DNA from: a virus
Length of the DNA stretch: 42,904 bases
Virus record (IMG/VR): IMGVR_UViG_3300032287_000447
Location: 1 to 42,904 of that record
Reading direction: 5' to 3' (one strand)
Part shown: in pieces, positions 1-42,904 of the stretch
Numbering within the stretch: position 1 is the first letter of the stretch
Layout: the number at the start of each line of letters is the position of its first letter
Notes under the pieces: model-generated
The model's database searches: none
What the model saw: the letters and a program-made list of their open reading frames with translations, nothing else
What the model was told of the DNA's origin: nothing
Translations under genes and position numbers: made by a program

Positions 1-123
1 ACCCCCTATTCCTATACCGAGAACCTCAGGTAGACGGACTGGCTGGATTTCAGCCTTTCCCTGCCCGCTTCCTAGGTTCCGGACTGACAAATCTGTTAAC
101 CTAAAGTTAACCTTCTAAACGCA
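1..123. repeat. Terminal direct repeat, left copy
   Basis: These bases are identical to the last 123 bases of the window (42782-42904). This is the usual signature of a circularly closed assembly or of a terminally redundant phage genome. An odd-length overlap of this size is also what a de Bruijn assembler leaves when it closes a circle, so it need not be a physical terminal repeat. It contains part of a hairpin-dense noncoding region and tandem GTTAAC sites. Confidence 0.95.
95..111 (+). promoter_or_regulatory. Tandem GTTAAC sites, 11 bp apart, upstream of the plus-strand promoter
   Basis: GTTAAC occurs at 95-100 and again at 106-111, exactly 11 bp apart, 19 bases upstream of the TTTACA -35 box at 131. 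Equivalent tandem GTTATC/GTTACC pairs with the same 11-bp period lie upstream of two of the minus-strand cassettes (37024-37040 and 42492-42508). One helical turn between repeats suggests a protein binding the same face of the DNA. An activator or operator role is inference. Confidence 0.5.
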
Positions 124-130
124 TCATTTG

Positions 131-194
131 TTTACACCCGACGGTAGACCATATATGGTTGTGCCATACCCAATCAGGGGTACCAAACAGGAGG
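131..194 (+). promoter_or_regulatory. Promoter plus 5' hairpin leader cassette P1
   Basis: The -35 box is TTTACA (131-136), followed by a 17-bp spacer and a weak -10 box TATGGT (154-159). A hairpin follows at 167-182: stem TACCC/GGGTA, loop AATCAG. The SD AGGAGG (189-194) lies 7 bases before the ATG at 202. This is the only plus-strand copy of a cassette found five times on the minus strand. The outer pair here is T-A, where other copies have A-T or C-G, which supports a folded RNA. The predicted transcript would start at about base 166, so the hairpin would sit at its 5' end. Confidence 0.7.
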
Positions 195-201
195 CAATAC
201 A

Positions 202-381
202 ATGACAACATCAACACCAACATATGCTGAACTTCTTAAGGAAGTATCAATAACAATTACACCTAATGATGCTGCTTTTCTTACAGCAGTTCTTGGTTCA
301 TATGTTTATCAAAACAAATTGGAAAACAACGAATTGTGCCGCGATTTAATGGAACGCCTTAACCCAAAGGCAGGTTGCTAA
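202..381 (+). CDS. Small hypothetical protein, 59 aa
   Basis: This 59-residue reading frame starts at ATG 202, 7 bases after a strong AGGAGG. It is the first gene after the P1 promoter-hairpin cassette and is followed two bases later by the next plus-strand gene. The sequence is polar, begins with a Thr/Ser-rich stretch, and ends with a predicted helical segment containing Cys46 and a C-terminal Cys. I recognise no family. The leader shared with the early minus-strand genes suggests early expression. Confidence 0.75.
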   Translation: MTTSTPTYAELLKEVSITITPNDAAFLTAVLGSYVYQNKLENNELCRDLMERLNPKAGC

Positions 382-383
382 TC

Positions 384-680
384 ATGATTAAGACTACAAA
401 ATACGATAACGCTTCACACCAAAATGTTACAACAACACAACGCGAATGGGTTGCACCAAATGGTCACAAGGTTGAAGTTACAACTCGCAAGTCAATTGAT
501 ACAAATACAATTAACTCTCGCCTATACCGTTTCAATGTTACAACTTTTAAGTGTGAATGTGGCAAGAACGGTCAAGTTCAAGGCGGCGCACACAAGGAAG
601 AACTTACAAATCACGATTCATGGATGACAATAGCGGAACACCAAGAATGGATGGAAAGAATTATTGGTCTGCTGGCCTAA
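384..680 (+). CDS. Hypothetical protein, 98 aa
   Basis: I chose ATG 384, just after the stop of the preceding gene (TAA 379-381), over an in-frame TTG at 375; the purine-rich AAAGGCAGG at 365-373 can serve as SD. The product has a Thr-rich N-terminus, a CxC motif (CEC) followed by a Gly/Gln-rich segment near residues 60-70, and an acidic, Trp-containing C-terminus. No family is recognised. It forms a two-gene plus-strand unit with the 59-aa gene and ends convergently with the minus-strand metallophosphoesterase, overlapping it by 4 bases. Confidence 0.7.
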   Translation: MIKTTKYDNASHQNVTTTQREWVAPNGHKVEVTTRKSIDTNTINSRLYRFNVTTFKCECGKNGQVQGGAHKEELTNHDSWMTIAEHQEWMERIIGLLA

Positions 681-1690
681 TCCAAGAAAACTTGGTACTG
701 CGCGGTAGTTCTTCCGCGTATTGGGTCTACAAAATGTAGTCTTTGAGAAGGTACACCTGATACCGCCATTGAATCACGAGCGTATCTATTGTCTGATTCA
801 GTAGAACCTGTCCAATAAATGTTTCCTGTTTGGTCGCTCATTGGTTCCTGTGCAAATCTATGATAATGACCTAAAAATATATCTTGGAACATCCACTTGT
901 AAGCGCCAGCCTTCCATCTATTTCCAGCCGCTTGCCACGCAGAAGGACTTGCAAATCCTGCACGACCAACCTCGTCACCATGCATTAACAATGCGCGATA
1001 GTTTCCAATTTCAACTTGCTGGATATCTTCTGGGCAGTCCTGCCATGTTAAGCGTTTTTCATCTTTTAGCATCTGCCTAGCAAATTCGTAGCACATACGG
1101 TCAATGTTGTCGCTCTTTGGAACATGGTCGCGCTTGCTACCAATTCGCCCATGATTACCCCACTCAGCAACAACGGTTACATTCTCGAAATTAGCCAGAT
1201 ACACACGCACGAAATCAACCATAAGAAAAGAAACGGTAGTAAATTGTGTGAATAGTGAAGCATCTATTTCCCATAACTGCGCTGGATAATTAAAAAGTCC
1301 TTCGACCATATCCCCGCCAAACATAATTGTACAATCTTTAACTGGATGGTCGCTTCGTTGTATCTCGGTAATGCGCACAGACTTTGCTGCAAATTCCATA
1401 ACGCGTTGACGCATGATTTCCGAGTTGTAAGATGTAGTTACTTTACTGCCTTGCCAGTCTGTTGCATGAACCAATGCAACCTCAGCCTTAGCCTTGCGAG
1501 CATCTTTCTTTGGTGCTTCAACTGGTTTAATAGGCGGTAATGCCATGACAGCATCAAACGCACCTCGATATGTGGCATCCGTAAGGTCTGCACTCCGTTG
1601 TTTGGCTTCTGCCAACTGGCGTTGTGTACGCGATAACGCTTGGCGTAATTGCTCGGAACTACTTTCTTCGTTTATCGCATCACTTAGCAC
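677..1690 (-). CDS. Calcineurin-like metallophosphoesterase
   Basis: This is a predicted metal-dependent phosphoesterase of the calcineurin-like fold. The ordered metal-ligand motifs are visible: D78 (TDWQG), G125-G126-D127, G178-N179-H180, H237-G238-D239 and G274-H275-Y276-H277. Residues 1-65 form a charged, helical (possibly coiled-coil) extension before the catalytic domain. The start is a GTG at 1690 inside the 3' end of the upstream gene, with GGAGG 11 bases before it, which suggests coupled translation. Such enzymes are common next to small DNA-binding proteins in actinophages. The substrate (nucleic acid, cyclic nucleotide or other) cannot be told from sequence. Confidence 0.85.
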   Translation of the reverse strand: MLSDAINEESSSEQLRQALSRTQRQLAEAKQRSADLTDATYRGAFDAVMALPPIKPVEAPKKDARKAKAEVALVHATDWQGSKVTTSYNSEIMRQRVMEFAAKSVRITEIQRSDHPVKDCTIMFGGDMVEGLFNYPAQLWEIDASLFTQFTTVSFLMVDFVRVYLANFENVTVVAEWGNHGRIGSKRDHVPKSDNIDRMCYEFARQMLKDEKRLTWQDCPEDIQQVEIGNYRALLMHGDEVGRAGFASPSAWQAAGNRWKAGAYKWMFQDIFLGHYHRFAQEPMSDQTGNIYWTGSTESDNRYARDSMAVSGVPSQRLHFVDPIRGRTTAQYQVFLD

Positions 1691-1922
1691 AGGTCAAACA
1701 CCCTCCGTTGCGGTGGCGTGTAATTGTGCTAGTCGTAATGTCTATATTTTCTTTCTTAAATGCACGACCCAATACGCTTGCTTTGATATTGCGGTCATAT
1801 AGTGCTTTTTCAGCAACTTCCTTGTCCTCGCCTACCAACTTTTCAAGTGCTTTTTTGACCGTACAGGTTGCATTAAGCGGCGCTTCCGCTACAGCCAACT
1901 TTATAGTATCCGATAAAGCCAT
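1680..1922 (-). CDS. Small HTH-like DNA-binding protein, 80 aa
   Basis: I chose the ATG at 1922 because GGGAGG precedes it at good spacing; the frame is open further upstream but would run into the terminator stem. The C-terminal half resembles a helix-turn-helix (NIKASVLGRAF then ITTSTITRHR) and ends in a Cys-rich tail (GGCLTCAK). The protein overlaps the metallophosphoesterase start by 11 bases and lies just after a terminator, so it probably has its own promoter or depends on read-through. A role as a regulator or packaging-associated DNA binder is inferred from the fold only. Confidence 0.65.
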   Translation of the reverse strand: MALSDTIKLAVAEAPLNATCTVKKALEKLVGEDKEVAEKALYDRNIKASVLGRAFKKENIDITTSTITRHRNGGCLTCAK

Positions 1923-1959
1923 GTGCGTACCTCCCAGTAGAGTAGTAAAAGGATACAAC

Positions 1960-1989
1960 AAAAAACCCCCCACCGTGTAAGGTGAGGGG
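1960..1989 (-). terminator. Rho-independent terminator of the late operon
   Basis: On the minus strand the sequence is CCCC-T-CACC, loop TTACAC, GGTG-GGGG(GG), then six Ts. The stem is GC-rich with one bulged T, and it is directly followed by a U tract. It lies 21 bases after the stop of the holin-like gene, so it should end the leftward structural and lysis transcript. Confidence 0.85.
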
Positions 1990-2010
1990 CAATTGTTTTG
2001 CGTGTCTAAA

Positions 2011-2214
2011 TTATTTTTTTGAGCCTACGCCATAATCTTTAGAATTCTTATCAGCCCACTTCAATAGTGGTCCAGCAAGCGAACCAATAAGTACCGCATA
2101 ATGAGGTTCAAGTTCGCTGCTTAATGCAACTCCCATAGTAATAGCCGAAGCCGCTACAGCCAATCCGTAGTCTTTAAAAGCCTTTGTGTATTTTGCAGGT
2201 AAGGTAATTTTCAT
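2011..2214 (-). CDS. Putative holin, 67 aa
   Basis: This is a small membrane protein. A basic N-terminus is followed by two hydrophobic stretches (about residues 17-31 and 39-52) separated by a short acidic loop, and by a charged Lys-rich tail. Size, topology and position directly after the endolysin (ATGA overlap at 2211-2214) fit a holin that permeabilises the inner membrane at lysis. No signature residue proves this, so the call rests on topology and context. Confidence 0.65.
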   Translation of the reverse strand: MKITLPAKYTKAFKDYGLAVAASAITMGVALSSELEPHYAVLIGSLAGPLLKWADKNSKDYGVGSKK

Positions 2215-2690
2215 GCTTTCTCCTTTGGTCGTGCTATTGCCATGATTGTTTTATAGTCGCGCTTTTTTAGATAATATCCATCACCATTGGATTGACTACC
2301 CGCCTTACCTGATGAAGTGTTGCCCTCATAGACTTGCAGATATTTGAGGACTGTGTTGTGGTACTTGACAATGCCTACATGGTCTGCGGCGGCATCATCA
2401 TCAAATTGAAAGAATACTAAGTCCCCGCGTTGAGCCTGACCGACAGGAACTACTTGATTATTTTTTGTAAGATATTTAAGCCATAAGTCGCATGATGCAA
2501 AACCTTTTTTGGTATTAGCAACAGATGAAATAGCACCAGCATCAAAAAACATTTTGGAGGCGGACATGGCACACCAAGGTTGGTTGTTTAATCCAAACCA
2601 TTTGCCAAATGTAGTGTCGTTATTTGCGCCTTCTGTATATCCTACGGAAGCGTTACACAATTCCAAAACTTTGTTTATTAACGCACTCAT
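2211..2690 (-). CDS. Endolysin with CHAP amidase/endopeptidase domain
   Basis: The 159-residue protein has the CHAP (NlpC/P60-like) pattern. The catalytic Cys is C40 in the PWCAMS motif, the His is H104 in ADHVGIV, and E122/N124 in YEGNTS supply the polar residue. The domain fills the whole protein and no separate wall-binding domain is visible. CHAP enzymes cut peptide or amide bonds in peptidoglycan. It lies between two small membrane proteins, which is a typical lysis cassette. There is no signal peptide, so export would depend on a holin. Confidence 0.85.
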   Translation of the reverse strand: MSALINKVLELCNASVGYTEGANNDTTFGKWFGLNNQPWCAMSASKMFFDAGAISSVANTKKGFASCDLWLKYLTKNNQVVPVGQAQRGDLVFFQFDDDAAADHVGIVKYHNTVLKYLQVYEGNTSSGKAGSQSNGDGYYLKKRDYKTIMAIARPKEKA

Positions 2691-2691
2691 A

Positions 2692-2889
2692 TTATTTCCT
2701 TGCTAGTAAGATGCGATAGATTTCTTCCATTTGTCGCTCAAGTCTATCAACGGAATCTCGCAAACTGCTTCCAGAATTGGGTTTAAGTTCATTGAGATAA
2801 TGTTTTACAAGCCAGCGAATTGAACCAGCAAATGCGGAAGCAATTGCGGCTACGGATACTATAAGGCTTGCCCAGTTTTGTGCAGTCAC
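2692..2889 (-). CDS. Small membrane protein with coiled-coil tail (holin-like)
   Basis: One N-terminal transmembrane segment (about residues 8-25) is followed by a basic patch, a Pro-Asn-Ser-Gly linker, and an amphipathic helix (about 43-65) likely to form a coiled coil. The layout, with LKPNSGSSLRDSVDRLE-type sequence after the membrane helix, resembles the DUF2746-type holin-like proteins of actinophages. The start is a GTG at 2889. It is the gene directly before the endolysin, one base away. A second holin, antiholin or spanin-like helper is possible. Confidence 0.65.
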   Translation of the reverse strand: MTAQNWASLIVSVAAIASAFAGSIRWLVKHYLNELKPNSGSSLRDSVDRLERQMEEIYRILLARK

Positions 2890-2904
2890 GGTTGCACCTT
2901 TCGG

Positions 2905-3018
2905 TTATTGGTCAGCGGTTTCTATTGTGGCTTTAAGTATTGCAATCTCTTGTGCTTGCGTTCCAATGATTTCGCGCAAGTTTTTTAACACAAGATTTAT
3001 ATCTACTTCCTTATCCAT
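2905..3018 (-). CDS. Micro-ORF, 37-aa helical protein
   Basis: The ATG at 3018 overlaps the stop of the fibre gene (TAATG), the same coupling used throughout this genome. The product is acidic at the N-terminus and has heptad-like Leu/Ile spacing, so a short coiled coil is likely. It sits between the S74 fibre and the lysis genes. No family is recognised. Confidence 0.6.
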   Translation of the reverse strand: MDKEVDINLVLKNLREIIGTQAQEIAILKATIETADQ

Positions 3019-4304
3019 TATTTACCTTCCAATATTTTTATTCGTACTTCTTGGTCTTTAATTACTTGTAGTAAGAATACAGGTAGTTTCTCATAAGCAA
3101 AGTAATCAGGCAAACTATCTTTGTCGTAACCTACAAGTTCATATAAACCAAGGCGGTCTGCATCTTCAGCAATAAATCCATATTCAGGATTTTGGTTCTC
3201 ATCGATAGATTGTATGTAGTTAAACATAACAGGTTCTAATTGTAGTAATACATCCTTGTTTATTGCGTAAGGTTTTATGTTGTGCTTTATGCGTTCCGTA
3301 GAGGCGGAAGTTCCATATAATCCTGCCGAAGATACAATCATTGTTCTTCCTGATACGGCTTGGTTATATGTTTGTGATACGCGCACATTTCCTGAGGATG
3401 ATAAAAATTCAAAGATTGCGCCACTACCAAATGTGGCTGAACCACCAGCAGTTATATTGCCGCCCGCATTAATTGTATTGCTACCGCTTGTTAATATAGT
3501 TCCATTGGATGTAAGACTGCTTACGGTAACACCAGATAAAACAGCGTTACCAGTTGATGCGTTAAGTTCGGATGTTCCTGAAAATAATCTTGTTGCACTA
3601 AGCGACCATCCGCCAATAGTTCCTGATGCCGCCGTTACTTGTCCAGTCAAGTTTGCATTAGTACAAGTTAATACACCAGCACTTGTAACTTGAAAATTAG
3701 CACCAACAGTAAGACTGCCGCCAGTAATTGTTGCGGCATTAGATGTAATCGTGCCCGTTATTGTTGCGCCAGTTGCGGTCAAATATCCGCTAGTGTCAAT
3801 TATGGCATTGCCATTAATGTTGAGCGACCCGCCTGAAATTGTACTACTTGTAAAAATAGCACCGTTGGTACTTACATTTCCATTGGATGCGTCAATAGCA
3901 AATGTTGCAGTACCGCCACTATTGAAACCAGCAAGTCCAGCAGAGTTAAGAACTACGCGAGCGCCACTTGTAGCAGAACCACCTGAATAAACAGTAATTC
4001 CGTTACCGTTAATTCCAGTTATTTGATTTTGCGCATTTGTAATTGTATTTGCACTTTTAATAAGTGACTGAGAACCTAAAGCGTAAGCCGCTTGCGCCTG
4101 AATTAAAGCCTGTGATGCTTCGTTTTGTGCTTGTACACCTATGGCATATGCCGCTTGTGCTTGTTGTACTCCTTGCGCAGCCTCTTGTTCTGCGGCTACT
4201 GCCGTATACATAGCCTGATTAGGTTGCGTTTCCAATTTAGAAACACGGTCGGTAATACTATAAAACATATCTTTTAAGTTAGGAGGTAAATTAACAAATG
4301 CCAT
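3018..4304 (-). CDS. Tail fibre/spike with C-terminal S74 autoprocessing chaperone domain
   Basis: The 428-aa protein has a helical, Ala/Gln-rich N-terminus (about 15-95), a long repetitive Gly/Thr/Ser/Asn-rich beta region (about 95-325), and a C-terminal intramolecular chaperone of the Peptidase_S74 type (about 330-428). The self-cleavage dyad is likely S335 and K340 in SASTERIKHN, with the five-residue Ser-to-Lys spacing known from endosialidase chaperones. In that family the domain trimerises the fibre and then cuts itself off. The protein follows the tail-tip gene with a one-base overlap, which suggests a receptor-binding or baseplate fibre. Confidence 0.85.
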   Translation of the reverse strand: MAFVNLPPNLKDMFYSITDRVSKLETQPNQAMYTAVAAEQEAAQGVQQAQAAYAIGVQAQNEASQALIQAQAAYALGSQSLIKSANTITNAQNQITGINGNGITVYSGGSATSGARVVLNSAGLAGFNSGGTATFAIDASNGNVSTNGAIFTSSTISGGSLNINGNAIIDTSGYLTATGATITGTITSNAATITGGSLTVGANFQVTSAGVLTCTNANLTGQVTAASGTIGGWSLSATRLFSGTSELNASTGNAVLSGVTVSSLTSNGTILTSGSNTINAGGNITAGGSATFGSGAIFEFLSSSGNVRVSQTYNQAVSGRTMIVSSAGLYGTSASTERIKHNIKPYAINKDVLLQLEPVMFNYIQSIDENQNPEYGFIAEDADRLGLYELVGYDKDSLPDYFAYEKLPVFLLQVIKDQEVRIKILEGK

Positions 4305-5653
4305 TATGTAACCGTACCCGCCGCTAGTTGTCTTGTTAGTGTAAGTGTAATTCTTGATGGACCATTTTCGCCGGGGTTCACGCTAATAGCAACTATGCGC
4401 ATTATGTCTGTGTACCCAGCAGGAAAAAAGTCATCATTAATATCAATACGCGCTTCGTCACCAATTTGGTATTGCGTGTAGTAAGGGTCTACATATGGCG
4501 GAATAACAATTTCCAAAGTTGTAGGCGGGTAAGATGTGGCATTTAATTGACCCAATGTAAGGTCTTTTAATAAGTCGTTGTCAGGAATATCTGTGTACGA
4601 GGCTGTATCTTCCAATAATGGCCATGTTCCGCTTGCACCAATAAGTGCTGGGTCAATAGCGGTTGCTCTTAAACTAGATGTATTGTCGCCATAACCTAAA
4701 CCGTACAATCTATTTGCCGCACTTGAAGCATCCTCTGGAAACTTGTATTCCAAAACATTGCCGGGAAATTGAAATACTATAGATGCGTCAGATGTAGGAG
4801 AATATGGTGTACCTACACCAATTACAAACTGGTTATACAACGCACCTGATACTGGGTCCCAGTATGGTGCAATCTTAAAGTCAAAAAATCTTGCCGCTAA
4901 ATCTTTAACTGCTTGATATACAGGCTTTAATTCATAGCCTTGATATTCCATTTTGGTGGAATAAATGGTTGTGCCATTGTTATAGGTCAATCCAGTTTTT
5001 CCATGCGGTGTCAATGCTTCCGCATACTGCATAAGTTCTTTAGCGATTACGGCAGGGTCAGTAAATGTGGCATAAGTTTTTGTTGTACTAATGCGTCTGC
5101 GAGTATAAAGTGACATCATTTCTGAGGCTGATATACCAAGTACTTGTTGGGCTGAATCGTATTCGCGACCCCAAATAATGCCTGACCATACAGGAATTGA
5201 CACAAGCGTTACGGGGTCTGAATACATCACCCACAAAATTGTCTTGCCGGGAATTGTTCCGTTAAAGGCGTTTAGGTCGGTGGGGTTGATTCCAGAAAGT
5301 AGAACATGACCTTGAAAATTACCAACAGAATTAAGTTGCGAACTGAAATTGACACCAGTGAACGGCAGTTCGGCAATAACTGGATTGTCCTTATATGCAA
5401 TACCGCCTGATGTATATGTACCTGCCGCAATGGTTTGAATAATTGTAAATGATGTACTTGTGCGAGCAGAAATTGTTACATCTGTAAGATTAAATTGTGC
5501 AGGAGTTATCCCTGAAATAGTAACAATATCACCTACAGCAAAACTATTTGTGGCGGTGTAAACGACTGTTGTTAGATTTCTTACAGCATTGGTTACCGTG
5601 TAAGTAGGTTGCCAAAGATTGGTAAGTAAATACCTGAACTCGGAAGTAGCCAT
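4304..5653 (-). CDS. Minor tail protein (tail tip/hub)
   Basis: The 449-aa protein follows the distal tail protein and precedes the fibre, the usual place for the tail-tip hub of actinophages (Gp37-like). After residue 18 there is a beta-rich insertion of about 70 residues (ATNSFAVGDIVTISG region) resembling the Ig-like or small beta modules found in virion proteins. The rest has alternating beta strands and aromatic residues of a baseplate-hub type domain. The family is judged mainly from position and composition, so the exact name is uncertain. Confidence 0.65.
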   Translation of the reverse strand: MATSEFRYLLTNLWQPTYTVTNAVRNLTTVVYTATNSFAVGDIVTISGITPAQFNLTDVTISARTSTSFTIIQTIAAGTYTSGGIAYKDNPVIAELPFTGVNFSSQLNSVGNFQGHVLLSGINPTDLNAFNGTIPGKTILWVMYSDPVTLVSIPVWSGIIWGREYDSAQQVLGISASEMMSLYTRRRISTTKTYATFTDPAVIAKELMQYAEALTPHGKTGLTYNNGTTIYSTKMEYQGYELKPVYQAVKDLAARFFDFKIAPYWDPVSGALYNQFVIGVGTPYSPTSDASIVFQFPGNVLEYKFPEDASSAANRLYGLGYGDNTSSLRATAIDPALIGASGTWPLLEDTASYTDIPDNDLLKDLTLGQLNATSYPPTTLEIVIPPYVDPYYTQYQIGDEARIDINDDFFPAGYTDIMRIVAISVNPGENGPSRITLTLTRQLAAGTVT

Positions 5654-6444
5654 TAGATATATGCACTCCGATAAGGAATGGACATGTTACCTAGCGTACT
5701 AATCCATACCGTAATGGAATCAGGTTCTAGATTTAACCAGCCATTAGAATTAGCGGTCATGACATTTCTTACAGGTACATTTGCCATATAAATTACGCGA
5801 GACAATAAATCAATCTTGAGCGCACCCGTAACATTTGCGAATTCCATAGTAATTTCACCGTCAGTAATGTAGCCCGAGGCGCTTGGAGTTGCAATAGAAA
5901 TGACTGGGCATGATGTTGCCCAACCGTCATTTGTTAAAGTTGGATTTGTTCCCGTTACAGTTATTGCGGCTTCTGTGTAATAGCGTGGGTCGGGGAAAGT
6001 CATTTGTATGCGAGTCTGAATGTAACCGTAAGCAAAGTCTGCCGTAACGGGCGTAACCAGCCCGCGTGAACGACCATACATCTGCATATCGCCTGTGTTG
6101 CCATTTAAGCGGAACTGAAAAAGTTTTAATTGTTTTGCGGCTGGTGTAAGACCGGTAGGGTCGGGATAGTATCCAATAGGTTGCGGCGCATACGCGGCTT
6201 GCAATAGTTTGTAATTTGCTTGCGCGGTTGTACTGCTATCGCCTAATACCGTAACATCAATGTATACGGTGCGCTCATCATAAAAATCGCGACCAGTATA
6301 TGAGCCGTCAATGTATCCTCGGTTGTCATCTTGAATACGAAGTGGAGAAGTACCACCTAGTCCTTCAACATTGGTTACAAGAAATGAAGTTCCTGTGCCA
6401 ATAGTAAGACCGTTAAAGACAAATGTATAATTAGTTAATGGCAT
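5653..6444 (-). CDS. Distal tail protein (Dit-like)
   Basis: The 263-aa protein is encoded directly after the tape measure. Its N-terminal half fits the siphovirus distal tail (Sipho_tail) type: a hydrophobic start (NYTFVFNGL), a GLGG turn, a conserved DGSYTGRD segment and a YIDVTVLGD strand. The C-terminal half looks like a separate beta-sandwich (about 160-263). In siphophages this protein forms a hexameric ring joining tail tube and tip. It overlaps both neighbours by one base (TAATG type), consistent with one tail operon. Confidence 0.75.
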   Translation of the reverse strand: MPLTNYTFVFNGLTIGTGTSFLVTNVEGLGGTSPLRIQDDNRGYIDGSYTGRDFYDERTVYIDVTVLGDSSTTAQANYKLLQAAYAPQPIGYYPDPTGLTPAAKQLKLFQFRLNGNTGDMQMYGRSRGLVTPVTADFAYGYIQTRIQMTFPDPRYYTEAAITVTGTNPTLTNDGWATSCPVISIATPSASGYITDGEITMEFANVTGALKIDLLSRVIYMANVPVRNVMTANSNGWLNLEPDSITVWISTLGNMSIPYRSAYI

Positions 6445-7871
6445 TATTTAGACCCCACAGGTACACCTAGTTTTGCGGCTTTAGCCATTTTTCTTTCAAT
6501 GTCATTAGTGTTAGAAGCATACACCGTAATGTTCTGAATTGTAGTAGTTCCGCTACCACCGCCAGAACCTTTCATTACATCCCCGCCAACTATATTACCT
6601 TTGATTCCAGTAGGGTCGCCGGGTTTAACGCTACCTGTAATGCTTGGTGTTTTAATTTTTTTATTACGGAGGTCATCCAAAGAATTTGAATACTTGCGTA
6701 CTTTATCTGCAAGCGCATCTGTTTCTTCACCCGCTTTTTTAGCCCAGCCAAATCCCGGAATCTTGCCTAGCATTTTTAGTGCTGTGCCTACCGCACCTAC
6801 CAGATAGCCAAAACCATTTATTACAATCTGGATACCAGTTGTAATAGCGTTACGGAATCCTTGAAACTTATTCCAAGCCCATACAAAGGCTACGCCAAGC
6901 GCAATAAGCGCCGTGACCATAAATCCAATTGGGTTAGCCTTAATCGCCGCATTTAGACCATACATAGCAAACTTAAATACATTTGTTGAAGCCGCTTGTG
7001 CATAAGTCCAAAAAGCATATGCTTGTTGAATTGACTTAATTGCAGCCATAGTCATTCCATAAGTTTTAATTACTGCCATGACCGATAGAACAATACCGCC
7101 ATAAACTAGCAATGCTTTTCCGTTGGCTGAAATATAACCTAGGAACGCAGACAGGATAGGTAAAACTTTAGCCGCTATTGTTTGAAATACTTGGTCAAAT
7201 CGTTCTTTTAATATTGCCATTTGACCAGCAAATGTCTTTGTATATGCTTGTGCCTGTCCACCAATTTTGGTATTTAACTGGTCAAACGCTTTAGCAATAG
7301 CCTGATTTTTAGGAATAGTTGTATCAAGCGTAATGCCTAATTCTTTAAATGCTTTGGCTGAACCTTGCGTACCGCGAGCCAAAATCCTTGCTGAATCTTC
7401 CATGCTGATATTTTTGTATCGAGCAAGGTCGGCTGACATAGCCATAAGTTTGTTTGCTTGTGATACATCGCCAGTTGCTGTAACCAATGTACCCATGGCA
7501 GAAATTGCTTCTGAACCTTGGAATCCAAGTTGGTAATAAGCATCAGCCGTGTTGTAGACATCTTTTTGTGTCTGTTTGTTTGTTATACCTACACCATTAA
7601 GAGCCTGATTTAATCTAGCGGTCTGTGTCTGTAAGTCAATTGTTTCTTGCTTCATGGCATTTAGTTCACGACCAAGTGACATAACGCCTAGCGTAAGTAT
7701 ATTTCCGCCTAGTACGCCAAGCATGGTTGTTTTGAGACTTCCAAATGCGGTTTGCAATTTACTTGCGCGCTGGCTAATTTGATTTAGACCTGCGGTAGCC
7801 TTTGTGACACCAGCCTGTACACCAGATGCATCAATCGTAACTCTGACACTTAGTGGTGGGATATCACTCAT
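6444..7871 (-). CDS. Tape measure protein
   Basis: The 475-residue protein has the classic tape-measure layout. An N-terminal helical region is rich in Ala, Gln and Lys, two to three hydrophobic membrane-like segments lie in the middle (about residues 245-330), and a Gly-rich C-terminus follows. It lies downstream of the tail chaperone and upstream of Dit. It is short for a tape measure. By the rule of about 0.15 nm per residue it would give a tail near 70 nm. It should set tail length and be ejected with the DNA. Confidence 0.85.
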   Translation of the reverse strand: MSDIPPLSVRVTIDASGVQAGVTKATAGLNQISQRASKLQTAFGSLKTTMLGVLGGNILTLGVMSLGRELNAMKQETIDLQTQTARLNQALNGVGITNKQTQKDVYNTADAYYQLGFQGSEAISAMGTLVTATGDVSQANKLMAMSADLARYKNISMEDSARILARGTQGSAKAFKELGITLDTTIPKNQAIAKAFDQLNTKIGGQAQAYTKTFAGQMAILKERFDQVFQTIAAKVLPILSAFLGYISANGKALLVYGGIVLSVMAVIKTYGMTMAAIKSIQQAYAFWTYAQAASTNVFKFAMYGLNAAIKANPIGFMVTALIALGVAFVWAWNKFQGFRNAITTGIQIVINGFGYLVGAVGTALKMLGKIPGFGWAKKAGEETDALADKVRKYSNSLDDLRNKKIKTPSITGSVKPGDPTGIKGNIVGGDVMKGSGGGSGTTTIQNITVYASNTNDIERKMAKAAKLGVPVGSK

Positions 7872-8290
7872 TGCGCTCTCCTTAGATATTTAGCAAGTAT
7901 TCTTTGAATAATGTCTGAACGCCTAAATTGTTCTAAGGCTGGTTGCATATAAGGGAAATGTTGTCCGTTTGTCCATGTAGGCGCGCCACCTAATTCAACG
8001 GCTCGCGCATAAACCATGTATGAACCTGCCTCGGCATAATACATACCAAAACCTAAACGACCACTTCCGCCCTTAATGTTACGGCGCAAATCACCTGTAT
8101 AGTTCATTGGCGGTTGTCCTGATACAGCAGGATATCCAACTGATTTGCGGTCGCCTTGAATTTGTCGCATAGCGGTACCAGCAAGTTGTTCACCAATTTC
8201 AGCGGCAGCAGAGCCAAGCAAAACATCAACTTTCATTTCATAGGCTTTTAAGGCGGCAACAACTTGCGGAAGGTTATCCGATTCGCTCAT
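7868..8290 (-). CDS. HK97 gp10-like tail component
   Basis: The 140-aa protein has the pattern of HK97 gp10-like proteins: an N-terminal helix, a Pro/Tyr-Thr-Gly-Asp-Leu-Arg-Arg segment (NYTGDLRRNI), a YAEAGSYMVYARAVELG strand-helix, and a C-terminal FPYMQPAL motif. These proteins usually act at the head-tail joining or tail-completion step. Its place between the tail chaperone and tape measure is unusual, because it normally lies before the major tail protein. ATGA overlap joins it to the tape measure gene. Confidence 0.7.
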   Translation of the reverse strand: MSESDNLPQVVAALKAYEMKVDVLLGSAAAEIGEQLAGTAMRQIQGDRKSVGYPAVSGQPPMNYTGDLRRNIKGGSGRLGFGMYYAEAGSYMVYARAVELGGAPTWTNGQHFPYMQPALEQFRRSDIIQRILAKYLRRAQ

Positions 8291-8821
8291 TTTCCACCTC
8301 TACTACAACATTGTTAATTGCTATAACCCAAGAAACTATATGAACAGGTTGATTGTCCACTTCTGTAGGTGTCCAGCCAAACTCTTTTGCGCAGATATAG
8401 TATTCCCAGAATTCATCTGGATATTCCATATCCTCATGCCGCGAACTCCCGCGCAGTACATCTTTTAAGCGTTGGAGTTTGCGGTACTCGCTTTTGGGTC
8501 ATCTGGGTTTCCTTCTGCAATACTTGGAAACAAATAATCCTGTGCTTTTAATGCTTCGCTTGCTAACGCTTCATAATCAAGTGGCGTAAGTTCTTCTAGC
8601 GATGCTAACCTAATTGCAGGTGGTATCAAGTCAAATGACCATTCAACAACCATTACAGCAATCAAGCCATTTTGCAATGCTACCGCTTGCATCATTCCTT
8701 CTTGTTCATTTGCTACCAGTAATACTTTGTTGCGGTCTTTCATAAGTAAGGTAGCGGGGTCGCGCAACTTGGCGGTTGCGCCACTTGGTAATGTAATTAC
8801 TTTAGACATGGTTCCTTCCAT
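8274..8821 (-). CDS. Tail assembly chaperone, -1 frameshift product (gpGT-like)
   Basis: After codon 110 of the shorter chaperone ORF, the minus-strand heptamer C-CCA-AAA (8498-8492) is a canonical -1 slippery site. Shifting there opens a frame of 72 further codons ending at TAA 8274-8276, giving a 182-aa product. The extension contains a Trp/Tyr-rich helix (EFWEYYICAKEFGWTP) typical of the T-part of tail chaperones, which reads ...GWTPxxVD. It ends inside the start of the next gene. Programmed frameshifting here is well established for lambda G/GT and most siphophages. Confidence 0.8.
8465..8821 (-). CDS. Tail assembly chaperone, unshifted product (gpG-like)
   Basis: This is the 118-aa zero-frame product. 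It is made of a short beta hairpin (VITLPSGATAKLRDP) and helices ending in an acidic, disordered tail. It lies between the major tail protein and the tape measure, where G-like chaperones bind the tape measure during tail assembly. Two starts are possible: ATG 8821 (preceded by AGAAGGCGG) and ATG 8809 (preceded by GGAAGGA). The zero frame stops 24 bases after the slippery heptamer. Confidence 0.8.
   Translation of the reverse strand: MEGTMSKVITLPSGATAKLRDPATLLMKDRNKVLLVANEQEGMMQAVALQNGLIAVMVVEWSFDLIPPAIRLASLEELTPLDYEALASEALKAQDYLFPSIAEGNPDDPKASTANSNA
8492..8498 (-). other. Programmed -1 frameshift slippery heptamer CCCAAAA
   Basis: In the zero frame the codons read C-CCA-AAA, matching X-XXY-YYZ. 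The downstream -1 frame is open for 72 codons with chaperone-like content, whereas the zero frame ends at 8465. The position, near the 3' end of the first ORF, is as in other siphophage tail chaperones. Confidence 0.8.
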
Positions 8822-8846
8822 CCGCCTTCTCGGTTTTTAGGTTGAA

Positions 8847-8875
8847 CAGGGGAGAGGGAAGGCGGCTCTCCCCTG
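8847..8875 (-). other. Perfect 10-bp hairpin between major tail and tail chaperone genes
   Basis: CAGGGGAGAG (8847-8856) and CTCTCCCCTG (8866-8875) form a perfect 10-bp stem with a 9-base loop, 17 bases after the major tail protein stop. No U tract follows on the minus strand, so it is not a standard terminator. It may be a partial terminator or an mRNA 3'-end stabiliser that keeps the tail protein more abundant than the chaperone. Confidence 0.7.
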
Positions 8876-8891
8876 CCAACATTATCTCAGG

Positions 8892-9881
8892 TTATTGGTA
8901 AGTACCTGAAGCCTTAGCGTTCTGTAGTGTCCATTTAATGTTGCTGTATCCACCAGATGAACCTGCATCTGTTGTGTTAGCAATAGCGCGAACATCTACA
9001 TCTACCTCAACAAAGTCCTTAGAGCGGTCAATGACTGCGGCGGTATAAGCGCCCTTTGTAACTGTAAATGAAATCTGTGTCGCTGATGCACCAGCACCTT
9101 GTGACCAGTTCATTGTGATTGCTGGTTGTGTATTTGTAAGATAGCGAGTAAGTTCTGTATCCGCTTCCATAACAAACTTAATCTTGCCTGTGGTTTCAAG
9201 CGCACCAAGAAATACTTGATATGGGTCTTTAGTATTAGCAAGACCAAAGATAGGTGTTACTGGACGAGACATGGTAATTTCACCATCAACAACATTGGAA
9301 ACTGTTGAACCGCCAATTGAAACTGTCGCAAGCCATACTGGGGTAGGCAGTACCGTTGAAAAAGAAGGTGTAGGTGTTGATGCCGCTGCTGATAACCAGC
9401 CTGTTCCTTTTGCATCATAGTCAAGAAGTCCGTCTGCTGTGAACTTCATAGTGAAGTCGCTGAATTGAATTCCTGGGTATGCGCGAACATTTGCCGCATA
9501 AAAATCCGTCAATGTAAATGCTGTAGGTTGTGCATCTGCGCCTGTTGCGGTTGCATTTTTCAACGAAATAACATGTGTGTAAGGCGCGCTTGCTCCTGAT
9601 GTAGCCACGCTACCCAGAATTCCACCCAGCATATAGCCTACGGTGTCAGGATAAACTGGACCACCAAAATCGTAAGTTGAATTGCTACGACCTTGAACAT
9701 AAGCATAATCTTTTACCAATGAACCTTGCGCCATGTCATCAGCAAGCAACTCGCCAATAATATCTGCTGGCTTTAATGATGAGGACTTTACTGGAATAAA
9801 GTCGGTTGGTGCTACCGGGGTTCCCTTGGTTGTTTCCTTAGCAATACCTAAGTAACTCCGTGCTGTATTTTGTACTGTCAT
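8892..9881 (-). CDS. Major tail (tube) protein
   Basis: The 329-aa, beta-rich, Thr/Ala/Gly-rich protein has the opening RSYLGIAKETTKGTPVAP, a hallmark of siphophage tail tube proteins (a regular start, then KETTxGTPxxP). It lies immediately upstream of the tail chaperone. Later segments (FTADGLLDYDAKG and the Ser-Arg-Pro-Val-Thr-Pro region) also fit. It polymerises as hexameric rings around the tape measure. A strong hairpin follows the gene. Start ATG 9881 overlaps the stop of the preceding small gene (ATGA). Confidence 0.85.
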   Translation of the reverse strand: MTVQNTARSYLGIAKETTKGTPVAPTDFIPVKSSSLKPADIIGELLADDMAQGSLVKDYAYVQGRSNSTYDFGGPVYPDTVGYMLGGILGSVATSGASAPYTHVISLKNATATGADAQPTAFTLTDFYAANVRAYPGIQFSDFTMKFTADGLLDYDAKGTGWLSAAASTPTPSFSTVLPTPVWLATVSIGGSTVSNVVDGEITMSRPVTPIFGLANTKDPYQVFLGALETTGKIKFVMEADTELTRYLTNTQPAITMNWSQGAGASATQISFTVTKGAYTAAVIDRSKDFVEVDVDVRAIANTTDAGSSGGYSNIKWTLQNAKASGTYQ

Positions 9882-10048
9882 TCTTCTGTCTCCTTAGTTA
9901 CGGCGGGTGTTGCCTGTACTGTCTTAACTTGAATTACATCAAGCGCATCAAAGTCGCTTGGTGCCTCAAAACTTTCTCCTGATTTAACCGTTACTCCAAT
10001 GCTAGGGAAAACGCGTTCACCCTCACCTTTGTAAGTAAATGTAGCCAT
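9878..10048 (-). CDS. Small hypothetical structural-operon protein, 56 aa
   Basis: The 56-aa frame starts at ATG 10048, with GGAGAAAAA just upstream, and ends in an ATGA overlap with the major tail gene. The sequence reads as two or three short beta strands (FTYKGEGERVFP, VTVKSGESFEAP) and an acidic tail. Small proteins of this look sit before the tail tube gene in many actinophages. A head-tail or tube accessory role is inference from position. Confidence 0.7.
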   Translation of the reverse strand: MATFTYKGEGERVFPSIGVTVKSGESFEAPSDFDALDVIQVKTVQATPAVTKETEE

Positions 10049-10057
10049 TTTTTCTCC

Positions 10058-10570
10058 TTATGCCTGAATCATCTGAGTTACCATAAATCGCATGGAAGCC
10101 CATGTCTCGGTTGCTGTGCCTTTTTGCGACATAGGTTCGCCGTATGCCACATCAATAACTGGTTCTGCGCCTTGCCAAACTAATGTGCCATCTGGGTCAC
10201 CAAAAGTATGGCTTGAACGCAAGCGTTGTTTAAGCGAGTCAATAACATAGTCAAAATCATCCATTGCTTCCTCGGATGTGCGTGACAACGAGTGCTGGAA
10301 TAACTGAATAACTACGGTGTAATCAATACGCTTCCAACCTGCATGAATTCCATTGTCTGCGCCATTAAACCCACCAAGCGCCACGCGTGTTTCCGTCTCG
10401 GACTCAATAAATATGACTGCGGCTACTCGGCTTGGTTGACTAGGTAACGCATTAACTTGGAAGTCAATACGCTTTGGTAGCGAAGTAAAGACTTGGTTAA
10501 TGCCATCAACCTGCGGAGGCTGAATATAATTGTAAAGTGTTTCGCGTACCTGAGCGCGACCAACAGTCAT
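10058..10570 (-). CDS. Tail terminator / head-tail joining protein
   Basis: The 170-aa protein lies between the connector and the major tail gene, where the tail terminator (lambda gpU-like) is normally encoded. It has an N-terminal helix (RAQVRETLYNYI), a beta-rich centre with the IDYTVVIQLFQHS strand, and an acidic helix (EEAMDDFDYVIDSLKQRL), which fits the alpha/beta terminator fold. Evidence is positional and structural by eye. The gene overlaps the preceding connector gene by 4 bases. Confidence 0.65.
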   Translation of the reverse strand: MTVGRAQVRETLYNYIQPPQVDGINQVFTSLPKRIDFQVNALPSQPSRVAAVIFIESETETRVALGGFNGADNGIHAGWKRIDYTVVIQLFQHSLSRTSEEAMDDFDYVIDSLKQRLRSSHTFGDPDGTLVWQGAEPVIDVAYGEPMSQKGTATETWASMRFMVTQMIQA

Positions 10571-11460
10571 CTGATTCTCGCATAAGTGCTAAGGATATCT
10601 GCGGCAATAGTCATTTCATCGCTAAACCGTGATGAGCCCGGGGTAGCCATTGTAGGTTGTGTTGTAACCATCATGGTCATAGAACTATCACCGCGAACCT
10701 TTAGCATAGCCGTAGTTACAAGTATAGCCGCTTGTTTAATTGCAGGTGGTAAAGCACTAACTGATGTGCCAATAGCGTGTGTATTAACCAATGCGCGTGT
10801 AAGGGGAACCGTTGTTGAACCAAAAGTATATGTGCTGGCGACTGTAACCAATTCAGTATTCATGCCGTCATACATTGTAAGCATTTGTCCCGCAATAATA
10901 CCTGTGCCGTCTGCGACTGTAATAGATGTGGCGGCAACTGCATTGGCTACCGCTAAAGTTGTGTTGGTATATCCCGCAACATATGTGTAATTTAAGAATA
11001 CTTGGTTGCTTGGTCCACCATTATATGAACCAAAAGATAGTGGTCCTTGTGAAGTCCAGTTACCAAGATTAGCGTTAGGAATAATGATTTCCATATCTTC
11101 AATCCAAGCGATAGAACAATCGCCTAGCGAAGCCATGTTGGTTGGGTAGCCATAATTAAATTCAGTAAGTGCCACAATAGGACTAAATCTTGGGTGAAAT
11201 CTAATGCTTCCGTCTGTGCTTATGCGGGAGCGTTGTTGCTCTGTCTCTGTAGTAGCGGCTAAAACTTGGTTGCAATATGTATCCATCCAAGATGATGCGC
11301 GAGCAATTACATTCCGTAGTTCATTATCTTGAACCTCAGGGTCTTGCGAATTAAAAACTAAATTGTCCAAGTCAATAGCCGTAGGTGCGGCTTTGTATTC
11401 TTCAAGGGTAAGGTAGGGAACTGTCAATAGTTGCGTTGTATTACCGTATCCGTTAGCCAT
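10567..11460 (-). CDS. Head-to-tail connector (gp6-like adaptor) with inserted beta domain
   Basis: The N-terminal half has the adaptor pattern: LTLEEYKAAP, a helix ending RASSWMDTYCNQVL, and an RISTDGSIRFHPRFSPI segment, all seen in actinophage head-tail connectors. Residues about 165-240 form a beta-rich insert (SITVADGTGIIAGQMLTM) that looks like an added immunoglobulin-like or similar module. After this the protein returns to a helix (AIKQAAILVTTAMLKVRG). It should dock on the portal. The gene overlaps its neighbours by 8 and 4 bases. Confidence 0.75.
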   Translation of the reverse strand: MANGYGNTTQLLTVPYLTLEEYKAAPTAIDLDNLVFNSQDPEVQDNELRNVIARASSWMDTYCNQVLAATTETEQQRSRISTDGSIRFHPRFSPIVALTEFNYGYPTNMASLGDCSIAWIEDMEIIIPNANLGNWTSQGPLSFGSYNGGPSNQVFLNYTYVAGYTNTTLAVANAVAATSITVADGTGIIAGQMLTMYDGMNTELVTVASTYTFGSTTVPLTRALVNTHAIGTSVSALPPAIKQAAILVTTAMLKVRGDSSMTMMVTTQPTMATPGSSRFSDEMTIAADILSTYARIR

Positions 11461-11707
11461 TTATCTCTCCACACCTAGAACATTTTTTAAAGAATGAGCC
11501 AAACCCACACGCTTTGCATGGGAAGCCTTTAGCGGTTGTTACACCACTTGCGCTTGCTTCGCTTAAGCCTTCAGCCTTCAATTTTTTAATAAGTTTTTTG
11601 TCGGTGACATTGAACATGCCATCTTTGCCAGCGCGCAAAACTCGTTGTCCTGTTTTAGTGCCTACGCCTAATTCCCTCATGCCTTTTGGACCAATAATTT
11701 TTGTCAT
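11453..11707 (-). CDS. Zinc-ribbon protein of the head module, 84 aa
   Basis: The C-terminus carries a CxxC...CxxC zinc ribbon (CKACGFGSFFKKCSRCG). The N-terminal 60 residues are basic (Lys/Arg-rich), which suggests nucleic-acid contact. It is encoded between the tRNA and the connector gene, in the head-completion part of the operon. The function is not known to me. A role in head closure or DNA binding in the virion is possible. Confidence 0.7.
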   Translation of the reverse strand: MTKIIGPKGMRELGVGTKTGQRVLRAGKDGMFNVTDKKLIKKLKAEGLSEASASGVTTAKGFPCKACGFGSFFKKCSRCGEING

Positions 11708-11710
11708 GCG

Positions 11711-11781
11711 CTTCCCTCCATAGATTCGAACTATGATTCACAACTTCAAAGGCTGTTGTCCTGCCGTTGGACGAAAGGGAA
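11711..11781 (-). tRNA. tRNA-Gln (anticodon UUG)
   Basis: A complete cloverleaf can be folded on the minus strand. The acceptor is TTCCCTT (11781-11775) with GAGGGAA (11718-11712). The D stem is GTCC/GGAC, and the anticodon stem ACAGC/GTTGT carries the loop CTTTGAA (anticodon 11749-11747 = TTG). The variable loop has four bases, and the T stem CATAG/CTATG carries the loop TTCGAAT. The discriminator is G, and CCA is not encoded. It lies within the structural operon between the capsid and zinc-ribbon genes and would read CAA codons, abundant in the collagen-like fibres. Confidence 0.92.
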
Positions 11782-11833
11782 TCATTTGTTATGGTGAGCA
11801 GTTTTAATTCATGCTCAGGAACTATTAAGTTTT

Positions 11834-11917
11834 TTATTCTGTAATAATCTCTGCTGTTGTTACATCATCTCTGCCATGATTATTGGCAGGTTGGTTGCAA
11901 CCACATTCAAGACACAT
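11834..11917 (-). CDS. Micro-ORF after the capsid gene, 27-aa Cys-rich protein
   Basis: The ATG at 11917 overlaps the capsid stop (TAATG). The product begins MCLECGCNQP and continues with NNHGRDDVT, giving three Cys and one His that could bind a metal ion. It ends at TAA 11834-11836. Very small Cys-rich proteins with a similar start occur in other actinophages, to my recollection. The coupled start and coherent composition support it. The function is unknown. Confidence 0.6.
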   Translation of the reverse strand: MCLECGCNQPANNHGRDDVTTAEIITE

Positions 11918-13587
11918 TATGCAGAAACAATTCCTGATACAACACCGTTCCATGCTGGCGCGTAGCACATAAATGTCCCGCGGAAGTATGTTGAGAAGTC
12001 GTATGAGAATTGGTTAACAGGCCATTGAATACCCATGTAATCCTGCACAAGAATGTTTGCCCATACATCTGATACCTCAGTATCAGGGATTGGCAATGTG
12101 TAGGAAAGTACAGGAGCAACGCCCTGTGGAAGCCAAGGGTGAACTGTAAGGTTTACCATCTTGCCTGTGATTTCATTGTTAAGAGCGCCGATTACAGCAC
12201 CGCCAACATAATCGCCTGTCTCAGTCTGCGAAAGATTTAGACGATAGTTTGCAGTTGAACCATTTTTGATGGTGTCAGATAGTTGCTTACGGTCTTGTCC
12301 GTTAAGCAAAATCTCATCTGGGTCAGCCTTTACAGCATCATAAAGTTGTCCAAATACTTGCTGGAATTCTGCGCCTGGGTTAGCAGTTGAGAATGTAGAA
12401 GCAATGTTGTTGATTGCACCTGAGATGCTTGAGTTAAGAACTGTTGGAAGAATTCCATCATAACCTGTTGCATATGCAGATGTATCTGTAGCCGCTGTTG
12501 AAGCAAGTGCGCCTGTTGTTGTGTATGGCGCTGTGTTGCCTGTAGTTTGTGTAGATGCGGCACCTTGTACTACGAATTGTGTAGTTGTTGTGCGACCTTG
12601 GTAAGTACAGTTTGCTGTACCAGTTGTTGTTCCGACATAGATACGGTAGCCAATAGCGCCCGCAACTGCTGAAACATTGATTTGTAGAACATCGCCTGAT
12701 GCGACAGCGTGTGACTGAACTGTTGATACAACAGATTGTCCAAATGCGCCAGCATCAGCAGTTACATATACATAATATGTTGTCGCTGCAAGTGCTGTCT
12801 GTGTGCCAGCCGCTACTGGTGAAGTCAAGGTTACTGTTGCAGGTGCAGCAAGTGCGCCTGAGTATCCTGAACCTGTACCGCGAGCCATAAGCATCATGCG
12901 TTCTTCCATCAACATTGTTGAGTAAAGAGTAGATGTGCTTGAAAGTTGGCGAAGGTCTTGATAACCCATACCTGAGAAGTTAGCATCAAAAGATACTTGG
13001 TCAGATAGTGAGTATGAGTTGTACGGAAGAACTAAGTCATCCGCTGTGTAGGAAATCTGTGGTCCACGCTCGTAAAGAAGTGGAGTAGATGCACCCGGAG
13101 CAAAGTCGTTCTGGGTAAACTGTGTGATTCCCGGCCAAATGTTTCCTTGTCCGCCAGTACCTGTACCTGTGTAACCTGTGATGCGCTTGATGCGGTGTGA
13201 AGTACCGACACCCTTCTTACGCACAATCTTGTTACGGAGTGGTGTTGGGCGTGGTGTAAGCAACTTTGCAGGTGCTTCAAGGTCAAACGCCGCGAATGAT
13301 GTTGAGAGTGGAGATGTAAGCGTAATTTCCTTAGCGATATCCGCTGAGATTGTACGCTGTGATGCAAGTGCTGTGTTAAGTGCTGATACTGCATCTGGTG
13401 AAAGTGACTTGTTTGCAACAAGTGCTTCCATCTGTGCCATTGGGTCAGCCTGTGGTGCTACGCCCGGTGTTGTTGAAGCATTAGCAAATGACTTGTTGAG
13501 TTCACCAAGATATTGTTCTTGGAGTTCAGCCGCTTCGCGTGGTGCTACATCACCGAACAGGTCTTTTGCTTTAGGCATCTGTGCCAT
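11917..13587 (-). CDS. Major capsid protein (HK97 fold) with inserted Ig-like domain
   Basis: The 556-aa protein is encoded directly after the protease/scaffold gene. The N-terminal ~100 residues look like a helical delta/scaffold-type segment. The HK97-type body includes RPTPLRNKIVRKKG, the E-loop/P-domain region around YERGPQISYTADDL, and the long helix near YDAVKADPDEILLNG. About residues 248-345 form a Thr/Val/Ala-rich beta domain (YYVYVTADAG, IGYRIYVGTT) that interrupts the fold and resembles a fibronectin-III/Ig-like decoration domain. This would be displayed on the capsid surface. The gene has strong sequence support and clear context. Confidence 0.9.
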   Translation of the reverse strand: MAQMPKAKDLFGDVAPREAAELQEQYLGELNKSFANASTTPGVAPQADPMAQMEALVANKSLSPDAVSALNTALASQRTISADIAKEITLTSPLSTSFAAFDLEAPAKLLTPRPTPLRNKIVRKKGVGTSHRIKRITGYTGTGTGGQGNIWPGITQFTQNDFAPGASTPLLYERGPQISYTADDLVLPYNSYSLSDQVSFDANFSGMGYQDLRQLSSTSTLYSTMLMEERMMLMARGTGSGYSGALAAPATVTLTSPVAAGTQTALAATTYYVYVTADAGAFGQSVVSTVQSHAVASGDVLQINVSAVAGAIGYRIYVGTTTGTANCTYQGRTTTTQFVVQGAASTQTTGNTAPYTTTGALASTAATDTSAYATGYDGILPTVLNSSISGAINNIASTFSTANPGAEFQQVFGQLYDAVKADPDEILLNGQDRKQLSDTIKNGSTANYRLNLSQTETGDYVGGAVIGALNNEITGKMVNLTVHPWLPQGVAPVLSYTLPIPDTEVSDVWANILVQDYMGIQWPVNQFSYDFSTYFRGTFMCYAPAWNGVVSGIVSA

Positions 13588-13617
13588 AAGTTTTATTCCT
13601 TTTCGTTAAGTGTGTTA

Positions 13618-14988
13618 TTAGTTCTCGGACTTAGGAGTTGCTTTTGCAAGAAAATCATTTGCAAGTTCGCGATACCCCTTAGCAAGAACTGGGTCGGTTG
13701 TTGCATCAGCCTTAGCCTTATATGTTGATGCCTTTACAAGCATGTCATTTTGGGCTTCGTCTGACATTTTAGTTGCGGTGCGCTTTGGTCCACCTGCAAC
13801 TGATTTCGATAGTGCCGTTGCTAGGTCAGATTCAAGTTTTACTGACTTCTCTACGGCTGACTCTTTTTCAGCGCGCAAAGATTCAATCTCCAACTTAACC
13901 GATTCCATAGCACTCTTAACGGCTTTCTCAACTACATCCTCTAGAGATGTAGACTCTGTGGCTTCAGCAGCCTCAGAAATTTCTTCAGCAACTACTGGTG
14001 CTTCTTCAGCAACAGGTGCTTCTTCTGTGTCGGCAGACTTAGATGTTTCATCTGTTTCAGTTTCTTCATCTTGTTCCATGTTTTTGGCTGCCATGCACTT
14101 ATCGCACTTACCGCAATCTCCGTCTGCACAGTCAAGCATATCTGCCTTTGTTTCTTCTTCTGTATCAGGCTCTGCGGCTAGTTCAATTGTTTCTTCCATA
14201 ACTTCTCCTTCTGCTTCTTCGCCTTCGTACCAAGCAAGTAGATGATTTACTGCTTCCATTAGGTGCGCAATGCTCATGCGCTCGTCTGAGCCTTCTGTTG
14301 TCATTTCGTTTGCTTCGACAACGATAAGGTCTGCAAGTGCTTTACGCGCTTTGTCAAATAAATCCTTATCAAATTTAGCGGAATCAATGGTGGTCAATGA
14401 CTTAGCCAATTCCGTGATTTGCTTAATTGTTTCCATCTTTGACCCTTTCTTGGTCATCTTTGCAACATCGCTAGGCAACGGTGCTTTGAATTCATGCAGT
14501 TCCTCTACCTGAATCAAACTTGACTCGCCTTCAACAGACTTAGCCAAAATTAGTTTTGCTGACGGATTGGCGGGTCTATCCACTAAACTGACCTCAATAA
14601 TCTGTCCGTCAATAATGCGACCATTAGCCGCTTTGCTGTCCTGAATAACGCGTGGAGATTTAATACCAATGCTGAATCCTTGGTACACGCCAGTCTCTAC
14701 CTTCTTGGCGGCAAGTGGGTCTACTACATGGACACCAATAAAGTGACCATCTGATTTGGCTTCGTATTCTTTTGCAATACCCGCCGCTGATGGACCATGC
14801 ATTTCACGGATGTTCCCGCCTGACTTAAACCAGCGAGGCATTGCTTCATCAAGCCACTTAGGGTCACAAATCTGCGAGTCCAAATCTAATGTGTCATCAG
14901 TTGCCTTGCCGTACACCATGAGTGTTCCGTCATCATTCTTGTCATACTTGACAATTTGAGCATATCCTGTTGTGAAATCCATAGCCAT
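13618..14988 (-). CDS. Prohead protease fused to scaffold-like C-terminus
   Basis: The start is ATG 14988, with AAGGAG 7-8 bases upstream; the frame is open further but without a better SD. Residues about 1-165 match the XkdF/U35-type capsid maturation protease, with catalytic His H64 (REMHG) and Ser S106 (YQGFSIGIK), followed by SLVDRPANPSA. Residues about 170-456 are acidic and helical, ending in a long coiled coil (about 355-410) typical of scaffolding protein. Between them is a CxxxxCxxCxxC cluster (CADGDCGKCDKC), which looks metal-binding. The single polypeptide would scaffold the prohead and then digest itself. Confidence 0.85.
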   Translation of the reverse strand: MAMDFTTGYAQIVKYDKNDDGTLMVYGKATDDTLDLDSQICDPKWLDEAMPRWFKSGGNIREMHGPSAAGIAKEYEAKSDGHFIGVHVVDPLAAKKVETGVYQGFSIGIKSPRVIQDSKAANGRIIDGQIIEVSLVDRPANPSAKLILAKSVEGESSLIQVEELHEFKAPLPSDVAKMTKKGSKMETIKQITELAKSLTTIDSAKFDKDLFDKARKALADLIVVEANEMTTEGSDERMSIAHLMEAVNHLLAWYEGEEAEGEVMEETIELAAEPDTEEETKADMLDCADGDCGKCDKCMAAKNMEQDEETETDETSKSADTEEAPVAEEAPVVAEEISEAAEATESTSLEDVVEKAVKSAMESVKLEIESLRAEKESAVEKSVKLESDLATALSKSVAGGPKRTATKMSDEAQNDMLVKASTYKAKADATTDPVLAKGYRELANDFLAKATPKSEN

Positions 14989-14998
14989 TGTTTTCTCC

Positions 14999-15280
14999 TT
15001 ATGCCGAATAGGTAATGACGATTGCGCCAGCCGCAGATGCCGCCGCCGAAATGGCGTAAACAATGTCGTTAGCACTCACATAAAATGTCTGTGAGGTAGC
15101 GGTTGCAATTGTGCGACCAATAGTTGCGCCTGAGGTTGCAATGGTGGAATCACCAATAAAAATAGATGCGCTGTGACCATTGTAAAGGGTTACAGGTGTA
15201 AGCGGTTTAGCATTTTTTGATACCTGAAATAGCACCGCCGGTGTTGTTTGTGTGCTTGCATTAACATGAATTAGTGCCAT
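14999..15280 (-). CDS. Small beta-rich virion-type protein, 93 aa
   Basis: The 93-aa protein is rich in Ala, Thr, Ser and Ile and reads as a run of beta strands without charged helices. Its form resembles small capsid decoration or head-fibre proteins. It is encoded between MuF and the protease/scaffold, where such proteins often lie. AGGAG precedes ATG 15280. The decoration role is inference from composition and position. Confidence 0.65.
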   Translation of the reverse strand: MALIHVNASTQTTPAVLFQVSKNAKPLTPVTLYNGHSASIFIGDSTIATSGATIGRTIATATSQTFYVSANDIVYAISAAASAAGAIVITYSA

Positions 15281-15310
15281 TTTGTTCTCCTAGGTTACTT
15301 AGTATATCTC

Positions 15311-16111
15311 TTAATCTTCAAATCCAACCGAATCATTACTTGTGTTTAAGTCAAAATATGGCGCTAAAGCGCACATACAATTTGGATGTGCTGGCGGTTC
15401 TGCATCTCCTGATGGGAAGGTTTCGTCAATCCCAATAGGCGAAGCATCTGCATTGTCCTGACATTCCTCACAACCTTCTGCAACAAGCCATTCTACTTGT
15501 TCAACCTCTGCTTTTTCGTAAGCATCGCGAGCCGCCATTGACATGGCACGATTTGTCTCAGTACTAGCAATTACCATTGCTTGCTGAGGGTCATTTATGA
15601 CAGTATCAATCATCTGTGCGGTTTGTTCTCGCGTAAAACCTTTATCCAAACTGGTCGCAAGGGCTGTGCCTATACGGTCTAATTTGGTATGAATTACTTC
15701 ATCTGAAATGGTTATCTTACGAGAATCAAGTAAGGCTTGTAATCCGCCTTGTGGTCTTACTAATGCCGCCGCACTTTCATTTCCGGGTGTCCATGTAGAC
15801 CAGTCAACTGTTGTAACGCTGACATCCTTCCGTAAACCTGTCAGGCGGGTTTTAGCAACCTTCGCGCCTAATGTATAACCATCCGCATACATTCGCGCAA
15901 ACGCAACCTGCATGGGTTTTTTATTGGTTATCGCATGCGCGAGTACCCAGTCTCTAGCCGTTTGAGGCGAGACAGAGCCACCTGCGGGGTGGGTTTCAGT
16001 CCATGATTGGACTATCGCATCACCATCTATTGCAGACTTAAATGCCTTACGGATTCGAGTTGCGTTATGTGCGACAACTCTTACAACGGTTTGCTTTTCA
16101 GGCCATTTCAT
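15311..16111 (-). CDS. MuF-like minor capsid protein
   Basis: The 266-aa protein follows the portal and has the MuF (SPP1 gp7-like) C-terminal signature. A helix ends TETNRAMSMAARDAYEKA, followed by a Cys pair (GCEECQDNAD) and the PPAHPNCMC motif with His and Cys ligands. The N-terminal half is helical with basic residues. MuF proteins are injected or capsid-internal and join the portal during head assembly. ATG 16111 overlaps the portal stop (TAATG). Confidence 0.85.
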   Translation of the reverse strand: MKWPEKQTVVRVVAHNATRIRKAFKSAIDGDAIVQSWTETHPAGGSVSPQTARDWVLAHAITNKKPMQVAFARMYADGYTLGAKVAKTRLTGLRKDVSVTTVDWSTWTPGNESAAALVRPQGGLQALLDSRKITISDEVIHTKLDRIGTALATSLDKGFTREQTAQMIDTVINDPQQAMVIASTETNRAMSMAARDAYEKAEVEQVEWLVAEGCEECQDNADASPIGIDETFPSGDAEPPAHPNCMCALAPYFDLNTSNDSVGFED

Positions 16112-17973
16112 TAGATGCCTAGATAATGTTCCGCATACCAGCGTGCTGAATCTACATCTTTAGTTTCAACAAACTTGTTAAGTACATCAGCATAGGTTTC
16201 ATCTAATACTTGAAACTCAAATGGGCGTGAAGGTGTGCCTTTGCGTAGCCAACGAATAAACTTTTTAACTTCTTCTTCGGCTTCTGCTGGTTTAACTTCA
16301 GGTTTATCTTCAGGTTTTGTAGGTTCTGACTCTGTTGGTTTTTCTTCACCAGCAGGTACATCTTCTCCCAAACCTATTCCGCCAAATGGGTCTATAGGTT
16401 CAACGGCTGGTTGTACTCCATCAGGACCAAAGAAGTAGACGCTATTGCCAGCAACCAGCATAGGCATATCCGCCTCTGGTGTTTCAATAAGTGGCAAGCC
16501 AAGTTCTGCGCGGTTTTCATTTACTGTGATTGAACCGTTCTTCTTACGAATGTCATCACGAGCCGCGGCTTCCTGAGTATTGGTGCGCTCGCTTGGTGCA
16601 AGACGGAATTCCAATTCGCGTGGCATAGCAAGGAATCGATATGACAATGCGCTAATCATTTGTGATACCCAGTTAGCAGTAGGGATAATTCCAATGGCTT
16701 CGCCTGATTCAGACTCGCCTTGCTGTAATCCTGATGCGCCTAAACTACCGCCACCGTTAAATCCAATTTCAGATGGCAAAACTCCAAAGTGTCCTGTGAT
16801 GGATGAGACCAAATAGTTATCCATAGCATCAGAGAACTTGTCTGAATAGCCTTCTTCAAAGTGCAACTTACCGCCGGGAACTAACAAGCGCATACGATTA
16901 CGCTGTGCTGTTTGTCCTGATAGGTCATCATTGTAAATATCTTCATAAGCTCTGATTTGGTCAGGTGTCATTGAAGTTGTTTCAGGCAATTCCAAATATG
17001 ACTTAGGCATTGTGCCATCTGTAAATTCTGAACGAATCCATTGCTGACGGCGTAGATAAATGTCTGCTAGTGGAAGGCAACGCTCTGTAGGTGATAGTCC
17101 ATACACGCTATTGGCTCTACGGTTGCGTACAAAATAAGCAAGGTCATCAGAGGTAAATTCACCATCTGCATCCTCATCATCTATGCCAGCATTAAACTCT
17201 GAGCGTGGGAATCCAAAAAGAATTTGTTGGAACGCTGGACCAATATGTGGCTCTGGTCGCATACCTCGGTCATCAAGTAGTGGCTTAATAGTTGACCCAT
17301 CAAGTACTTGAAAGCCTCTAATTTCCCCGCCTACAGTAACTTGTGGCCATATAGCCCATGCATCTAGTACATCAATTTCTTCCATTGACATACTAAGCCA
17401 GTCACAAAATGACAATCCGTTTTGTGGGTCTGGTGTTTCCCAGAACTTACGAAGGCGACCAATTTCAGGCGATAATTTTTCACGCGCTTCTTTGAGTGCA
17501 TTAAGGTGGTTGCCACCTGATTCAGAAATAATGCGCTCTGTTGCGGCTTCGCTTAGGACAATATCCCAGTCAAGTCCAGTTATCTTTGCTTTACGAACTT
17601 CAATGCAACGGCGGACAATATCAATTTGGTCAGAGACGGCGCGTAAGGTCTTAAAAGGAACAAGTCGGTTATCAGATACATTGATGTTTTGTGCGACTTG
17701 AAATTCATAACGGCGTGGGTCTGGGCGACCAGTATCTAAGCGTAACGGGTTAATTGCACCCGGCAGAATTGGCATACCCGGGGCGAATGGAACGCTAGCC
17801 AAAAGCGGGTTACGAGGAAGTGCTGTGCTTACATTTGAACCATATTGTGTCTGAGCAATACCAGCGGCACTAATCATTTGTTGCATGGTCATTGTGCCAG
17901 CACCCGCAGGGAGGTTTGGTGCTTTAACGATTTCATCCGCAACGCGTTTTGCGATTCTATCTAGTAGTCCCAA
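16111..17973 (-). CDS. Portal protein
   Basis: The 620-aa protein starts at a TTG (17973) with GGAGAA 7 bases upstream. The central region (about 85-470) has portal features: QIDIVRRCIEVRKAKITG, LDWDIVLSE, a wing region with FVRNRRANSVYGLSP, and the RQQWIRSEFTDGTMP helix. The C-terminus (about 520-590) is Pro/Glu/Lys-rich and likely disordered. It forms the dodecameric DNA channel at the capsid vertex and docks terminase and connector. It is divergent from the plus-strand glycan gene with only 28 bases between them. Confidence 0.85.
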   Translation of the reverse strand: MGLLDRIAKRVADEIVKAPNLPAGAGTMTMQQMISAAGIAQTQYGSNVSTALPRNPLLASVPFAPGMPILPGAINPLRLDTGRPDPRRYEFQVAQNINVSDNRLVPFKTLRAVSDQIDIVRRCIEVRKAKITGLDWDIVLSEAATERIISESGGNHLNALKEAREKLSPEIGRLRKFWETPDPQNGLSFCDWLSMSMEEIDVLDAWAIWPQVTVGGEIRGFQVLDGSTIKPLLDDRGMRPEPHIGPAFQQILFGFPRSEFNAGIDDEDADGEFTSDDLAYFVRNRRANSVYGLSPTERCLPLADIYLRRQQWIRSEFTDGTMPKSYLELPETTSMTPDQIRAYEDIYNDDLSGQTAQRNRMRLLVPGGKLHFEEGYSDKFSDAMDNYLVSSITGHFGVLPSEIGFNGGGSLGASGLQQGESESGEAIGIIPTANWVSQMISALSYRFLAMPRELEFRLAPSERTNTQEAAARDDIRKKNGSITVNENRAELGLPLIETPEADMPMLVAGNSVYFFGPDGVQPAVEPIDPFGGIGLGEDVPAGEEKPTESEPTKPEDKPEVKPAEAEEEVKKFIRWLRKGTPSRPFEFQVLDETYADVLNKFVETKDVDSARWYAEHYLGI

Positions 17974-18001
17974 TTTGTTCTCCTATTGGTATTGTATTCC
18001 T

Positions 18002-19003
18002 ATGAACTTAGTAGAGAAGGCAGTCTCTAATGGTGGCAAGTTAGCACCTTTAGTTATACCAGTTGGTCTAACATCTGGAACAGGTTTGATGAACCCTTCC
18101 ATTTTTATAGACCAAGATAATGAAATTATTGTCAATCTGCGTCATGTCAACTATACCTTAGTACACGCCGAAAACAAGCAAAGTTTTCCCAGTCGCTATG
18201 GTCCATTGACCTATTTGCACCCTGAAAAAGACCAGCGCCTTGTGACAGAAAACTACTTGTGCCGCTTGGACAGCAACCTTAATATGACCGACTTTACTAA
18301 AGTCGAGATGCTTGAACTGCATGAGCGTATATGGGAATTTGTAGGTCTGGAAGATGCCCGCGTAGTCCAATGGCACAGCGAATACTTCCTAATTGGTGTG
18401 CGTAGAGATACAACCGATAACGGCGTAGGTCGAATGGAATACACACATATTGACCTAGATAAAGTTAATTGGACTGCAAAAGAAATTTGGCGCAAACGCA
18501 TAGCCGCGCCCGGGGCTGATGACTCATACTGCGAAAAGAACTGGATGCCAGTCGCAGATAAACCTTACACTTTAGTTAAGTGGACTATGCCAACCGAAGT
18601 TGTTTATTGCCCGCCTTCAAGCGATGCACATACAGAGCAACTTAGCCTAAGGCAGACCCCAATACCTAGTAAAGACCAACGAGGTGGCTCGCAGGTTATT
18701 CGTTGGGGCAATATGTACATATGCATTACACATGAGGTAGATTTGTATAAAAACTACCTACAGCAAAAGGATGCCATATACCGCCACCGTGTTGTAATGT
18801 GGGATGAGCGATTTAACTTTGTGGGTATGTCCGACCCATTTAGTTTCCTTGACGCTCAGGTGGAATTCTGTGTAGGCGCAACTAAACAAGGGGAAGATTT
18901 ATTGCTTAGTTTTGGCTTTCAAGATAACGCGGCATTTGTATTGCGCGTACCTAAACTTGTAGTAGAGGACTTAATCAAGGAGTGTTTAACCTATGGAAAT
19001 TGA
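18002..19003 (+). CDS. Five-bladed beta-propeller glycosidase-like protein (GH130-like)
   Basis: I took ATG 18002 because the longer upstream frame lies antisense to portal codons. The 333-aa protein has the repeated beta-propeller look of GH130/glycan phosphorylase-like folds: MNPSIFIDQDNEIIVNLRHV, then WEFVGLEDARVVQW (the GLEDARV motif is typical), then a third blade ending FVGMSDPFSFLD. It is the first of three plus-strand genes with overlapping ends. No SD is visible, so translation may be leaderless or weak. A role in processing a sugar or glycan is inferred; the substrate is not evident. Confidence 0.7.
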   Translation: MNLVEKAVSNGGKLAPLVIPVGLTSGTGLMNPSIFIDQDNEIIVNLRHVNYTLVHAENKQSFPSRYGPLTYLHPEKDQRLVTENYLCRLDSNLNMTDFTKVEMLELHERIWEFVGLEDARVVQWHSEYFLIGVRRDTTDNGVGRMEYTHIDLDKVNWTAKEIWRKRIAAPGADDSYCEKNWMPVADKPYTLVKWTMPTEVVYCPPSSDAHTEQLSLRQTPIPSKDQRGGSQVIRWGNMYICITHEVDLYKNYLQQKDAIYRHRVVMWDERFNFVGMSDPFSFLDAQVEFCVGATKQGEDLLLSFGFQDNAAFVLRVPKLVVEDLIKECLTYGN

Positions 19004-19550
19004 ATCCCTCATTATTGATTTGTCCAAAAAACCATTTGACCCACGCTTGAATTTTGATGTTGCCGTTGAGTACCAGAGACTTAACCAGAGTGCTAGTGCC
19101 GTATCGTTTTATCTACGCTGTGCCGAATATGGCGAGCGCGACTCATTGCTTACATATACTTCGCTTTTGTTAATGTCACAATGTTTTAATGACCAACGCG
19201 GACGAGAATACAGCGTAAGCAATTGCATCCTTCAGGCTATCGCGGTAAATCACAAACGACCTGAGGCGTGGCTATTGTTATCCAAGTTCTATGAATCCAT
19301 AGGACAATGGCAGGAAACCTACACATATGCCCATGTCGGTCTAGGCTGTTTTGCAGACGAGCAATTACCCGCCCCTGTTGGTTACCCGGGAGCGTACTCG
19401 TTGTACTTCCAACAGGCTGTGGCGGCTTGGTGGATAGGTCGTAAAGACGAGGCACTCTCTACATTAAAGATACTATCCAGTATGGACTTAGACCCTATGT
19501 ATAGAAATGCCGTAGCCCTAAACTTGGAAAAACTAAATGCTTTGCTTTGA
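18993..19550 (+). CDS. TPR-like helical repeat protein
   Basis: The 185-aa protein is all-helical with repeats such as FDVAVEYQRLNQSASAVSFY, PEAWLLLSKFYESIGQW and AWWIGRKDEALSTLKIL, matching the tetratricopeptide spacing of about 34 residues. TPR units often accompany glycosyltransferases and methyltransferases in surface-glycan loci. The start ATG 18993 overlaps the propeller gene by 11 bases and its end overlaps the FkbM gene by 14 bases, so the three are likely made together. It may scaffold the other two products. Confidence 0.7.
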   Translation: MEIESLIIDLSKKPFDPRLNFDVAVEYQRLNQSASAVSFYLRCAEYGERDSLLTYTSLLLMSQCFNDQRGREYSVSNCILQAIAVNHKRPEAWLLLSKFYESIGQWQETYTYAHVGLGCFADEQLPAPVGYPGAYSLYFQQAVAAWWIGRKDEALSTLKILSSMDLDPMYRNAVALNLEKLNALL

Positions 19551-20199
19551 TATTGGCGCAAATCGTGGTGACTTTACCTTAGCCGCATTAAGTAAAGGTT
19601 ATGATGTTGTCGCTATTGAAGCCGCACCTAAAGTATTTGGTGAGTTGGTTACTAACTTTATCTATAACCCGCGTGTAACCCCGCTTAAATTTGCTGTAAG
19701 CGGTAGCGATTATGTACGCGTGGAATTCTATGAAGCGGAAGAAGATGGACTATCTACGCTTAACCAAGATTGGCTAACTGATGAATCCTTGCCATATGCG
19801 GGCAAACCTTACAAAACTATAGCCGCAACAACAATTACATTAGATAAGTTGGCTTTGCTTTACGGCGTACCAGACCTTATTAAAATAGATGTGGAAGGTG
19901 CAGAGTGGTCTGTATTCAAAGGATTAAGTTCCAAAATGGGAACTATTGCCTTTGAGTGGACACTAGCCACAATGCACGAACACATTGAGCAATTAAACTA
20001 TTTGGCTCATGGCGGATATACGGAAGTAGCACCGCAATACATTGAGCATCATTGTCAAGAACCCGATAAGTGGTTTGATATTAAGTCGTTTGACTTAGGC
20101 TTATGGCACGAACGCAATAAGGGTTTATGGGAACAAGGCTATTGGAAAAAGTCTGGCTTACGACCAACAGCAGATGTTGGAATGTTGTGGGTTCGTTAA
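19537..20199 (+). CDS. FkbM-family SAM-dependent methyltransferase
   Basis: The 220-aa protein has the FkbM pattern: SAM-binding motif DIGANRGDFT (residues 5-14), acidic residue E28 after strand 2 (VVAIEAAP), and PDLIKIDVEGAEWSVFKGL further on. The family methylates sugars or small hydroxylated groups. It overlaps the TPR gene and ends 4 bases into the convergent minus-strand gene. With the propeller protein it forms a glycan-modification island, perhaps altering host surface sugars or virion glycans. Confidence 0.85.
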   Translation: MLCFDIGANRGDFTLAALSKGYDVVAIEAAPKVFGELVTNFIYNPRVTPLKFAVSGSDYVRVEFYEAEEDGLSTLNQDWLTDESLPYAGKPYKTIAATTITLDKLALLYGVPDLIKIDVEGAEWSVFKGLSSKMGTIAFEWTLATMHEHIEQLNYLAHGGYTEVAPQYIEHHCQEPDKWFDIKSFDLGLWHERNKGLWEQGYWKKSGLRPTADVGMLWVR

Positions 20200-20432
20200 A
20201 CGATTAGTGTTTCGGCTTCTTCCGCTGTAAGTGGCAATCCTGCAATAAGTTTTTCTTTTGCAGATGCTTTGAGTGCATCCTTAGCCGCTTTAGCCGCATC
20301 TTCTTCAGACTTGCGTGTAGCGTATTCAATTGCATCTAGTTCGCGCTGTTGAATTTCTTCGGCTGTAAGGTCTACATATTCTTGTGTGCCTTTTTCAAGG
20401 TCTACAATTAACTTCTTAGGTGTATCGGTCAT
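20196..20432 (-). CDS. Small helical tail-module protein, 78 aa
   Basis: The 78-aa protein has a short beta start (KKLIVDLEKGTQEYVDLT) and then a long Ala/Lys/Glu-rich helix with EEIQQRELDAI and a C-terminal PLTAEEAETLI. It resembles short proteins found after tail fibre genes in environmental phages, where they may assist fibre assembly. It ends convergently with the FkbM gene by 4 bases. The function is unknown. Confidence 0.65.
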   Translation of the reverse strand: MTDTPKKLIVDLEKGTQEYVDLTAEEIQQRELDAIEYATRKSEEDAAKAAKDALKASAKEKLIAGLPLTAEEAETLIV

Positions 20433-20433
20433 T

Positions 20434-20742
20434 TTATTCTCCTTGAATAATTACATGGGTAGCATCGGAACAAGACCATCTGCATGTTTCTTCATCAAAT
20501 GTGATTGATTCAGGGTGACACTCAGGTTGTGGTGCAATAAATGCATCGCGTGTAGGGTCAAATTGATGACCAACTCCTGCATAATTTTTGCGCATATTGC
20601 CATTGTAACTTGTTTGCATCCAAAATCCGCCAAGACCTAAATCGTTAGCAAGGAATTCCTGACCGCGATGTTCTTGGTCATTGGGTACAACTAACACGCG
20701 AATAACAATATTGTTTTCGTCAATTTCTGCAAAATGCGCCAT
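20434..20742 (-). CDS. Conserved aquatic-phage-type structural protein, 102 aa
   Basis: The 102-aa protein has the pattern often seen in marine and freshwater phages: a start MAHFAEIDENNIV, then VLVVPNDQE, a WMQTSYN motif, RKNYAGVGHQFDPTRDAF, and a final segment with Cys-Arg-Trp. I recall this family near tail fibres of cyanophages and pelagiphages; its function has not been established to my knowledge. It sits between the adhesins and the 78-aa helical protein. Confidence 0.7.
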   Translation of the reverse strand: MAHFAEIDENNIVIRVLVVPNDQEHRGQEFLANDLGLGGFWMQTSYNGNMRKNYAGVGHQFDPTRDAFIAPQPECHPESITFDEETCRWSCSDATHVIIQGE

Positions 20743-20753
20743 TTTATATCTCC

Positions 20754-22082
20754 TTATACCGGGTATCTAATAATAACAATACCTGAACCGCCATTTGCGG
20801 CTGTGTAATTTTGTGCAACACCTTCTCCGCCATTTCCGGTACTTGCTGTACCTGCAACTGCGGCGCGTGTCATTGTTGCACCTGCACCGCGACCACCTGT
20901 TGCGTATGTTACCGAAGTTCCGCTAATTGAATTGGCTGTACCTGCACCGCCAGTAGTTCCCGTTGAATCATACGCAGATGCCGCTGGCCCGGCTCCCGAT
21001 GAACCGCCACCTCCACCGCCGTTATATCCTCCACCATTTTGAATTGCATTTCCGCCCGCATAGCCTTCAACGGGAGAATAAGAACCTGTATTACCTGCTC
21101 CGCCAGTATTTGTTCCCGAACCGCCTGTATTACATGCTCCACCACCCGAACCTCCGGCAACTCCACCCGCAACCGCAACCGCAGACGAACCGCCCCCGCC
21201 TCCGCCACTTGTGTTTGTAGTTGAAAAAGTAGAACCTGTACCGCTAAAACCTTGATATGGATTTGAAGTACCAGCCGCACCACCCGCACCAATAATAACC
21301 GGGTAACTTGTTAATGCAGTTAATGATACTGAACTCCCGGTGCGATAACCTCCCGCGCCTCCGCCACCCGCGCCGCGGTCATTTCCTGAATATCCCCCGC
21401 CGCCTCCACCTGCTACAACTAATGTGCTACAAGATAATGCTGATTGCGGTATAAACGCCCCTGAATTAAGAAAACTGTGATACCAATAAGTACCATCCGT
21501 TGTAACAATATCTCCGCCCAAGGCTTTAGGAGTTCCGGGTGTAGTGCCTAACGCGGACAATCCATAAAGTGAAAAAGTGCTACCCGATAGAAAAACTTGT
21601 GCGCCAGCGCCACCATCCAGCGCATCAAATGTTACCGAGGTAATTGCCGCAGTATTGGACCATAAGCCCGTTGTTAAACTTTGTCTACCATCAACAGCAT
21701 TATTTTCGTTTACGCTATCAACACTAACTGATTTATAGTTGCTTGAAGTGTAATTTGGTATTGTAAATTCTGTATTGGCAAAAACATTAGATGTTGAAGT
21801 TCCACCATTGGTATAGCCCCAAATTGCGTAAGCAACCCCAGAATAACCAGATGTTCCTTGATTATTTCCAAATCCATATATGACAATACTAGAAAGGCTG
21901 GAACTAGAACCGTTAAATCTAATTGGCAAAAGCCCTAATGTATTGCTGGATGTAATTCTTGTTGATGCAACAATTTTCAAATCGGTATAACCTGTTTGCG
22001 GAATATTAGAAAAGGTTACAGACGATACGCCTGATGTGACCGATACGCGTTGCAATAAGGTATATGTACTTGTGTCAGCCAT
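20754..22082 (-). CDS. Glycine-rich tail adhesin A
   Basis: The 442-aa protein starts with a beta-rich domain of about 180 residues (VTFSNIPQTGYTDLKI, ending FSLYGLSAL), followed by a short linker with WYHSF and a long Gly/Ala-rich region (GGGGGGYSGNDRG, GGAGGY) to the C-terminal GIVIIRYPV. The same domain order is found in its neighbour at 22094-23443. Poly-glycine, PG-II-like adhesin domains at the fibre tip are known for receptor contact in T4-like gp38. A receptor-binding role is therefore likely but inferred. Confidence 0.75.
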   Translation of the reverse strand: MADTSTYTLLQRVSVTSGVSSVTFSNIPQTGYTDLKIVASTRITSSNTLGLLPIRFNGSSSSLSSIVIYGFGNNQGTSGYSGVAYAIWGYTNGGTSTSNVFANTEFTIPNYTSSNYKSVSVDSVNENNAVDGRQSLTTGLWSNTAAITSVTFDALDGGAGAQVFLSGSTFSLYGLSALGTTPGTPKALGGDIVTTDGTYWYHSFLNSGAFIPQSALSCSTLVVAGGGGGGYSGNDRGAGGGGAGGYRTGSSVSLTALTSYPVIIGAGGAAGTSNPYQGFSGTGSTFSTTNTSGGGGGGSSAVAVAGGVAGGSGGGACNTGGSGTNTGGAGNTGSYSPVEGYAGGNAIQNGGGYNGGGGGGSSGAGPAASAYDSTGTTGGAGTANSISGTSVTYATGGRGAGATMTRAAVAGTASTGNGGEGVAQNYTAANGGSGIVIIRYPV

Positions 22083-22093
22083 GATTTATCTCC

Positions 22094-23443
22094 TTATTTT
22101 GCATATCTAATAATAACTAAACCTGAACCGCCATTGCCACCTTTATAGCCATTTAAAGAAGTTAATGCGCCTCCGCCTGAACCTGTGCTTACTACGCCAT
22201 TTGGTGCAAGCGCAGAACCACCTCCGCCGCTTCCGGCGATGGCTGTAAGTTCATATCCGGGTTCTGCATAACCTGTTCCGCCACCTGCGTAATAACCATT
22301 AACGCCGGTTCCAGTTACGGTTGCCCAAGTAGCATTAACATTTTTACCTGCTCCGCCATCGCCACCCTTGGTTGATGTTCCATTTCCGCCAGCGCTTCCC
22401 GCGCCCCCGCCGCCACCCGAACCATAGGCAGGTGGGTATGGATATGTTGCACTTCCATCTCCACCTTTATTTCCATAAGTTCCAGCCGCGCCTCCTGTTG
22501 CGTTTGCGCCAGTTCCAGAACCGCCGCCTGATGCATTTCCATTTGCAACACCGTTTTTATTTGGGGATGTTTGCGTACCAATTTGTCCGCCATAGCCACC
22601 ACCACTAGAGGTAATAGTTGAAAAAATACTGTCACCTCCAACAGTTCCATAAGTCGCGCCTGTAGTAGTTTCTGAAGCGCCACCCGCACCTATTGTAATT
22701 GTGTAAGCCTGAGCAGTAAGTGACAAAGGAGATGCTTCCAATGATGTTCTATATGCGCCAGCGCCGCCACCCGAACCTCCTGCCCCACCACCACCAATAA
22801 CTAAATAATCGGCTGTAAGTGATTGCAACGGTGTAAATGTAGAACTAAATGGAAATGAATGATACCAATATGAAGAATCTGAATAAACATATCCACCTGT
22901 TGCTTTAGGTGTTGCTTCGGCTTCCCATGCCTTTATACCATACAAAGAAAATGTGGTGCCGACTGTAAAACTTGATGCTCCTGCATAGCCTAAAAATTTG
23001 ATTGATGTAATTGCTTCGGTTGAGGAACCTGTGGAGCCACGCCACAATGAAACCGTTGCATTTACGCCAGTTGCGGTTGCAGATGTTCTTGCAAGCACAG
23101 TTTTGTAAGTTGTAGCATTTGAATAGTTTTGGAAATTTAGTGTAGACATCCATTGGCTACCACTATTGACCTGAGCGCCAATTCCCATTATAGCAATCTG
23201 AGCATTATTAGTAGTTCTAAAACTACTTAAAATGCTTCCATCTGAAAACAATTCAGTAGTGGAATAATGCGCTCCTGTATCTGCATTTAGTTGACACGAG
23301 ACAGTTACATTAGCGGAAACCTGTCCGTTAATAACAACGACTAAGTCAGTATATGTTTGCGGAATAGATAAAAATTCGACACTAGCGGCAGCACTCCCCG
23401 TTACAGTTTTTTTATCAAGCGCAATATATGTATTAGTAGCCAT
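22094..23443 (-). CDS. Glycine-rich tail adhesin B (paralogue)
   Basis: The 449-aa protein has the same plan as adhesin A. A beta domain runs from VEFLSIPQTYTDLVV to FSLYGIKAW, then a WYHSF linker, then a Gly-rich part ending GSGLVIIRYAK. The Gly-rich loops differ from those of adhesin A, as expected for a variable host-contact surface. ATG 23443 overlaps the stop of the third paralogue (TAATG). The tandem copies point to duplication and divergence of receptor-binding units. Confidence 0.75.
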   Translation of the reverse strand: MATNTYIALDKKTVTGSAAASVEFLSIPQTYTDLVVVINGQVSANVTVSCQLNADTGAHYSTTELFSDGSILSSFRTTNNAQIAIMGIGAQVNSGSQWMSTLNFQNYSNATTYKTVLARTSATATGVNATVSLWRGSTGSSTEAITSIKFLGYAGASSFTVGTTFSLYGIKAWEAEATPKATGGYVYSDSSYWYHSFPFSSTFTPLQSLTADYLVIGGGGAGGSGGGAGAYRTSLEASPLSLTAQAYTITIGAGGASETTTGATYGTVGGDSIFSTITSSGGGYGGQIGTQTSPNKNGVANGNASGGGSGTGANATGGAAGTYGNKGGDGSATYPYPPAYGSGGGGGAGSAGGNGTSTKGGDGGAGKNVNATWATVTGTGVNGYYAGGGTGYAEPGYELTAIAGSGGGGSALAPNGVVSTGSGGGALTSLNGYKGGNGGSGLVIIRYAK

Positions 23444-24036
23444 TATTTAACTCCGTATAATGCAAAACTGGAATATGCGGTAAATGCCGAGCCATTTCCT
23501 GGTATAAGAGTGACGGAAGTTACTGGGCTCAAACTATTTAGCCATACACCTGAACCAAGGCTTACTCTGCCACCAATTCCTCCAACTGTTCCATTAACAT
23601 CAGCGCCGCCAAGCGTTCTGACAGTTTTATTTTTAGTTGTAGATGTATAGTCAAGAATATCTGCAATGTTAATTCCAAAAAATCCACTTGTTGTTGTGCC
23701 AAGCGCGCCCGTTCCTAAAAATATCTTGTTTGCAGATGTATCTGATACCGCTGCTGGTGCAGAACCGTCACCATAAACAGCGTGGTCAGCATAATTGTTT
23801 GTTGTGTCAGAATTGAATCTAATACAAGCCTCGTCAATTCCGTATGTACCGCGATTAGTTTGTCCAAAAATTCGTAATTGCAGGTTACGATAATTTTGTG
23901 GTATTCCTGTAAAGGTTACTGATGATGCTGTGCTTGATAAAGTTACAGTATTGAGCGCCCAAAAATCACCCTGAAATGCAGGTGCGCTTAAATGCCCTTG
24001 AATTTCGGATGCAAAAAACCCAGGTAGTGGACTCAT
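23443..24036 (-). CDS. Tail adhesin C, N-terminal domain only
   Basis: The 197-aa protein corresponds to the N-terminal beta domain of adhesins A and B (SSVTFTGIPQNYRNLQL near the start, FALYGVK at the end) but lacks the Gly-rich part. It may be a shortened paralogue or a spacer unit in a shared fibre. ATG 24036 overlaps the stop of the collagen-like gene upstream (TAATG). All three share NxxDYxx and Val-Thr-Ser-Val-Thr type patterns, so common ancestry is clear. Confidence 0.7.
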   Translation of the reverse strand: MSPLPGFFASEIQGHLSAPAFQGDFWALNTVTLSSTASSVTFTGIPQNYRNLQLRIFGQTNRGTYGIDEACIRFNSDTTNNYADHAVYGDGSAPAAVSDTSANKIFLGTGALGTTTSGFFGINIADILDYTSTTKNKTVRTLGGADVNGTVGGIGGRVSLGSGVWLNSLSPVTSVTLIPGNGSAFTAYSSFALYGVK

Positions 24037-24776
24037 TAGGAAACATCACCGATAACTGTAAATGATGGAGTTGCGCCGCCTACGGTACAAATGATTGAAC
24101 ATGCTGAATACTGCGCTCGCAATTTAGGAGCGGCTACTGTTGCGCCATTAGATGTAACTGTTGCACCTGATGCGGCGGCAAAAGTTACTTGCCCTGCACC
24201 AATTTGTTGAACATTTACTACATCGTTTGCACTAAATACTGAAATAGGAATTGTAACTGTAATTGGAGATGCGTTAGATGCTGTAACCAACTTATTCAAA
24301 TCACCAATAGCAAGTGTGTAAGTTGTTCCTGTCTGTGCGTTAAATCCTGAGATTCCACCGCCAGCATTTCCTACAGTTCCTTGTAGTCCTTGAGTACCTT
24401 GAGCCCCTGTGGTGCCTTGCGCGCCTGTGGTTCCTTGTGTACCTGTTATTCCCTGTAAGCCTGTAGTTCCTTGAGAACCTGTAACTCCTTGAGTGCCAGT
24501 TGCTCCTTGAATACCTGTTGCACCAGTTGTGCCTTGCGCGCCTGTAATACCTTGTAGTCCAGTTGTACCTTGACTGCCAGTTACGCCTTGTGTACCTGTC
24601 GTTCCTTGCGCACCTGCACTATAAGCATAAGCAAGTGAGTTCCACGCAGTAGAACCATTACCCATCTTCCATTTTGAAGTATCGGTTTCAAGACCCATCT
24701 CGCCAGCGGCAAGTGTTGGATTTGCACTTGTCCATGCGGCTGCTGTATCGCGGCGGTTCTGTAAGCGTGATGTCAT
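24036..24776 (-). CDS. Collagen-like tail fibre with tropism-determinant-type N-terminus
   Basis: The 246-aa protein begins RLQNRRDTAAAWTSANPTLA, then EMGLETDTSKWKMGNGSTAW, the pattern of the Mtd-type N-terminal domain that attaches fibres to phage tails. A collagen-like Gly-X-Y run (GTTGTQG units, about 58-142) follows, and then a C-terminal beta domain (about 150-246). The collagen section likely forms a triple helix as fibre shaft. The order of genes, with fibres directly before the adhesins, supports a receptor-binding module. Confidence 0.8.
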   Translation of the reverse strand: MTSRLQNRRDTAAAWTSANPTLAAGEMGLETDTSKWKMGNGSTAWNSLAYAYSAGAQGTTGTQGVTGSQGTTGLQGITGAQGTTGATGIQGATGTQGVTGSQGTTGLQGITGTQGTTGAQGTTGAQGTQGLQGTVGNAGGGISGFNAQTGTTYTLAIGDLNKLVTASNASPITVTIPISVFSANDVVNVQQIGAGQVTFAAASGATVTSNGATVAAPKLRAQYSACSIICTVGGATPSFTVIGDVS

Positions 24777-24798
24777 GTCATTATCCTTTTGCTATTAG

Positions 24799-26418
24799 TT
24801 AGAATGAAACCGTGGCGCCGCCAGCATCAATGGTATATGTCCATGATGTTGTTGTTGCCGTTTCAGCGTTGTAAATGATATCTGTGTTGGGTGTTACATT
24901 GCCACCATCTAAATAATCAACAATGTAAGCATTTCCGTTTTCGCCGCCAACACCTTGTACACCTTGCGAACCAAAAAGCCCTTGTGGTCCTTGCAAGCCT
25001 TGAACTGATTGCGTACCTTGTGTTCCCTGCAAACCAAGTAGACCTTGTATGCCTTGCAGTCCTTGTGCGCCTTGTATTCCGTCAAGTCCTTGCGTACCTG
25101 TTAATCCTTGGATTCCTTGTGTACCCTGCGACCCTGTAATTCCTTGCAAGCCATTTGTGCCTTGTAGCCCGATAAGCCCCTGAATACCTTGTGTACCTTG
25201 AACACCTTGCAGACCTTGAGTACCTTGAATTCCATCAGTACCCTGCGTACCAGTAGTTCCTTGACTTCCAGTTACGCCTTGAATTCCTTGCGTACCTTGT
25301 AGCCCAGTCAATCCTTGAGTACCAATTGCGCCTTGAGTTCCTGTCGCGCCCTGAATACCAACAATTCCTTGTGTGCCGTCAGCACCTTGAATTCCCGCAA
25401 TACCTTGTGAGCCAGTTAATCCTTGTGTTCCAGTAGTTCCCTGAATACCAAAAGTTCCTTGTACACCTTGAGTACCTTGCGAACCAGTAGCACCAGTTGT
25501 TCCTTGAATTCCATTAGTGCCTTGCGCACCTTGCAATCCAGTTGCACCTTGAATACCTGTAATGCCTTGAGTGCCTTGCGCACCAGTTGTTCCTTGTAAT
25601 CCTGTAAGACCTTGTGGACCAGAGATGTTGCCAGCATTAACCCATGAGTTAGATGTTGATGACCATACATAAAGGTCGCCTTGTCCAACTAAATATGCAT
25701 CGCCATTGTTGCCAGTTGGATGTGCAAGTACAAGTGCCGCATAAGTTGGGTATGAACCAAGTATGTTTACGCCAGTACCAATCGCACCTTGAATTGCTTG
25801 ACCTTGTACGCCTTGGATACCCTGCGTACCTTGACCGCCTTGTACGCCCTGAACTCCTTGAACACCTTGAGTTCCTTGGTTGCCCTGAATTCCTTGTGTT
25901 CCCTGTACGCCCTGCGCGCCTTGAATTCCTTGTACGCCGATTGTTCCTTGAACGCCTTGTGTACCTTGCGTTCCCTGAATACCAGTTGTGCCTTGCGTAC
26001 CAACAATGCCTTGTGTTCCATCTGTGCCTTGAATACCAATAGTTCCCTGCGCGCCAGTATTACCTTGCGTACCTTGCGCACCTTGAGAACCTGTCGTGCC
26101 TTGACTACCAATTGTGCCTTGACGACCTTGTACACCTTGAACGCCCTGCGTTCCTTGTGACCCAGTTGTACCTTGCGACCCAGTAATACCTTGAGTGCCA
26201 GTACGACCTTGGATGCCAGTTAAACCCTGTGTGCCTTGAGTTCCCTGCGTTCCCTGAGTTCCTTGTGTACCAACGAACCCTTGAATACCTACAGTTCCCT
26301 GAACGCCCTGTAAGCCTTGTGTACCCTGTGTGCCTTGCAAACCTTGTACACCGCGAGAACCAGCCGCGCTGACAATAATGTCTGCAACGACAGGCGTTAC
26401 AATTATCTCATCAGCCAT
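24799..26418 (-). CDS. Long collagen-like fibre protein (GTQG repeats)
   Basis: The 539-aa protein is mostly Gly-X-Gln/Thr-Gln triplets (GTQGTQG, GLQG, GVQG), interrupted once at about residues 210-265 by a globular segment ([20 protein letters not shown] then [12 protein letters not shown]). It ends with a small beta domain. Gln is very frequent (well over 100 residues), and on inspection CAA outnumbers CAG. Virion collagen-like proteins form trimeric fibres. The DNA is correspondingly repetitive and could be mistaken for a repeat array. The protein is preceded by a small tail gene with a TAATG overlap. Confidence 0.85.
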
Positions 26419-26777
26419 TAGCGAGATACCTCAGCATCTACTTGCACAATACCGCGACCTAAATAAATTGCTTCACCATTTGCTGGTGTGCATTTCAAGT
26501 CCCACTCGTATTTTCCTGGTGGTGTTGTAATGCCTGTGTTAATTTGTACCTGTGGCTTTGTTGCCGCATTAAATGTTATGCCGTTGCCTACTGTGAGAGA
26601 TAAAACTGTAGTGCGAGCAAGCGCAGATGTACGGAATTGCAAGATGGGCGTATAACCAGCCAATGAAATAGCCGCGCCGTTAGCATCTTGGTAAGAAAAG
26701 TTAATAGCCCACTCTTGGTTTTGGCGAACAGTAATGTTAAGCGGGTCAGGAGTCTGACTTATTGACTGTGCTGGCAT
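26418..26777 (-). CDS. Small beta-sandwich virion protein, 119 aa
   Basis: The 119-aa protein is beta-rich: [17 protein letters not shown], then [14 protein letters not shown], then [12 protein letters not shown]. This looks like the N-terminal module of tail fibre-associated proteins (BppU-type) in siphophages. It overlaps the 3' end of the large terminase gene by 32 bases and the collagen-like gene by one. A fibre-attachment or baseplate role is inferred from fold impression and position. Confidence 0.65.
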
Positions 26778-28152
26778 TAGATTCTCCTAGAGGGATATTG
26801 CATCTTGGGCAGGTGCGCATTGACTTAGAATAAGGGGTCTTACATTGTGGACAAAATACTGCCATCGCAGATAGGAAGTTAATTGCCGCCGAGCCCTCAC
26901 TCAACTCAGTAAGCGCCCAGACTAATGCATCCATTCTATCAGGCGAATCCTGTGTTACCCCGGGTTCGTATTCACACATTTGGTCCTCTAAGTTACCGAA
27001 GTAACCTACATGGTGTACGCGCCCTTGTTCATAAAGTGCTGCAATAGGTTCAGCGCGTAAGTGCTTCCCGCGTGTCGCTGTGACCTTCTTTGTGGAAACT
27101 GTTGGCTTAACCTGTTGCAGCAAATGTATTACAAGGTCGCCACCGTTATTTGTTTCCGCAACAATACGGTCTGCCTTGTATCTTTCATAACAATTAACAG
27201 CAACAGTAGCCCACTCTTGTGGACTGGCTTTTGTTGTGCTGTCATCTAAAACATAATAATGACCATCAGCGGTCATGCCACAGGTAACAATTCCTGTGCT
27301 GTCGCTATCTTCGTTATTAGTAACGGCTGGGTCTACGCCTACAACAACTCGACTAAATGGAGGTACTGCATCCAATTTAATTCGTGCCGCTTCAATACCA
27401 GTTCTAGTCCAAAGCGCACCGGGGTTGTCATCAAGGATTTCACCAAATAGTTCTTGGCGACCTAAGCGAGTGTTTTCATACTTGTTCTGTAAGGTAACTA
27501 GCGTTGATGCCGCAAGGTTATCTTTGTTCTCGTAAGTACTGCCACGAGTAACTATTGTCTCAGGGTCTTTTAGGATTTCCTTAACAATTTTAGTTGGTCG
27601 TGGAGTAGTAGTAACAATTACTTGCGGGTGTGTACCTAAACGCAAACCAAATTGCAACTGGTCAAATGTTTCAGGGCTAGCCCATGCCGCTAACTCATCA
27701 CACCAAGCACCATGATGTTGCGGTCCACGAAGTCGGTCAGGCTTTTCAGCACTAAATCCTTTTATGCGTGAGCCGTTAGGCAACATGTAAGCCGAACGAG
27801 ATTTGTTCCAAGCGTTCTCGTCATAAATACCATAACGAGTTAAAACGGTAATAATTCCTGATTCACCCTCAAAGCAGGTGTCAATTACATCCGCGCTTGT
27901 CGGCGCGACTACAGCCCAGCGAGTCTTAGGATTGGTTATCGCTTTCCATACTAACCACTCCGCTCCCGTTCTCGTCTTGCCCCACCCGCGACCCGAGAGA
28001 ATCAACCAAGTTTTCCAGTTCGATTCCGGTGGCAACTGATTCGCTCTCGCTGACAAGTTCTGCCATTGGACTCTCGCTTGTGCCAGTTGCATAGTCTGCG
28101 GTGAGTAACGCGGCGAGTTCTCTAACTGCTCTATCAATTGTGTCATTGCCAT
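26746..28152 (-). CDS. terL: Terminase large subunit, with C-terminal zinc ribbon
   Basis: The packaging motor ATPase/nuclease. The Walker A motif SGRGWGKT lies at residues 53-60, the Walker B-like segment reads HHGAWCDELA, and the RNase H-like nuclease half shows VVVGVDPAVTN and SPDRMDALVWAL. The last ~35 residues add a CxxC...CxxC zinc ribbon (CPQCKTPYSKSMRTCPRC), which is not part of the usual terminase. The 5' end overlaps terS by 227 bases if ATG 28152 is used, or by 167 bases if the ATG at 28092 is the start. The ATPase/nuclease assignment is firm. Confidence 0.92.
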   Translation of the reverse strand: MAMTQLIEQLENSPRYSPQTMQLAQARVQWQNLSARANQLPPESNWKTWLILSGRGWGKTRTGAEWLVWKAITNPKTRWAVVAPTSADVIDTCFEGESGIITVLTRYGIYDENAWNKSRSAYMLPNGSRIKGFSAEKPDRLRGPQHHGAWCDELAAWASPETFDQLQFGLRLGTHPQVIVTTTPRPTKIVKEILKDPETIVTRGSTYENKDNLAASTLVTLQNKYENTRLGRQELFGEILDDNPGALWTRTGIEAARIKLDAVPPFSRVVVGVDPAVTNNEDSDSTGIVTCGMTADGHYYVLDDSTTKASPQEWATVAVNCYERYKADRIVAETNNGGDLVIHLLQQVKPTVSTKKVTATRGKHLRAEPIAALYEQGRVHHVGYFGNLEDQMCEYEPGVTQDSPDRMDALVWALTELSEGSAAINFLSAMAVFCPQCKTPYSKSMRTCPRCNIPLGESNASTVNKSDS

Positions 28153-28513
28153 CCCAAGTTGTTATTTCCTGCTCTATCTTAATTGGCTTATCTAGCCCTA
28201 GCAGTTTAGCCCTTCTCTCCATTAGGCGAATGATAGTCAAAATTGCTCTTGTATCACCCTTCATAGCAGAAGGCCATACAGCCACTTGGAGGCGGTCTAG
28301 GCGGTCTACTTCTTGTTCCCTTAATTCATCTGCGGGCTGTTGCATTGTGCGCTTGATTGCCCGCTTGTAAGCCGCATACGCTCCTGTGTGGTCAGCGTAT
28401 CCAACTTCCTCAGCAATTCGTTGCCATGTTAGTCCAACACGGCGTAATTCCAAGACTCGTATCTCTTTATCTACCAGTTCAGGACTGGGAACAGCCGCAT
28501 TGTGATTTGGCAT
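27926..28513 (-). CDS. terS: Terminase small subunit
   Basis: The 195-aa protein has an N-terminal helix-turn-helix-like part (LELRRVGLTWQRIAEEVGY), a helical oligomerisation region (about 55-105), and a C-terminal segment. It directly precedes terL, as is usual. The last ~55-75 codons overlap the start of terL in another frame, and this C-terminus is Ser/Glu-rich. TerS selects the packaging site. The very long overlap is unusual and leaves the exact terL start uncertain. Confidence 0.8.
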   Translation of the reverse strand: MPNHNAAVPSPELVDKEIRVLELRRVGLTWQRIAEEVGYADHTGAYAAYKRAIKRTMQQPADELREQEVDRLDRLQVAVWPSAMKGDTRAILTIIRLMERRAKLLGLDKPIKIEQEITTWDGNDTIDRAVRELAALLTADYATGTSESPMAELVSESESVATGIELENLVDSLGSRVGQDENGSGVVSMESDNQS

Positions 28514-28520
28514 AGATAGA

Positions 28521-29546
28521 TTACTTACTGGTCACAGGTTTGTGCCAAGTAACGCCTTCGTTCTCGGCAAACCATTTGACCGTCTCAGCGATTCCCTCAG
28601 ACAAAGGCTTGAAGTCGTTAATATCCATACCGATTGCTTTAAGAGTATCTGGGTCTGCCGATACTACAGTTCCTAATTCGCGGGTAATTCGTTGAATATC
28701 CTTACGGTCTAGCGCAGGATTAACCAGAGCAACCGCATCAACAATAGCCTTAAGGTCAGCAGGAGTTGCAATAGCGCCACCGTGAGGTTCGCCTGTACGC
28801 ATAGGCACATTGTCAATAGTTGCGCCGGGAATATGCTTTTGGATTTCCTGTGCAACATCTAGGACTGTGTAAGGTGTTGCGTTACCTACATCAATTGGAT
28901 GCTTAGGAACATTTCCCTTAGCGGCTTCTTCTAGTGCGGTAACAAATACTTTGGCTACATCTCCAACCCATACAGTATCGCTGTATTGAGTTCCTCCACC
29001 ATAAAGTCTCATGGCTTCACCTGATAAGGCTGATGTAATAAATGATGGAACAATCTTACGAACTTTGGCTGAACCGTAAGGTGATGGAGCAGATTGGCGT
29101 GGACCATAAGCGTTCATTGGTCGAACTGATGTAATGCGCAATCCTCTATCTTCACGATACATGGCAACAAATCTTTCGCCGCATGATTTTGTAATGCAAT
29201 AAGTTCCGCGTGCAATATTGGCATTACCTACAGCCGCAAATACTACTGGGAGGTCGTATCGTGACGCCGCTTCAAATACATTAAGCGTGCCCATGATATT
29301 AGTTTCTGCCGCCGCGTGGGGCGCATCAATGGTTTCTGTAGTTCCAAGCACAGCCGCAAGATGGATAATTGCATCAACATGCGCCGCCATTTCCATAACG
29401 ATTGTGTTATCTCTTACATCACCAAGTAAGCCATGTTCCAAGCGACCTTTGTGGTCTAGCACATACGGCTTATGACCACGCGCTTCAAGTTCTGCGCAAA
29501 TCCAAGAGCCAATAAATCCCGCCCCACCTGTTACTCCAACTATCAT
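28521..29546 (-). CDS. NAD-dependent epimerase/dehydratase (extended SDR)
   Basis: I chose ATG 29546, which overlaps the stop of the glycosyltransferase gene (ATGA) and follows GGAGGG. The 341-aa protein has the Rossmann motif TGGAGFIGS (residues 6-14) and the YxxxK pair Y116/K120 (YCITK). The segment before it (FAAVGN) lacks the usual Ser-Ser and is short, so catalysis may differ from typical UDP-sugar 4-epimerases. VRPMNAYGPRQ and LYGGGTQYSDTVWVGDVA are typical of sugar-nucleotide enzymes. It likely provides an activated sugar for the neighbouring glycosyltransferase. Confidence 0.85.
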   Translation of the reverse strand: MIVGVTGGAGFIGSWICAELEARGHKPYVLDHKGRLEHGLLGDVRDNTIVMEMAAHVDAIIHLAAVLGTTETIDAPHAAAETNIMGTLNVFEAASRYDLPVVFAAVGNANIARGTYCITKSCGERFVAMYREDRGLRITSVRPMNAYGPRQSAPSPYGSAKVRKIVPSFITSALSGEAMRLYGGGTQYSDTVWVGDVAKVFVTALEEAAKGNVPKHPIDVGNATPYTVLDVAQEIQKHIPGATIDNVPMRTGEPHGGAIATPADLKAIVDAVALVNPALDRKDIQRITRELGTVVSADPDTLKAIGMDINDFKPLSEGIAETVKWFAENEGVTWHKPVTSK

Positions 29547-30409
29547 TTTAGCCCTCCGACCTTTTTGTGCTTCTCGTTGATAATGCATGGAACAGCGTAA
29601 CGCCAGTCCACTTTATGATGCAAGCGCCTATTGGCTGTACCCATAGGATAAATCTTTACGCATGAAGGCGCCATCATTACAGAGTAAAAACTCTTAGCGT
29701 ATGTGCCTTCTTCTAAATACAGTTCAGTCATGCCACCTTGATTGGCTTGTGTAGCCATTTGTAGCACATTTACATGGAACGCCGTAAATACTTTTTCCCC
29801 GCGTGAACCATAAACGACATACATATTAACATCGTCGTTAATCTTGCCAATAAAGTTTACATATTTGCTGGTGCGAATAAAAAAACTATTCATAGCCTTG
29901 CGTTGCAGTCCACGCTTATAGTTTGGACTATTGATGCCACCTATCATGTCGCCACCTTGACCAAAAGCCACAGTCAGCGAATCAGTATCATCTAAAAATT
30001 TGTATGTAGCCTCAAATAATGCATCAAGGTTCTTCACTCTATATGAAGTAAGCACACCATTCTTTATGAATCGGTAGCGTAGGTCTGCATAGTCATCATC
30101 AAGTTGCAACATATAGTCATAGCCAAGTTCTTTAGCCATATCCTGTGCGGCGTGACGAGCATAAATAATTGCGCGTCTATCGCCTGATGTATCTGCATCA
30201 TCAATGCGGTCTGCAACAGCCTTCTTATCAAATTGCAATACCATGTCACCGTAGCGTTCAAAGTATTCGTCTGCTCTTGCATCTTCATTATCTATAACAA
30301 TATGAATCTTGCCCGTATAACCAGAGCGTTGCAACATATCCAGAGTTTTTATGTTATCTGGTCTACCGTGAGTCAAGATAAAGACTGCGGCGCTTCTAGT
30401 TGTTGTCAT
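29543..30409 (-). CDS. TET-associated-type glycosyltransferase (TAGT-like)
   Basis: The 288-aa protein has ILTHGRPDN at residues 11-19, a KIHIVIDNED strand (34-43), YARHAAQD, and the DDDY motif at 104-107 in MLQLDDDYAD. This set matches the TAGT family described in phage DNA-modification gene clusters, where it is thought to add sugars to oxidised bases. It is flanked by a ParB-like protein upstream and a sugar epimerase downstream, with overlapping ends. No TET/JBP dioxygenase or base hydroxymethylase was seen here, so the acceptor is unknown and a protein or surface glycan is also possible. Confidence 0.75.
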   Translation of the reverse strand: MTTTRSAAVFILTHGRPDNIKTLDMLQRSGYTGKIHIVIDNEDARADEYFERYGDMVLQFDKKAVADRIDDADTSGDRRAIIYARHAAQDMAKELGYDYMLQLDDDYADLRYRFIKNGVLTSYRVKNLDALFEATYKFLDDTDSLTVAFGQGGDMIGGINSPNYKRGLQRKAMNSFFIRTSKYVNFIGKINDDVNMYVVYGSRGEKVFTAFHVNVLQMATQANQGGMTELYLEEGTYAKSFYSVMMAPSCVKIYPMGTANRRLHHKVDWRYAVPCIINEKHKKVGGLK

Positions 30410-31163
30410 CTAGTTCTTCAAGTTCAGCGATGGTTGTTAAGAAGTTTGCATAACCATTACGGATTGCATCTTCCGCATCTATAATTACCAACGCGGATTC
30501 CTCCATAAGTTCCTGAATCTCAGGTGTTTGATGAGGATAAAATTCAGCAATCTTGCGGTAGTCAAATACAACATGTCGCTGTGATGCGCGTAACAAAAAT
30601 TCTTTAATGTCTTTAGGCAGGTCAGCGGCTTCAATTTGTAGCGACAAACTATCTGCTTTGCTGGTGTTAATTAAATCTATAAGTAGTGGCTCTTCGCCTA
30701 CAATTTCATATTGCGGAATATTCATTTTGTTGGAGTATTCCTGCTGTTGCGGATTAAGACTATCTATCTCGTCTTTGTAATTCTCCATTGACTTATCGTC
30801 AAAACCAAATTCCTTTAAGTCCCAACCTTCTTCTTCCATTTCAAGAAGTTGCGACACAAGTACTGGTGTATCCCATTCAGCAAGTTCAGCAGTACGGTTA
30901 TCAGCAATAGCGAAGGCTTTTGCGGTATCTGCATCCCAGTTAGCAGGAACTTCCGTTACGGTAATTTCATGCCAGCCAATTTTTTTAGCGGCTTCTAGCG
31001 TTCCGTTACCTGCGATAACAACGCCATTATGCACAACAATAGGCTTGCGTTGTCCAAACTTTTCTAGACTTGATGCAATAGCATTTAGATTTTTATCCGA
31101 GTGCTTTCTAGCATTATTCGGGTCTAGTTTTAGTTCCGAAATTAGTTTCTGAGTTATGTTCAT
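30396..31163 (-). CDS. ParB-like nuclease-domain protein
   Basis: The 255-aa protein begins with a ParB/Srx-type domain (about residues 1-110): LDPNNARKHSDKN, then IVVHNGVVIAGNGTLEAA (the GNG/GNH box) and FAIADNRTAELAEWD. The C-terminal half (about 150-255) carries RHVVFDYRKIAEFYPHQ and SALVIIDAEDAIRNGY, an extension I recall from phage ParB-like proteins. Such proteins are found in DNA-modification and methyltransferase neighbourhoods. It overlaps the glycosyltransferase by 14 bases and the upstream small gene by 50. Confidence 0.75.
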   Translation of the reverse strand: MNITQKLISELKLDPNNARKHSDKNLNAIASSLEKFGQRKPIVVHNGVVIAGNGTLEAAKKIGWHEITVTEVPANWDADTAKAFAIADNRTAELAEWDTPVLVSQLLEMEEEGWDLKEFGFDDKSMENYKDEIDSLNPQQQEYSNKMNIPQYEIVGEEPLLIDLINTSKADSLSLQIEAADLPKDIKEFLLRASQRHVVFDYRKIAEFYPHQTPEIQELMEESALVIIDAEDAIRNGYANFLTTIAELEELDDNN

Positions 31164-31332
31164 ACGCCTTCAACTCTATCCTTGCATCCAGTAAATCATC
31201 CACTTGTTCTAAGTAGAATTCTCGCTGGGTAAAGGTTAGCCTATTTCCATATCTGTCTTGCAATTTTAGACGCAAGTGGCTCAAAGCCTCGTCTATGTCG
31301 TGTACCGTTAGGTCATCTATAACCACTTGCAT
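31114..31332 (-). CDS. Small acidic hypothetical protein, 72 aa
   Basis: I chose ATG 31332 because AAGGA precedes it, although the frame is open to 31377. The 72-aa protein is predicted helical (EALSHLRLKLQDRYG, FTQREFYLEQVDDLLDARI). A TATACT sequence lies immediately before the SD and could be a -10 box giving a very short leader. It overlaps the ParB-like gene by 50 bases. I do not recognise a family; a short helical subunit or regulator is possible. Confidence 0.6.
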   Translation of the reverse strand: MQVVIDDLTVHDIDEALSHLRLKLQDRYGNRLTFTQREFYLEQVDDLLDARIELKAYEHNSETNFGTKTRPE

Positions 31333-31382
31333 GTCCTTGAGTATAGACCTTCTCCAAGATACTGCGTAGATTATCACATAAC

Positions 31383-31544
31383 TTAATTTAAGTGGCGTTT
31401 TTGATAGGCGTTTTGCAATTGGTCTATGTCGTAGTATCTTGACCCGCCTATTATCTTACATTTGATGCCGTCTTGTTTTATCCAGCGATACATGGTTGCT
31501 TGCGATACTTTAAATACTTTTATTGCTTCATTAAAAGTCAGCAC
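31383..31544 (-). CDS. Excisionase/MerR-type small HTH protein, 53 aa
   Basis: The start is GTG 31544, overlapping the end of the zinc-ribbon gene by 14 bases. The 53-aa product is LTFNEAIKVFKVSQATMYRW... with IIGGSRYYDIDQLQNAY at the end, matching the HTH_17 (Xis/MerR-like) fold: helix, turn, recognition helix and a small wing. It may regulate transcription or recombination. A similar protein is encoded at 32145-32312, so two of these flank the zinc-ribbon gene. Confidence 0.65.
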   Translation of the reverse strand: MLTFNEAIKVFKVSQATMYRWIKQDGIKCKIIGGSRYYDIDQLQNAYQKRHLN

Positions 31545-32148
31545 TAAGCATCCTGCCTAATAATCTCCACTTAGCACTATCCCATGAAGTGCCACACGCC
31601 CTGCATTTAATATCATCAAAATCTGTAAGCGTTTTTGGGTTGATAAGTAATTTAGCGCCACATACTTCGCCCTTATCATCTTGTGCTGGGCAAGTGCCAA
31701 TTGGCACCATTTCAGACTTAAATCCAAGCACACTCGAAATCCTATTGCTTACACTATTTATGTCTTTGGTTAAAGATTCAATTTCCTCATAGTGCTTAAA
31801 TACCCATTCTGATTGACCTGTAAGATATTTAACGGTCATTTTAATGCGGTTAATTTCTTCGCCTCTAAATGTAATACGAGTATGTTCTCGCACCACTCGG
31901 ATTTTGGATTCATGCGCCATTAAAGGTTTGCTGATGCCGCCAGTACGCAAGTCAAGGGTCTCTAATTGGACTGGGATAGGCGGTGTCTTACTTCCGCCTA
32001 CCCTTTCGCCATATCCCTTACTAGGTTGCAATTCCTTTTCGAGTTCATAATACTTACTAGGAAATGACTTTAACTTAGTTATAGCATAATCCCAGCATGA
32101 TTCGCATAATGAACGCTCTGTGGTCTTGCGGCACAGTACGCATTTCAT
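31531..32148 (-). CDS. Double zinc-ribbon protein, 205 aa
   Basis: The N-terminus has CxxC...CxxC (CVLCRKTTERSLCESC), and the C-terminus a second cluster (GTCPAQ...VCGAK...CRACGTSW). The middle is helical (LTKDINSVSNRISS). This type of protein is common in actinophages next to excisionase-like HTH proteins. It probably binds nucleic acid; I know of no defined activity. ATG 32148 overlaps the upstream HTH gene (ATGA). Confidence 0.7.
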   Translation of the reverse strand: MKCVLCRKTTERSLCESCWDYAITKLKSFPSKYYELEKELQPSKGYGERVGGSKTPPIPVQLETLDLRTGGISKPLMAHESKIRVVREHTRITFRGEEINRIKMTVKYLTGQSEWVFKHYEEIESLTKDINSVSNRISSVLGFKSEMVPIGTCPAQDDKGEVCGAKLLINPKTLTDFDDIKCRACGTSWDSAKWRLLGRMLSADF

Positions 32149-32312
32149 GATGAACGATTGTCTCGTTTCGTCTTATACGCTTCCACTTGGTTGCGGTCAT
32201 AGATAGCATTTTTACCAGACTTGCCTACCCATGAAAGTTGCTTGCGGTATGTAATTTGGTACAAATTATTTCTAGTGATTCCTAGATATTCGCACACTTC
32301 TTGACTTGTCAT
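32145..32312 (-). CDS. Excisionase-type small HTH protein, 55 aa
   Basis: ATG 32312 overlaps the stop of ssb (TAATG). The 55-aa product has TSQEVCEYLGITRNNLYQI followed by AIYDRNQVEAYK, the HTH_17 pattern with recognition helix and wing. It is coupled to ssb and to the zinc-ribbon gene, so it is expressed with the replication/recombination functions. A regulator or DNA-architecture role is inferred. Confidence 0.65.
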   Translation of the reverse strand: MTSQEVCEYLGITRNNLYQITYRKQLSWVGKSGKNAIYDRNQVEAYKTKRDNRSS

Positions 32313-32704
32313 TAAAACGGCCACCCTGCTTCCTCCGTCTTGGTTTCCTTATATGGATTTTCCATCTTGCGCTTTAGCGTACCGACAACCGCAATCATCT
32401 TGGCTCTTACTTCAAAGCCTGATTTGGTTTCTCCATCACGCCCGCGATATTCAAAAGCCTTTAAGTCACCTTTAACAAGTAACTTAGTTCCTTTAAGCGG
32501 TGTATCGCCTAGCCATTCCGCAAGTTCACCAGTAGCAGATACTTTCCACCATACTGTCTCGCCTGTAGTCCATTCGCCATTTTTGAACTCGCGTGGAGTC
32601 TCAGCAAGACTAAAATTGCCTACAGCAAAATCGCCCTTTGAACCTTTAATAAATTTAAGTTCTGCATCGCTACCAGCATTACCTACGATTTCAATTTGTG
32701 CCAT
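32312..32704 (-). CDS. ssb: Single-stranded DNA-binding protein
   Basis: I chose ATG 32704, three codons inside a GTG-started frame, because GAAGGTGG lies at good distance. The 130-aa protein has an OB-fold pattern: IEIVGNAGSDAELKFI, then FSLAETPREF, WWKVSATGELAEWL and LLVKGDLKAFEY. The C-terminal tip EEAGWPF is acidic and ends in Pro-Phe, similar to the DDDIPF tail that binds partner proteins. It would protect ssDNA during recombination-dependent replication. Confidence 0.85.
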   Translation of the reverse strand: MAQIEIVGNAGSDAELKFIKGSKGDFAVGNFSLAETPREFKNGEWTTGETVWWKVSATGELAEWLGDTPLKGTKLLVKGDLKAFEYRGRDGETKSGFEVRAKMIAVVGTLKRKMENPYKETKTEEAGWPF

Positions 32705-33029
32705 TTTTTCCACCTTCTTCTATATAGGAGCCTTCGTTATCCAACAATACCTTACTTCCGTCTGAAAGGTGTAAGGGATACTCGGCGGGTTGCGCCCAAC
32801 TTGGAACTATCCAACCCATCTCGATTGACTTGGCAGGATTCATGTGGATGGCATCTGTTCCCATATTGTGGCATTTGTGATGTACTGCCATAAGATTGCA
32901 GACCTCATCTTTACCGCCTTGCGATTTTAAGCGCCTATGGTGCAAAGCAAAGTCGTAACCTGAATTGCCACATTTTTCGCAGTAGTTACCTGCGCGGTTA
33001 AGTACCGCTTCCGCTATTCGTCTATCCAT
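32691..33029 (-). CDS. HNH endonuclease
   Basis: ATG 33029 is taken as the start because it overlaps the end of the protease-like gene. The 112-aa protein has the HNH core: C17-C20, H30-H31 (ALHHRRLKSQGG), N45 (VCNLMAVHHKCHN) with H50/H51, C53 and H54. This betabetaalpha-Me nuclease may cut DNA during packaging or homing. It is far from the terminase genes. It overlaps ssb by 14 bases. Confidence 0.85.
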   Translation of the reverse strand: MDRRIAEAVLNRAGNYCEKCGNSGYDFALHHRRLKSQGGKDEVCNLMAVHHKCHNMGTDAIHMNPAKSIEMGWIVPSWAQPAEYPLHLSDGSKVLLDNEGSYIEEGGKNGTN

Positions 33030-33585
33030 TAGATACCATAAATTTGATTTCGCCTCCTGTAAAAACATCATACTTGGATGCCACCTTTAATGCCACGCGT
33101 ATGTAATTTTTTGCTCTGGTAATTGATTCAGATTGGTTTGCCTTCAACGCCTCCAATGCACCTAAAGCAAATCTTTCGCCTGACCCTGCAACATATAAAT
33201 TGTTGGTCGTTCTTTCCCACCCATAATCTTCGTCAATTCTATAGATAAGACCACGCACACAGACTATAAAAATGTTGTCTTGCAGTACAGAACCTTCGTC
33301 TTTTTTGTATTCATAGTCGGCGGCATCAAAACATTTGCGTATGGAAGGAATCAGGATACTGGTTACATACTTGTCCATATTGTCTATTTTTATGGCGGGG
33401 CTTACCCACGCATGTTCCAAAAGATTTATCCCGCGAACGGCACCAGCACCTGCGACTATTACCTCTCCGTTTTTAAAGATTTTGCCAGCAGGGATATCTA
33501 TTGCAAATCCATCTTCCCCTGATGATTGTGAATCTGCTCCTATTACCGCCCAACCGTTGCCTTCAATGGCGGCGATAGTGGTCAT
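33022..33585 (-). CDS. HslV/proteasome beta-like Ntn hydrolase
   Basis: The 187-aa protein begins M-TTIAAIEGNGWAVIGAD, matching the HslV/proteasome beta N-terminus, where Met is removed and Thr1 becomes the nucleophile. Counting from that Thr, Asp17 (GAD) is in place and a Lys lies at 34 (PAGKIF; Lys33 in HslV). The segments VIVAGAGAVRGINLLE and YVAGSGERFALGALEAL also match HslV (the GSGG...A region). It may degrade host or phage proteins or act on assembly. No HslU ATPase is visible here, so it may use a host ATPase or work alone. The leader is very short. Confidence 0.8.
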   Translation of the reverse strand: MTTIAAIEGNGWAVIGADSQSSGEDGFAIDIPAGKIFKNGEVIVAGAGAVRGINLLEHAWVSPAIKIDNMDKYVTSILIPSIRKCFDAADYEYKKDEGSVLQDNIFIVCVRGLIYRIDEDYGWERTTNNLYVAGSGERFALGALEALKANQSESITRAKNYIRVALKVASKYDVFTGGEIKFMVSNG

Positions 33586-33610
33586 ACCTTGATTCTACCC
33601 TAGACATGAG

Positions 33611-33641
33611 AAAACCCACCGGGAGGCAAATCGCGGTGGGT
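33611..33641 (-). terminator. Probable terminator between transglycosylase-like and HslV-like genes
   Basis: The minus strand reads ACCCACCG, loop of 12 bases, CGGTGGGT, then TTTTC: an 8-bp GC-rich stem with a short U tract. It lies 70-100 bases after the stop of the secreted transglycosylase-like gene and about 26 bases before the HslV-like start. A second weaker inverted repeat lies at about 33672-33700. Together they may separate two transcription units. Confidence 0.65.
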
Positions 33642-33709
33642 CTCTCTCGTTACCATCTTCTCCGGCTGGCAACGCTGTCGCTGGGAATCAGCCCTACGAC
33701 AAATCTATC

Positions 33710-34129
33710 TTAATACCAAGAGCGCTTATCCCAAAATCTTTTGGCTCCGCATGGAGTTCCATAACGCGACTTGATATAAATCAAACCTTTATTAACTTGT
33801 ACTCTAACGCTTGTGTCGGGGTCAAGTCCAAGTATTTGCGGGATACCACCCGCGTGTACTTTTACCCTCTTACCGCCTCTTACAACCGTTACAGCGTGTT
33901 TGTTCTTGGCGTCTGGGCGCCAATTTGACTCTTTAGTCCAAAGTTGTTCAAGGCATCCCCATTGACTTTGAGCCCAACCAAAAGAACCTAACTGATTCTT
34001 TGCGTGGAACTTTGCCGCCATTGGTGTCCTTGTGTCCACCATCTTAGGGCTTTGGGCTAAGGCTGGTGTTGCTAACAAAATCCCTACCGCGATTGCGGCT
34101 ACTGCTAGGAATCTTGCGCGAAACTTCAG
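33710..34129 (-). CDS. Secreted lytic-transglycosylase-like protein (CTG start)
   Basis: The frame becomes sensible only from a CTG at 34129, which overlaps the TGA of the gene before it (CTGA) with GGTGAGGA just upstream. From there the protein begins (M)KFRARFLAVAAIAVGI then LLATPALAQ, a complete signal peptide with cleavage after ALA. The only other start visible, TTG 34078, would remove most of the signal. The mature part has W..LW.KESNWRPDA (likely catalytic Glu) and GGIPQILG...YIKSRYGTP, which resembles SLT/aggregation-promoting-factor domains. It probably cuts peptidoglycan outside the membrane. Confidence 0.7.
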   Translation of the reverse strand: MKFRARFLAVAAIAVGILLATPALAQSPKMVDTRTPMAAKFHAKNQLGSFGWAQSQWGCLEQLWTKESNWRPDAKNKHAVTVVRGGKRVKVHAGGIPQILGLDPDTSVRVQVNKGLIYIKSRYGTPCGAKRFWDKRSWY

Positions 34130-34302
34130 TCCTCACCTTTCTCCGTTTCCTTTACGCCTAACATGATTCCTCCCATTTGATTAGATTCAGCATCGCTGTC
34201 TCCTTTCGCTATTGGTTTTTTGCATGCGGGACATTCCAACCATGAAGTCATAATCCACATTCCACAACCTGTGCAATGGTCTACATCTTCTACGGTTGCC
34301 AT
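34126..34302 (-). CDS. Small zinc-ribbon protein, 58 aa
   Basis: ATG 34302 lies inside the 3' end of the kinase gene (13-base overlap). The 58-aa product has HCTGCGMW and ECPACKKP, a CxxC...CxxC ribbon, followed by an acidic, flexible tail with a GGIM segment. It ends at TGA 34126-34128, which overlaps the CTG start of the next gene. The coupled reading frames on both sides support it. The function is unknown. Confidence 0.7.
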   Translation of the reverse strand: MATVEDVDHCTGCGMWIMTSWLECPACKKPIAKGDSDAESNQMGGIMLGVKETEKGED

Positions 34303-34820
34303 ATTTTGGCTACCTCGTCTCGCAAGTCCTCTATTGTGCCATTGTTAGATACATATTGGTCAAATGACCACGCGTCCATGTCGGTTTCTGAACGGTGCAA
34401 ATTAACTGGTGCATTTTTGTCAATACGGCTTATGCGCCAAATTTGTCCACCGCGCCACTTAATTTCCTCAGCCTCGTTCCTAAATCTTACATCTGGTATA
34501 ACTACCTTATCCGTTTTGGCTGTGTTATGTAAGGTAAGTTCCACCCAGATTTGTGGGTCAATTAACTCACGCCCTACTTCGGTTCCCATTACTTGTAAGA
34601 TACGGCGAACTTCTGGAACTTGTTTAGCAATATCCCAGCCTTCCAAATCAACCACATGGGCTAACCGTAATCCTTCCAGCGTGACAATTGGATTTAGGCG
34701 GTAGCAAGCGTTGCGAATAATGTCGGCAAATCCAATACGCGAGTATCCGTATTCTTCTACCAAGATTTGTGCAACAGTATCTTTACCTACCTGCGCATAA
34801 CCACTAAGTCCAATAATCAC
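34290..34820 (-). CDS. Deoxynucleoside monophosphate kinase-like protein
   Basis: The 176-aa protein has a P-loop GYAQVGKDT (residues 7-15), then FADIIRNACYRLNP (dNMP-kinase-like LID/nucleotide region), QVMGTEVGREL, and VVIPDVRFRNEAE. This pattern fits phage dNMP kinases (T4 gp1-type). It would convert dNMPs to dNDPs, and in phages with modified DNA it can accept unusual bases. It starts at GTG 34820, sharing a base with the stop of the 42-aa gene. Confidence 0.8.
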   Translation of the reverse strand: MIIGLSGYAQVGKDTVAQILVEEYGYSRIGFADIIRNACYRLNPIVTLEGLRLAHVVDLEGWDIAKQVPEVRRILQVMGTEVGRELIDPQIWVELTLHNTAKTDKVVIPDVRFRNEAEEIKWRGGQIWRISRIDKNAPVNLHRSETDMDAWSFDQYVSNNGTIEDLRDEVAKIWQP

Positions 34821-34948
34821 TAGAACTCTACCCCCACATACCAGAAGCCTAAATCAAGTTGTATGCCGTACTTGGAAATATCAAATCCAATTCCAAAACC
34901 TGTTTTGCGCCCACGCGCATACCAAAAAGTACCAATTTTCTTTTCCAT
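34820..34948 (-). CDS. Small aromatic hypothetical protein, 42 aa
   Basis: ATG 34948 follows GGAGGGTAATT. The 42-aa protein reads KIGTFWYARGRKTGFG...DLGFWYVGVEF. It is rich in Trp, Tyr, Phe and Gly and looks like a small beta hairpin protein. A very similar pattern (FWYARG...LGFWY) recurs in other phages to my recollection, without assigned function. Its stop overlaps the kinase start. Confidence 0.65.
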   Translation of the reverse strand: MEKKIGTFWYARGRKTGFGIGFDISKYGIQLDLGFWYVGVEF

Positions 34949-34950
34949 AA

Positions 34951-35124
34951 TTACCCTCCATTTTTATAGAAGCCAGTACCTTTGAAATGCGCTGGCGTTG
35001 GTGAAAATACCTTTGACATATTGTTGCCGCATAAAGGACAAGATGGGATAGTTCCATCATGGAATCCTTGTTGTATCTCTATCATTGTCTTATCGCTATC
35101 ACAACGAAATTCATAAGTCGGCAT
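34951..35124 (-). CDS. FmdB-type zinc-ribbon protein, 57 aa
   Basis: I chose ATG 35124, which overlaps the stop of the winged-helix gene (TAATG). The 57-aa protein opens PTYEFRCDSD and has IPSCPLCGNNMSKVFSP, the FmdB/zinc-ribbon regulator pattern, although the first CxxC is reduced to one Cys. It then has an AHFKGTGFY tail, as in bacterial FmdB proteins. It is probably a small nucleic-acid or protein-interaction module. Confidence 0.75.
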   Translation of the reverse strand: MPTYEFRCDSDKTMIEIQQGFHDGTIPSCPLCGNNMSKVFSPTPAHFKGTGFYKNGG

Positions 35125-35438
35125 TAGAATAACTGCCCTTCGTATTCGTATGTGACCCAAATGATGCAGTCGTTGCCACCAGCATTTTTGCGAGTGCGGT
35201 TGGAATCCACCAGCAGACCATCCTTTTCTAATGTCTTACGAGTAGGGCGAATGGTATCCCCTGACTTATTAAAATGTTCCTGCATTTCTTGGTCTGTTGC
35301 GCCTTCTGCTCCACGACTGGATACAAATGTGAAGATATTTCTACGCCATGACCCTGACTTTAAAAAAAAGGCATCTGCGGCGGCTTGCGAGTTCTTATGC
35401 TTGCCATGTATTACAGCGTTGCGGTCAATCAGACTCAT
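35124..35438 (-). CDS. Winged-helix DNA-binding protein, 104 aa
   Basis: The 104-aa protein has a winged-helix pattern: RRNIFTFVSSRGAEGATDQE, then SGDTIRPTRKTLEKDGLLVD (recognition helix), then SNRTRKNAGGNDCIIWV (wing). It is likely a transcription regulator or a helicase-loader-like DNA binder. It overlaps the upstream gene by 14 bases. Confidence 0.7.
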   Translation of the reverse strand: MSLIDRNAVIHGKHKNSQAAADAFFLKSGSWRRNIFTFVSSRGAEGATDQEMQEHFNKSGDTIRPTRKTLEKDGLLVDSNRTRKNAGGNDCIIWVTYEYEGQLF

Positions 35439-35691
35439 GTTTCGCTCCTAACGCTACATTGGCGCAAATATCCTGAACGGCTAGTAGTGCATTTTCTAGT
35501 CCATTCTTCATAACTCGCTTGCGGTCGCTTGTAAAATCCACCGCGCAAATTTCATCGTAGATACGCCCACGAATCTGTGCTTCTAAAATATGCACCATAA
35601 CCTTAACCGTATCTTGACCTTCTGGTGTGTCCAGAATTAGTTGCCCATCTTTAATTTTCCAATGGTTATCTTTGCAAATAATCTTCATCAT
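35425..35691 (-). CDS. Hypothetical protein, 88 aa
   Basis: The start is ATG 35691 or the adjacent ATG 35688; GGGGG lies 3 and 6 bases before them. The protein begins KIICKDNHWKIKDGQL, then has helices (QDTVKVMVHILEAQIRG, LENALLAVQDICANVALG). I do not recognise a family. It overlaps the upstream membrane micro-ORF by 26 bases and the winged-helix gene by 14. Confidence 0.65.
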   Translation of the reverse strand: MMKIICKDNHWKIKDGQLILDTPEGQDTVKVMVHILEAQIRGRIYDEICAVDFTSDRKRVMKNGLENALLAVQDICANVALGAKHESD

Positions 35692-35776
35692 ATGCCCCCT
35701 TCTCCATGCTAAACATACCAAACAAAATGGCTGGTGTGATGCAAGTTACTGCAACGATTATGATAATTCCTAACAT
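35666..35776 (-). CDS. Membrane micro-ORF, 36 aa
   Basis: The ATG at 35776 overlaps the stop of the 55-aa gene (TAATG). The product is a single hydrophobic segment (LGIIIIVAVTCITPAILF) followed by an acidic tail, so it is a probable one-pass membrane peptide. It overlaps the next gene by 26 bases. Small membrane proteins in early phage regions often act on host processes; the target is unknown. Confidence 0.55.
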   Translation of the reverse strand: MLGIIIIVAVTCITPAILFGMFSMEKGAYDEDYLQR

Positions 35777-35943
35777 TATGCCACCACCAGTTCAATGTCA
35801 TGCCATATCCATTCGCTGTCACCTTTGATTACCTGCATAGCCAGTTTTTGCTTGACCGCATAGTTATTGGCTTCTTCGCGTGTAGCAAATTCGGCAACAT
35901 CTTCGATAAGAGTTTGATGTACCGTGATTTTATATTGCGCCAT
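35776..35943 (-). CDS. Small hypothetical protein, 55 aa
   Basis: ATG 35943 follows immediately on the stop of no longer gene but lies 1 base below the stop region of the gene at 35944-36198. The 55-aa product has an alpha/beta pattern: YKITVHQTLIEDVAEFATREEA, then a helix and WIWHDIELVV. It looks like a small compact domain with strand-helix-strand. No family is recognised. It ends with a TAATG overlap with the membrane micro-ORF. Confidence 0.65.
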   Translation of the reverse strand: MAQYKITVHQTLIEDVAEFATREEANNYAVKQKLAMQVIKGDSEWIWHDIELVVA

Positions 35944-36198
35944 TTATGCCACCAATTCCTTCATCATGTCGTTAAGTTCTGGATAGTCCAATTTGTCTGA
36001 CATATATTCCACAGCATCAGGGGTAACCATATTGGTCATATACATGCTAAGAATAAATCCAATGTATGGATTGTCCTTGTCTGGGTTGCACTTCATAAAA
36101 GCAACCGCCGCAAGATATAGCGGTTCCGTGTTGTTAATCCACAATGATACATTCCATGTATCGTAGTTCTTCCAACCTTCGTAAGTTGTGTCGCTCAT
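35944..36198 (-). CDS. Conserved phage protein (DUF7249-like), 84 aa
   Basis: The 84-aa protein has WKNYDTWNVSLWINNTEPLY, the N-Y-(D/E)-T-W-N-V-x-L-W-I pattern of a family found in many phages and some bacterial mobile regions. The C-terminal half is helical (PDAVEYMSDKLDYPELNDMM). The family has no settled function to my knowledge. It shares one base with the gene before (36198). Confidence 0.75.
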   Translation of the reverse strand: MSDTTYEGWKNYDTWNVSLWINNTEPLYLAAVAFMKCNPDKDNPYIGFILSMYMTNMVTPDAVEYMSDKLDYPELNDMMKELVA

Positions 36199-36491
36199 TA
36201 TGCACCTACCAATTCAAAGCCAGTTTCCGCAACTGTGTAAGTTGCATCATTAATTCTGATTGAATCACCGATTGAAAGTGCGGTGTGTGTGCGAGTTGGT
36301 GAAAGAAGTGGTTCGATAATGTTCCAGAGATTTCCGCTATATAGATTTGTTTGCTGATATACAACATTGAAGAATTGATTGCGGTTTTCATCTGTGATAT
36401 CGAATTCGGTTTCAAATTCAACTGATGAGATAAAACGATTGCGCTCTGGCTTGTTACCAAAAGCCTTCCAAGTGATTTCGACTGTTGCCAT
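36198..36491 (-). CDS. Hypothetical protein, 97 aa, first gene after leader P2
   Basis: I chose ATG 36491, which follows AGGAGG by 6 bases; the longer frame runs through the promoter. The 97-aa protein begins ATVEITWKAFGNKPER and has alternating strands (FISSVEFETEFDIT) and a helix around NLWNIIEPLL. No family is recognised. It is the first gene of the P2 transcript, so it should be expressed strongly and early. Confidence 0.75.
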   Translation of the reverse strand: MATVEITWKAFGNKPERNRFISSVEFETEFDITDENRNQFFNVVYQQTNLYSGNLWNIIEPLLSPTRTHTALSIGDSIRINDATYTVAETGFELVGA

Positions 36492-36497
36492 TTTTTG

Positions 36498-36565
36498 CCT
36501 CCTGTTTAGTACCACCCCTGATTGGGTGATAGGTATAACTATATATTGAATTGTAAGAAAGTAAA
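36498..36565 (-). promoter_or_regulatory. Promoter plus 5' hairpin leader cassette P2
   Basis: On the minus strand: -35 TTTACT (36565-36560), 16-bp spacer, -10 TATAGT (36543-36538), hairpin CACCC-AATCAG-GGGTG (36528-36513), SD AGGAGG (36503-36498), ATG 36491. The outer hairpin pair is C-G, where others have A-T or T-A, a covariation. The predicted start of transcription lies 2-4 bases before the hairpin. Confidence 0.8.
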
Positions 36566-36567
36566 CC

Positions 36568-36933
36568 TTATCCTTCGATAATTTGGAAATATGAGCGGTA
36601 TGAATCCTCTGTGACCTTGTACTGAACATTGTTTTTAAGAGCCCAAAGTTCCAACTTCAACATAAAGTTTTGCTTTGCCATGGTATAGATTGCTTGGTTA
36701 ATGTAATCGTTGAGACGAACAGAAGGTGCATCGCTTATGATTTCGATGCGAGTTAAATCTCCAAAACCATAATTCTTTGGAGTAGCCTTGATTCCGTATC
36801 CGTTGCGGCGGTATTGATTATCTTCGTTGTAGTAAGTAACGCCAATTTCCTGTGCAATTTTTTGTACTGATTGCCATGTCATAATCTTCATGCCAGTTGT
36901 GTTTGAGTTGCGTGTTGTTGTTGCTGTTGTCAT
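36568..36933 (-). CDS. Hypothetical protein, 121 aa, after leader P3
   Basis: ATG 36933 lies 6 bases after GGAGG. The 121-aa protein has a Thr-rich start, the helix WQSVQKIAQEIGVTYYN, a Gly/Tyr-rich segment (GYGIKATPKNYGFGD), and a C-terminal segment NNVQYKVTEDSYRSYF. No family is recognised. It is alone in the P3 unit, and its 3' end is directly followed by the P2 promoter. Confidence 0.75.
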   Translation of the reverse strand: MTTATTTRNSNTTGMKIMTWQSVQKIAQEIGVTYYNEDNQYRRNGYGIKATPKNYGFGDLTRIEIISDAPSVRLNDYINQAIYTMAKQNFMLKLELWALKNNVQYKVTEDSYRSYFQIIEG

Positions 36934-36939
36934 TTGGTG

Positions 36940-37005
36940 CCTCCTTGTTGGTAACCCCTGATTGGGTTATGGTGCAATTCTAAAACGACAACAGGGAAAA
37001 GTAAA
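36940..37005 (-). promoter_or_regulatory. Promoter plus 5' hairpin leader cassette P3
   Basis: On the minus strand: -35 TTTACT (37005-37000), 17-bp spacer, -10 TAGAAT (36982-36977), hairpin TAACCC-AATCAG-GGGTTA (36969-36952, six pairs), GGAGG (36944-36940), ATG 36933. Tandem GTTATC/GTTACC sites lie upstream at 37024-37040. It follows the rusA stop. Confidence 0.8.
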
Positions 37006-37023
37006 CATCTACGGCAGATTTTT

Positions 37024-37040
37024 GGTAACTTTTTGATAAC
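37024..37040 (-). promoter_or_regulatory. Tandem GTTATC/GTTACC sites upstream of P3
   Basis: On the minus strand GTTATC (37040-37035) and GTTACC (37029-37024) are spaced exactly 11 bp, 18 bases upstream of the P3 -35 box. The pair resembles GTTATC/GTTATC upstream of P6 and GTTAAC/GTTAAC upstream of P1. Regulator binding is inferred. Confidence 0.5.
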
Positions 37041-37042
37041 TT

Positions 37043-37465
37043 TTAGAGGTCGTCAAAACCGCCTGTCAATTCAATGGATACCCCTTGTGGCGACCCGTAC
37101 TCCTTAGTAGCGTTGATGCTGACCACCTGACTGTCATCCACATAAGCAACCCCTGTGAGGGCATCCAGTATGGAGCGTATTTGTTTGTCAAGGTCTGGTG
37201 GTACGGTTGGCAACCGCCTAGATACGGTTCTCGGTCGGTCATATCGGAATCGCATGGTTACTATGATTGGTCCGTCTATCGGCGTACAACCCGCCTTAGC
37301 CGCCGCCACCGCCACCAACTTGCGCCATGCCATAAGGTCGGCAGATTTATTGTGGACTATGCGGTTATTAAATGCACGCATAGAACCCTGCTGGATAGGT
37401 TTGCCTTCTACTTTGAAGGCAATTGTCAAATCTCTAGACTTACCGTCTCGCCCTGTAGTAGACAC
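37043..37465 (-). CDS. rusA: RusA-like Holliday junction resolvase
   Basis: The 140-aa protein has the RusA pattern: FKVEGKPIQQGSMRAF near residue 17, then the catalytic acidic residues D91-x-D93-K94 (PPDLDKQIRSILDAL), D101 and D110-D111 (VAYVDDSQVV). It resolves branched DNA before packaging. It starts at GTG 37465, overlapping the upstream gene by 40 bases. The nearby annealing protein, Cas4-like nuclease and SSB make up the rest of the recombination set. Confidence 0.88.
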   Translation of the reverse strand: MSTTGRDGKSRDLTIAFKVEGKPIQQGSMRAFNNRIVHNKSADLMAWRKLVAVAAAKAGCTPIDGPIIVTMRFRYDRPRTVSRRLPTVPPDLDKQIRSILDALTGVAYVDDSQVVSINATKEYGSPQGVSIELTGGFDDL

Positions 37466-37617
37466 TTTCTAACCTTACTACCAGTTGCATCATGAAGTTG
37501 CATCTCGTAGCCATAGCCTTCGGGTTCTGTATAGTCCACGACAAACCGATTGTTGTTGATGACCACAGTATCGCCAGCCTGAACCGCGCCTACATCTATA
37601 TGTCTCAGAACACTCAT
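37426..37617 (-). CDS. Small beta-rich hypothetical protein, 63 aa
   Basis: ATG 37617 follows AGGAGG by 6 bases. The 63-aa product (VGAVQAGDTVVINNNRFVVDY then YEMQLHDATG) looks like a small beta barrel such as an SH3/Hint-like module. I recognise no family. It is translated into rusA with a 40-base overlap. Confidence 0.65.
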   Translation of the reverse strand: MSVLRHIDVGAVQAGDTVVINNNRFVVDYTEPEGYGYEMQLHDATGSKVRKCLLQGETVSLEI

Positions 37618-37713
37618 TTGTTCCTCCTATAGTCTTACAGAATACATTACTTACCAGTAATACGCCTTACAGGGCGGAATTAGCGGCTCGGCGTGTCGTT
37701 GGGTGTAATAACC
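37618..37713. other. Short intergenic stretch with two small inverted repeats
   Basis: ATTAC-TTACCA-GTAAT (37646-37661) and CGCC-TTACAG-GGCG (37663-37676) are small hairpins between two minus-strand genes. No U tract follows, and no cassette of the P1-P6 type is present. They may be weak attenuators or operators; I see no other feature here. Confidence 0.45.
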
Positions 37714-38079
37714 CTACCCCTCATCTGTTTGTGTCTCTATCGGCGTTGTACGGGGTCGGTTCAAAGCCTCACGGACATATTGAGGCATTGGTATTGCGAA
37801 GGGGTTTTCGTATTCTTGCGGGTCAAATACAGGCGGAATGTTGGTTGGTTTTTCCGCAGGTGTCTTTAGTTTTTTTGCCGCCATCAACAATGTTGCCCGC
37901 GATAAAGGCATCCCATCTAATGCAACGGACTCAACAAGCGGCAGAACTTTCTCAAAAGTTGTTTCTTTTAGAATTGACTGCAACTGACCAGCCATTTGTC
38001 CCCGCGCTGGCGCAATATCCCCTGTGTAGTTTCTAAAATACACTTTGATAAGTTCTGCCACCTGTTGGTTAATACTCAT
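37714..38079 (-). CDS. Hypothetical protein, 121 aa (DNA-replication region)
   Basis: The 121-aa protein is helical in its first 75 residues (QQVAELIKVYFRNYTGDIAP, LQSILKETTFEKVLPLVESV), with a Pro-rich, flexible C-terminus (PPVFDPQEYENPF, MPQYVREALNRPRTTP). Its form recalls replisome-organiser or helicase-loader accessory proteins, but no motif proves it. The ATG at 38079 overlaps the WhiB stop (ATGA). Confidence 0.6.
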   Translation of the reverse strand: MSINQQVAELIKVYFRNYTGDIAPARGQMAGQLQSILKETTFEKVLPLVESVALDGMPLSRATLLMAAKKLKTPAEKPTNIPPVFDPQEYENPFAIPMPQYVREALNRPRTTPIETQTDEG

Positions 38080-38444
38080 TTGTTAAAAGTAAAGTCCCTC
38101 TCTACAGATAAGACGGTCTGCACTAAACTAGAAATCCTTACACTTATTTGTGCAAGGTCTCTGCGTAACCAGCCTATGACCCTAGTATCAAATTTACCTG
38201 CATAGATATGTCTGCGTTCATCTTCCGATAAGCCGCCCCAGAATCCGTAAGGTTCATATGATGTGGCTACCTTCAAACAATCTATTTGTATTGGACAAGC
38301 AAAACACATTCTGCGCAGATGATTGTAATTTAATCCTTCTGCCAGCAAATCGGTACGCGCAGTATAAAAAAGGTCGGTATCCAACCCTCTGCATGATGCC
38401 CTTTGCCATTCTACTTTGTCTCTGTTGATTACTTCCCTGTGCAT
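38076..38444 (-). CDS. whiB: WhiB-family Fe-S transcription regulator
   Basis: The 122-aa protein has the four cysteines of WhiB: C18 and C47-x2-C50-x5-C56, followed by the turn motif G67-F68-W69-G70-G71, then a basic C-terminus with RRDLAQISVR. WhiB proteins carry a [4Fe-4S] cluster and regulate host transcription via the sigma factor. They occur only in Actinobacteria and their phages, which fixes the host group. The phage TM4 WhiB blocks host septation and superinfection, so a similar role is possible here. Confidence 0.9.
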   Translation of the reverse strand: MHREVINRDKVEWQRASCRGLDTDLFYTARTDLLAEGLNYNHLRRMCFACPIQIDCLKVATSYEPYGFWGGLSEDERRHIYAGKFDTRVIGWLRRDLAQISVRISSLVQTVLSVERDFTFNK

Positions 38445-39079
38445 CCATTAACCCCTGACGCATCATAGTATTCGCAGAAGTTACTGCAAAAGAATTTAGG
38501 GCGCTCGGGTTCTGGTGGATAAACAGTATTTTGTATGTCTTTAATCCATTGAATTCCCAGTAACGCTTTTTCGCGGTCATATGGTTCTGAATAAACTTTG
38601 ACATCTTTCTGCCAACCGTCACGCGGAATTGCAACCAAGCAAACTTCGTGAACCACATGTCCTGCTTCCTCTATGAGATATCCATAAAGTTGCACTTGCA
38701 TTTTTTGTTGTTCGTTAGGGAATTCTGCAAGTTTTTTCTTGGTGGTAGTTTTCCAATCCACCACCGTACCAGTTGATTTAATGAATAGGTCACAATGCCC
38801 ACGCAAATCAGGTGTGCGGAACCCTTGTTCAATTAAGAATTCCTCGCCAAATGGGTCAGCGTTTTTCATCGCCTCTGCGATAGTTGCATGAACGGCTGTG
38901 CCAATAATTGCCGCAAGCGATTCGGTATTTGGATTAGTCTTGGGAACTTGCCGCAGAATACTCCATGCTTGTCGCTTACACCCATAAACTGATGATGCAC
39001 CAAGTTCGGTCTGCTGTGACCTTTCCCGCGCATCATCATGTTCGTTTAGGGCTACCTTTAATAAGGATGCAATATCCAT
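38429..39079 (-). CDS. Cas4/RecB-like PD-(D/E)XK nuclease
   Basis: The 216-aa protein has an N-terminal Cys (SVYGCKRQAW), then H (GTAVHATIAEA), the acidic pair RGHCDLFI and TVVDWKTTTKKK (D-x-K core), QVQLYGYL (QxxxY), and C-terminal cysteines (FCSNFCEYYD...GC). These make up a Cas4/AddB-type iron-sulfur nuclease. In phages it works with annealing proteins to make ssDNA ends. The gene overlaps whiB by 16 bases. Confidence 0.85.
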   Translation of the reverse strand: MDIASLLKVALNEHDDARERSQQTELGASSVYGCKRQAWSILRQVPKTNPNTESLAAIIGTAVHATIAEAMKNADPFGEEFLIEQGFRTPDLRGHCDLFIKSTGTVVDWKTTTKKKLAEFPNEQQKMQVQLYGYLIEEAGHVVHEVCLVAIPRDGWQKDVKVYSEPYDREKALLGIQWIKDIQNTVYPPEPERPKFFCSNFCEYYDASGVNGCTGK

Positions 39080-39426
39080 TAAATCTCCATGCTTGCGCGT
39101 ACTGAGACTGAGATAGAGCGAGCAATATCTACCTGAGTGCGGATACGATTCGCATTTGCGCGAGCCGCTTTTACAGATGATTCCGCTATGGATAAGTTCA
39201 TATGTAGGTCTGCATTTTCAATTAATGCTTGGTCGTCTCGTTGAACGCTAGTCAATTTATGGTCAGGATGTGCAACTGCCATGCGTGAACGAGCCATAGA
39301 GATTTCAAGGCTTGCTTTTGCTGTGTGATATGTGTGTTCGCAAGCAACTAAATCTTGGTGCGCCTCGTCAATTTCTTTTGATAAATCCAACAGGCGCTTT
39401 TCGACCTGCATAGGTGTCAGACTCAT
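39079..39426 (-). CDS. Helical hypothetical protein of the recombination unit, 115 aa
   Basis: The 115-aa protein is mostly helical with heptad-like spacing (VEKRLLDLSKEIDEAHQDLV and SIAESSVKAARANANRIRT). It sits between the Cas4-like nuclease and the ERF-like annealing gene with overlapping ends, so it is probably a partner or accessory of those two. No family is recognised. Confidence 0.65.
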   Translation of the reverse strand: MSLTPMQVEKRLLDLSKEIDEAHQDLVACEHTYHTAKASLEISMARSRMAVAHPDHKLTSVQRDDQALIENADLHMNLSIAESSVKAARANANRIRTQVDIARSISVSVRASMEI

Positions 39427-39659
39427 ATTCCCTCCCCAGTAGGTACTGCCTTAAGTTTTGTTGTCTTTTGCATTTCCAATTTAGGAAGTATCGCGGCGGC
39501 ATCTACCGCCACCTCGTCTGCATCAGGTGCAAGTTTTAATCCAGCCATTGCTAACTTGCGCAAGATAATTGCTTCGCCTATTCCCCAGTTCTCGCTAAGG
39601 ACATGTGCAAAAAACATTTGTTGTTGGACAGCAAGGACTCTGCCTTCAGGATGACTCAT
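39423..39659 (-). CDS. Small hypothetical protein, 78 aa
   Basis: I chose ATG 39659, which overlaps the stop of the membrane protein gene (ATGA). The 78-aa protein begins SHPEGRVLAVQQQMFFAHVL, has the helix EAIILRKLAMAGLKLAP, and ends with Lys/Thr-rich sequence. No family is recognised. It is translationally coupled on both sides. Confidence 0.65.
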   Translation of the reverse strand: MSHPEGRVLAVQQQMFFAHVLSENWGIGEAIILRKLAMAGLKLAPDADEVAVDAAAILPKLEMQKTTKLKAVPTGEGI

Positions 39660-39841
39660 GAAAATACCGCCACCGCACCAACATAAACATAAAAGACTCC
39701 AACAAAAAATGGAATCCAAATTGCCATGCGGCAGACTGAGCGGAACTTAAAGTATTCGCGGGTGCGGGCAGGTGCATTGCGCAACCAATAGGTATACCAA
39801 TGCTCGTCATTCCAAATTTCAATAAAGGTTGGTGATTGCAT
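39656..39841 (-). CDS. Small membrane protein, 61 aa
   Basis: The 61-aa protein has a polar, aromatic N-terminus (EIWNDEHWYTYWLRNAP) with arginines and one clear C-terminal membrane segment (MAIWIPFFVGVFYVYVGAVAVF). It may be a membrane-attached early protein. It is placed between the ERF-like gene and the 78-aa gene. Confidence 0.65.
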   Translation of the reverse strand: MQSPTFIEIWNDEHWYTYWLRNAPARTREYFKFRSVCRMAIWIPFFVGVFYVYVGAVAVFS

Positions 39842-39843
39842 GA

Positions 39844-40389
39844 TTACGCCTCCAATGCTTTCTTGCGAGCGCCAATAAGTCCATTGACCGAAAGTCCGTT
39901 AATGGTTACATGAAGGATTCCTGCCTCCTGCGCACCTGTGTAAAAGTTGCGAAGTTCCTCGATGGTTTGAATATCGTTGATTTGTTCGATTGCGGTAACT
40001 GCAAGTGCTTCCAGTTCAGGTGACTGTGTAGGTTTTTGCATACGCTCAACCTTTTCCATCTCTTCACGCGAAGGTCGAGTCTTGCGTGGGTCTGCACCCA
40101 TGAATCCCATATTTGCTAACGCTCGCCCAGTTGCGCTTGTGGATGCATTTTCGAGGGCTGAGGTTTTGTTTACTGGACCGTTACCTACAATTTCTTCTGC
40201 CACATCTTGCGCCATTAAAATCTCACCAACATAAATTTGTGACATCATAATGTACTGAATTGGTCGGTGAAAATCATCTCGGATTGTTTCAAGCGGTGTA
40301 TTGATAATGCGCAAATTGGGATACATTTCGCGGGCGCGTATCGTGCGTTCCGCAACTGTCTCGTATGAATCTAGGTCAAACTTTGCCAT
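39844..40389 (-). CDS. ERF/Sak-type single-strand annealing protein
   Basis: The 181-aa protein has YETVAERTIRAREMYPN near the N-terminus and ALENASTSATGRALANMGF (residues ~77-95), a hallmark of phage ssDNA-annealing proteins. A Pro/Glu-rich linker and a helical C-terminus (about 125-181, with ELRNFYTGAQEAG) follow. It is the first gene after leader P4, so it is expressed early. With SSB, the Cas4-like nuclease and RusA it forms the recombination pathway. Confidence 0.8.
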   Translation of the reverse strand: MAKFDLDSYETVAERTIRAREMYPNLRIINTPLETIRDDFHRPIQYIMMSQIYVGEILMAQDVAEEIVGNGPVNKTSALENASTSATGRALANMGFMGADPRKTRPSREEMEKVERMQKPTQSPELEALAVTAIEQINDIQTIEELRNFYTGAQEAGILHVTINGLSVNGLIGARKKALEA

Positions 40390-40395
40390 GCTGTG

Positions 40396-40465
40396 CCTCC
40401 TTAATTAACTTACTGGACGCCATGTCCGTAAGGATGAATCTATATTGAATTGTGTTAAATGTAAA
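40396..40465 (-). promoter_or_regulatory. Promoter plus 5' hairpin leader cassette P4 (different hairpin)
   Basis: On the minus strand: -35 TTTACA (40465-40460), 15-bp spacer, -10 TATAGA (40444-40439), then a hairpin CTTAC-GGAC-ATGGC-GTCC-A-GTAAG (40432-40409) with one bulged base, then AAGGAGG (40402-40396) and ATG 40389. The stem sequence is unrelated to the other five copies, but its position, 6 bases after the -10 box, is the same. This supports selection for a 5' hairpin as such. Confidence 0.8.
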
Positions 40466-40910
40466 CAACCTCGCGGTTTGTGCCTAGGTGATATGTGTTG
40501 GGCGATTCGCACCATACATAAGGCTCGTCTGGACCAGATTCCGCAAACAGAGCATAATGAATTGGGTCTTTACGGTACAAATTGGACTTATGACTATTGT
40601 GTAATGGGTCATAGTCATACCACCAAGGTTTGATTTCATCAAAAAATTCGTAATAGTCTAGGAATTCTTTTAGCAAAGAATCCTTATATCCGCGATGCAT
40701 CCATTCGTTACACATAACAGCACCATACTTGCACAGATAGTTTTCATACCCGCGCCACATTACTGTAGCAGGATGATTGACCCAACCTTTACTTTCTCCA
40801 CATAATGCCCTGATAATCTGGTACGCTTCAACGCGTTGTTTGCCTAAGCGTTTATTGTCTAAAATCTTTGCTGATTCTTTAAATGATGTATATGGTAGAA
40901 AGGTTTGCAT
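40455..40910 (-). CDS. MSMEG_6728-family / pyrimidine-dimer-glycosylase-like protein
   Basis: I chose ATG 40910 as the start. The 151-aa protein reads MQTFLPYTSFKESAKILD, then NKRLGKQRVEAYQII, WVNHPATVMWRGYENYL, and CNEWMHRGYKD, the pattern of the MSMEG_6728 family, related to phage pyrimidine-dimer DNA glycosylases. It may repair or cut damaged DNA. Its 3' end overlaps the P4 promoter, so the two are compactly arranged. Confidence 0.75.
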   Translation of the reverse strand: MQTFLPYTSFKESAKILDNKRLGKQRVEAYQIIRALCGESKGWVNHPATVMWRGYENYLCKYGAVMCNEWMHRGYKDSLLKEFLDYYEFFDEIKPWWYDYDPLHNSHKSNLYRKDPIHYALFAESGPDEPYVWCESPNTYHLGTNREVVYI

Positions 40911-40911
40911 T

Positions 40912-41121
40912 TTATGCCGCAAACTTATGTTCTAAATGTAGATGCTCTTTGACTGCACCTAAAGTAAGAAAGCGCGTTGAACCTTGACTGCCATCTGGGT
41001 AACATATATACCAGCCTTTGGAATTCTTTTCGCCATATTGTTTACTGGTATAAAAGACCGCAATCTCACCAGTTGATGCTTTGTATTGTCGTGATTGGAT
41101 TTTTGTATATGTGATTGTCAT
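40912..41121 (-). CDS. Small hypothetical protein, 69 aa
   Basis: The 69-aa protein has short strands (TITYTKIQSRQYKAS, GEIAVFYTSKQYG, GWYICYPDGSQ) and a final helix (LTLGAVKEHLHLEHKF). It is likely a compact alpha/beta domain. No family is recognised. It overlaps the upstream gene by 4 bases (ATGA). Confidence 0.65.
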   Translation of the reverse strand: MTITYTKIQSRQYKASTGEIAVFYTSKQYGEKNSKGWYICYPDGSQGSTRFLTLGAVKEHLHLEHKFAA

Positions 41122-41384
41122 TTGTTAACCGCCTTCCGAGCGTTTTCGATTTTGTCCATTTGCCAGTTAAAGGATTCAGTTACCTGTTCCCAGATTCCAT
41201 CATCCGCGTGCATTTCATAAACTACCTTTTGCCATTCTTCATCTGTGATTTCAGGTTGATTCTCACCATCTTCAAATGCTTGCCAGATATGGTCATTTGC
41301 TTCCGTTCTATCCATATGCACAACAAAGATTTGCGCATCATCAGGTAGGTCTTTGATAAGTTCCTTTAGGTCTGCGACTCGCAT
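41118..41384 (-). CDS. Acidic hypothetical protein, 88 aa
   Basis: The 88-aa, strongly acidic protein reads MRVADLKELIKDLPDDAQIFV, followed by a helical part (DEEWQKVVYEMHADDGIW). The start resembles many phage proteins with a 'LKELIxxLPDDA' opening that have no known function. Acidity is compatible with DNA mimicry, but this is speculation. Confidence 0.65.
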   Translation of the reverse strand: MRVADLKELIKDLPDDAQIFVVHMDRTEANDHIWQAFEDGENQPEITDEEWQKVVYEMHADDGIWEQVTESFNWQMDKIENARKAVNK

Positions 41385-41385
41385 T

Positions 41386-41781
41386 TTATGCCTCCATTCC
41401 TATTGTCAATTTGATATCGGTAATTTTACCAAGTTCCGTAACTGTGTCGTCATGTTCTATCTTGTAGATATTCCAGCCTTTGTCCCAGAGATAGAAGAAC
41501 TCTGTGCCGCCTTTGTCGTTATCCAAAAATTGCTGGAAATCGTCATAAATGGTCGGTACAATTTTTGTTGCTTGCGTTACGAGGTAGGTATCTTCCTCGG
41601 TAGGCGCACCGCGCAATGATGAACGGTCACCCAAGTCCATTAGTTTTTGGATTGTTTCTTCATCTTTGTAATTAAGCCAAAGTTGTAGTCCAACATATTC
41701 AGGATATCCATCCCAGTGGCAATAGATAACCTGTATCTTGCCATCATCCTTTTTGATTCCAATAAGTGAGCGTGTTGCCAT
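41386..41781 (-). CDS. Conserved phage protein, 131 aa
   Basis: The 131-aa protein starts ATRSLIGIKKDDGKIQVIYCHWDGYPEYVG, of which the pattern TRSxIG...YCHWDGYP is frequent in phages and plasmids. LMDLGDRSSLRGAP and FFYLWDKGWNIYK also fit the family. The family occurs next to antirestriction and small early genes, and its activity is unknown to me. It is the third gene after leader P5. Confidence 0.75.
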   Translation of the reverse strand: MATRSLIGIKKDDGKIQVIYCHWDGYPEYVGLQLWLNYKDEETIQKLMDLGDRSSLRGAPTEEDTYLVTQATKIVPTIYDDFQQFLDNDKGGTEFFYLWDKGWNIYKIEHDDTVTELGKITDIKLTIGMEA

Positions 41782-41782
41782 T

Positions 41783-41968
41783 TTATTTTGCCTCCAATTG
41801 TTTGATTTGTTCTTGCAACTCTGCGATGCGTTCTTCTTTTGTTCGGTGGGGTTTTCCGCCTAAGTCAATAACCGCTTGGCGATAGAATTGTGTGTATTCG
41901 TCACGATATTTATTGCGCAAAAGTTTGGTGGCAATTACCTGCGCTTTGACCGCCAAAGGTGTAGCCAT
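41783..41968 (-). CDS. Small basic coiled-coil hypothetical protein, 61 aa
   Basis: The 61-aa protein is helical with many Lys/Arg (AQVIATKLLRNKYRDEYTQF) and a C-terminal coiled-coil (KEERIAELQEQIKQLEAK). It could bind nucleic acid or dimerise. No family is recognised. ATG 41968 directly follows the stop of the 37-aa gene. Confidence 0.65.
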   Translation of the reverse strand: MATPLAVKAQVIATKLLRNKYRDEYTQFYRQAVIDLGGKPHRTKEERIAELQEQIKQLEAK

Positions 41969-42082
41969 TTATTTTGCCACCTTAAGGTCAGACATAATTT
42001 GGTGTGTCTGGTCAATTGCATAAAGCAATGCCATTACATCTGCGAGTGAATCATTTGTTGCTGTACCATTTTTTGTAGCCAT
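41969..42082 (-). CDS. Micro-ORF after leader P5, 37 aa
   Basis: ATG 42082 follows AAGGAGG at ideal spacing and is the first start after the P5 hairpin. The 37-aa product (ATKNGTATNDSLADVMALLY then AIDQTHQIMSDLKVAK) is an amphipathic helix after a polar start. The strong leader supports real expression. The function is unknown. Confidence 0.65.
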   Translation of the reverse strand: MATKNGTATNDSLADVMALLYAIDQTHQIMSDLKVAK

Positions 42083-42088
42083 TTTGTG

Positions 42089-42155
42089 CCTCCTTGTTAT
42101 GAACCCCTGATTGGGTTGTTGGTTTAACTATAAATTGAAATGGTGGGGAAGTAAA
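42089..42155 (-). promoter_or_regulatory. Promoter plus 5' hairpin leader cassette P5
   Basis: On the minus strand: -35 TTTACT (42155-42150), 17-bp spacer, -10 TATAGT (42132-42127), hairpin AACCC-AATCAG-GGGTT (42117-42102), AAGGAGG (42095-42089), ATG 42082. It closely matches P6 and P3. The -35 box lies just after the stop of the 81-aa gene. Confidence 0.8.
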
Positions 42156-42162
42156 CCATTTC

Positions 42163-42408
42163 CTATGACAATTTTACGAGCAGATTTGGTGCAAATTTGT
42201 GGGCGCAGGTTGACCCGATTGGGAAGCAGCCTTGTGAATTTGCCGCATCTGAGTTGGGAACAATTACTTCCCAGTCAGTATTGACTTCAAAGTAAAGTGG
42301 ATTTGCGCCAAGTGCGCGACCACATTCGGTGCAAAGTGATTCCATAGAATCCAATGCCTTGCGGTTAAGTGGTGCCGCATCTCCTGCATTGTATTTGTAT
42401 GTTGCCAT
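42163..42408 (-). CDS. Zinc-binding hypothetical protein, 81 aa, after leader P6
   Basis: ATG 42408 lies 7 bases after GGAGG. The 81-aa protein has SLCTECGRALGANPLYFEVN (CxxC) and QGCFPIGSTCAHKF, so four cysteines and a histidine may bind zinc. It is the first and only gene of the P6 unit before P5 begins. No family is named, but the Cys pattern suggests a nucleic-acid or protein contact role. Confidence 0.75.
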   Translation of the reverse strand: MATYKYNAGDAAPLNRKALDSMESLCTECGRALGANPLYFEVNTDWEVIVPNSDAANSQGCFPIGSTCAHKFAPNLLVKLS

Positions 42409-42415
42409 TTTATTG

Positions 42416-42483
42416 CCTCCATCTTTTGATAACCCCTGATTAGGTTATGTGATAACTATAAATTGCGGGACAGACAATGTAAA
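42416..42483 (-). promoter_or_regulatory. Promoter plus 5' hairpin leader cassette P6
   Basis: On the minus strand: -35 TTTACA (42483-42478), 17-bp spacer, -10 TATAGT (42460-42455), hairpin TAACCT-AATCAG-GGGTTA (42447-42430), GGAGG (42420-42416), ATG 42408. In the stem, C is changed to T opposite G, which keeps pairing as a G-U. Tandem GTTATC sites lie 8 bases upstream. Confidence 0.8.
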
Positions 42484-42491
42484 CATTTCCA

Positions 42492-42508
42492 GATAACTTT
42501 TTGATAAC
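42492..42508 (-). promoter_or_regulatory. Tandem GTTATC sites upstream of P6
   Basis: On the minus strand GTTATC occurs at 42508-42503 and 42497-42492, 11 bp apart, embedded in A-runs and 8 bases upstream of the P6 -35 box. The distance differs by about one helical turn from that at P1 (19) and P3 (18), so all would lie on a similar face of the helix. A-rich flanks may also act as an UP element. Confidence 0.5.
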
Positions 42509-42540
42509 TTTTTTCCTCTTGGTAGCCTTGAGGGAAACGC

Positions 42541-42904
42541 CCAAACCCCTAGATTGAGCATTTGTTACCTATTGGTATATGGTGCGCCTTCTACCGAGTT
42601 GGTCGGAACTCGGATATGGCTGGCACCCATAGTCACCCACCGTTAGATGGTGTGTTTTACCCTGTCTGCCAGACAGGCGCGATTGGAAGCGATAACAATC
42701 GAGTATCAACGGAATCCGTACCACGAACCGCCTACGGCTGTCTAACCCACCTTTTGGTACATATGGCGTGGTTGGGTGCAAACCCCCTATTCCTATACCG
42801 AGAACCTCAGGTAGACGGACTGGCTGGATTTCAGCCTTTCCCTGCCCGCTTCCTAGGTTCCGGACTGACAAATCTGTTAACCTAAAGTTAACCTTCTAAA
42901 CGCA
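42541..42904. other. Hairpin-dense, comparatively GC-rich noncoding region (continues to about base 94)
   Basis: Between the divergent P6 and P1 cassettes there is no convincing gene for about 430 bases across the junction. Perfect or near-perfect stems are CCGAGTT/AACTCGG (42594-42613), CCTGTCT/AGACAGG (42661-42677), CGATTG/CAATCG (42680-42701), ACGGA/TCCGT (42709-42719), ACCACG/CGTGGT (42720-42772), GGCTG/CAGCC, and GAACCT/AGGTTC in the terminal repeat. The GC content looks higher than the rest of the genome. A structured RNA, replication origin or packaging site is possible. No known RNA family is recognised, and the strand is undetermined. Confidence 0.6.
42782..42904. repeat. Terminal direct repeat, right copy
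   Basis: Identical to bases 1-123, with an offset of 42781. The unique genome length is therefore about 42,781 bases if the ends join. The copy includes hairpins of the noncoding region and the tandem GTTAAC sites upstream of P1. Confidence 0.95.

Follow-up and report, generated by a model that had tools for sequence, protein, structure and literature searches.

The window, a stretch of 42,904 nucleotides (positions 1 to 42,904 of the IMG/VR virus record IMGVR_UViG_3300032287_000447), carries six cassettes in which a promoter-like sequence, a short hairpin and a Shine-Dalgarno (SD) sequence precede a gene (Table 1). Each lies where the initial annotation had located it, on one strand or the other and with the promoter and SD layout it described, and five share the reported loop AATCAG. 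The sixth (40396-40465) matches them in promoter layout and SD, yet its hairpin is another, GGAC-ATGGC-GTCC. Where a single copy had been said to contain a G-U pair, two of the five do. A 123-bp direct repeat is common to both ends of the window; on a circular map this puts the copies at 131 (+) and 42483 (−) side by side in divergent orientation, ~430 bp from each other.

Table 1 Promoter-like sequences, hairpins and genes of the six cassettes (hairpin loops in square brackets; bit scores from the covariance model)
Cassette	Feature	Positions	Strand	Basis or detail
1	Promoter-like TTTACA-17-TATGGT	131-159	+	Sequence
1	Hairpin TACCC[AATCAG]GGGTA	167-182	+	7 nt past −10 box; fold; 22.1 bits
1	SD AGGAGG (189-194) and 59-aa gene, ATG 202	189-381	+	
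2	Promoter-like TTTACA-17-TATAGT	42455-42483	−	Sequence
2	Hairpin ATAACCT[AATCAG]GGGTTAT, closing pair U-G	42429-42448	−	6 nt past −10 box; fold; 25.4 bits
2	SD GGAGG and 81-aa gene, ATG 42408	42163-42420	−	
3	Promoter-like TTTACT-17-TATAGT	42127-42155	−	Sequence
3	Hairpin AACCC[AATCAG]GGGTT	42102-42117	−	9 nt past −10 box; fold; 22.4 bits
3	SD AGGAGG and 37-aa gene, ATG 42082	41969-42094	−	
4	Promoter-like TTTACA-15-TATAGA (alternative: -17-TAGATT)	40437-40465	−	Sequence
4	Hairpin, second type, CTTAC-GGAC[ATGGC]GTCC-A-GTAAG	40409-40432	−	Fold
4	SD AAGGAGG and 181-aa gene, unknown family (phrog_11717)	39844-40402	−	
5	Promoter-like TTTACT-17-TAGAAT	36977-37005	−	Sequence
5	Hairpin TAACCC[AATCAG]GGGTTA	36952-36969	−	7 nt past −10 box; fold; 28.1 bits
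5	SD AGGAGG and 121-aa gene, ATG 36933	36568-36945	−	
6	Promoter-like TTTACT-16-TATAGT	36538-36565	−	Sequence
6	Hairpin TATCACCC[AATCAG]GGGTGGTA, one U-G pair	36510-36531	−	6 nt past −10 box; fold; 27.2 bits
6	SD AGGAGG and 97-aa gene, ATG 36491	36198-36503	−	

Hairpins were also found at orthologs of these genes in related phages. That of the 59-aa gene is present in G002, G005 and L064, and within the family of this gene it is kept in four phages, with differing stems and loops. Orthologs of the 81-aa gene carry a hairpin in G002 and G005, those of the 37-aa gene in G001, L002 and L005, and the G005/L139 ortholog (75%) of the 97-aa gene is preceded by TATCAGC[ATACGG]GCTGGTA. The second hairpin type has a counterpart in G001, G002 and L057, GGGC[AAGGC]GCCC, in which A-U has become G-C; the L057 ortholog of the 181-aa gene (44% identical) carries this same type. 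The 121-aa gene had no family match in the scan of Pfam and PHROGs. At the L057 ortholog of the 42408 gene a promoter-like sequence is present and the hairpin is absent, while the G001 ortholog of the 42408 gene and the G005 ortholog of the 42082 gene lie inside operons, without a hairpin. From these sequences, the hairpin goes with whichever gene opens a transcript, not with any particular gene.

The record contains exactly five instances of AATCAGGGG with GGAGG 3-20 nt behind it, and a reversed control pattern gave no match. AATCAG alone is unremarkable (35 matches versus 23.6 expected); it is the combination that is special. A covariance model trained in part on these same five copies recovered exactly them from the window, at 22-28 bits, with the next match at 10.5 bits. 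Across viral contigs, a strict promoter pattern retrieved only the near-identical L033 and one chance-looking contig. The 20,000-40,000 stretch had no DNA-level relative among the phage records searched, and the best terminase matches were at ~52%.

The cassette layout recurs with different sequences in related IMG/VR phages, giving 31 distinct copies with stems of 5-9 bp, a six-base loop (seven bases in some relatives) and an exposed SD, AGGAGGCA, ~3-9 nt further on. Over all 31 copies the loop consensus is A-N-(A/T)-C-(A/G)-G. When leaders were picked by loop, SD and open reading frame, disregarding pairing, strong stems were present in 22 of 25 from the phage family versus 0 of 51 from other contigs; swapping arms among copies yielded a mean of 4.0 strong stems in 25, with a maximum of 10. 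All ten leaders picked in five family genomes by promoter, SD and open reading frame alone, with loop and pairing both disregarded, carried the hairpin and a loop fitting the consensus. Two kinds of −35 sequence precede the same hairpin, the TTTACA type and, in L059-L065, the AACCGTAAGG type. On the basis of the pattern count, arm swaps, covariance model scores and relatives, we rejected a chance origin of the hairpins.

The initial annotation had argued for an RNA structure from covariation within this one genome. Inside the window the covariation is thin, as the innermost pairs hardly vary; it is the relatives that furnish the strong evidence. Across 22 aligned copies, two-sided compensatory changes occur in six of the seven stem pairs, with 45 two-sided-change cells versus 13.9 in shuffled alignments and a covariation score of 0.835 versus 0.195 shuffled and ≤0.142 slid. 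Among the six innermost pairs, 15 cells are non-Watson-Crick and 12 of these are G-U, a tally partly owed to selection on stem score. In the relatives the sequence has changed and the pairing has stayed, the opposite of the outcome, sequence kept and pairing lost, that had been named as favouring a DNA operator. The central proposal, that the predicted mRNA 5′ end carries an RNA hairpin maintained by compensatory change, held in related phages. As the stem sequence varies yet stays paired and the six-base tip is near constant, the RNA shape seems to be under selection. Conservation of RNA base pairing, which 5′-terminal stabilising stem-loops require, is well supported by sequence comparison.

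Stabilising stem-loops of the 5′-terminal kind begin ~0-2 bases from the transcription start. In 27 of the 31 copies the stem base lies 5-7 nt past the −10 box (mode 6), a spacing that would put the hairpin at the very start of the mRNA, with transcription starts predicted from the −10 boxes. The G003/L067 branch has a gap of ~10-11 nt, and at the copy at 42112, with its gap of 9 nt, 2-3 unpaired 5′ bases would remain. The SD is open or weakly paired in most predicted folds; in a longer fold of leader 1 it joins a weak outer helix. The promoters, of sigma-70 type, lie in the non-structural part of the genome, and transcription from them would start at, or 1-2 bases from, the first stem pair. 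The leader would then fold on itself, leaving the SD free, and the paired 5′ end would resist 5′-end-dependent decay (triphosphate removal, then entry of RNase E or J), which would result in more phage mRNA.

A precedent is DrrS (MTS1338) of Mycobacterium tuberculosis, in which the first base of a 5′ stem-loop is the start site, at least two extra unpaired 5′ bases strongly destabilise the RNA, and the stem-loop increases reporter expression threefold in M. smegmatis (PMC5360333). DrrS is likewise actinobacterial, with a stem running from the first transcribed base, here the predicted start. It is a proven RNA stabiliser and reporter booster, whereas for the phage hairpins we infer stabilisation; it is also a single host small RNA, with no repeated phage leader, shared loop motif or SD cassette (PMC5360333). 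We favour, with a probability of about 0.55, the reading that the cassettes encode a family of 5′-terminal mRNA hairpins that shield the end from decay and leave the SD open, with the loop probably read by a protein too. Their role is most likely to shield or flag the beginning of the viral message. The structure is well supported by computation, and the function, for which the initial annotation had suggested end protection, a regulator or escape from decay, is what we infer.

End protection alone would be an incomplete account because conservation peaks in the loop, which a pure end-protector would not need to keep constant. In statistics that ignore phylogeny, loop identity is 97% within a genome versus 77% between genomes (0/2000 shuffles), and that of the 5′ arm 58% versus 47% (37/2000 shuffles). 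In orthologous leaders the loop is of the type found elsewhere in the same genome. A uniform loop per genome suggests a loop-reading factor in addition. It is possible, though we hold it less probable than the favoured reading, that such recognition is the main function, with phage or host RNA-binding protein reading the loop and controlling translation or stability of all carrier transcripts as an RNA regulon, and with end protection secondary. The consensus fit of the ten leaders picked blind to loop and pairing, the genome-specific loops and the position of the hairpin just upstream of the adjoining SD all speak for this. However, shared ancestry or cassette exchange within a genome could also give uniform loops, and a search through Pfam and PHROGs yielded no RNA-binding candidate among the proteins scanned. 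More tentatively still, the regulon may span the phage: a single phage-encoded protein would recognise the six-base loop that several phage transcripts carry at their 5′ ends, and the two would change in step from lineage to lineage (the AATCAG, A(C/T)ACGG and A(A/G)ACGG groups), giving a cap-like tag that tells phage from host mRNA.

A near-constant SD ahead of ATG, largely open in most predicted folds, would also suit a translation-initiation device that keeps the SD unpaired and uses the hairpin as a ribosome standby site or enhancer. We consider this improbable, as it leaves unexplained both the phase-locking to the −10 box and the absence of the hairpin at operon-internal genes. The predicted position at the extreme 5′ end of transcripts would suit a put/nut-like RNA, modifying RNA polymerase to bring about antitermination, yet this reading is very unlikely: put RNAs are far larger than the cassette hairpins, promoters are closely spaced (at 42.1-42.5 kb a pair lies within 330 bp) and the number of terminator-like sites does not exceed that in shuffled sequence. 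Least credible to us is a palindromic DNA operator across the transcription start, bound by a repressor or activator. Although the inverted repeat, its fixed promoter distance and its several copies per genome would fit, pairing is kept while the half-site sequence varies, the non-Watson-Crick cells are mostly G-U, and the hairpin is common to both −35 kinds.

Over the whole window, Rfam 15 detected only a tRNA above gathering score, and in a permissive scan of 36000-42904 a single match emerged, below threshold and not at the hairpins. Intrinsic terminators were rejected, as on its own strand the hairpin is followed by an A-rich spacer and the SD, with no T run; a list of terminators contained none at the cassette hairpins on their own strand. 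The iron-responsive element is a 5′-leader hairpin with a variable stem and a conserved six-base loop; the likeness is one of analogy only, since it is eukaryotic and unrelated in sequence, and the phage hairpin has no bulge. Hairpins at the 5′ end are already known on individual bacterial RNAs, which they stabilise. The ompA and papA 5′ stem-loops of Escherichia coli, reportedly described by Emory, Bouvet and Belasco in 1992 and by Bricker and Belasco in 1999, two works cited in PMC3997798, are said to share the 5′-terminal pairing that hinders decay and to differ in belonging to individual genes, without a shared loop motif.

Sites of T4 RegA are without structure, A+U-rich and at or adjoining the AUG (PMC3014915); an operator of this type was rejected, the cassette site being structured and upstream of the SD. 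Like the SAS and ESAS elements of cluster K mycobacteriophages (PMC3203893), the cassettes are repeated several times across the non-structural half of an actinophage genome, just upstream of the start codons of varied genes. As had been proposed, they are nonetheless distinct in sequence and layout: the SAS motif, GGGATAGGAGCCC, is linear, spans 13 bp and has the SD inside it, and ESAS comprises 17-bp inverted repeats next to SAS whose changes, according to the authors, generally do not support RNA pairing (PMC3203893), whereas here pairing is the conserved feature. In the window, GGGATAGGAGCCC had no match at ≤2 mismatches and three at 3 mismatches versus 4.9 expected. With the SAS sequence absent and the pairing behaviour opposite, SAS/ESAS membership was rejected.

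In bacterial genome contigs, the element pattern gave a strong stem in none of at least 80 loci among the matches listed, and the covariance model, run with strict filters and low power on 395 genomes of the class of Streptomyces nigrescens, gave no match at E ≤ 0.01, suggesting that the hairpin is absent from host genomes. No exonuclease homologs were found in the bacterial genome contigs. The same loop-conserved hairpin on several transcripts of one lineage would show actinobacterial viruses using a standard RNA 5′ structure. The ~31 natural variants offer a series for studying 5′-end-dependent decay beyond E. coli and Bacillus subtilis, and the conserved loop enables a direct hunt for its binding protein. 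The element also provides a ready marker of where promoters lie and transcripts begin in these uncultured actinobacterial phages.

The initial annotation described six cassettes, each combining a promoter, a hairpin, a Shine-Dalgarno (SD) sequence and an ATG, and all six were found in the window. The layout it proposed as shared holds for promoter and SD kind in all six and for the AATCAG hairpin in five, but the hairpin of the sixth differs. The five read TTTAC(A/T), 16-17 bp, a TATAGT-like box, 6-9 nt, a hairpin with a 5-8-bp stem and loop AATCAG, (A)GGAGGCA and ATG; the sixth carries GGAC[ATGGC]GTCC, lengthened by CTTAC/GTAAG. The pattern AATCAGGGG-N3-20-GGAGG has five matches in the window, against none for the reversed control pattern, and the leader layout is absent at other window promoter-like matches of comparable score. 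All six cassettes lie outside the structural genes. Divergent hairpin cassette pairs, ~430-500 bp apart, occur in the window and two relatives.

Related IMG/VR phage genomes and contigs (G and L handles), several of them fragments, were gathered by an exonuclease-alignment scan, which gave 80 viral loci, and a loop and SD pattern scan, which gave further loci. A gene core is common to the window and G001, G002, G003, G005 and G007, with large terminases 66-92% identical. The main kind of hairpin, with loop A-N-(A/T)-C-(A/G)-G, has 31 distinct copies in total. Its loop is AATCAG in the window and at the corresponding place in G001, ACACGG or ATACGG in G002, L002, L005 and G005, and AAACGG or AGACGG in L059-L065, L131 and L146; the G003/L066/L067 branch has shorter loops with (A)ACGG. 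Four phages share the second type, that of the sixth cassette, with nearly identical loops and flanks and a single A-U pair changed to G-C; it precedes a 181-aa gene in the window and L057 and a different small gene in G001 and G002. A more distant phage branch (L095, L113 and L114) has a longer hairpin, AGCCCACATTC[..]GAGTGTGGGTT, immediately 5' of the SD with conserved flanks, perhaps an independent leader hairpin.

The proposal that covariation preserves an RNA structure was borne out by four pairing tests on related phages. Among sites chosen by loop, SD and open frame alone, 22 of 25 family sites reached a stem score of at least 12, and none of 51 sites from other viral contigs did so; when right arms were exchanged among copies, an average of 4.0 of 25 did (maximum 10). 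A looser SD rule gave 31/51 family sites, 3/60 in other viral contigs and 0/27 in bacterial contigs; the remaining 20 family sites score 10 or less and resemble chance matches. Tests on host genomes had low power. Choosing leaders in five genomes by promoter boxes, SD and frame alone placed a hairpin 5-9 nt past the -10 box in 10/10. All ten also fit the loop consensus, and this choice of leaders is free of the circularity that affects the 31-copy set, where the search rule included the loop and so helped to produce the consensus. Across 22 aligned copies, paired cells made up 94.8% (shuffled, 58.6%; slid, 26-50%), 6/7 stem pairs showed two-sided changes and the covariation score was 0.835 (shuffled, 0.195; slid, at most 0.142), figures inflated because this set was pre-filtered by stem score, a flaw absent from the first two tests. 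Finally, orthologous leaders of the gene at 202 read TACCC[AATCAG]GGGTA in the window, TATCAAC[ATACGG]GTTGATA in G005, ATAAGC[AAACGG]GCTTAT in L064 and ATCAGC[ACACGG]GCTGGT in G002. Across the six innermost pairs, G-U accounts for 12 of the 15 cells that are not Watson-Crick, more in keeping with pairing in RNA than with a palindrome in DNA. The sole point we hold to be well established is that an RNA hairpin is conserved at the predicted mRNA 5' end. One clear exception was seen among family leaders, that of the 42408-gene ortholog in L057, which has a GTTTACA/TATAGATT promoter-like sequence and no hairpin.

Of the 31 copies, 20 have the stem base 6 nt past the -10 hexamer, 27 have it at 5-7 nt and one has it at 9 nt. 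The remaining three outliers seem to reflect a wrong automatic call of the -10 box or of the stem end: on inspection by eye, the gap is 6 nt from TAGATT in L054 and from TAGACT in L059, and the core stem of L146 begins ~6 nt past TATACT. With a sigma-70-type promoter, a gap of 5-7 nt would bring the first pair of the stem to about +1. The G003/L067 branch has a longer gap (~10-11 nt). Orthologs standing second in an operon (42408-type in G001, 42082-type in G005) have no hairpin before them, which ties the element to transcript starts rather than particular genes. In L059-L065 the hairpin is kept with a different -35 motif, AACCGTAAGG, and so does not belong to a single promoter type. This conserved, partly palindromic motif, AACCGTAAGG(T), replaces TTTACA in L059, L060-L065, L131 and L146, occurs in opposite orientation as ACCTTACGGT in L062 and L067, and may be where a different activator or sigma factor acts.

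The two ends of the virus record (42,904 bases, 43.9% G+C) share a 123-base direct repeat, which makes a circular or circularly permuted genome probable. Its genes include those for portal, terminase, tail proteins, RusA, SSB, exonuclease and tRNA-Gln. The WhiB gene makes an actinobacterial host very likely, WhiB-like proteins being reported as confined to Actinobacteriota and as a key marker of actinophages (PMC10202952); G+C content and WhiB make a freshwater Nanopelagicales host plausible. A TET-associated glycosyltransferase gene adjoining one for a ParB-like protein hints at modified DNA bases, and a proteasome-subunit-like protein is also encoded.

Positions of features in the window and related phages
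Feature	Record	Position	Strand	Detail
Second hairpin type	window	40409-40432	-	GGGC[AAGGC]GCCC-type
Second hairpin type	G001	1857		
Second hairpin type	G002	16670		
Second hairpin type	L057	1447		
Divergent cassette pair	window	42484-42904 and 1-130		
Divergent cassette pair	L059	7648/8149	-/+	
Divergent cassette pair	L064	1157/1650	-/+	
Leader without hairpin	L057	near 400-497		42408-gene ortholog
WhiB protein	window	38076-38444		PF02467
Glycosyltransferase and ParB-like protein	window	29543-31163	-	PF20691 (glycosyltransferase)
Proteasome-subunit-like protein	window	33022-33585	-	PF00227, E 8.6e-6

The best supported mechanism is 5'-end protection, to which we give a probability of roughly 0.55 as the hairpin's main role: the paired 5' end would shield phage mRNA while the SD downstream stays open. 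This layout matches what protection of the kind seen in DrrS, a small RNA of M. tuberculosis, requires. The first base of the DrrS stem-loop is the start site and the RNA is very stable, at least two extra unpaired bases destabilize it, and placing the stem-loop after a reporter start site raises expression threefold (PMC5360333). End protection does not account for the conserved loop, which suggests that the loop is recognized. Loop identity is 97% within genomes versus 77% between them (reached by 0/2000 shuffles), and arm identity 58% versus 47% (37/2000), neither comparison being corrected for phylogeny. A loop-reading factor would account for such near-uniform loops, but exchange of cassettes within a genome might also produce them. 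We consider regulation through the loop less likely than end protection as the main role.

The hairpin has no Rfam family match. Identity with the start-associated sequences (SAS) of cluster K mycobacteriophages was rejected by a test for the SAS sequence in the window, in agreement with the earlier view that these hairpins differ from SAS, and pairing behaviour is opposite to that of cluster K ESAS. Searches of the open-access literature turned up no account of phage leaders of this sort, although the 5'-terminal hairpin as such is an already known kind of element.
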